Shown piece after piece: positions 1-29,271 of a stretch of DNA of 29,271 bases. The notes under the pieces were generated by a model. That model was not told the origin of the DNA and made no database searches. It worked only from the letters and a program-made list of their open reading frames with translations. The stretch is taken from IMG/VR virus record IMGVR_UViG_3300028388_002866, positions 1 to 29,271 of that record; one strand, 5' to 3'. Position numbers and translations under genes: made by a program. Source of the stretch: a virus. Position 1 is the stretch's first letter, and each line of letters opens with the position of its first letter.

Positions 1-2
1 AA

Positions 3-38
3 GTAGGCGATTTGCAAAAAGCTTTCTTGAGGATTTAA
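3..38 (+). CDS. 3' end of an upstream gene (fragment)
   Basis: A reading frame entering from before the window gives VGDLQKAFLRI and stops with TAA at 36-38, three bases before the next start. This is the expected spacing for an operon here. The piece is too short to identify; a tail fibre or other virion gene is possible from position only. Confidence 0.4.
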   Translation, partial: VGDLQKAFLRI

Positions 39-40
39 AA

Positions 41-652
41 ATGACTTATATACCTAAAAAAACTCTGTATATCAGACATGAAAATGTCGTAAGCGGAACG
101 CAGTATAATTATAACAGGGGGCGTTGGTGGTTTGGTACTGATTCACAAATAAGCACTAAAGAAAACTTTAGTATAGGGACTGTTAAAACGGGCTCATTTG
201 GTTTTTACAACTTAACCGGCACTCGATACGAAGAAAACAAATTTGATTTGTACGATACACCGGCAAGTTATTCAGTGATGACTTGGGGATTAAAAGCAGG
301 TGTTTTTATGCTTGAGTATGAAATAATGGTGAGTTTATCGAGTACGGCAAGTCCGACAGATATGCGAGTTCACGCTCAAAATCACTTCAACAACAGCGCA
401 GACTACTACCCACAATTTCCTATTTCTTCACATACCTCTCCAAGTGCATCTAATAATCCGTACAGTTGGACTGATACCATTGAAAATGGTGTTAATTATA
501 GATGTTATAAGATGAAAAAGAAATTTACATCACAAGGACGATTGGGAGTTAGTAGTGCAAATAAAAATCTTAGATTTTCGCATTTGACTGCTACTAACAC
601 GCATATAATTAAACACATCTATGAAGATATAAAGATTACAAAGCTAGATTAA
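41..652 (+). CDS. Unrecognised 203-residue protein, possibly virion surface or tail fibre accessory
   Basis: I do not recognise a family. The protein is rich in aromatic, Ser, Thr and Asn residues, has no clear membrane segment or signal peptide, and reads like a mainly beta-strand protein (alternating Tyr/Phe/Trp, for example RWWFG near residue 28 and SVMTWGLKAGVFMLEYEI near 78-96). Start is the ATG at 41, backed by a GAGGA ribosome site at 29-33. The frame is open upstream to the window edge, so a longer form cannot be excluded. By eye its base use is more AT-rich than the downstream genes and lacks their frequent GCGCCGG strings, which may indicate separate acquisition. It lies just upstream of a lysis-like cassette, where receptor-binding or decoration proteins are common; that is inference only. 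Confidence 0.7.
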   Translation: MTYIPKKTLYIRHENVVSGTQYNYNRGRWWFGTDSQISTKENFSIGTVKTGSFGFYNLTGTRYEENKFDLYDTPASYSVMTWGLKAGVFMLEYEIMVSLSSTASPTDMRVHAQNHFNNSADYYPQFPISSHTSPSASNNPYSWTDTIENGVNYRCYKMKKKFTSQGRLGVSSANKNLRFSHLTATNTHIIKHIYEDIKITKLD

Positions 653-653
653 A

Positions 654-914
654 ATGAACCAGAAAAAACTAATTGCGCTTGGGGCGCTTGCGCTCCTTGT
701 ATTGATTTATATATACGCGGGAACGGAGAGCGCCGGAGCGGCAGCGGCGGTCATTGCGATAGGTCAGCAGAGCATTAAACAGAAAAAAAGAAAAATAGAA
801 CGACGCAAAAAGAGCGCTCAGACTGTTAATTTAGAACAAATGAGTGACGAAATAAAACAAGCGCGTGAAAAAACGAGAGCGGAAAAAGAAAAATGGTTAG
901 ATCGACGATTCTGA
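654..914 (+). CDS. Small membrane protein, candidate holin or spanin subunit
   Basis: An 86-residue protein with a strongly hydrophobic segment at residues 6-23 (LIALGALALLVLIYIYAG), a weaker Ala-rich segment at about 27-38, then a long, highly charged Lys/Arg/Glu tail likely to be helical. Small size, an N-terminal membrane anchor and a basic tail fit a holin or another membrane lysis protein, and a CHAP cysteine peptidase is encoded two genes downstream. The ATG lies one base after the preceding stop with no strong Shine-Dalgarno, so translation is probably coupled. Sequence alone does not tell a holin from a spanin or an unrelated membrane protein. Confidence 0.65.
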   Translation: MNQKKLIALGALALLVLIYIYAGTESAGAAAAVIAIGQQSIKQKKRKIERRKKSAQTVNLEQMSDEIKQAREKTRAEKEKWLDRRF

Positions 915-1339
915 GTTTAATTTTAATCATGAGCCCTACGGGGACATGGATTGACAGCACAGGCAAAAGCTATACTGTTCAATGCCCCGAAGCTTTTATA
1001 GAAGATGAAATTACAAGGCTACCGGCAGGGTGTAAGCTTGACGCGCCGGCAGTAGCTTTTACTCGTTCAGAGTATATCCGCTTAGAAGAAAATTTAGCGG
1101 CGCTTGAAGTTGAACGTGACCAGTGGAAAGCAGCTTATGAAAAAGAGAAAGAGCTCAGAGAACAAGTAGAGGCGGATTTAGACAGCGCTTTAACAGAGTT
1201 TGATTTACAGTTAAGTGTTTTACGAAGCACTTGTAAGAGCGAATTAGACTGTCCTCAAATCAAGCCGGCATTTGTAGGCGCTGTGACAAGTTTAACATTA
1301 TGTGCGAGTGTATGGGCGACTAGTAAAATGCTTAGATAA
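893..1339 (+). CDS. Coiled-coil protein with hydrophobic ends, candidate spanin-like lysis protein
   Basis: 148 residues overlapping the preceding gene by 22 nt. Residues 5-14 are a short hydrophobic stretch that could be a weak signal or anchor. Residues about 58-112 are a charged heptad-like helix (RLEENLAALEVERDQWKAAY and on), predicted coiled coil. Residues about 126-142 are hydrophobic (FVGAVTSLTLCASVWA) and could be a C-terminal membrane segment. Cysteines lie at 31, 47, 114, 120 and 137. The anchor plus periplasmic-type coiled coil resembles Rz-like spanins, and the gene sits between a candidate holin and a CHAP peptidase. I do not recognise a specific family. No clear ribosome site precedes the ATG, consistent with coupling to the upstream gene. 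Confidence 0.6.
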   Translation: MVRSTILSLILIMSPTGTWIDSTGKSYTVQCPEAFIEDEITRLPAGCKLDAPAVAFTRSEYIRLEENLAALEVERDQWKAAYEKEKELREQVEADLDSALTEFDLQLSVLRSTCKSELDCPQIKPAFVGAVTSLTLCASVWATSKMLR

Positions 1340-1349
1340 CGTGTATTAT

Positions 1350-1381
1350 AAGCCCTAACTCAATCAAAGAAATAAGGGCTT
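1350..1381 (+). promoter_or_regulatory. Hairpin covering the ribosome site of the CHAP gene
   Basis: AAGCCCT (1350-1356) pairs perfectly with AGGGCTT (1375-1381) around an 18-nt loop. The 3' arm contains most of the AAGGG Shine-Dalgarno (1374-1378) that serves the ATG at 1387. The fold would hide the ribosome site. It could also act as a weak terminator, but only three T residues follow the stem. Confidence 0.45.
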
Positions 1382-1386
1382 TATAC

Positions 1387-2004
1387 ATGATGAATCACGA
1401 GAAGCGGCGCGAGTTAAGAGCAGATTTGCTTGAAAAACTAGATACACCCACACATACAAGTTTGCCGACAGACTACCAGAGCAAAGAGGACGGAGAGCGC
1501 GCTGTTAGCATTGCACTTGGCGAATGGCGGCAAAATGTCTTAGAGCCTAAAGAAGAAGTAAGATCCGGTCCGATTCTAGGCAGATACATTCGGCAAGGCG
1601 CCTTATGGGTATGGGTTCATACATATAAAAATAGAAAATTTGCATGGTGCGGTTGCTTTGCAGCGTGGGCTTGGAAAGAGAGCGTAAGTGGGGCAACAAG
1701 AAAAACATCATTTCCGAGCACATACAGGCTTAGAGAATGGGCTAAAGGGACAAAGCGCGAGATTGAGAGCTTAGAGAAAGCGCGTGCCGGCGACCTTTTA
1801 ATTGTCGGAAGTAAAAAAAAATGGGGGGACCACATTACATTGATTGAAAAAATAGAACCCGATTTTAGCGGTGCGTGGACGATTGAAGGGAACGCCTACG
1901 GAGAAACCCCGCGGAGTACAAAGCGACAAGAAGGAGTGATTAGGCGCTTTAGATCAGTTGACGAAGTGAGCTTTATTTATAGACCGTTGGAATGTGACAG
2001 ATGA
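1387..2004 (+). CDS. CHAP/NlpC-like cysteine peptidase, candidate endolysin or virion peptidoglycan hydrolase
   Basis: 205 residues with a CHAP-type active-site pattern: AWCGCFAAW with the candidate nucleophile Cys88 (after FAWC), WGDHITLIEKI with His149, and WTIEGNAYG with Glu167/Asn169 as third member. Such enzymes cut peptidoglycan peptide bonds or the amide to muramic acid. The N-terminal ~75 residues show no domain I recognise and no signal peptide, so export would need a holin. Two ATGs are in tandem (1387 and 1390), preceded by AAGGG. The gene follows two small membrane-type proteins and overlaps the portal start by 4 nt (ATGA). It may be the lysis enzyme, or a virion-borne hydrolase given its tie to the head genes. 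Confidence 0.8.
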   Translation: MMNHEKRRELRADLLEKLDTPTHTSLPTDYQSKEDGERAVSIALGEWRQNVLEPKEEVRSGPILGRYIRQGALWVWVHTYKNRKFAWCGCFAAWAWKESVSGATRKTSFPSTYRLREWAKGTKREIESLEKARAGDLLIVGSKKKWGDHITLIEKIEPDFSGAWTIEGNAYGETPRSTKRQEGVIRRFRSVDEVSFIYRPLECDR

Positions 2005-3449
2005 ACGACGATATAAAAAAAACATTTGAAGATTTTGGCCTCGTAAAAGGGAGCCAAAGCCGAGCTTATGAGCTTAATCCTTACGATGTTGAATACTCAA
2101 CAACGCACATGAGCGGCTTGTTAAACGACACACATCATGGAACAGTCGGCGGGCTAAGCTACGATAGTTTAAGAAGCCTTGCGCGTATGCCCTTAGTGAG
2201 TGCGATCATTCAAACTCGCGTGAACCAAGTAGCGGAGTTTGCAAGACCACAACCGGACCGATATAGCGCCGGCTTTGTGATCAAGCAACGAGACCCTAAC
2301 GCGGAAATTACAGACAAGATCAGAGCTCAGATTGCAGCGTTGACAGAATGGCTTTTACAATGCGGGGACCCTAAGCTAGTAGGGCACCATACGTTTGAAG
2401 GCTTTCTTAGATCAATTACTCGCGACAGTTTAGTTTTTGACCAATGCTGCTTTGAAATTGTTAGACGCGCCGGACGTCCCGCAGCTTTTAAGGCAGTAGA
2501 TGCAAGTACAATTAGACGCGCCGCGCCCACTGAGAAAGAAAACAAAGCGGGGCAAAGGAATCCTAAGACAACAGCATTTGTACAAGTAATCGAGAGCCGT
2601 GTCGTTGCTGAGTTTGATGATGACGAAATGGCGTTTGGAATAAGGCGCCCCCGTTCAGAGATCAGCGCCAACGGGTACGGCTATCCAGAAATGGAAGAAG
2701 CCGCGCCTACAATTATTGATATGATCAGAGCGAAGGCTTACAACTCAGCTAATTTTACGCATGGTTTACATTTAAGCGGTATCTTAGCAGTTAAGAGTAA
2801 AATGAGCCCAGCACTTTTCAGAGCGTTTAGGCGCGAGTTTTACGCGATGCTACAAGGACCAAGCGGTGCGAAAAAAACGCCGATCATTCAGCTTGACCCC
2901 GAAGCTAAAGAAGATGTGAGCTCAGTAAATCTCTCTAATTCAAATAGTGACATGGAATACTCACAATGGCTTAATTTTCTTATCAAAGAAGTATGTGCTT
3001 TATATCAAATGGACCCTAGCGAATTAGGGTATGTGTTCGGCGCGGAAGGCCAGACAAGCAGCTTACAAACACAAGGACCGGCGCAAAGAATCCAATACTC
3101 AAAAGAGCGGGGACTAAGGCCACTTTTAAGGGCGCTTGAGACTTGGATTAATCGTTGGATAATTCACCCAACAGCAAGCCATTTGGAATTTTGCTTTGTT
3201 GGACTTGATGCGCAAACAGAAACAGCAAGAATTGACACCATTTCTAAGAAAGTTAAAACATACATGACGGTGAACGAGGCAAGAGCAGCCTTTGACCTTG
3301 AGCCCCTAGAAAACCCAATTGCAGATTATATCCTTGATTCTTCGTTTATTAACGCGGCTCAAATGGCAGAGCAACAAGGCGAAGAAGAAGAATCAGAAGA
3401 AGATCAAGAGCCCGAAGAAGGCCAAGAAGATTTTGAATTGGAGTTTTAA
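2001..3449 (+). CDS. Phage portal protein
   Basis: 482 residues, the usual size of a phage portal, the dodecameric ring at the capsid vertex through which DNA is packaged and leaves. The C-terminal half is typical: the MDPSELGYVFG segment near residue 337, then SSLQTQGPAQRIQYSKERGL, LLRALETWINRWI, and the late TVNEARAAFDLEPLENP stretch that is very characteristic of portals. The last ~25 residues are extremely acidic (EEEESEEDQEPEEGQEDFELEF). It starts at ATG 2001 overlapping the CHAP gene and its stop directly abuts the next ATG. No terminase is seen upstream within this window, so the packaging genes lie elsewhere. Confidence 0.88.
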   Translation: MNDDIKKTFEDFGLVKGSQSRAYELNPYDVEYSTTHMSGLLNDTHHGTVGGLSYDSLRSLARMPLVSAIIQTRVNQVAEFARPQPDRYSAGFVIKQRDPNAEITDKIRAQIAALTEWLLQCGDPKLVGHHTFEGFLRSITRDSLVFDQCCFEIVRRAGRPAAFKAVDASTIRRAAPTEKENKAGQRNPKTTAFVQVIESRVVAEFDDDEMAFGIRRPRSEISANGYGYPEMEEAAPTIIDMIRAKAYNSANFTHGLHLSGILAVKSKMSPALFRAFRREFYAMLQGPSGAKKTPIIQLDPEAKEDVSSVNLSNSNSDMEYSQWLNFLIKEVCALYQMDPSELGYVFGAEGQTSSLQTQGPAQRIQYSKERGLRPLLRALETWINRWIIHPTASHLEFCFVGLDAQTETARIDTISKKVKTYMTVNEARAAFDLEPLENPIADYILDSSFINAAQMAEQQGEEEESEEDQEPEEGQEDFELEF

Positions 3450-6400
3450 ATGAAGATTTTTCAAATGGTGTATGATTTATGGAAAGCGGCAAATCATAAA
3501 TATGATAGACGAATACCCTATACGGACTCACAAGGACGCCGGCGCTATAAATACTATTACAAAAAAAAGCACTTGCACGGACGAGGAATGGGAGCCGTTG
3601 AGGACATAATGGTAGGTTCATCTTATGAATACACGGGGAAGAACGGACAGCGGGGCCATGTTCATGTAACAAGCACAAAAAACGGCGTCACGGTAAAGCA
3701 TGACGAAACAGGCGAAGTCTTTACATTTAGCGATAAGAAGAAATTTAGCGAATGGATAAAACGGCACCATGCGGAGGCAATAAAAGAATCAAAAAGGGAG
3801 CTTTTAGAACGCATTAGACGAGAACGAAAACAAGGCAGTATTAGAATCAAGTTAAGTGAACGCCGAGCGGCTTATCTAGGGCTAGAGGTCCCGAAATGGG
3901 AAAAAGACGCCAGACAAGGTTTAATAAAGGATATAAATGACTTTAGTCACCTTAGGTACAGAATAGTATTAAAGGACAAAGCCGGCAGGAATATGCCTAA
4001 ATGGGTTACACAAGAAACCGCCGAACAAATAGTAAAATCACAAACCACAACTTGGAACGAGCTAGAAGAAAAAAAGGTACGATACAAAAAAGACAATCAA
4101 TGGCTTGAACCCAAAGAGGAAACATACAGAGAACATGAGGTCCACTTAAAATCATTTAATTATAGCTTTGAAATACCACACGGCGCAATTCATCCAAGAG
4201 ACTTTGATAATCATAGAGAAATTAAAGTATGGGTACGGGCTAAAGGTGCGGACAAATGGCGGACATTATATGACGCAGAAAGCCCCGACTTACTTTTAAA
4301 TAGCCGCTTTTCATCTTATGACCATAGATACAATGCACACGGGCTAAAAAAGGCGCATCATCACTTTTTAATGGTTGAGGGAAAAAAAGACATCACCAGC
4401 GTAGGGACGCCTAATTGGAAAACATTAATTTATCATGCAGAAGAACATGGCTTAGAGCTTATTTTTGCTGATTCAGAAACAAGGATATTTGATAGCCGAG
4501 GGACTAAAGAGGGCGTGTCTTTAAGCGCCGGCTTACCGCCTAATTTTCTTGCACTAGACTTGTCGAAGTTTGACTTTGAGATAGAGAGTCGAGGAAATTG
4601 GACCAATTATATGCTAAATGAAAATCCCGATTTACGGGAACTTGGATTCTTTGATGCACTTGGCAAAAACGAAAGCAATCGAAACTTTATATTTGGATTA
4701 ATTGCTAGAGCGTCAAAGGGGGACCGGTTAGGCGAGGGCGCAAGACAAAAACTTGCTAAACCTATATCACGCCTTGCGAATTGGTGGGCCGGTTTAAATG
4801 ATGATGAACGAGAAAAGTTTTATTATAACTATCTCAATTTAGAAGAACAGTTTACCGGCACACTACGGCACCCCTTACATGAAAATGCTCAGCTAGAAAT
4901 CCCCGACGGTATGGAGAAGATGAAACAAAAAGGTTGGAGTTTTCACGAATACCAAAAGAAAGCAATCAATTTTGCAATCTCAAAACCCCGTGTCGTCTGG
5001 GCTATGGAAATGGGGCTAGGAAAAACTTTAAGTGCTTTAGGGCTGTACAAGCATTTAAAAGCTAAAAAAGAGTCAAATAGAATGATTGTAACAGCCCCTT
5101 TAAGTGCACATGGGTCTTGGATAGAGCATTTAGGAGGCTTGAGTGATGTTAAATATGAAGTATTATCCGGCGCATCTAAAAAGAAAAGACTTGCAGCCTA
5201 TGAGAAGTTTAAAAACGGGGAAATTGATGTTTTAGTAATCAACCCCGAAACAATAAGAAAGCCAAAGCCCAACGCTAAAAGCAAAGCGGGCGACTTTGCA
5301 CATATTACGCAGCTAGTTGATCAAGACACTTTATTTATTGCGGACGAGGTTCATAAATACAAGGCTGATAGCTCACAAGGCTTAGCATTTGGAGAATTAA
5401 GCGCCCAAGCGGGGCGGGTAGTAGGCATGACGGGGACCCCTAAACCTAACAAGCCTATTGATTTCTATAATATAATGGCAAGAGTAAACCCTAATTGGGA
5501 CATTAGCCAAGAGGACTTTGAGGACCGTTATTGTTTATCAGTATCAGAAGTAGTCCCTACTAGGTACGGTTCAAAGACAATAAAAACACCGGTCACATTC
5601 AACCCCGCAAGACTAAATGAATTTCATCATTTAAACGCTGAAATGCTATTTGTCAGATCTACAAACGACCCCGATGCAAAGCTAGACTTACCGAATAGAA
5701 TTGATCTTGCACCAGCTTTAAATCTTGATGACACACAAACTGAATTAATCACGGTGCTAGGCCCACTTTGTGAAGCGAAAGCAATGGCAAGACGCTACAT
5801 GGGGCACCCCGAACCGGAAAGACTACCGCCACAATTTAGAAATGCTTTTAACAGAACAGATAGCTTGAATACGGACATGGTACAAAGCTTAGAGAATCCA
5901 AGCTATTTCAAAGAAATAATGAAATCCGACCCCGAAAGAGCCCAAGAAATACTAGCATGGAGCATGGCTGTTTCCGGCATGGATAGCTTGGCAATTAGAC
6001 TTGATCAAATAGCCGTAGACCCCGCCGCTTGCAGCGCCGAAACTAAAGCATTATTTGAAATCTATGACTCCGAATATGAAACGCCTAAAATGAGTGTTAT
6101 TGCAGATGCAACAGCGGAGCACTTAGAAACCAACCCCGAAACAGGGGCAGTCTTATTTTGTGAGTATGTGGGCGGATTAAGAGAGGCCAAAGAAGCACTT
6201 GTCAAAAGGGGCATCCCAGCAGAACAGATTGAGCTTTATTACGGGGCCGTTAGCTCAAAAAAGCGGCGAGAGATCGAACAAAGACTAAATGAGGGTGAAA
6301 TAAAAGTAATCTTAGGGCAGACGAAAGCGCTAGAAACAGGGGCCAATTTACAGAAGCGGGCCAATTTTGTTGCACATTTAAATACACCGTGGGCGCCAGA

Positions 6401-7067
6401 TACCTTGACACAATCAACCGCGCGAGTTTATCGACAGGGGCAAAGAAGAAAGACAACAATTCTAAGGCCAACAGGCTCAGAGATAGAGCGAGTAAAAGAT
6501 AGAGTGGTTACAAGGAAAATAAGCCAAGCAGCACAAGCAGCCGGAAGGGTAATGGTAGCCGATGAAGGCGCGATTAGAACAACAGCAGATGAACGCCGTC
6601 AATTAAACGACTTAAACAACATTGCAGAGCTATTGGGAATAAAAGAGCTCGAAAATCTAAACTTGGATGCACAAGGCGACGAAATAGAACAACGGGAACA
6701 GGTACAACAACCGCAACAAGAACAAGCAAGCGATATGCTAACAGCACAGAGCAGCCTTGAGGAAATAGCGCCAGCGTTTAAAACAAAGGCACAGAAAAAG
6801 AAACTAGGTAAAGGGGGAGAATGGTTTGCTAGTGCTTTTGAGAAAGAGTTTTTTAAATATATAATAGACGACCTCACACCCCCCCACGATAAAGCAGAAG
6901 CTTTTTATAGTAGAATGAAAAAGGTTGCAGAGCATAAAGGCGACTTAATTATAGAGGACCATACTAATAAGATCATTGACGCCGAGCAGAGCCTTACAAA
7001 TGCTTCATTTTGGGCGGGAGTTTATGCAACCGCTCACAGAGGACTATTAAAACTTAAAGGGAATTAA
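3450..7067 (+). CDS. Giant SNF2-type DEVH helicase with N-terminal shared module (polyvalent protein A)
   Basis: 1205 residues. Residues about 15-112 form the shared module also found in the two other giant proteins (HKYDRRIP, RRRYKYYYKKK, GHVHV, VKHDETGE). Residues about 160-440 are unrecognised and appear beta-rich. The helicase core runs about 495-1020: Walker A EMGLGKT at 520-526, DEVH at 632-635, TGTP at 661-664, motif V TKALETGANL at 958-967, motif VI QSTARVYRQGQ at 988-998. All motor motifs are intact, so ATP-driven DNA translocation is likely. A Gln-rich stretch (about 1080-1095) leads to a conserved-looking helical tail. Starts right after the portal stop with TGGAG at 3439-3443. SNF2 motors in large multidomain phage proteins next to portal/MuF genes fit injected anti-defence or DNA-handling factors; that role is inference. 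Confidence 0.85.
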   Translation: MKIFQMVYDLWKAANHKYDRRIPYTDSQGRRRYKYYYKKKHLHGRGMGAVEDIMVGSSYEYTGKNGQRGHVHVTSTKNGVTVKHDETGEVFTFSDKKKFSEWIKRHHAEAIKESKRELLERIRRERKQGSIRIKLSERRAAYLGLEVPKWEKDARQGLIKDINDFSHLRYRIVLKDKAGRNMPKWVTQETAEQIVKSQTTTWNELEEKKVRYKKDNQWLEPKEETYREHEVHLKSFNYSFEIPHGAIHPRDFDNHREIKVWVRAKGADKWRTLYDAESPDLLLNSRFSSYDHRYNAHGLKKAHHHFLMVEGKKDITSVGTPNWKTLIYHAEEHGLELIFADSETRIFDSRGTKEGVSLSAGLPPNFLALDLSKFDFEIESRGNWTNYMLNENPDLRELGFFDALGKNESNRNFIFGLIARASKGDRLGEGARQKLAKPISRLANWWAGLNDDEREKFYYNYLNLEEQFTGTLRHPLHENAQLEIPDGMEKMKQKGWSFHEYQKKAINFAISKPRVVWAMEMGLGKTLSALGLYKHLKAKKESNRMIVTAPLSAHGSWIEHLGGLSDVKYEVLSGASKKKRLAAYEKFKNGEIDVLVINPETIRKPKPNAKSKAGDFAHITQLVDQDTLFIADEVHKYKADSSQGLAFGELSAQAGRVVGMTGTPKPNKPIDFYNIMARVNPNWDISQEDFEDRYCLSVSEVVPTRYGSKTIKTPVTFNPARLNEFHHLNAEMLFVRSTNDPDAKLDLPNRIDLAPALNLDDTQTELITVLGPLCEAKAMARRYMGHPEPERLPPQFRNAFNRTDSLNTDMVQSLENPSYFKEIMKSDPERAQEILAWSMAVSGMDSLAIRLDQIAVDPAACSAETKALFEIYDSEYETPKMSVIADATAEHLETNPETGAVLFCEYVGGLREAKEALVKRGIPAEQIELYYGAVSSKKRREIEQRLNEGEIKVILGQTKALETGANLQKRANFVAHLNTPWAPDTLTQSTARVYRQGQRRKTTILRPTGSEIERVKDRVVTRKISQAAQAAGRVMVADEGAIRTTADERRQLNDLNNIAELLGIKELENLNLDAQGDEIEQREQVQQPQQEQASDMLTAQSSLEEIAPAFKTKAQKKKLGKGGEWFASAFEKEFFKYIIDDLTPPHDKAEAFYSRMKKVAEHKGDLIIEDHTNKIIDAEQSLTNASFWAGVYATAHRGLLKLKGN
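3492..3785 (+). repeat. Shared N-terminal module, copy 1 (divergent)
   Basis: Encodes residues 15-112 of the first helicase. Order of landmarks matches the other two copies: HKY-x-RRIP, a basic/aromatic YKYYYKKK string, an A-V-E/D-D stretch, GHVHV, VKHDETGE, then a basic helix ending in HHAEA. It is clearly homologous at protein level but not close at base level to copies 2 and 3. Confidence 0.75.
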
Positions 7068-7068
7068 G

Positions 7069-10000
7069 ATGAATGTACTTATCACAAACCTAGCGCCAAG
7101 CGGTACGAAAGTCGGGGATAAAACCGGACGGAAGCAACCAATAATTAAAGCGTTAAAGCATCTAACCGCCAGCGGGCAAAAAGTCCCTAAATGGCTTGCT
7201 AATGAAGCTTTAGATTACAGCATTAGCGAGCCGAGTCTATTTAGTGCGGAAGAAGTACAAGCTTGCATGGATAGCATATTAGACACTAAAGCGCCAAGTA
7301 TAGCGATCATGAATAAAGCAATTAAATCAAAACAAGATGTACCTATGAGCCGGCGACGTGCCAAGCTACTTGCTGAATATGCAAATAGACTATCTCAGAT
7401 GCTAGAGAACGCGCCAGATGACAAAGATCTTGCTGAATGGGTGCAGAGTAAGATTGACCGCGCAGCAAGCGCGATACAAAGTGCTTTTCATTATCTTGAG
7501 TATGACGAGCTAGAAAAGGGTGCAAGTCACAAATATATTAGACGTATACCAAAAGGTCGAGATAAACGAACAGGCCGCATGAGGTATGACTATGTTTACA
7601 AAGAGCATCACAGAGGCGGACTAAGGGCAGCCGTTGACGACTTAAAGGCCGGTGAAGCCTTTAAACTCACAGACCCCAAAAACGGGCAAAAAGGCCACTT
7701 TCATGTGAAAGGCGTTAAAGGAAATGTAGTTGTCGTTGAGCACGACGAAACAGGGCGCAGCGTCACCATGACAAAGGCTGAGTTTAAAGCGCTGCTTATG
7801 AAAGAACATGGTCAGGCGCTTAAAGACAACTTTCAAGCGAAAAAAGAAACCTATGAGCGGATGAAGCGAGAGAGCCCGAAAAGCATAGGGCTCAAAGCGG
7901 CATTTAACCGACTCAAAGCAGCAGCAGAAAAAGCGGGTGTAAAGGTCCCACAGGTACAAACCGCACCAGAACAAGCCTCTAAACAATCATCTTTATCAAA
8001 AGAGCAATTTAAAGAGAAGATAGAGGAATTAAAAAACCTTGAAGATAAGCTATCACTTTTTCTAAATACAATTTCAACTAAGCAATTCCTAACACCAGAA
8101 CAAGAAAAAAAGGTAATTGAAGAACAACAAGCAGAGATTGCAGAAAAAAGAAAACAATTAACAGAGGGCTTTAAAAGACCACAGAGTTTTGAGGAATTAG
8201 AAACAAGGCTAAGAAAGCTTTTACCAAAACTTAAAGGTTTAGACTACAACAGAATAACAGGCTACAAGCTCTACATAGATGAAGAAAATATTGCCTCTTT
8301 ACGTTCACAGATTAAAGACCTTGTCGGAACAGGTTTATACATATCACAAACAAACGAAAAAAATTACGGATTACAAATACAAAGAGCGTCGTATAAAGAC
8401 ATGACTCGATTACTGTTTGCTTTAGAAAATGAAGCAAAACAGAAAACCGCACCAGAACCCGCCGCCCGTGCTCAGTTGATTGATACAGCGAAACCAGAGC
8501 CAGCACAGCCCGCAAAGATTGATAACTTTGAGCTCTCAGAACATACTCACACTAAAACAGGCGTAAAGCTGTACACGGCAAAGCAAAAAGACCGCGTAGA
8601 CCGTGATGAATTTAAGCGACGTGTGCAGATAGCTAAGAAATACAAAGGGCGCTATGACAGCCGCTATGCAAAAGCGTACTTGTTCAAGAATCCAGAGGAC
8701 GCCCGCAAGTTTGCTTTAGAGGTAGAGGGCAAGCCGACCGACAGCCCAACAACGGCACCGGCTACCAACAACTTTGAGACTATGCCCGAAGCTGAAAGCG
8801 TAGATAACTTTGAGACTATGCCCGAAAGCAAGTTAAGCGACCCACACAGAGCCCGTAAAGAAAAAGTGTTCAAAGAGGTGACAACGGGTGAGCTCTACCA
8901 AACAAGAGCTCTTATCGACGAGAATGAAATAAGGGGCGTATATGAAAATCAAACACTAGCTTCTCTAAAAAGAAACCTAGAACCCGACCGCCTAGCCGCT
9001 GAAAGTGGAATCCAAGAAAGTGGCCTATTACAAGGTATAGAAAACGCTACTAGAATCTCACAGCTTGCAAAAGAGTATAAAGACTTTCAAGTAAGAACGG
9101 CAATCACTTTTGATAGAAAAGATAAAGCGGTTCTTAACGAGAGAGGAAACCCTAGAGGTATTTCAGACTTTATTAGGGAAAAACTAAATCTTAACTCTGT
9201 TAAAGACGTGAGAGCGCAAAAAGATGAAATCGAAAAGATTGCTAGTGAGCTACTAAAGCTAGGCGTAGACAATGCGGTAAAAAGAGCAAAAGAAACCGCA
9301 ACTAAGCGAAAAAACAAGATAAGCGCTGACGGTATAAGCATCTTTGATAACCACATAACAGAAGCCGAAAAGAGGTTAGAGTTTATTCAAACGTCTAACT
9401 TAAAAGACAGCAAGAAGTTAATCGACGGAATAAGAGAAGCGATAAAACTCACCAAAGAAGCAAAAGAAGTCTACAAGCAAAAAAGTGGAAACCTACTAGA
9501 CCAAGCAATTTCCGAGAACAGTAATCAAGCTATCATAAACGGCTTGTTAGAGAACTCGTCGACCCGCTTCCATTTCACAATAAATCCTAAAGGGTCAGCG
9601 GCAAAAAAGCTCACTGAAACTATTGTACAAAGCACCCTTAGCAATGTTTTAAAAGACGTTGCACAAAGCCAAGATAACTTTGAGACTATGCCAGAGGTTG
9701 AGCTACCGCCGAAAGGTGAACGAACCGTCGAGGATGCTAAGAAATGGTTCGGGGAACCTACTTACTTTGAGACAAAAATGCTAACAGGCACAAAGAGATA
9801 TTTTCAATATGAAAAAGACGGGCTAACAGTACGAGGCGGGCCCATAGGGGCTAAAGGCCAACTTTTAGCGGGCTCAAAAGTGTATACATCTATCAATCTT
9901 ACACCAGAGAATAGAAAAAAGATAAGTGGAGCACAATTCTCTCAGACAGAGTTAGGGGAATACAGGTCAATAGATGAAGCTCTAAGGGCAGCTATTAATT

Positions 10001-11223
10001 ACTTTGATAAAGACCCACAAAGTCAGTTTATAGGCTTTCAAAACAGGGATTTAGAAAGAGACAGACAAAGCGCCGCAAGGCGAATGGGAGTAAAATACTT
10101 ACCAGCAAGAACAGAGCTTATAGAAGCTAGTGATGTAGTAAGCGACAAAACAGACGGCTTAAAAGGCTCTTATTGGGATAGGAACGAGCGCCCCGAAATT
10201 AAGCGCTTATTGGATGAAACAGCTTCAAGAGGACGTTATCAATCTACCTTTCAAACAGGCTACACGCCAAGCCTATATGACTTAAAGCAAGTAGTACAAA
10301 GCGCCGATAAGTTAAAATTAGTTGACGCATGGAATCAGAACCAAGACACACATAATCGAATGGTAAGCTTTGCGGAAGAAGGAGATCTTGAGTCTTTAAA
10401 GAAGATACTATCAGACTTTAGAACAGACTACCTTTCTATGATAGCAAGGAACTCTTTACATAACGGATATGGAAAACGTGCCAAGCGAGTCATCAGAGAC
10501 AGCAAAACATCAGCACACCGAGAATTAGCAAAGCAAGAATACTTAGATTTTGAAAAAGAGTATGTAGCAAGAGCTAAACAGATCTTTGAAGAAACAAGAA
10601 CAGAAACAGACGCACAAATAATTCAACATCTAAAAGAGCGCTACTTTAGATACAAAGACCGCCCGTCCGAATTTAGTACAGCACCACGACTAACACCAAG
10701 TGAGAGAGCGCAAATTACAAAGCGTTTTGATGAAGCCGCCGCCAGAGCTCAATTAATTGAAGCCTCAGACCAAAGCGCCGAAAGTGCAGCGGTAAGGATT
10801 ACACAGGGCTTGACCGAGGAAAAGCTGACTGATTTCAGTAAAGACTTAACGGACGGTGATGTATCACAGATCTATGACCGCACGCGTTTTTTGACAGTGG
10901 CAAAAGAAAAGCCCACCAAGACATTAATGAGATCAAAGAAACAGCGAGCTATTGATAATGAATTGATTCTAATGCACCAGCGCTTAGACATTCACGCAAA
11001 AAGAAAATTTGGCAGCCTTGCGCCGCGCGTCACAGAAGGTTCTAGGTATCATCAAATGTTCAAAGAAGGAACAAGAGAGCCAGAGCATAGAGAGAAGATT
11101 AGGGCGAAGATCAAAAAGGACATTGAGAAACTGCACAATGTACTCAAGACCACAGCCAAGAGCGCTGAGAAATTAATTAATTATCGTGCAGCACTTTATA
11201 AGGCATTGAACCAAGCAGCTTAA
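7069..11223 (+). CDS. Giant multidomain protein with shared module and NFETMPE repeats (polyvalent protein B)
   Basis: 1384 residues. Residues 1-150 are a leading helical region with a KVPKWL motif. Residues 153-278 are the shared module (HKYIRRIPKG, YDYVYKEHHRGG, GHFHV, VEHDETGRS, ERMKRESPKSIGLKAA). Residues about 485-555 contain HTKTGVKLYTAKQKDRVDR followed by AKKYKGRYDSRYAKAYLFK, resembling a small alpha/beta domain recurrent in large phage and plasmid proteins. NFETMPE motifs lie at 568, 580 and 870; a partial DNFEL lies at 485. The rest (about 590-860 helical, 880-1384 mixed) is unrecognised. No nuclease, protease or toxin motif is evident. It is 2 nt from the helicase upstream (AAGGGA ribosome site), so it is co-expressed. 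Packaging or injection with DNA is inference from the architecture. Confidence 0.8.
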   Translation: MNVLITNLAPSGTKVGDKTGRKQPIIKALKHLTASGQKVPKWLANEALDYSISEPSLFSAEEVQACMDSILDTKAPSIAIMNKAIKSKQDVPMSRRRAKLLAEYANRLSQMLENAPDDKDLAEWVQSKIDRAASAIQSAFHYLEYDELEKGASHKYIRRIPKGRDKRTGRMRYDYVYKEHHRGGLRAAVDDLKAGEAFKLTDPKNGQKGHFHVKGVKGNVVVVEHDETGRSVTMTKAEFKALLMKEHGQALKDNFQAKKETYERMKRESPKSIGLKAAFNRLKAAAEKAGVKVPQVQTAPEQASKQSSLSKEQFKEKIEELKNLEDKLSLFLNTISTKQFLTPEQEKKVIEEQQAEIAEKRKQLTEGFKRPQSFEELETRLRKLLPKLKGLDYNRITGYKLYIDEENIASLRSQIKDLVGTGLYISQTNEKNYGLQIQRASYKDMTRLLFALENEAKQKTAPEPAARAQLIDTAKPEPAQPAKIDNFELSEHTHTKTGVKLYTAKQKDRVDRDEFKRRVQIAKKYKGRYDSRYAKAYLFKNPEDARKFALEVEGKPTDSPTTAPATNNFETMPEAESVDNFETMPESKLSDPHRARKEKVFKEVTTGELYQTRALIDENEIRGVYENQTLASLKRNLEPDRLAAESGIQESGLLQGIENATRISQLAKEYKDFQVRTAITFDRKDKAVLNERGNPRGISDFIREKLNLNSVKDVRAQKDEIEKIASELLKLGVDNAVKRAKETATKRKNKISADGISIFDNHITEAEKRLEFIQTSNLKDSKKLIDGIREAIKLTKEAKEVYKQKSGNLLDQAISENSNQAIINGLLENSSTRFHFTINPKGSAAKKLTETIVQSTLSNVLKDVAQSQDNFETMPEVELPPKGERTVEDAKKWFGEPTYFETKMLTGTKRYFQYEKDGLTVRGGPIGAKGQLLAGSKVYTSINLTPENRKKISGAQFSQTELGEYRSIDEALRAAINYFDKDPQSQFIGFQNRDLERDRQSAARRMGVKYLPARTELIEASDVVSDKTDGLKGSYWDRNERPEIKRLLDETASRGRYQSTFQTGYTPSLYDLKQVVQSADKLKLVDAWNQNQDTHNRMVSFAEEGDLESLKKILSDFRTDYLSMIARNSLHNGYGKRAKRVIRDSKTSAHRELAKQEYLDFEKEYVARAKQIFEETRTETDAQIIQHLKERYFRYKDRPSEFSTAPRLTPSERAQITKRFDEAAARAQLIEASDQSAESAAVRITQGLTEEKLTDFSKDLTDGDVSQIYDRTRFLTVAKEKPTKTLMRSKKQRAIDNELILMHQRLDIHAKRKFGSLAPRVTEGSRYHQMFKEGTREPEHREKIRAKIKKDIEKLHNVLKTTAKSAEKLINYRAALYKALNQAA
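7522..7902 (+). repeat. Shared module, copy 2
   Basis: Encodes about residues 152-278 of the 1384-residue protein. Bases 7522-7619 differ from 16395-16492 at only five positions by my alignment, all synonymous third-codon changes, so 33 consecutive residues are identical. Similarity continues, more weakly, to the ESPKSIGLKAA segment. Confidence 0.9.
8770..8826 (+). repeat. Two NFETMPE motif copies, 36 nt apart
   Basis: Copies at 8770-8790 and 8806-8826 (the second preceded by a GAT codon for Asp) encode NFETMPE. They use the same bases AACTTTGAGACTATGCC and then CGAA. They flank a short AESVD linker, after the Pro/Thr-rich PTTAPAT run, and look like inter-domain spacers. Confidence 0.9.
9673..9696 (+). 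repeat. DNFETMPE motif copy
   Basis: Same codons as the pair at 8770-8826, except that Pro-Glu is CCAGAG. It separates the helical middle from the C-terminal half of the 1384-residue protein. Confidence 0.9.
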
Positions 11224-11229
11224 TGTTCT

Positions 11230-11261
11230 ACTCTCACAAACTTAAAAAGTTTATTGAGAGT
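11230..11261 (+). promoter_or_regulatory. Long imperfect hairpin just before the dCMP deaminase start
   Basis: ACTCTCA (11230-11236) pairs with TGAGAGT (11255-11261) and, inside it, AAACTT (11238-11243) pairs with AAGTTT (11247-11252) around an AAA loop. The only mismatch is C11237 against A11253-T11254. The stem ends 5 nt before the ATG at 11267 and its 3' arm holds the only purine-rich ribosome-site candidate (GAGAGTGA). There is no T-run, so it is more likely a translation or RNA-processing element than a terminator. Confidence 0.55.
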
Positions 11262-11266
11262 GAAAT

Positions 11267-11719
11267 ATGAAAGCGAAACACATAAAAATAAGAGCAGCGC
11301 AGTGTGACCTCATAGCAAGCGCAAGTCCTTGTAGCCGGCGCAAAGTAGGCGCCTTGATCATTGAGCCGACGTCAAACTCAATTATCAGTGAAGGCTACAA
11401 CGGCACGCCGCGAGGAAGTGATAAATTTCTTTGTGGAGGCAGTACATGCCACCGAACAACAAACGCCATAAAAAGCGGGACTCAGAACGATGTAGGGTGC
11501 CACCATGCAGAGATCAACGCCATATTGAACGCGGCCCGAATAGGCGTATCAACCCAAGACAGTTGGCTATTCACGAATTGCGACCCTTGTTTAATGTGTG
11601 CTAAATCAATTCATCACGCGGGCATTTCAAAAGTCTACACAAAATTAACCAGCCAAAGCGCAGGGATTGTTTACCTTCAAGAAAACAAAATAAAAACAGT
11701 CTCGACAAGTGAGCTTTAA
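11267..11719 (+). CDS. Zinc-dependent deoxycytidylate (dCMP) deaminase
   Basis: 150 residues of the cytidine/deoxycytidylate deaminase family, which converts dCMP to dUMP for dTTP synthesis. Zinc and catalytic residues are plain: HAE at 80-82 (His80 ligand, Glu82 proton shuttle) and PCLMC at 107-111 (Cys108 and Cys111 ligands). EGYNGTPRGSDKF at 42-54 and further Cys/His residues (56, 61, 62, 78) resemble the second zinc site of phage T4-type and ComE-type dCMP deaminases. The length is right for the family. It sits directly before a ribonucleotide reductase, so the pair would boost deoxynucleotide supply during infection. The location inside the structural/polyvalent block is unusual. Confidence 0.9.
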   Translation: MKAKHIKIRAAQCDLIASASPCSRRKVGALIIEPTSNSIISEGYNGTPRGSDKFLCGGSTCHRTTNAIKSGTQNDVGCHHAEINAILNAARIGVSTQDSWLFTNCDPCLMCAKSIHHAGISKVYTKLTSQSAGIVYLQENKIKTVSTSEL

Positions 11720-11735
11720 TCTCATACTCTGAACA

Positions 11736-11759
11736 GCCCAACTAAAAAAAACGAAGGGC
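11736..11759 (+). promoter_or_regulatory. Weak GCCC/GGGC hairpin over the reductase ribosome site
   Basis: GCCC (11736-11739) can pair with GGGC (11756-11759). The 3' arm overlaps the AAGGG ribosome site (11754-11758) for the ATG at 11765. Only four base pairs, so it may be chance; listed because it repeats the layout seen at 1350-1381. Confidence 0.2.
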
Positions 11760-11764
11760 AAACG

Positions 11765-13738
11765 ATGATTGAGAACTTTGTATATAAATTAAAATATGCA
11801 CGTTATAACAAGGAAGAAAAGCGCCGTGAAAATTGGAACGAGAGCATTAAACGATACATGGAAATGCACCGGAAAAAGCTACCTTATGAAGCTGATTTAA
11901 TGGACGCAGTGGAGCAAGCGCTTATTGAAAAGCGCATTTTGCCGTCTATGCGAGGCTTACAGTTTGGCGGCGCCGGCATAGAGCGAAAGAACATGAGAAT
12001 GTACAATTGTACAAGCTCATATTGCGACCGCCCAAGATTTTTTGCGGAAGCACTATGGCTTCTACTTTGCGGTTCGGGTGTAGGTTTTTCAGTACAAAAA
12101 CATCATGTTGCGAAACTGCCAAGTCTCAGAGCGCCAAACGAAACTATGGCCTATATTGTTGAAGATTCAATTGAAGGTTGGGCGGATGCTGTAAATGTAC
12201 TAATTCATGCTTATATGGGAGAGAATTGCGAACCTCAGTTTGATTATTCTCAGATCAGACCAAAAGGGGCGCCGTTGTCCGTAGGGGGCAAGGCTCCGGG
12301 ATTTGAACCGCTGAAACAAGCAATTGAGCACATAAAGCCAATTCTAAAAAACGCAGTAGGCCGGAAGCTAAAGACAATTGAGGCTTTTGACATTGTGATG
12401 CACTTGGCAAACTGCACAATCACAGCAGGCACCCGTAGGAGTGCGACGATTGCTTTATTCTCATTAGATGATGATGAAATGATGAACGCAAAAACCGGCG
12501 ATTGGTTTGTAGAACATGGCCATAGAGCGCGCGCAAATATAAGCGCGGTTGTTTTACCAGACGCAGAAGAAGCGCAATTTAAAAGATTGTTTGAGAGCAC
12601 GCGCCAATACGGAGAACCGGCTTTTTTATTTTTAAATAGCTCAGAGCATGCCGTGAACCCGTGTGTCGAAATTGTTATGTGTCCGGTGCTGATTCGGGAC
12701 CCCGAAGGGGAAATTGTCAAAGAATACTCACTAGATCTAATTGACCCGCAGAACCGCGAGCAGTACGAAGCGCAAGGCTACCAATTCGAGAGCGGTTGGC
12801 AAACGTGCAATTTAACGTCAGTTAATGTAAGTGCAGCCCAAAACAAAAAAGATTTTATCGAGGCGGCGGCGCTTGCTGCGCAGCTTGGAACGTATCAAGC
12901 AAGCTATACGGAAACAGATTACTTAGGAGAGACAAGCAGGCTCATTATCGAGCGCGAGGCGCTTTTAGGCGTGAGCTTGTGCGGCGTGCTTTCTAAACCA
13001 GAGCTTGCCCTTAATCCGGACATCTTGACAGAGGCGGCTTTAACGGCAAAAGAGCGCAATAAAGCAACGGCTTTGAGAATTGACATTGAGCCAGCGGCGC
13101 GTGTGACATGTGTCAAGCCCGAAGGTACGGCAAGCCTTGTTCTAGGTACAAGCTCCGGTATACACCCCGCTCATGCTCAAAAATACCTCCGGCGAGTGCA
13201 AGTGAGCTCAGAAGAAGCAGTATTCCAACATTTCAGAGAAGTAAATCCACAGGCAATCGAAAAAAGCGTGTGGGGCTCAGATTATTGTTGTGTATTCCCC
13301 TTAGAAGGAAAAGGGATTACAAAAGCCGACCTAAGCGCAATTGAGCTTTTAGACAAAACAGCACTTGTCAAAAAACATTGGATAGACCCAGCAACAAGCC
13401 GTGATAGCCTAGAAGGGGCTACGCACAATGTAAGTTTAACAGTGACAATCAAGCCGGACGAGTGGGACAACGTTGCAGACTACCTATGGAAGAATAAAGA
13501 TAATTATACCGGCGTCAGTTTACTTTCAAATACCGGCGACTATGACTATCCGCAAGCGCCTCTCGTTGCAGTCTCAGAAAGTGGCGAGAGTGCAGAAGAA
13601 AAAGCAGCGTGGGAGTTATGGCAACACTTGAATAATACAATGAAAGTTGTAGACTACACGACAATGAACGAAGAAGAAGATTTAACAGTCCCCTTAGCGA
13701 TTCAAGTCTGTGCAGGGGGCGCTTGTGAATTAAAATAA
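11765..13738 (+). CDS. nrdJ: Adenosylcobalamin-dependent class II ribonucleotide reductase (monomeric RTPR type)
   Basis: 657 residues resembling the single-chain ribonucleoside-triphosphate reductase of Lactobacillus leichmannii (739 aa). It reduces ribonucleotides to deoxyribonucleotides using a cobalamin-generated thiyl radical, so it needs no oxygen or NrdB subunit. Visible residues: Cys82 in YNCTSS and Cys348 in QTCNLTSVN as the active-site disulphide pair; the NPCVEI motif with Asn298, Cys300 (thiyl radical) and Glu302; KPEGTASLVLGTSSG at 451-465 (phosphate binding); and the C-terminal shuttle pair in CAGGACELK. All are intact, so the enzyme should be active. It depends on host cobalamin. 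An AAGGG ribosome site precedes the start. It follows dCMP deaminase and precedes the second helicase by 7 nt. Confidence 0.92.
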   Translation: MIENFVYKLKYARYNKEEKRRENWNESIKRYMEMHRKKLPYEADLMDAVEQALIEKRILPSMRGLQFGGAGIERKNMRMYNCTSSYCDRPRFFAEALWLLLCGSGVGFSVQKHHVAKLPSLRAPNETMAYIVEDSIEGWADAVNVLIHAYMGENCEPQFDYSQIRPKGAPLSVGGKAPGFEPLKQAIEHIKPILKNAVGRKLKTIEAFDIVMHLANCTITAGTRRSATIALFSLDDDEMMNAKTGDWFVEHGHRARANISAVVLPDAEEAQFKRLFESTRQYGEPAFLFLNSSEHAVNPCVEIVMCPVLIRDPEGEIVKEYSLDLIDPQNREQYEAQGYQFESGWQTCNLTSVNVSAAQNKKDFIEAAALAAQLGTYQASYTETDYLGETSRLIIEREALLGVSLCGVLSKPELALNPDILTEAALTAKERNKATALRIDIEPAARVTCVKPEGTASLVLGTSSGIHPAHAQKYLRRVQVSSEEAVFQHFREVNPQAIEKSVWGSDYCCVFPLEGKGITKADLSAIELLDKTALVKKHWIDPATSRDSLEGATHNVSLTVTIKPDEWDNVADYLWKNKDNYTGVSLLSNTGDYDYPQAPLVAVSESGESAEEKAAWELWQHLNNTMKVVDYTTMNEEEDLTVPLAIQVCAGGACELK

Positions 13739-13745
13739 GGGATTT

Positions 13746-15698
13746 ATGCGAATCATTTCAATTGACCGGCCGCCGCTCTTTACTGCTCGTAACAAACCAG
13801 CATGGACAGAGCATTTTGACCTCTTAAAAAAATTAGGAGTGCTCAAAGCACTTGGGCCGCGTCACTTGAGAGATCGAACACTTATTTTATTAGATAAAGC
13901 CCAAAGCAACTCAAGTTTAACAGTGGGCCAAGAGAGCCGACTTAGTACAATTATTACAAGACTTACTGACTTGTGGTGCCAATGGTCAGACGATGAAAGA
14001 GAGTTGTTTTTTTACACGTTCTTAGACGTAGATCAGCAGCCCGAAATCAAAAGACCCGACATAGAAACACCAGCCTCTATCGAAATACCGGCAGACATGG
14101 AACGAATGACTTTGCGCGGTTGGACCCCGCACCTATATCAGCAAAGAGCTGTGCAGTTTGCCATTACAAATAGAAGATGTGTATTAGCGCTTGAAATGGG
14201 ACTAGGTAAAACTTTAATTGCACTTTTAGTCCTACACCATTTAAAAGCGCACAACGCATTTAAAACAATCATTACAGCGCCTAAAAGCGCCTTCGGTTCA
14301 TGGTCCGACCATTTGAAACTAAGCGAGTCTAAGATTTGCATTTTAGATAACATGAAGCCGGAGGATAGAGAACAAGTTTACACAGAGCTTTACACGGGTA
14401 AGATTGACGGTGTTATTGTAACTCCACAAACTTTTACAATTGATTTCAAATACTTTTTTAAAATAGCGACAGATCATAAGAGCTTGTTAATTGCAGATGA
14501 AGTCCACAAGTATAAAGGCGGCGGAAAAGCCGGCGTTGCATTTGAGAGAGTGAGCTCAAGAGCGGGAAGGGTCATAGGTTTAACAGGCACCCCGAAGCCG
14601 AACAAGGTTGAAGATTTTTATAAAATCATTTCAAGAGTCAGTCCCCAGAGTCTAGGGACCTATCAAGAATTTACAAGTGATTACACCTACCGGCAATTTG
14701 ATCAATTTATTTCTAATAAAGGGAATCAGTACATAGCCGGCGCACTTAGAGCGGATAGACTGAATCACTTATACAACCGTTTAAAAAATGTTCTCTTTGT
14801 GAGAGCAGCAACTGACCCCGATTGCCAATTAAACTTACCAAAGCGCAAAGACCTTGCACCGTACCTAGTCCCCGATCAAGGGCAAAAAGAAATGATGAAA
14901 AAGCTCATTGAATTACAAGCAGCGAGAGAGATTAATAGCTCGCTGTATAATGAAGCTTTGGAAGGGCAGCATGGATTTATTGCACAGGTCGCCGCGGAAG
15001 GGGCCACAGCCACGGCACAGGCACTAGGACAGCGCATTGAACAATTAATGATAACGCCCGCGATTTGGTCTGAAACATTTAATCGAAAATACCCCGATTA
15101 TGAGAGCCCTAAATTAAAACTCATTGCTGACAAAGTAAAAGCTTATATCGACCATGACACAAGCGCCGGTGCTGTTATATTTTGTGAATATATAGGCGGG
15201 CTCACGGCGATTTATAGAGCACTGATTAGGCGCGGACTACATAGAGAGCTTATTGATATATACAGTGGCAGCAGCACACGAAAAGCAAGAACGGACATGG
15301 AGCGCAAATTAAACGAGGGGGAAATAAAAGTTTTAATTGGTCAGACAAGAGCACTTGAAACAGGCGCAAACTTACAAAACCGCGCGGCCTATGTTGCACA
15401 CCTAAGCACCCCGTGGGCGCCAGATACTTTAACGCAATCAACCGCGCGAGTTTACAGGCAAGGTCAAAAAAAGCCGGTGACAGTTTTAAGACCAAGCTGC
15501 GGGCGATTAGAAGAAGCCAAAAACAAAGCACTGAGCCGAAAAATTATGCAGAGCGCCGGACTCACCGGTTTATTATTTGATGCAGACAGAGCAGTTTTAG
15601 ATACAAGCTCAGATGAACGAGTGCGCAGGGCGCAAGCTGATTTAATAGCGACAGGGGCATATAGTTATAGTATAATTAAAAAATTATGTGAGGTATAA
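13746..15698 (+). CDS. Second SNF2-type DEVH helicase, paralogue of the first
   Basis: 650 residues, homologous to about residues 395-1050 of the 1205-residue helicase but lacking its shared module, middle region and C-terminal tail. Motifs: Walker A EMGLGKT at 150-156, DEVHKYK from 251, TGTPKPNK from 280, a GQTRALETGANL segment, and QSTARVYRQGQ at 564-574. Stretches such as LNTPWAPDTLTQSTARVYRQ are almost the same in both (Ser for Asn here). The motor is intact. The homologous N-terminus (LKKLGVLKALG, then SDDERELFFYTFLD) shows the two proteins share a helical lead-in before the helicase core. TAAGGG before the ATG gives a ribosome site. The duplication flanks the dCMP deaminase/reductase pair. 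Confidence 0.85.
   Translation: MRIISIDRPPLFTARNKPAWTEHFDLLKKLGVLKALGPRHLRDRTLILLDKAQSNSSLTVGQESRLSTIITRLTDLWCQWSDDERELFFYTFLDVDQQPEIKRPDIETPASIEIPADMERMTLRGWTPHLYQQRAVQFAITNRRCVLALEMGLGKTLIALLVLHHLKAHNAFKTIITAPKSAFGSWSDHLKLSESKICILDNMKPEDREQVYTELYTGKIDGVIVTPQTFTIDFKYFFKIATDHKSLLIADEVHKYKGGGKAGVAFERVSSRAGRVIGLTGTPKPNKVEDFYKIISRVSPQSLGTYQEFTSDYTYRQFDQFISNKGNQYIAGALRADRLNHLYNRLKNVLFVRAATDPDCQLNLPKRKDLAPYLVPDQGQKEMMKKLIELQAAREINSSLYNEALEGQHGFIAQVAAEGATATAQALGQRIEQLMITPAIWSETFNRKYPDYESPKLKLIADKVKAYIDHDTSAGAVIFCEYIGGLTAIYRALIRRGLHRELIDIYSGSSTRKARTDMERKLNEGEIKVLIGQTRALETGANLQNRAAYVAHLSTPWAPDTLTQSTARVYRQGQKKPVTVLRPSCGRLEEAKNKALSRKIMQSAGLTGLLFDADRAVLDTSSDERVRRAQADLIATGAYSYSIIKKLCEV
15690..15693 (+). 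promoter_or_regulatory. GAGG ribosome site that sets the start at 15700
   Basis: GAGG lies 6 nt before the ATG at 15700. The frame also has a GTG at 15688, but that would overlap the ribosome site itself, so 15700 is preferred. Confidence 0.6.
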
Positions 15699-15699
15699 A

Positions 15700-16368
15700 A
15701 TGGCAAACAAACTACATTTTACAGGACAAAGGAACGCCCTATATGACCCCGTTCAACAGTGGGAAATGGTCCGGCAATTAATTATTCAAAAAGGACCGCG
15801 TAGACAATTTGTTATTAAGGGGGGCTCCGGTACTGTTTTGCTAGAACACGGAGCAAGCGTGACTGATTTAATTCACACGTTAAAAAAAGGACAACGTAAA
15901 AAGCCCAGAGGGGGCGAAGTTGACTTGATCAAAGAGCTTGCACAGCAAATGAGCCAAGTCCACACAACGCGAGTTAATACTATGCTCAAGAGCATTGACG
16001 ACTTACTCGGAGAGCCTATAAAAAAAGGGTACACACCGCCGGCAGACGTCGCAAGAGCAGCCGCAAGAGGTCTTGAGCTAAGACGGAAGCACAAGCGCGG
16101 CGGACTTGATGTAAAACAAGCAGCCAAACATGGTATAGGGAGCGGCGTCCAAAGAGCCGTCAACTTGAAAAATAGAGATGAAATAAGCGCTAAGACTGTT
16201 AAGCGCATGAAAAGTTTTTTTGCACGTCATAGAAAAAACAAAAGTGGTAAAATGCCAGACGGCACACCTAGCGCCGGCGCGATTGCTTGGCTCTTATGGG
16301 GCGGAGATGCCGGAGACCGGTGGAGTAAAAAAGTAGTGGCGCAACTAGAGAAGAAGGGAAAAAAATGA
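15700..16368 (+). CDS. Phage protein with C-terminal SAGxIAWxLWGGDAG domain
   Basis: 222 residues. The N-terminal ~75 residues (MANKLHFTGQRN...) are unrecognised. Residues about 110-212 carry a domain I know from many phage virion-associated proteins: YTPPADVARAAARGLELRRK, NRDEISAKTVKRMKSFFARH, then SAGAIAWLLWGGDAGDRW and a final Ser-Lys. Its biochemical role is not established to my knowledge. It is often fused to or encoded beside head proteases and portals, which fits this position. The protein is very basic, which would suit nucleic-acid contact. One base separates it from the helicase stop, and it overlaps the next gene by 4 nt (ATGA), so all three are coupled. Confidence 0.75.
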   Translation: MANKLHFTGQRNALYDPVQQWEMVRQLIIQKGPRRQFVIKGGSGTVLLEHGASVTDLIHTLKKGQRKKPRGGEVDLIKELAQQMSQVHTTRVNTMLKSIDDLLGEPIKKGYTPPADVARAAARGLELRRKHKRGGLDVKQAAKHGIGSGVQRAVNLKNRDEISAKTVKRMKSFFARHRKNKSGKMPDGTPSAGAIAWLLWGGDAGDRWSKKVVAQLEKKGKK

Positions 16369-19244
16369 GCACTGTATTAGATCTATTAAAAGCGGCAAGT
16401 CATAAATATATTAGACGTATACCGAAGGGCCGAGATAAACGAACAGGCCGCATGAGGTATGATTATGTTTACAAAGAGCATCACAGAGGCGGTATTTTAT
16501 CAGCTGTCGAAGATGTGGAAGCCGGCGCAGCGTTTAAACTACCCGACCCAAAAAGCGGGCAAGACGGACATTTCCATGTTGAAGCAGTTAAAGGGGATAA
16601 AATCACAGTAAAACATGATGAAACAGAGCGTAGCGTCACGATGACTAAGGCTGAGTTTAAAGCACTGCTTCAGAGGGAACACGGACAAGCGCTAAAAGAA
16701 ACCGCAAAGAAGCGCCGTGAGACTTACGAGCGCATGAAGCGAGAGAGCCCTAAAAGCATAGGGCTCAAAGCGGCTAAAAACCGAGCAGAACAACTTGAAC
16801 GTATGGCGGGTGTAGATAAGGTAGAAGAACCAGAAGAAGACCCCGAAAAAAAGATCAAACGCCTAAAGACTTTTATTGAGTATGCAAACAAAGTCCAACA
16901 CTTTATTTTAGACAATAAAGCAATGGACCATAGAGGAGCTAAAAGAGCTTTAGACCTTATCAGTGAGAGGTATCTTAGCGACGATTTCCGAAATATATTT
17001 ACTTACGATCAAGTCTTAGCAATGAGGCCCCCCGCCCAAAAGATTGACCTCGGAAAAATTATAAAGGATTCAGAAAAAAAGCTTATACAAACAGAAAACA
17101 AACTAAAAGCGGCAAAGAAAAAAGAAGCTAAGAGCGCCGATAACTTTGAGACTATGCCAGAGTCAAAAGAGCTCTCGAAAAAAGAAAAGGTTTTAGCTAA
17201 TCAAATCGAAGCCAGCGCAAAGAAAAACCTAGATTTCCTACAAAGAATCATTAAAACAAACAGGCGGGAATCTAACGAATATAGATTTAACAAAGCACTA
17301 AAAGCGGCCACTGAGAGAATCTTTTATGAGGTTGCAAAAACAGTAGGGTTAGATGAAGACTATTTATACTTTGCTAAGCGTACTCCATCTTTTTTACATA
17401 TAGATAAATCTCAAAATGCAGACTTTTTTAACAGCATATATGCGATTTATAACGGTGATACTAATGCGGAAAATGAAAACCTAGAAGTATACCACAAGAT
17501 CATAGAAAAATTAGTTGACCATACCGCCATGAACAGAAGCGGCGGCGGCGTGACGGCGGAAGAAAGACGCAACTTTAAAAAGTTAAGCCGACGATTCAAA
17601 GCCCAAGAAGATCTTATTTCTAAAAAGCTACTAAAACCGAAAAAAGAAGCTAAGAGTAAAGAGAACTTTGAGACTATGCCAGAGTCAAAAGAGCCCGCTC
17701 AAGAGCCCAAAGTACCAAGTAAGGCACAGCTAACAGACTTATTAAGTCAAATGAGCGATATATTAAAAGCCAAGCCGGAACTCAGAAACGACCCTAGAAT
17801 CGTTGGCCTATTCGGCACAGAGAGCAAGCCAACTGTTAATACAGACAAGCGCAATTCTGAAATAATGATTACCTTAGACGGCAAGCCGCAAAAGGGGAAA
17901 GTGAAATATAGAATCGTTGAAGCAGGTGACGCGATAGCCTCGCATGAGCCAATAGGATTTGGCCGGCGTGAAGATTACCCAGAAGGGATTCAAGAACGCA
18001 AGTATCACAGCGACAAAGCGGAAATGATGAAAGTGATTAGAAACGCACAGCAATTTGACCCCGCTTATTTAATCAATACAAATCCCGACGCGACCAACGG
18101 CCCGCCGGTAATGACGCCAGAAGGCATTGTACTTGGCGGAAATAGCCGAGTAATGAGCACGCAACGGGTCTATGCAAATCACCCAGAGAGCGCAGAACAA
18201 TATAAAGAGTTTCTGAAAAAGCAAGCAGACACATTTGGATTCGACCCTAACGAGGTTTCTAAATTCAAAGCGCCTTTACTAGTCCGAGAATACGAACCGA
18301 AAAAAGACACGAAAGACCATTTGGCAAAGCTAGTCAGAACCTTGAATGAGACAAAGACGCAAGGCATAGATGAAAGGCAATTAGGACTTGCAACGGCTGT
18401 TAAGATTAGGGACGGGCGGACACTAGGCGCTTTGAAAACATCACTTGCAGAGAGCTCATTTAACAACGTAGAAAACTTAATGACAAAACCTTCACCGGCA
18501 CTTGATAGATTTAAAGAAGCGCTTTTTGCGGACGGTGTACTTACAAATGAAAATATGAACGAGATGCTAAGACAAGCAGACGGCACATTCACCGGACGCG
18601 GACGCGATTTTATTAAGTCCATGTTAGTGGGTTATGTGGTCCGAGATAGTGATCTGTTAGAAGGTTTGAGCACAAGCACAATTAATCACTTGTCAACAGC
18701 GATCAGTAAGCTTTCAAGCGCCGGTATTAATGATCATGCACAGAAAGCCCTGCAAGATGCGATTGAAGTATATCATCATGCAGTAGCGCGGGACCGATTA
18801 AAGCGCGGTATGACGCCACAAGCCCGCAATGAAAATATAAATGATATAATGCTCTCAGAACGTGAGCTATTTAATACAGAGCCGAAAGACGGTGAGACAG
18901 AAGAACAGAAAGCCCAGCGAGAAAAACAAGCCCGATTTGCAAAGACCAAAGAGCGCGTAAGTAAGGACCCCCTTGCAAGCTCATTCTTAAAGATCTTAAC
19001 TTTAAGTGTGGGAACCCGCAAATTAAGCGAACAAATGGACAAGTTTTTAAAATTGACCGAAGATACAGGCGTTATTGACATGTTCGGAGGGAGCTCTCGC
19101 GTTTCATTTGATGATGCTGCAAGAAAGCTATCAAAGGACCTTGCGCGGGACTTTGGAATAGAAGATCAATTATATGAGATTAAAAAGAGTCTTGCGCTTC
19201 TTAATTTCTACAAAGGTTTCTTAGATGCTAGTCTTAGACGCTGA
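16365..19244 (+). CDS. Giant protein with shared module, NFETMPE repeats and DdrB/ParB-like domain (polyvalent protein C)
   Basis: 959 residues. Residues 12-137 are the shared module. Residues about 150-490 are helical linker with NFETMPE motifs at 260 and 434. Residues about 495-720 resemble the DdrB-like ParB superfamily domain: INTNPDATNGPPVMTPEG, then IVLGGNSRVMSTQRV (GGNSR at 591-595, the ParB-type nucleotide-binding arginine motif), followed by a VRTLNETKTQGIDERQLGLA stretch. The C-terminal ~230 residues are helical and unrecognised. DdrB/ParB domains recur in phage and conjugative-element polyvalent proteins and may bind or cleave DNA/nucleotides. An AAGGGA ribosome site precedes the ATG. 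It ends 20 nt inside the MuF gene, tying it to head assembly. Entry into the virion is inference. Confidence 0.82.
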   Translation: MSTVLDLLKAASHKYIRRIPKGRDKRTGRMRYDYVYKEHHRGGILSAVEDVEAGAAFKLPDPKSGQDGHFHVEAVKGDKITVKHDETERSVTMTKAEFKALLQREHGQALKETAKKRRETYERMKRESPKSIGLKAAKNRAEQLERMAGVDKVEEPEEDPEKKIKRLKTFIEYANKVQHFILDNKAMDHRGAKRALDLISERYLSDDFRNIFTYDQVLAMRPPAQKIDLGKIIKDSEKKLIQTENKLKAAKKKEAKSADNFETMPESKELSKKEKVLANQIEASAKKNLDFLQRIIKTNRRESNEYRFNKALKAATERIFYEVAKTVGLDEDYLYFAKRTPSFLHIDKSQNADFFNSIYAIYNGDTNAENENLEVYHKIIEKLVDHTAMNRSGGGVTAEERRNFKKLSRRFKAQEDLISKKLLKPKKEAKSKENFETMPESKEPAQEPKVPSKAQLTDLLSQMSDILKAKPELRNDPRIVGLFGTESKPTVNTDKRNSEIMITLDGKPQKGKVKYRIVEAGDAIASHEPIGFGRREDYPEGIQERKYHSDKAEMMKVIRNAQQFDPAYLINTNPDATNGPPVMTPEGIVLGGNSRVMSTQRVYANHPESAEQYKEFLKKQADTFGFDPNEVSKFKAPLLVREYEPKKDTKDHLAKLVRTLNETKTQGIDERQLGLATAVKIRDGRTLGALKTSLAESSFNNVENLMTKPSPALDRFKEALFADGVLTNENMNEMLRQADGTFTGRGRDFIKSMLVGYVVRDSDLLEGLSTSTINHLSTAISKLSSAGINDHAQKALQDAIEVYHHAVARDRLKRGMTPQARNENINDIMLSERELFNTEPKDGETEEQKAQREKQARFAKTKERVSKDPLASSFLKILTLSVGTRKLSEQMDKFLKLTEDTGVIDMFGGSSRVSFDDAARKLSKDLARDFGIEDQLYEIKKSLALLNFYKGFLDASLRR
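16395..16775 (+). repeat. Shared module, copy 3
   Basis: Encodes about residues 11-137 of the 959-residue protein. Bases 16395-16492 are nearly identical to 7522-7619 (five synonymous differences). Here the module is at the extreme N-terminus, as in the first helicase, whereas in the 1384-residue protein it follows 150 other residues. Confidence 0.9.
17139..17162 (+). repeat. DNFETMPE motif copy
   Basis: Identical at base level to the copy at 9673-9696. It is followed by SKELSKKEK and preceded by a Lys/Ala-rich helix. Confidence 0.9.
17661..17684 (+). repeat. ENFETMPE motif copy
   Basis: Same bases as the copy at 17139-17162 except GAG for the first codon (GAT there). It precedes SKEPAQEPK, a Pro/Glu-rich linker leading to the DdrB-like part. 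Confidence 0.9.
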
Positions 19245-20232
19245 GCGCCGGACGCGCCAAAATATACGCGATCATTATGACGCCTTGTGCATTGAGCTTT
19301 TAGGCGTACGGGGAAGCGGTCTGAGTCAAGAACGTGTGAAAGCATTAATCAGAGCTCAATTAGTAGACCCGAGCGCGTTAAATGGTTTTAATGTAAATAG
19401 TTTAGACGAACCTTTAAATCCGATTTTGTTCATTCGGCGAATAGGCCCCTTGTACGCGAGAGCAAATCCGCGAGAACGCGCCAGAATGAGGCAGTACACT
19501 CTCCAGCAATGGCAACGGGAATTAAGAGGCTATGAACCACCGCCGGCGGTGCGATATACGCCGCCAATGGACAGACCAGAGGCGCCTAGTCAAAGCACAG
19601 TAGAGCAAAGCGCAATACCGGACAGCTTTGGAACAGCAGACCGAGCAAGTTTAGTAAGTGCGTTCCAATCAATGGGCGGTTATATACGCGGGTTAGGCGC
19701 GAGATTTGCGGACGAAGCCAGCGCTATAATTTTTGAAGATTGGAACGGGGAGCAGCTATTAAGCACACCCGACCCCCAACGCCGAGCAGATATGCTCAAA
19801 GTGATTAGAGAGGAAGTAGGCGCGGCTGTACTCACAAAAGATACAGCGCGAGAAGTAGCGCGTAGGATAAGACAGCGGAGCGATGATCTCGCAAGAAACT
19901 TTGACCGAATAGCCGAAACTGAATTACAGGCGGTCCATAACGAAGGACAAATTATCCAAGCCGTAGAAATTGACGGAGAAACGGCGCGAGTTGCGCGTAT
20001 TCCCGAATCCGGCGCATGTGGTTTTTGTAAAGAGGCTTTTTTAAATAGCGAGGGCTCACCTCAAATTTTCAATGTAGTAGATCTTATTGCAAACGGGGCA
20101 AACGTGGGAAGAAAGCGGAAAGATTGGCTGCCTAGTGCCTATCCCATGCACCCTAATTGTCGGTGTGATACAATTCCCGTTGGACCTAATCAAACGATCA
20201 CAAGAACAGGGAGATTAAAAAGTGTGGATTAA
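19225..20232 (+). CDS. MuF-like (SPP1 gp7-type) minor head protein
   Basis: 335 residues. The C-terminal part is a classical MuF domain: RIAETELQAVHNEGQ at 228-242, CGFC with Cys265/Cys268, and the HPNCRC signature at 309-314 (His309, Cys312, Cys314), which together may bind a metal. MuF proteins sit inside the head near the portal and are linked to early head assembly and to packaging of cargo proteins. Residues 1-135 are helical then Pro-rich. The start is ATG 19225, with AAGG at 19213-19216; it overlaps the preceding giant gene by 20 nt and the next gene by 11 nt. This tight coupling supports a link between the giant proteins and the capsid. Confidence 0.88.
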   Translation: MLVLDAERRTRQNIRDHYDALCIELLGVRGSGLSQERVKALIRAQLVDPSALNGFNVNSLDEPLNPILFIRRIGPLYARANPRERARMRQYTLQQWQRELRGYEPPPAVRYTPPMDRPEAPSQSTVEQSAIPDSFGTADRASLVSAFQSMGGYIRGLGARFADEASAIIFEDWNGEQLLSTPDPQRRADMLKVIREEVGAAVLTKDTAREVARRIRQRSDDLARNFDRIAETELQAVHNEGQIIQAVEIDGETARVARIPESGACGFCKEAFLNSEGSPQIFNVVDLIANGANVGRKRKDWLPSAYPMHPNCRCDTIPVGPNQTITRTGRLKSVD

Positions 20233-20923
20233 TTTATATAAAGCTGAGCGCATTGATAGTGACGACAATATAGCTAAAATTGCGGGCGTTATTAGTACAG
20301 ATGAAATTGACTTACAAGGCGAATCAGTTAAGCAAGACGGGCTCGACTTTGAGTATTTTCTAAAAAAAGGCTGCTTTAACTATGAGCATAAAGCCGGTGC
20401 AGAGAACATGCTTGGTTATCCTACGAAAGTACGCCAGCGTAAAGGCTATACAGAAGTAGAAGGTGTACTTTTACTCGACAAGCCCAAAGCCCGCGACATT
20501 TACCAGACCGCGCAGGCGCTCCAGAAAGCAGGGAGGCAAAGAACACTTGGTTTTAGTATCGAGGGTCAAGTTTTAGAGCGTGATTCAATGAAGCCGCAAC
20601 TTGTGACGAAAGCGCGTGTCATTAATTGCGCGATTACCTCAAACCCTATCAACCCGAACACAAGCCTTGAGCTTATGAAGTCTATCCTTGCAATAAACAA
20701 GGGCGCCGTAGGCTATCAAACGCCTTCTCAAGCAAGTGTAAATGGAGTAGGAAACCTTGTACCACAACAGTTATCTAACGTGCTTTCTAACGCATCTAGC
20801 GAATTACGTTTGAAAGATCAGCGTTTAGCTAGTACAATAAAAACACTGAACAAACTTTTACCTAATGCGCCAATGGCTGAGCTAGTGCGTATTTCAAAAA
20901 AACTTATTTTAGGAGATTCATAA
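20222..20923 (+). CDS. HK97-type prohead serine protease with capsid-like C-terminal tail
   Basis: 233 residues, GTG start overlapping the MuF gene. The fold is the HK97 prohead protease family: IAGVISTDEIDLQGESV, FNYEH with His56 and RTLGFSIEG with Ser112 as the catalytic pair, and ARVINCAITSNPINP at 131-145, typical of the family end. The protease matures the capsid by cleaving scaffold and capsid precursors, then itself. From about residue 150 the sequence departs from the family and instead matches the N-terminus of the major capsid protein: KSILAINKGAVGYQTP at 153-168 and NLVPQQLSNVLSNASS at 178-193. This tail could be a self-cleavage site, an assembly peptide or a leftover of duplication. 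A TAATG overlap joins it to the scaffold. Confidence 0.88.
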   Translation: MWINLYKAERIDSDDNIAKIAGVISTDEIDLQGESVKQDGLDFEYFLKKGCFNYEHKAGAENMLGYPTKVRQRKGYTEVEGVLLLDKPKARDIYQTAQALQKAGRQRTLGFSIEGQVLERDSMKPQLVTKARVINCAITSNPINPNTSLELMKSILAINKGAVGYQTPSQASVNGVGNLVPQQLSNVLSNASSELRLKDQRLASTIKTLNKLLPNAPMAELVRISKKLILGDS

Positions 20924-21501
20924 TGGATTCAGCAGAATTGATCCGCATGATGACTAGCGCCGGAGTCTCGCAAGACGTGGCGGAGAGCCGCGCAAATGAC
21001 TTTGTGCGTGAGCAAAGTGACAATGAGACATTTGAAAAGTCACTTGCAGCACTAGAGGACGTTGCACTTGCGCAACGTGAAGCAGAACAAGCGCATGAGG
21101 ACCGCTTAGTAAAGGCTTTTGACGACGGTCAAAGCTCAGTAGCGGAAGCAATTGCACCCGCTCTTGATTCTCTGCTTGTCGAGCAACGTGCTCAGAATGA
21201 AGCACTTTGCAAGGGGCTTACCGGCGCTTTAGAATTGATCAAGAGTCTAAAAGCTGACATTCAAACTTTAAAAGGTCAAGTACCCGTAGAAGCGCCGGCA
21301 ATGGCTAAAAGCGTTTCTTACTTACCTTCACCGGCAGACCAAAGCACCGAAAATGGCGACTTGAGCCGTGACGAGCTTTTTAAGTCACTCGGTGAAATCT
21401 CAACCAATTCACCAGAACGCGCGGCAGATCTTATGAAGGCGGCTGCACTACTTGAGTCCGGTGTCAACCCTAGCGAAATCAAGAGCCGTTTCAACATCTA
21501 A
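20923..21501 (+). CDS. Probable head scaffolding protein
   Basis: 192 residues, strongly acidic and helical through about residue 120 (repeated Glu/Ala/Gln/Leu patterns, likely coiled coil around 80-115), then a Pro/Ser linker and a short C-terminal helix (SRDELFKSLGEI, AADLMKAAALLESG). Position between protease and major capsid protein, size, and low complexity are what scaffolding proteins show; there is little sequence conservation in such families, so the call is mostly from context. Start ATG 20923 overlaps the protease stop by one base, with AGGAG at 20911-20915. Confidence 0.72.
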   Translation: MDSAELIRMMTSAGVSQDVAESRANDFVREQSDNETFEKSLAALEDVALAQREAEQAHEDRLVKAFDDGQSSVAEAIAPALDSLLVEQRAQNEALCKGLTGALELIKSLKADIQTLKGQVPVEAPAMAKSVSYLPSPADQSTENGDLSRDELFKSLGEISTNSPERAADLMKAAALLESGVNPSEIKSRFNI

Positions 21502-21505
21502 GGAG
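21501..21505 (+). promoter_or_regulatory. Strong ribosome site setting the capsid start at 21512
   Basis: AGGAG lies 6 nt before ATG 21512 and begins at the last base of the scaffold stop. It decides against the in-frame upstream ATG at 21452, which lies inside the scaffold gene and has no comparable site. Confidence 0.8.
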
Positions 21506-21511
21506 TTTATT

Positions 21512-22963
21512 ATGTCTTATGGAGTACCTTCAAGCGCCGACATGGCCGCACTAATGGGACAATTACAAAAAGCAAATAGTAGCTATGTAGGCTACCAAAC
21601 CCCCCTTGTTCCTCAAGGCGGAAGTCAAACAGCTAACAACATTTCACCGCTTGTTCCCCAGCAATTAGCTCAAACTTTGAGCATTGCTACATCTAGCATG
21701 AACGATCTTAAATTGTGGCCTATGCTTTCAAAAGTAGCGGCGCAAAATACAGTTGTCGAATATAACCGAGTTTTACAGCACGGTGCAGAACACGCCCCTT
21801 TCATTGCAGAGGGTGGGACCGCCGCACTAAACCGCTCTACTTATGAGAAAGTAGCTGTACAAATTAAGTACATGGCCGAGCGTCGCGAAGTCACTGATCA
21901 AGCTTCAATGGTGAACATCGTTGGGCCTAGCGCTGACGGCATCGCAGAAGAAACTCGCCGAGGTACAGAGAACCTATTACGCCGCCTTGAAAAAGAATTA
22001 TTTCATGGCGATAGCTCTCTAAACCCTCTTGCATGGGACGGTATTATTAAGCAGATCAAAGACGGCGGCAACGTTGCAGATTTGCGCGGTAAGGCGCCTT
22101 CTGCATTGTATCTTTCTGAGATTCTAGGCGCTCTTTACTCTGCCCCGTTCTACGGCATGATTTCACACATTCTTGTGACTCCTAAGGTGCTGTCTGAGCT
22201 TATTAAGCAAACTGTACATCACGGACGCCATGACCAAATTCAGATTAATTCGGGCAACGTGACCTTTGGAGCTCAAAGCATTTCAATTACCGGTCCTTAT
22301 GGTCCGATTCCTGTCATTGCTTGCCCGTTCTTAGAGCGTCATGATCGTATTGCACCTGCTTTAGCAACTAGTGCAGTTTTTGACGGCACTGTGACCGCGC
22401 CTACCATTAGCGTTGCGGCTGCGGCTGCTCAAAATGCTGCTTCTAAGTTTGTAGCGGCGGATGCGGGTGATTATATCTATCGCGTTGTACCTGTCGGTAA
22501 AAACGGCATTGGTGAGGCGGTTGATACTGCGGCTGTTTCAGTAGTCAGTGGTGACCAAGTGACCTTTACTATTGCTCAAACTAACTCAGCAGAAGTTGAT
22601 TTCTACCGCGTTTATCGAAGCAAGCCAGACGCGGCAAACGCTGACGGCGCCTTACTTGTCGGTGAAGTAAAACGCACCGGTGCGGCTACTGTTTTCACAG
22701 ATAACAATTTAGACATTCCGGGAGCTTCGGACATTGTATTTGTAAATCAAAGCCCTGACTACATGTGCTACTACCAGATGCTTTCACTTGTACGCCGTCC
22801 TCTTGCGCAGCTTTCAACAAGCTATCCTTTCCTCTTAATGATGTTTGGTGCGCCGGCTGTTAAATTGCCTAACAAGATGTTTGTTGTAAAGAACGCGGGT
22901 GTTAATGCTTCAAGCGGTCTTAGCAATGTTTCTGACCCTGTACTTTTAGGTCTACGCCCTTAA
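21512..22963 (+). CDS. Major capsid protein with inserted Ig/FN3-like domain
   Basis: 483 residues. Residues about 50-285 and 405-470 look like a phage major capsid protein: LVPQQLAQTLSIATSSMNDLKLWPML, VVEYNRV...PFIAEGG, a YEKVAVQIKYMAERREVTDQ strand-helix pattern, and LVTPKVLSEL. Between about 290 and 405 sits an extra beta-rich segment (Ala-rich linker, GDYIYRVVPVGKNGIGEA, VDFYRVYRSKPD) that resembles a fibronectin type III or Ig-like domain, likely displayed on the capsid surface. Codon use is visibly smoother (more CGC/CGT and GCT) than in neighbours, as expected for a highly expressed gene. The N-terminal ~60 residues are shared with the protease tail and might be removed on maturation. 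Confidence 0.9.
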   Translation: MSYGVPSSADMAALMGQLQKANSSYVGYQTPLVPQGGSQTANNISPLVPQQLAQTLSIATSSMNDLKLWPMLSKVAAQNTVVEYNRVLQHGAEHAPFIAEGGTAALNRSTYEKVAVQIKYMAERREVTDQASMVNIVGPSADGIAEETRRGTENLLRRLEKELFHGDSSLNPLAWDGIIKQIKDGGNVADLRGKAPSALYLSEILGALYSAPFYGMISHILVTPKVLSELIKQTVHHGRHDQIQINSGNVTFGAQSISITGPYGPIPVIACPFLERHDRIAPALATSAVFDGTVTAPTISVAAAAAQNAASKFVAADAGDYIYRVVPVGKNGIGEAVDTAAVSVVSGDQVTFTIAQTNSAEVDFYRVYRSKPDAANADGALLVGEVKRTGAATVFTDNNLDIPGASDIVFVNQSPDYMCYYQMLSLVRRPLAQLSTSYPFLLMMFGAPAVKLPNKMFVVKNAGVNASSGLSNVSDPVLLGLRP

Positions 22964-22994
22964 TATAACTACCAACATACAGAGGATAAAATAA

Positions 22995-23219
22995 ATGTGG
23001 ATTTGTGAACATCGACAAAATGGCGAGCTTTCAATTGCTGACGGGACTGTACTTATTAAAGATTACAGAATTGTCAGTGAATTGAGTGAGGCACAGAAAG
23101 CAAAACTACATTTATTACCTCGTTGGAAATTTATTGAGGACGCTAAAAAAGCAGAACAGAAAACCGAGGAACCTAAGCCGGTCAAGCGCCGGCGAGGGCG
23201 ACCTAAAAAAAATCAGTAG
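22995..23219 (+). CDS. Small head-associated protein with AT-hook-like basic tail
   Basis: 74 residues. The first ~50 residues (MWICEHRQNGELSIADGTVL and on) are compact and unrecognised. The tail KPVKRRRGRPKKNQ contains a GRP core flanked by Arg/Lys, the AT-hook pattern that binds the minor groove of AT-rich DNA. A GAGGA site at 22982-22986 precedes the ATG. Located between the major capsid protein and the connector, it could contact DNA at the head vertex, but that is a guess; short basic tails also occur by chance. Confidence 0.7.
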   Translation: MWICEHRQNGELSIADGTVLIKDYRIVSELSEAQKAKLHLLPRWKFIEDAKKAEQKTEEPKPVKRRRGRPKKNQ

Positions 23220-23228
23220 GGCGGGAAC

Positions 23229-24188
23229 ATGGCTACAATTAGTGAACGTGGTTTTGGTGTAGATTACCTAAAACAAACATATTTACTTGGCGTTGATCTT
23301 ACTTTGGATGACGGTAGCCCCTACCCCACAGATATATTTTCTAGCTCAATTGTCCAAGCGGAACGCGCTGTTAGTGACGAGCTAGGACTAACATTCTCAC
23401 CACAAACTTTTGCGGAGAGACACGACAAAGAACCCGACGCCGCGCCGGCATGGTTTCCGATTAGGACACGATACCGGCCATTAGTCAGTGTTGAAAAATT
23501 AAATGTAATTTACGGCCAGAGTACAACGCGGGCAGAGTTGCCTCCACAGTGGGCCACAATTACCGAACCTATTGCCGGACAGATTCACATAGTCCCGACA
23601 ACCGAAGGCGCGAGCTCATATATTATGAGCGGCGGCCTACCTGTCATCTTAGGACTTGGCGGGCTCCATGCGCAGTATTATATACCCGCGTATTTCGAGC
23701 TTGAGTATTTAGCCGGCTTCCCCTTGTACAAAGGGACCGCGACAATACAACAAGGTCAAACTAGCCTTGAAATTACGACCCCACAACGTTTCACAGACCG
23801 CTATGACGTGGCTTTAACGTTGCCGCAAGGTGTGAGCGGAGCAGTAAATAACAAGCGCTTTGATAGCTTTACTATTGAGCTTGATCAAGCTGCGCAAAAT
23901 AATTTAGACGTTCAATGGACAATCGACACACTACCCGCAGATATAGTAAGAGCGGTATGTTTGAAAGCGTCTTTATTAACGCTAGATGTAGCGGGTGACT
24001 TGATCAGTGGCGCCGGTATTGCTTCGGTAAGTACCAGCTTAGACGGCTTGAGCCAGAACATTAACACTACATCGAGCGCTACCAATTCGGGATATGGTGC
24101 GCGTGTGATTCAATTCACAAAAGAGTACAAGGAGCTCATGGCGACATTAAAGGCGACTTATAGAGCAATGAACATTGCAGCGCTTTAA
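23229..24188 (+). CDS. Head-tail connector / adaptor protein
   Basis: 319 residues. The N-terminal part (a helical pair around residues 35-52, FSSSIVQAERAVSDELGL) and the C-terminal part (IVRAVCLKASLLTLDVAGDL, SGYGARVIQFTKEYKELMATLKATYR) are typical of phage head-completion or adaptor proteins that bind under the portal. The middle, with a repeated short strand pattern, may be an insertion, because many adaptors are only 100-200 residues long. Position directly after the capsid gene and before neck genes supports this. Family assignment is by general pattern, not a specific motif. Confidence 0.7.
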   Translation: MATISERGFGVDYLKQTYLLGVDLTLDDGSPYPTDIFSSSIVQAERAVSDELGLTFSPQTFAERHDKEPDAAPAWFPIRTRYRPLVSVEKLNVIYGQSTTRAELPPQWATITEPIAGQIHIVPTTEGASSYIMSGGLPVILGLGGLHAQYYIPAYFELEYLAGFPLYKGTATIQQGQTSLEITTPQRFTDRYDVALTLPQGVSGAVNNKRFDSFTIELDQAAQNNLDVQWTIDTLPADIVRAVCLKASLLTLDVAGDLISGAGIASVSTSLDGLSQNINTTSSATNSGYGARVIQFTKEYKELMATLKATYRAMNIAAL

Positions 24189-24199
24189 GGGGGCTTAAT

Positions 24200-25015
24200 A
24201 TGATTCTCAATAGCCGTGTACCGAATAAACTTATACCGAGAGCCGATTTTAAGCCCGAACAATTTAGAAAAGTGATCATGTCTCATGGCATGGACCTTCA
24301 ATGGCAACAGAGCGCCGAATGTCCTTGCTCAAATCCAAGTGGGACTTATGGATTTAATGTATCAAGCGCAGCAAGCGCACATAGTGAGCAAAACCGGAAC
24401 GATTGCCCTGCATGTTTTGGCCGTGGTTATGTGTGGCACTCTAGCCAGCAAATTAGAGCAGTTGTCACGGGGATTAGAAAAGAAGAACAGAGATTTAGTG
24501 ACGTAGGGGGCACAGAGTACGGGAACGGGCAAATAGGAATCACACTACTACCCGAACACTTACCCGCGCTTGGTGACCGATTCACAGTGCTCAGTAGCGC
24601 CATTGTATACCGCGAGACAATAGTAAGAGGTCCTACATTAATAGACGCGCTTAGATACCCCATTGTAAGACGATCACATGACCTTGCGTCCGGCGTCCTT
24701 GAATTTGGGATTAGGTATTTAATTTTAGCAGATTCAAACGGGATTGTAGATGTGAGCTCCCAACCGGTCAAAGGGACTGATTATCAATTATCAGCCGGCG
24801 GTGGCGTGCAATGGCTAAACATGGCCACAGCCCCCAACGAAGGGACAAGATACTCAGTCGAGTATTACGCTAATCCGAGCTATATTATAACGAATCACCC
24901 GCACGCAGTGCGCGATACACAGATTCAATTTAAAGCGCCGACTCCGTACCATGCCGAATTACCCGTTTACGCTGAGGCTCGCCTTGAATTTTTTGGTACT
25001 CCAGAAGGTGCGTGA
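24200..25015 (+). CDS. Neck or head-tail joining protein with a zinc-ribbon-like CPC/CPAC motif
   Basis: 271 residues. Residues 41-76 contain ECPCSNPSGTYG and NDCPACFGRGYVW: four cysteines in a CxC...CxxC layout followed by GRGY, like the metal-binding fingers (CxxC-x-GxG) often seen in phage structural proteins of this region. The remainder is beta-rich, with no other recognised motif. The order connector - this protein - gp10-like - terminator fits a neck component. Ribosome site GGGGG at 24189-24193. It overlaps the next gene by one base if that begins at ATG 25015. Confidence 0.65.
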   Translation: MILNSRVPNKLIPRADFKPEQFRKVIMSHGMDLQWQQSAECPCSNPSGTYGFNVSSAASAHSEQNRNDCPACFGRGYVWHSSQQIRAVVTGIRKEEQRFSDVGGTEYGNGQIGITLLPEHLPALGDRFTVLSSAIVYRETIVRGPTLIDALRYPIVRRSHDLASGVLEFGIRYLILADSNGIVDVSSQPVKGTDYQLSAGGGVQWLNMATAPNEGTRYSVEYYANPSYIITNHPHAVRDTQIQFKAPTPYHAELPVYAEARLEFFGTPEGA

Positions 25016-25716
25016 TGTTAGACCTCAGTGAGTATGGACTAGACCCTAGATCGAGACGCGCCCGAATGAAAAGAATAGGCGTTGCAATTGTGGCCGCGTG
25101 GAGAGCCAGCGCAGACGAAGCCGGTTTAAAAAGCACGTTGCGAGAATACAAGCGCGGGATTCAAATCACAGAATCAAGCGAGAGCCATGTTATTGTGACA
25201 CTTAGGGGCCAATTGCCGAACATGTTAGAAAACGGCATTAAACCTCACGATATGAGAACATACTTACTAAGAACAGTAAGGACAGGCGCCGCCCCTATTA
25301 GACGCAACAAGGAAGGTAAACCATACCGCTATATTATGTTTAGACGGTCCGTTTCAGATATAAAAAATTACGGATTCAAAGGCGCGTATGCCGAAGCTAA
25401 AAACCTCACAAGCACAATGAGCCAAAGCACCGGAAAACTATTATATGGAAGCCGTATGCCTTCCGGACGTGCAAGCCGATTCACAAACAAAAGTGGGATT
25501 ACTAGCGTAAGTGATGCGCTCTCCGGCATGGTGAAGTTGACAGGCGTCACGACCATAGGAGGCGCGGCGCGTGGCTCAAATAATACTTATGCAACGTGGC
25601 GAACAGTATCATATAAACGGCCCGAAGCATGGCAGCACCCCGGATTTACAATGCTCAATTTAAGCTATGACATTGAAACAAATATAGACCAAATTGTAGA
25701 AAGTGCGGGCCTATAA
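25015..25716 (+). CDS. HK97 gp10-like neck / tail-completion protein
   Basis: 233 residues from ATG 25015 (a GTG at 25012 is also in frame, but the ATG overlapping the preceding TGA and following GAAGG is preferred). RGQLPNMLENGIKPHDMR and, near the end, WRTVSYKRPEAWQHPGF match the family pattern of gp10-like/neck proteins (an 'LPnmlE.G...hDM' helix and the 'W.HPGf' motif). The protein is basic. Such proteins join the head and the tail tube. Confidence 0.75.
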   Translation: MLDLSEYGLDPRSRRARMKRIGVAIVAAWRASADEAGLKSTLREYKRGIQITESSESHVIVTLRGQLPNMLENGIKPHDMRTYLLRTVRTGAAPIRRNKEGKPYRYIMFRRSVSDIKNYGFKGAYAEAKNLTSTMSQSTGKLLYGSRMPSGRASRFTNKSGITSVSDALSGMVKLTGVTTIGGAARGSNNTYATWRTVSYKRPEAWQHPGFTMLNLSYDIETNIDQIVESAGL

Positions 25717-25717
25717 C

Positions 25718-26317
25718 ATGATACATCATCACTTAATTACAGCACTAAATGCCGGTTTGAATTTGTACCTTGACCCCAATAATCAAGCAGAGTGGCGCGA
25801 GTTATTGAGCGATACAGCACATGACGATAGTTTATTAGATCGTATTTATAATGAGCTTGTTAATGACCGCCCGCAGGTAAGACCCCATGCAAGCGCAGGA
25901 ACCGCGCAAATGCCTTTAATCGTTGTTCAAAAACTCTCAAGAAATGTTGTACATCGACCATTAGGGGGAACAGCAAACGGCAAAGAGTCCACGATTTCAC
26001 GACAAGAGGCCAAAATAGAAGTCATGGCCGCCGGTTCAGATGTGTGTGATGTGCTCTCTCAAACAGTATATAAAATACTACAAGGATTCAGATCAGATTT
26101 TTTAGCAAATGGCTATTTGAGTTATATGATGAGTAGCTTAGATGAGTTGGATGCGCATGAGCTTTTAGCCGCCGAAGAATTAGGCATTTTTATACAACGA
26201 TTAAGCCTAGAAGCAATGATACAAGACGAAAGCGCGACAATTAGACCAGACACGCTACTAGGACCGCTTACACTAGCACTTGCACCAGAGGGACGAGTGA
26301 GAGCTATCTCAGTTTGA
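25718..26317 (+). CDS. Probable tail terminator / completion protein
   Basis: 199 residues from ATG 25718; a GTG at 25703 would give 204 residues but overlaps the upstream gene and has no better ribosome site. The protein has a helical start (HHHLITALNAGLNLYLDP) and a strand-rich middle (MPLIVVQKLS, AKIEVMAAGSDVCDVLSQTV). This is the usual build of a tail terminator, which caps the tube and sheath. Position directly before the sheath gene agrees. No distinctive motif, so the call rests on context. Confidence 0.6.
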   Translation: MIHHHLITALNAGLNLYLDPNNQAEWRELLSDTAHDDSLLDRIYNELVNDRPQVRPHASAGTAQMPLIVVQKLSRNVVHRPLGGTANGKESTISRQEAKIEVMAAGSDVCDVLSQTVYKILQGFRSDFLANGYLSYMMSSLDELDAHELLAAEELGIFIQRLSLEAMIQDESATIRPDTLLGPLTLALAPEGRVRAISV

Positions 26318-26324
26318 GCTTTAA

Positions 26325-26333
26325 TGATATAAT
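26325..26333 (+). promoter_or_regulatory. Extended -10 promoter-like sequence before the tail sheath
   Basis: TGATATAAT (26325-26333) is a perfect TGnTATAAT extended -10 element in the 33-nt gap before the sheath gene. Extended -10 promoters can work with a poor -35, and none is obvious here. A start about 7 nt downstream would fall just before the AAGGAG at 26341. Confidence 0.45.
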
Positions 26334-26340
26334 ACAGGCA

Positions 26341-26346
26341 AAGGAG
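26341..26346 (+). promoter_or_regulatory. Strong ribosome site setting the sheath start at 26354
   Basis: AAGGAG is 7 nt before ATG 26354 and 4 nt before the in-frame GTG at 26351, so the ATG is the better start. Confidence 0.7.
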
Positions 26347-26353
26347 ATTTGTG

Positions 26354-27997
26354 ATGCCTACCATTTTAAACAGTACCGGATTCCCCCGAACCCGTAGACC
26401 CGCTATTTATACCCGCGTTGATGCGTCCGCCCTTGCCGGAGGTGACATTGAAAGCGGAAATATTGCACTTGTTGGCGACTTTGCAAGTTTTAGCAGTACC
26501 GAACCTACAAGTTTTTTCTCGCGCCGATCAATGACAGCTTATGATTCAACAGACAGTGAGCTCTCACTTTTAGCTCAGTTAGCATTTAATCCAAGTGATG
26601 ACCCTAACGCTAACTTTGGCGCAGCTTCATTAAGTATCGTAAACGCAAGAGAAAATTGTACAAAAAGCACAATTGATCTAGGACCTTTAACTTTAAGCTC
26701 TAAAATTTACGGATTAAAAGCAAATAGACTTACTGCTACTCTCGCAATTACCGGCGCAAAGCATGAGCTAAGCTTGAACCGTAATGGGCTCACAGAGCAG
26801 TTTGAGATTGAAAATACTGCTTTATTGAGTGTTGAGAACGGGACCGGCGGCGATGTTGATTTGACCATTGAAGAAGGCACTTTGACATTGACAGACGGCA
26901 ACGGGACATTAATCAGTTTTGACTCAACCGAAGCGCCCGATTTACAGAGCGCTGTTAATTTATTAAATACAGTAGCCGACATCACCGCACTTTTGATTGA
27001 GCCCAGCAGCATTGCACTAGGGAGCATTGACTATGTAAGTGAGACAATTGCAGACGCGGCAACATACGAAGTAAAAGCGCCGGCTTATCTCTTAACACAA
27101 GAGCTTTTACGATCTAATCTTGTGACAAGTGAAATTGACAACTCAAGTACAGCAAGCTCTTTTAGTAGTACAAGCGTGACTGCAACCGGTGGTGCACAAG
27201 GCGCAACAACAGATTATGAAGCAGCGCTAAGATCTATTGAAAATAAGAACATTCAAATAGTTGTGCTCTTTACAGATGATTTGAGCTCACAATCCTTTTT
27301 GGCGGCACACTTACAGGCCGCAGGCCAAGCAGGCTATGAGCGACAAGCGTACACAGCAATTGATAGCAATTCAACACTAGCTCAAGTCCGTACTAGAGCA
27401 GCGAGCTTGAACAATGCCGGTATTGCGCTTACAAGCCAAAGCGGAGAGCTCATTGACCCAAAGGGGGCCCGCCGATCAATCAACAGCAAGCACCTTGCTT
27501 TGATTCTTGCCGGTATGCAAGCAGGGTCTGACATCGGAGAACCCTTGACGCGCAAACGTCCGCGCTTGCTCTCAGTGAGCCAACAGTGGGATAATTACTC
27601 AGACGCAGAAGAAGCACTTAGGTCTGGTACTGTCTTTATTAATGCCGATAATTTAGGTCTGAAAATTGAGCGTTCTATTACAACGTACATGACAGATAAT
27701 AATCCGATTTATTCAGAGATTAGCACTTACGAAAGCATTTTAGCGTCGTTAAGAGATATAAGACAGTCATTAGCTGACCAAATTGGACGTCCGACAAGAG
27801 CAAGCCAATTGAGCCTTATCAGTGGCCGAGTTAATACAAGACTCACAGCACAAGTCACGGACGGCATTATAAAAGCATTTCAGAACATTGAGCTTGAAGA
27901 TTTAGGCGATGAAGTAGCCGTCAGCTATGAAGTTGCACCGGTTGAGCCCTTAAACTTTGTCACTGTCACAGCAATTGCACAACGTATTTCAGCATAA
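26354..27997 (+). CDS. Contractile tail sheath protein
   Basis: 547 residues from ATG 26354. The C-terminal third is characteristic of myovirus sheaths: residues around 470-547 with RAAQ-like order SLADQIGRPTRASQLSLISG, then the late LTAQVTDGIIKAFQNIELED and the final VSYEVAPVEPLNFVTVTAIA strand. The sheath wraps the tube and contracts to drive DNA delivery. Preceded by a promoter-like -10 and strong ribosome site, and followed 13 nt later by the tube gene. This gene is the main basis for calling the phage a myovirus. Confidence 0.85.
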   Translation: MPTILNSTGFPRTRRPAIYTRVDASALAGGDIESGNIALVGDFASFSSTEPTSFFSRRSMTAYDSTDSELSLLAQLAFNPSDDPNANFGAASLSIVNARENCTKSTIDLGPLTLSSKIYGLKANRLTATLAITGAKHELSLNRNGLTEQFEIENTALLSVENGTGGDVDLTIEEGTLTLTDGNGTLISFDSTEAPDLQSAVNLLNTVADITALLIEPSSIALGSIDYVSETIADAATYEVKAPAYLLTQELLRSNLVTSEIDNSSTASSFSSTSVTATGGAQGATTDYEAALRSIENKNIQIVVLFTDDLSSQSFLAAHLQAAGQAGYERQAYTAIDSNSTLAQVRTRAASLNNAGIALTSQSGELIDPKGARRSINSKHLALILAGMQAGSDIGEPLTRKRPRLLSVSQQWDNYSDAEEALRSGTVFINADNLGLKIERSITTYMTDNNPIYSEISTYESILASLRDIRQSLADQIGRPTRASQLSLISGRVNTRLTAQVTDGIIKAFQNIELEDLGDEVAVSYEVAPVEPLNFVTVTAIAQRISA

Positions 27998-28010
27998 AAG
28001 GAGTTAGAAA

Positions 28011-28433
28011 ATGGCAAAAGGAATTAGCGGCGCAAGTTGTAAAGTTTTTTTAAGTGCGACCGGTCAGGAAGTAGGCTGGGCAACGGGTGTTAATGTGTCT
28101 GAGAACATTCAAACTCAAAGAGTAGATGTCATTGGGGATATAGACTCGCAAGAGATTATTCCGGTTCGACGTACAGCGACAATGAGTGTAGATGCTATCC
28201 GTATTCAGCGAGAGCCTTTAGAAAACTATGGCGCATGGCAAATTGGCGACACAAACGACATTTTAAGCGCCGGTGGTCTTGACTTTGCAGTCATTGATCA
28301 GAATACCGGTGAGCAAATAGTCTTACTACAAGGTTGCAGACCGACTACAAGAAACTTTAGAGTAGACAGCGCTTCAATTTTCAGTGAGAATCTATCTTTT
28401 GAGGTGCGGCGTTTAAAATACCCTACTGAATAG
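28011..28433 (+). CDS. Tail tube protein
   Basis: 140 residues, the size of small myovirus tubes. It shows the usual alternating strands and a GISGASCKVFLSATGQEVGW start, VNVSENIQTQRVDVIGDI, then RRTATMSVDAIRIQREPL and a terminal FSENLSFEVRRLK strand. The tube is the inner channel surrounded by the sheath. Strong AAGGAG ribosome site 8 nt before the ATG. Position between sheath and chaperone is canonical. Confidence 0.8.
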   Translation: MAKGISGASCKVFLSATGQEVGWATGVNVSENIQTQRVDVIGDIDSQEIIPVRRTATMSVDAIRIQREPLENYGAWQIGDTNDILSAGGLDFAVIDQNTGEQIVLLQGCRPTTRNFRVDSASIFSENLSFEVRRLKYPTE

Positions 28434-28446
28434 AAACAGGTGATCT

Positions 28447-28905
28447 ATGCTAACCAAGATTAAAACCAATGCAGAAAAACAAGATACATCTAACTCAGAG
28501 CAAGAAATTGTAGGATTAGAGCGAGTTTTACATATTGAGTTTGATCTTGGGGGGCAGACATTAAAAGCGGCGGTTGTATCTCGTATTTTGACAATGGAGC
28601 AAAAGCTTTTACGGGACAGAGCTTGCGTACAGTTGGCCGCGCCGGTGGCTTATGACGAATTGCCGACAATGGCAAAAATGCGAGTATGGGCTTTAGCGAC
28701 ATGTGCGCAGGCACTACTTGACCCGCCCGAATGGCTTGATCATTGGATAGGGCGCTTTGACCCTTTATTATTTCAAGTGTATGAGGGGGTGATAGCGCAT
28801 GAGAGCGCTTTTTTTCGCTTCAACATGGCTGAGAGCCCAGAGGACGAGAAAAAGCCCCTTGTTCGCATTACAGCGTCAGACGTTCCCGAAGTTGAGCCCT
28901 TGTGA
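28447..28905 (+). CDS. Tail assembly chaperone, short (unshifted) form
   Basis: 152 residues. An N-terminal strand pair (LHIEFDLGGQTLKAAVVS), a helical body (MAKMRVWALATCAQALLDPP, then EWLDHWIGRF), and a loose acidic tail. This is the layout of a lambda gpG-like chaperone, which coats the tape measure during tail assembly. It sits between the tube and tape-measure genes. It ends CCC TTG TGA, where a second reading frame (+1) runs on to 29092. The two products are expected in a fixed ratio, as in most long-tailed phages. Confidence 0.75.
   Translation: MLTKIKTNAEKQDTSNSEQEIVGLERVLHIEFDLGGQTLKAAVVSRILTMEQKLLRDRACVQLAAPVAYDELPTMAKMRVWALATCAQALLDPPEWLDHWIGRFDPLLFQVYEGVIAHESAFFRFNMAESPEDEKKPLVRITASDVPEVEPL
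28897..28905 (+). other. Probable +1 programmed frameshift site
   Basis: The short chaperone ends CCC-TTG-TGA (28897-28905). The downstream frame needs a +1 step. CCC-T allows a proline tRNA to re-pair on CCT, giving Pro-Cys-Glu onward; alternatively TTG beside the slow TGA stop could slip to TGT. CCC-T is a known type of +1 slip site in phages, whereas most tail chaperones use a -1 site. A -2 shift would give the same frame but has no good slippery sequence here. Confidence 0.55.
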
Positions 28906-29092
28906 ATTAAATCTCATTATTCCCAACGCGCACCCAGCTTCGGTTTTAGAACGTGTCTTACTTGAAATGAGCGACGAGGAATTTACAAAAGCGCGGCCCG
29001 AACATCTAAACAAATTAACAGCAGATCAACCGGCAAAAACCGGTGTTAAATGGATAGACGAAGCTGAACAGCAGCTTTTTAAGGGCAGGTAA
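28901..29092 (+). CDS. Tail assembly chaperone, frameshift extension (gpT-like part)
   Basis: About 63 residues reached by shifting from the preceding gene, starting CELNLIIPNAHPASVLERVL and continuing through EMSDEEFTKARPEHLNKLTA to VKWIDEAEQQLFKGR. It has no convincing start of its own: the only nearby ATG, at 28967, lacks a ribosome site, and an ATG at 28799 lies within the first frame where the translation looks like an out-of-frame shadow. The fused product recruits tube protein to the tape measure by analogy with lambda gpGT. Its stop is one base before the tape-measure start. Confidence 0.6.
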   Translation, partial: CELNLIIPNAHPASVLERVLLEMSDEEFTKARPEHLNKLTADQPAKTGVKWIDEAEQQLFKGR

Positions 29093-29093
29093 G

Positions 29094-29271
29094 ATGCAAG
29101 AGACAAATATAAAAGTCAGTATTGACGACAACGAGGCAATTCAACGCCTTCGGGAAATGGCCGCTTTAACTGAACAAATTAGCTCCGGACTTGGCGGGCT
29201 TGCCGTTCCTCCACATGGCGGCGGTGGTGGCGGCGGCGGCGGGGGAGGTGGCGTTGGTGGCGGTGGTGGAG
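29094..29271 (+). CDS. Tape measure protein, N-terminal part (cut by window end)
   Basis: 59 codons are visible. The ATG lies one base after the chaperone stop with an AAGGG ribosome site at 29081-29085. The start, METNIKV-like with MQETNIKVSIDDNEAIQRLR followed by MAALTEQISSGLGGL, is a typical tape-measure beginning: a strand then a helix. From 29217 the codons become almost all glycine. Position after a frameshifted chaperone is diagnostic. Tape measures set tail length and are usually the longest tail gene; here the length is unknown. Confidence 0.8.
   Translation, partial: MQETNIKVSIDDNEAIQRLREMAALTEQISSGLGGLAVPPHGGGGGGGGGGGGVGGGGG
29217..29271 (+). repeat. Polyglycine tract in the tape measure N-terminus
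   Basis: After His, 12 consecutive glycine codons, one Val, then five more glycine codons up to the window end. All four GGN codons are used, so this is selected at protein level rather than a simple DNA repeat. It may continue beyond the window. Confidence 0.9.

Follow-up and report, generated by a model that had tools for sequence, protein, structure and literature searches.

Giant proteins sharing a small module between the portal and MuF genes of an uncultured tailed phage are candidate virion cargo

How giant proteins are selected for phage heads and exit through tails is the general question addressed here, and the closest described systems are the polyvalent proteins of Iyer et al. and the Dar proteins of phage P1. 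In the sections of Iyer et al. (PMC5512222) considered here, polyvalent proteins are large and multidomain, are encoded among late head genes with MuF genes nearby, and contain DdrB-like ParB and SWI2/SNF2 domains; a role as an NTP-dependent nuclease or in NTP sensing was proposed for the former, and translocation along double-stranded DNA for the SNF2 ATPases. The P1 Dar set consists of DarB, DdrB, DarA, Ulx, Hdf and DdrA. According to the relevant parts of PMC9024508, DdrB and DarB are detected as virion proteins of P1, and a reporter reaches the P1 head when it carries just the 30 N-terminal residues of DarB.

The window, that is, the whole stretch of DNA analyzed here, is a linear IMG/VR virus record of 29,271 bases, probably a fragment, in which the genes for an endolysin, the portal, a seven-gene block (A to G), a MuF protein, the protease, a protein in the scaffold position, the major capsid protein (MCP) and the sheath all lie on one strand. 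The phage is uncultured and tailed, and the genes for its giant proteins sit inside the head-building gene row. The initial annotation noted that nearly 16 kb separates the portal gene from the MuF gene, and both the coordinates and the gene list of this cassette hold:

2001..3449, + strand: portal, left border of the cassette (PF04860 1.3e-21; phrog_12 1.3e-48; SPO1 portal 39% identical)
3450..7067, + strand: A, 1205 aa, N-terminal module followed by SNF2 ATPase and helicase C (PF00176 5.9e-13; PF00271 1.8e-16)
7069..11223, + strand: B, 1384 aa, with module (module HMM; relatives in metagenomic contigs)
11267..11719, + strand: C, dCMP deaminase (PF00383 2.5e-20; HAE and CDPC present)
11765..13738, + strand: D, class II (B12-dependent) ribonucleotide reductase, RNR (phrog_367 2e-106; TIGR02505 7.2e-60; aligned to 1l1l)
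13746..15698, + strand: E, short SNF2 ATPase of 650 aa, without module (PF00176 1.3e-20)
15688..16368, + strand: F, GDAG-domain protein, SAGAIAWLLWGGDAG (phrog_2859 3.6e-14)
16365..19244, + strand: G, 959 aa, module, helical linker region, DdrB-like ParB domain and helical C-terminus (PF18763 1.4e-18; AF2 model)
19225..20232, + strand: MuF-like minor head protein, right border of the cassette (MuF-type models phrog_115, 3.7e-12, and Pfam VG15, 26.2 bits against a cut-off of 26; PF04233 below its cut-off at E 0.022)
20222..20923, + strand: head maturation protease (phrog_1028 1e-45)

The order is thus portal - A - B - dCMP deaminase - class II RNR - E - F - G - MuF, and the seven block genes are packed tightly: A starts at 3450, directly after the portal stop at 3449, the E/F, F/G and G/MuF pairs overlap, and the widest gap, between C and D, is 46 nt. 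Promoter-like and terminator-like sites are no more common than in shuffled sequences (23 vs 28.7 and 23 vs 25.5, respectively), so the block is probably transcribed together with the head genes.

The resemblance to polyvalent proteins that had been proposed for this block is supported by where the block lies, within the head operon, by its SNF2 and ddrB-ParB domains and by the MuF gene next to it, all of which fit the account of Iyer et al. 2017 (PMC5512222) in its sections considered here. The location is that of late virion genes, flanked by the portal and MuF genes and followed by those for the protease, MCP and sheath. A combines the module with SNF2 and G combines it with ddrB-ParB; in B, only the module was identified as a domain, and the rest of the protein is without a family match (no Pfam family above cut-off, none in PHROGs, nothing in NCBIfam at 0.1 and none in INPHARED at E 0.01). 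The cassette differs from the polyvalent proteins covered in those sections in that A, B and G have neither a methylase partner nor the HExxH signature of zincin metallopeptidases, and in that one module joins several separate proteins of a single phage. With the P1 Dar system, the window shares a DdrB-ParB protein, a contractile-tailed phage and an SNF2 gene close to the portal and protease genes (P1 ORFs 10-12 in the portion of the P1 description used), and DarB has an N-terminal capsid-targeting sequence. However, the Dar genes lie in two places, as far as that portion describes them, whereas the block is one gene row; no common N-terminal consensus is reported there for the Dar proteins, whereas A, B and G share the module; and the targeting sequences of T4 IPIII and P1 DarB are short and N-terminal, whereas the module has an N-terminal position in two of the three proteins, A and G, and an internal one in B. 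No counterpart of DarA or Hdf came to light in the window. A has SNF2 without a methylase match, and no DNA methylase signature was found in A, B or G (Pfam families; no NPPY-type motif seen), so we rejected an anti-restriction mechanism of the DarB type, with a methylase-helicase. A search of the window's own record for LPD3 (PF18798) was null, as it was for all control genomes.

G carries the domain that resembles P1 DdrB:

17892..18293, + strand: DdrB-like ParB domain of G, residues 510-643, with GGNSR at residue 591 (PF18763)

G scores 67.6 bits against the ddrB-ParB model PF18763 (cut-off 27.6). In the comparison of its ParB region with P1 DdrB, the tblastn matches at E 0.01 came from 27 records, among which are Punavirus P1 and its relatives, and an HMM built from relatives of G gave E 7.8e-33. 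R595 of GGNSR, invariant in 12 aligned sequences, would correspond to the conserved arginine of the ParB/Srx pocket. The mean pLDDT of the AF2 model of G is 62.9.

A, B and G have in common a module of approximately 135 residues:

3474..3869, + strand: module in A, residues 9-140 (iterated HMM, E 3e-34)
7507..7914, + strand: module in B, residues 147-282 (HMM, E 2.1e-52; 78% DNA identity with the G copy over 300 nt)
16380..16787, + strand: module in G, residues 6-141 (alignment; AF2 predicts a small beta barrel, then long helices)

That three proteins of the block share one module, as had been pointed out initially, was confirmed: A 1-150, B 139-300 and G 1-155 are mutually alignable, and the module recurs in relatives. 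It was detected in 16 of the 20 records searched, two of these matches being weak and partial (G016, E 4e-6; G018, E 7e-5), and an iterated module HMM run on the collected loci retrieved 52 ORFs, the window included and overlapping loci counted more than once. Apart from cut ORFs and one of 269 aa (L016), all of these encode large proteins. Across all collected loci other than the window and L109-L112, with overlapping loci counted repeatedly and cut ORFs included, the module is carried by 34 of 45 ParB ORFs and by 0/42 SNF2 (short-form HMM), 0/23 RNR, 0/21 portal, 0/57 MuF and 0/44 GDAG ORFs; no RNR, portal, MuF, protease or capsid protein was found to carry it. The position is not always N-terminal: the module starts at residue 147 in B, 256 in L008, 319 in L009 and 1169 in L005. 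In the AF2 model of the module (mean pLDDT 75.1, pTM 0.51), a small beta barrel is followed by long helices, and the predicted fold is SH3-like, a common small barrel. The best Foldseek match in the PDB was a designed SH3-like barrel (E 0.021). In the VIA search of the PDB, the best Z was 6.6, below the level that means much, with Tudor and TnsB tied, a generic result, and the similarity to the TraI translocation-signal domain 4l0j (Z 6.3, rmsd 2.4, 58 aligned) is likewise generic and tied with others. As a single-sequence tblastn query against INPHARED, the module gave no match at E 1; its weak PHROGs matches include 'internal virion protein' in 6 of 32 members (best E 0.0087, in the helical half), which we did not use as evidence.

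Given that DarB and DdrB are found in P1 virions and that the DarB N-terminus targets a protein to the head, A, B and G would, by analogy, be loaded into the prohead. We consider it fairly likely that the block combines virion cargo with passengers in a late cassette of the head operon, in which A, B and G are probably polyvalent proteins loaded into the virion and ejected with the DNA, and the module, judged by the P1 precedent, is the best candidate for a head-loading tag. Its role in prohead loading would be equivalent to that of the first 30 residues of DarB in P1. Having left the head together with the DNA, the tagged A, B and G would first become active in the newly infected cell, where the SNF2 part of A might move along the incoming DNA and the ParB-like domain of G might function in nucleotide sensing or as an NTP-dependent nuclease. 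Should the module prove to be a tag, cargo packaged by uncultured phages could be predicted from sequence alone.

The idea that all seven genes form one system had to be dropped: C, D and E lack the module and are recognizable enzymes of nucleotide metabolism or DNA translocases. D aligns to 1l1l in pieces and keeps the terminal CxGGAC pair (CAGGAC) and NPCVE, which we take to be catalytic residues. C, D and E are probably enzymes of the infected cell rather than cargo and would act later, on nucleotide pools, replication or transcription. Because they lie within the same gene row, position alone is no proof of packaging. The whole block might, then, encode ordinary infected-cell proteins that are co-transcribed with the head genes, none of them packaged. 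C, D and E are enzymes of exactly this kind, and in SPO1, a pair of RNR genes lies just upstream of the portal gene, without giants, which shows that this lineage does place metabolic genes close to head genes. Nevertheless, we regard this explanation as unlikely: the module is common to the giants and to large proteins that occupy the equivalent position in distant phages, proteins with DdrB-like ParB domains are virion proteins in P1 (in the relevant part of PMC9024508), and F is fused to the portal in two relatives.

Additional information comes from relatives of the window, which are metagenomic contigs, many of them cut, such that locus counts repeat some contigs. The G query yielded 17 loci, and those of sufficient extent show the arrangement portal-(A)-B-(C)-D-E-F-module protein(s)-MuF-protease-scaffold-MCP, with D directly after the portal in L007. 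The MCP query yielded 43 loci, partly on the same contigs as the G-query loci; 42 were tabulated, and 24 of these include a MuF gene plus an upstream ORF. Directly upstream of MuF, this ORF is a ParB protein in 22 loci, a module giant without a ParB hit in one (L083) and F in one (L077); L104 and L105 (MCP 42% identical) have neither a module nor a MuF match. Among close relatives, one to three module proteins precede MuF. At greater distances, a giant is still present near the portal, MuF or protease gene: a 110-kb phage (L112) has the order portal - 129 aa - 1678-aa giant (module plus ParB) - MuF, and in L008 and L009, a giant and an ORF of 449 or 94 aa lie between portal and MuF. At L060:9852-10337, a 161-aa ORF beside a giant matches the N-terminal part of the capsid HMM (E 6e-08, residues 11-99).

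No close relative was detected in INPHARED: the best portal among the matches listed is 41.3% identical, and the listed MCP matches are at most 29.5% identical. Pseudomonas phage Dolphis, an isolate with homologous MCP and portal, has a MuF-domain gene approximately 250 nt after the portal gene (HMM E 5.7e-07), in agreement with the initial premise that portal and MuF genes are normally neighbors; its order is portal, MuF-domain gene, 78-aa gene, protease, 212-aa gene and MCP, and there is no giant between portal and MCP. SPO1, with its Herelleviridae-like head, shares with the window the order of portal (39% identical), protease, scaffold, MCP, a protein annotated as 'tail fiber' and sheath, but within the 15.2-kb stretch examined, it has no MuF match and no giants, and the portal gene leads directly to the protease gene. 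Relative to Dolphis and SPO1, the block can hence be described as inserted, the term originally used; as a recent event, insertion does not stand, the block being conserved in the nearest relatives. In Thermus phage Cumys, an SNF2 protein of 1617 aa is encoded just ahead of the protease, without the module or the octapeptide described below.

These comparisons bear on whether the giants could be internal head or core proteins that build, size or load the head, as opposed to effectors for the next cell. In P1, DdrB is listed as helping DarB to be added to the capsid, and the determination of head size is assigned to DarA and Hdf (relevant sections of PMC9024508), and DarA-Hdf pairs line the inner capsid (PMC12810830, in the part consulted); moreover, the place of the giants between portal and MuF is conserved. 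However, in the stretches examined, the homologous heads of SPO1 and Dolphis come without such giants, even close relatives differ in which giants they have (in the number of module proteins and in the presence of A), and the ATPase motifs of A are intact. We accordingly rate a role in assembly as distinctly improbable and retain delivery of A, B and G as the preferred interpretation.

The GDAG-domain protein F is tied to the head by its fusions and by its context. In L015 and L017, the portal protein carries the F domain at its C-terminal side (829 and 866 aa), and the fusion gene is followed by MuF and then by a module protein. F matches 88 INPHARED records; in five that were inspected, the match lies upstream of the annotated MCP in all five and an annotated portal lies upstream in three. 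Most likely, therefore, the place of F is at the portal side of the head, where it would also work.

The two SNF2 genes of the cassette form a matched pair. E resembles the SNF2 part of A and carries the same motifs (GLGKT, DEVH and RVYRQGQ in A) but has no module, a relation that the initial annotation had not pointed out. A long and a short SNF2 gene are both present in 3 of the 20 records (the window, G002 and G004), the only ones with A; in all three, the module is on the long SNF2 and not on the short one, and the long one follows the portal. Two further records each gave two SNF2 matches, which belong to a single ORF (G008) or to fragments of the short gene (G007). In a tree of 16 SNF2 cores, the three A proteins stand apart from the E proteins with a support of 0.999. 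Such a pair, with and without the module in one operon, together with a short conserved joint, makes loading and processing separately testable. Between the window and the G002 phage (L109), A is 93% identical over 1200 residues, compared to 84% for the portal and 61% for B, which suggests recent exchange of A. At L016:2799-6824, both the RNR gene (two ORFs) and the short SNF2 gene (three ORFs) are interrupted, reflecting decay, insertion or sequence errors.

A second feature, shared by B and G and absent from the initial annotation, is an octapeptide, (D/N/E)NFETMPE, present in three copies in B and two in G:

8767..8790, + strand: NNFETMPE, B copy 1
8803..8826, + strand: DNFETMPE, B copy 2
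9673..9696, + strand: DNFETMPE, B copy 3
17139..17162, + strand: DNFETMPE, G copy 1 (low-confidence stretch of the model)
17661..17684, + strand: ENFETMPE, G copy 2 (low-confidence stretch of the model)

Both copies in G fall within AF2 stretches with pLDDT under 50. A near copy (at most 2 changes of 7) occurs in all 17 loci brought in by the G query, and coding DNA for exact DNFETMPE was found in 37 IMG/VR stretches and in none of the 84,980 prokaryote species genomes of the GTDB set (contigs under 3,000 bases excluded), where chance alone would give approximately 0.9 if base use were equal. The pattern DN[FWYLC]ETMP[ED] occurs in 40 contigs, within an ORF of at least 500 aa in 35 and within a cut ORF (214 or 341 aa) in two; the other three appear to be chance matches (L042, L061 and L064, the last not in frame in an ORF). 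Head genes are visible in the available DNA of 29 of the 40 contigs (29 of the 37 that remain once the three chance-like ones are set aside). After masking of the motif region, BLAST at E 1e-3 finds no similarity between three sets (45, 8 and 1) into which 54 distinct large proteins divide; all carry the octapeptide, the second and third sets having been found via the octapeptide itself. The 8-residue profile was built from sites with up to 2 changes, so its sharpness is partly a matter of construction. There was no octapeptide in the ten isolate regions scanned, and the MCP-survey contigs outside the motif scans mostly encode module proteins without it. The octapeptide is not mentioned in the sections of Iyer et al. 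(PMC5512222) considered here, and its letters found no match in the open-licence papers searched for both motif and cassette; the joining of segments by a repeated octapeptide, which giants of this kind often display, appears new to the literature searched.

The third codon positions vary: across 80 sites, Thr is encoded by ACG (31), ACT (30), ACC (13) and ACA (6), and Pro by CCA (30), CCC (23), CCT (16) and CCG (9). Since wobble positions differ between phages, selection acts on the peptide, and we rejected a DNA-level element; the five copies in the window are nearly identical in DNA, as expected of recent copies. Among 18 distinct module plus ParB proteins, the octapeptide lies between the two domains, in one or two copies, in 8 of 8 with a gap of 205-587 residues and in 0 of 10 with a gap of 155-180 residues (Mann-Whitney p 4.6e-5, which is not a true probability because the sequences are related). 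The octapeptide hence accompanies extra segments, as befits a joint rather than a loading signal; a loading signal was rejected outright because G proteins without the octapeptide keep both module and ParB domain. Conversely, motif-bearing giants without a module match exist in the same head context (e.g., L019, L021, L060 and L062), which means that not every such giant can be tagged by the module. In 17.5% of cases, a homology breakpoint lies no more than 15 residues from an octapeptide, compared to 5.5% for random positions (1056 breakpoints, which are not independent, and linkers end alignments anyway). Taken at the sequence level, these patterns point to a joint that accompanies segments added between module and cargo.

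A more specific function that we weighed is that of a cleavage site of the phage head protease, which would split packaged giants into domains, as in a polyprotein. The location of the copies in linkers between segments, the enrichment of breakpoints around them and the presence of head genes of the same type in most contigs with the octapeptide in a giant or cut ORF are compatible with cleavage, and the SPN3US head protease cuts after AXE (relevant part of PMC10052503), so that a short motif ending in E is conceivable as a site. Still, this function appears rather doubtful: some G proteins have no octapeptide at all, docking of a partner or a mere linker spread by recombination would fit equally well, and a likelier protease-related site is available in the segment GYQTP...LVPQQL, which is common to the window protease and capsid protein, neither of which has the octapeptide. 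Extending the preferred interpretation of the cassette as virion cargo with passengers, one can envisage a modular system in which the SH3-like module would mark the protein, the cargo would be strung behind it and the DNFETMPE joints would be cut or bound, such that several proteins are delivered, A being the injected version and E the in-cell version of the SNF2 enzyme; we offer this as a speculative and somewhat unlikely elaboration.

The 234/239-aa family at L042:4468-5172 and L061:1447-2166 contains DNFETMP(E/D) in an unrelated context, in L042 next to DNA polymerase and sugar-modification genes, and looks like a chance resemblance. The GYQTP...LVPQQL segment lies in the C-terminal part of the protease (20642-20821) and the N-terminal part of the MCP (21512-21721), is also present in relatives and might serve both proteins in cleavage or targeting. 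For the capsid gene, the longest ORF (21452-22963) opens with TTG at 21452, and the relatives start at the equivalent of 21512, the likelier start.

Follow-up and report, generated by a model that had tools for sequence, protein, structure and literature searches.

The C-terminal tail of an SPO1-type prohead protease copies the N-terminal arm of the major capsid protein

The same short motifs are found in the tail of a prohead protease and at the N-terminus of the major capsid protein (MCP) in a 29,271 nt fragment of the virus record IMGVR_UViG_3300028388_002866 (this whole stretch is called the window below). Why should a protease carry a piece of the capsid protein? The initial annotation had put forward three options: a protease recognition site common to both proteins, a peptide positioning the protease among the capsid subunits, or the remnant of a capsid gene duplication. 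We examined the resemblance itself, the probable cleavage sites and the conservation of the tail among relatives, and then weighed these options.

The head module and the arm copy

Relatedness of the window was judged from its head genes only. The prohead (head maturation) protease gene (20222..20923, + strand, GTG start, 233 aa) adjoins a gene for a Mu F-like/VG15-like protein (19225-20232), and is followed by the genes for a 192 aa scaffold protein, assigned by position (20923..21501, + strand), and for the MCP (21512..22963, + strand, ATG at 21512, 483 aa). The portal gene (2001-3449) is separated from the protease gene by large genes, and further head-tail genes, among them the tail sheath (26351-27997), lie downstream. 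The protease matches the phrog_1028 head maturation protease (E=1e-45), its match to Pfam Peptidase_S78 being just under the cut-off, and is homologous to the proteases of the SPO1 gp3.2 and K gp175 type (phrog_1028; tblastn to SPO1-type phages). The MCP matches phrog_752 (E=1e-66) and is homologous to SPO1 gp6.1 and to the phage K/812 MCP structures (PDB sequence search, E=3e-23 and 8e-22). Protease, scaffold and MCP follow each other in this order ahead of contractile tail genes, as in an SPO1/K-type head module. By eye from the translations, a deaminase-like gene (11267-11719, + strand) and a ribonucleotide-reductase-like gene (11765-13738, + strand) lie between portal and protease.

Residues 158-196 of the protease (20693..20809, + strand) copy residues 18-64 of the MCP of the same phage. 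The initial annotation had pointed to protease residues 150-200, to VGYQTP and LVPQQL in both proteins and to spacers of 10 and 15 residues, and this reading was exact: the motifs stand at 163-168 and 179-184 in the protease (spacer of 10), and at 26-31 and 47-52 in the MCP (spacer of 15). The resemblance is not confined to these two hexapeptides, but extends over some 45 residues and includes the cleavage site. The Smith-Waterman score of the tail against its own arm was 86, compared to 33.8 +- 6.0 for shuffled proteases, none of 500 reaching 86. When the MCP was searched by tblastn against the whole record, the protease tail was the only second match (E = 2.2e-4), and when profiles built from 62 tails and from 56 arms were compared, the probability was 98.8 (E = 4.8e-17, 39 columns). 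Similarly, the phage K protease finds the N-terminus of the phage K/812 MCP in the PDB sequence set (E = 1e-6). A chance similarity or low-complexity artefact, for which nothing speaks except that the hexapeptides are short, deserves practically no credence given the profile comparison, the shuffles and the detection of the copy in 21 of 23 protease lineages (see below). We conclude that the resemblance is real, and stronger than first reported.

The copy lies between two folded parts of the protease. In the AlphaFold2 prediction, the folded catalytic domain covers residues 13-153 (20258..20680, + strand; pLDDT mostly 80-97), with H56 and S112 invariant in the alignment columns, and the mimic is followed by a C-terminal helical hairpin, residues 193-231 (20798..20914, + strand; pLDDT >90 over most of it). 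The segment predicted as disordered, 155-193, is nearly coextensive with the mimic. The predicted fold matches herpesvirus assemblin (Foldseek, E ~2e-4, probability 1.00), and a PDB sequence search found no solved structure of a related protease. On the capsid side, the MCP monomer prediction shows low-confidence or disordered residues 16-49, preceded by a helix at 8-20. According to these models, mimic and arm would both be flexible, and become ordered only on a partner. A derivation of the protease hairpin from the scaffold was ruled out, as profile comparison detected no similarity. The scaffold has a separate gene, and the nested arrangement of lambda C/Nu3 or herpes UL26/UL26.5 is not found here.

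Probable cleavage sites in capsid protein, protease and scaffold

The site of MCP cleavage can be read from phage K/812. Its MCP has 463 residues, and the deposited chain (9row, 9rox, 9roz) starts at S25, right after K24; that residues 1-24 are missing from this chain argues strongly, though indirectly, for a cut after K24. In the phage K protease, S165 aligns opposite residue 1 of the mature MCP. The equivalent of K24 in the window's group, K20, is invariant in 42 MCPs, and cleavage of the window MCP after K20 is supported by homology. This gives a probable propeptide of residues 1-20, ending at K20 (21512..21571, + strand), and a mature N-arm of residues 21-64 (21572..21703, + strand), the model for the mimic.

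In the window protease, a putative autocleavage site, K153|S154 (20678..20683, + strand; the bar marks the presumed cut), is found at the domain boundary, and a second candidate, K160|G161 (20699..20704, + strand), directly before the mimic. In 117 of 123 tails, the catalytic domain is closed by K|S, R|S or K|A, the boundary residue being R instead of K in some relatives, which counts against the docking and release account given below; this conserved basic|small dipeptide is only suggestive of a removal of the segment by autocleavage. Upstream of the shared GY, the nearest [K/R]|[S/A/G] stands at 2-13 residues in all 67 distinct tails, and a K|[S/A/G/T] at 3-11 residues in all 67 MCPs.

The scaffold is rich in such sites. 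Each of the 10 lysines of the window scaffold has S, A or G as its next residue (for an expectation of 30%; binomial p = 5e-6), and the K|[S/A/G] fraction is also high in the scaffolds of other members of the window's group. In Herelleviridae scaffolds, K|S is the most clearly enriched form, and some show little or no enrichment. By comparison, only 1 of 17 lysines of the MCP beyond residue 60 has the K|[S/A/G] form. We infer from these counts a K|[S/A/G] cleavage rule for SPO1-type head proteases. Under this rule, the window MCP would lose residues 1-20 and keep its arm, so that the copied motifs would belong to the mature arm and not to the propeptide; what is copied would thus be the mature N-arm together with the cleavage site before it. 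A third arm copy, which AKSVSYIPAP seemed by eye to form in the scaffold, was rejected (z = 0.9 against shuffles, profile probability 0.4%): the scaffold has the K|[S/A/G] site alone in common with the arm.

These sites bear on the first option, a common recognition site. In its extended form, an exosite of the protease would read the arm downstream of the cut, and tail and MCP would carry the same long recognition sequence, with no docking involved. In all 67 pairs, tail and MCP resemble each other in the cleavage dipeptide and in its spacing from GY, which fits with this form, as does the start of the K/812 mature chain at the K24|S25 site, and part of the match is indeed cleavage context, explicable by recognition alone. 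A site of this kind is common to both sequences, as had been proposed, but the motifs named in the proposal lie downstream of it, in the part that the mature capsid keeps. Moreover, the match continues for some 30 residues after the cut (to ~P32'), far outside any active-site footprint. The scaffold, with its many K|[S/A/G] sites, lacks an arm copy; if those sites are cut, cutting can probably do without the arm. For these two reasons recognition alone becomes the less likely account, and we regard extended recognition as unlikely.

A site of the same kind was seen in other proteins of the window. Three very large proteins, encoded on the + strand at 3450-7067 (an SNF2 helicase with a DarB-like phrog match), 7069-11223 and 16365-19244 (with a ddrB-ParB domain), have in common a domain starting HKYIRRIPKG...YVYKEHHRGG. 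This HKY domain was also found in L078, L080, L082, L091, L097, L098, L103, L106, L107, L111, L112, L113 and L131. In 18 of 18 distinct copies, K[AG] and two residues precede HKY (K[AG]xxHKY), mostly at 30 residues or less from the N-terminus, and this K[AG] is of the kind cut under the head protease rule. The domain likely serves as a signal, for packaging or as a propeptide, in anti-defence proteins that are internal and ejected. Short repeats, DNFETMPES, ENFETMPES and DNFETMPEV, occur several times in the proteins at 7069-11223 and 16365-19244 and look like linkers or signals. A second SNF2 helicase (13746-15698, + strand), paralogous to the one at 3450-7067, has no HKY domain.

Conservation of the tail and matching to its own capsid protein

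Relatives were collected as 43 MCPs and 80 proteases from IMG/VR (overlapping sets), and 14 annotated phage regions were read. Keeping one representative per 60% catalytic-domain identity left the 23 lineages mentioned above. The score of the tail with its own arm exceeded all 300 shuffles in 20 of them, and 299 of 300 in phage AVP. The tail is not the variable, unconserved appendage, next to a capsid protein with an intact N-terminus, that the initial annotation had set as the counter-case: it is kept in nearly every relative. The copy was present in the environmental relatives of the window and in Herelleviridae (phage K, SPO1, and Listeria, Lactobacillus, Enterococcus and Bacillus phages; LP-125, 521B, Efs8, Eldridge, KKP_4048, Lb338-1 and AVP are among the phages with a copy), and, outside this family, in Pseudomonas phage Dolphis, Bordetella phage PHB04 and Thermus phage Cumys. 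Among 69 distinct IMG-type tail/arm pairs, the GY motif was found in all 69 tails and an LVPQQL-like motif, searched with a simple pattern, in 64; most of the remaining tails have a recognisable variant of it by eye.

Two lineages gave no copy above chance in 300 shuffles, Bacteroides phage DAC19 and Chryseobacterium phage MA9V-3, and count against the docking account given below, although in the latter (L058, 1698-3296) protease and scaffold share one reading frame of 532 residues and are apparently fused, a layout that resembles herpesvirus UL26.

In distant phages, the tail follows a quite different arm. The head module of Herelleviridae (SPO1/K/A511-type) has the order portal-protease-scaffold-MCP and a protease tail copying the MCP arm, as in the window, but the arm reads GYGITPDTQ.DAGALRRE in K-like phages, compared to GYQTP..LVPQQL in the window, and each tail follows its own MCP. 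In phage K, the protease tail reads KSFLTGHGTSPDTQVDAGALRKEEIASSITNL and the MCP KSFQTGYGITPDTQIDAGALRREILDDQITML, and the match runs from K164 to L199 of the former protein and from K24 to L55 of the latter. In Thermus phage Cumys, TAGDPHALD.K.GL.GVPAIR.ESLE is common to protease and MCP.

Own and swapped pairings of tails and arms were then compared between lineages, by raw BLOSUM62 scores. Own pairing scored above swapped pairing in all 134 lineage pairs with less than 35% catalytic identity (29/29 below 25%, 105/105 at 25-35%), in 55 of 56 pairs at 35-45%, and in 54 of 63 at 45-61%. The observed total for own pairing was reached in none of 10,000 permutations. A single old duplication followed by independent drift would give equal scores for own and swapped pairings; as own pairing wins, the tail is not a decaying duplication. 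At identical tail/arm residues, the same codon was used in 270 of 602 cases, for 266.8 expected from codon usage, i.e. at chance level. The choice among synonymous codons being random at these positions, it is at the protein level that the match is kept. Codon use also ruled out a recent gene conversion between the protease and MCP genes (recent, as opposed to very old). Tail and arm appear to be kept alike at the protein level by a common partner, or by each other; a co-evolving exosite, as supposed under extended recognition, would also give such a co-variation.

This matching bears most directly on the third option, in which an ancient duplication or fusion placed the MCP 5' end on the protease gene, the product having no present function. 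Only the scaffold gene lies between the protease and MCP genes, and copy and MCP arm run in the same order, so that a duplication is a possible origin. As a full account it is excluded, because the tail tracks its own MCP in distant lineages, and the functionless remnant is highly improbable when nearly all lineages keep a copy matched to their own MCP at the protein level, with random synonymous codons.

Some relatives offer a further observation. An insertion, PRP(S/T)(S/N)AGYQTP, is found in both protease tail and MCP in L018, L019, L021 and L035, and in the MCP only in L020, L024, L037 and L038. Judged from the sequences, these groups would be a natural case of matched versus unmatched arms.

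Proposed docking and release, and known systems

The option best supported of the three is the second, the peptide placing the protease among capsid subunits, on account of the co-variation with the phage's own partner, the extent of the match and the flexible tail, the docking itself being deduced. We consider it probable, with some reserve, that the tail is a docking and release module imitating the MCP of the phage. The MCP precursor would be ordered as propeptide, K|small residue, N-arm and HK97-fold shell domain, and the protease as catalytic domain, [K/R]|small residue, arm copy and helical hairpin. These parallel layouts suggest that the protease docks like an MCP, with its catalytic domain at the position of the propeptide. 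During prohead assembly, the arm copy would take the place of an MCP N-arm, its partner being either adjacent capsid subunits or the scaffold, and a limited number of protease molecules would thereby be incorporated, each catalytic domain sitting where a propeptide would, beside the main substrate site. Once assembly is complete, the protease would free itself at the K|S (or K|G) before the copy, remove the MCP propeptides by a cut at the corresponding K|[S/A/G], and break down the scaffold, in which such sites are numerous. In Herelleviridae, peptides of the protease have been detected in purified virions, those of CKA15 and fRuSau02 (PMC12282133, PMC5618024).

A related possibility is that the tail is a regulatory pseudo-arm, competing with MCP N-arms and keeping the protease inactive or restricted, for instance to the portal vertex. 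It would rest on the same data as docking, and HK97 and D3 proheads hold few protease copies (PMC12749128); we nevertheless give it a low chance. A bolder version of docking, tentative and rather doubtful at present, makes the protease a counterfeit lattice subunit: the arm copy would replace the MCP N-arm at defined positions, with the catalytic domain at the propeptide place, and the arm peptide would stay in the mature capsid after self-cleavage.

Docking by a C-terminal tail has parallels. In herpesviruses (assemblin, UL26) and in lambda (C/Nu3), the protease enters the procapsid via a C-terminal segment common with the assembly protein, and then cleaves itself apart. The window protease is predicted to share the assemblin fold, but in both these systems the common segment is scaffold, produced from nested genes, whereas the window encodes its copy of the MCP N-arm separately. 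In shuffle tests, the lambda C protease had no copy of the E N-terminus, nor T4 gp21 a copy of the gp23 or gp24 N-terminus, and altogether no clear copy of the own capsid N-terminus was found in the T4, HK97, P2, Mu and lambda proteases. HK97 was borderline (protease 9-45 versus MCP 76-118, a score reached by 8 of 500 shuffles), as was the T4 scaffold gp22 versus gp23 (9 of 500). The capsid-targeting sequence of T4 (CTS) is a short peptide bringing internal proteins into the prohead, where the head protease removes it (PMC9958956, PMC7411985); it is N-terminal and of ~10-20 residues, while the mimic of the window lies in the C-terminal tail of the protease.

A similar layout is that of SPN3US gp245, a prohead protease whose catalytic domain is likewise followed by an additional C-terminal segment; in the window protease, the catalytic fold ends around residue 153 of 233, and the segment beyond is as in proteases of this type. 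The 64-residue C-terminal propeptide of gp245 is lost by autocleavage and has been proposed to target the protease to the prohead (PMC7411985, PMC10052503). The portions of these reports covered here mention no similarity between propeptide and capsid, and give gp245 a cleavage motif resembling that of T4 gp21, not K|[S/A/G]; it is set apart here by this description, not by its sequence. In the literature searched, largely outside the subscription journals, no description of a capsid-arm protease tail was found. A C-terminal targeting tail has thus a precedent, and what appears to be new is a C-terminal packaging tail made by capsid-arm mimicry on a prohead protease.

The entry of a limited number of maturation proteases into the prohead, and their later release, have been outlined in no more than a few model phages. 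The sequences now appear to give the answer for a large group, among them therapeutic phages of staphylococci and Listeria. It offers a candidate targeting peptide, a K|S/A/G cleavage rule for SPO1-type heads, and possibly a means of loading cargo into these capsids. If the protease were indeed a counterfeit subunit, tailed phages would have in arm mimicry a general means of controlling how many maturation proteases they build in, and where.
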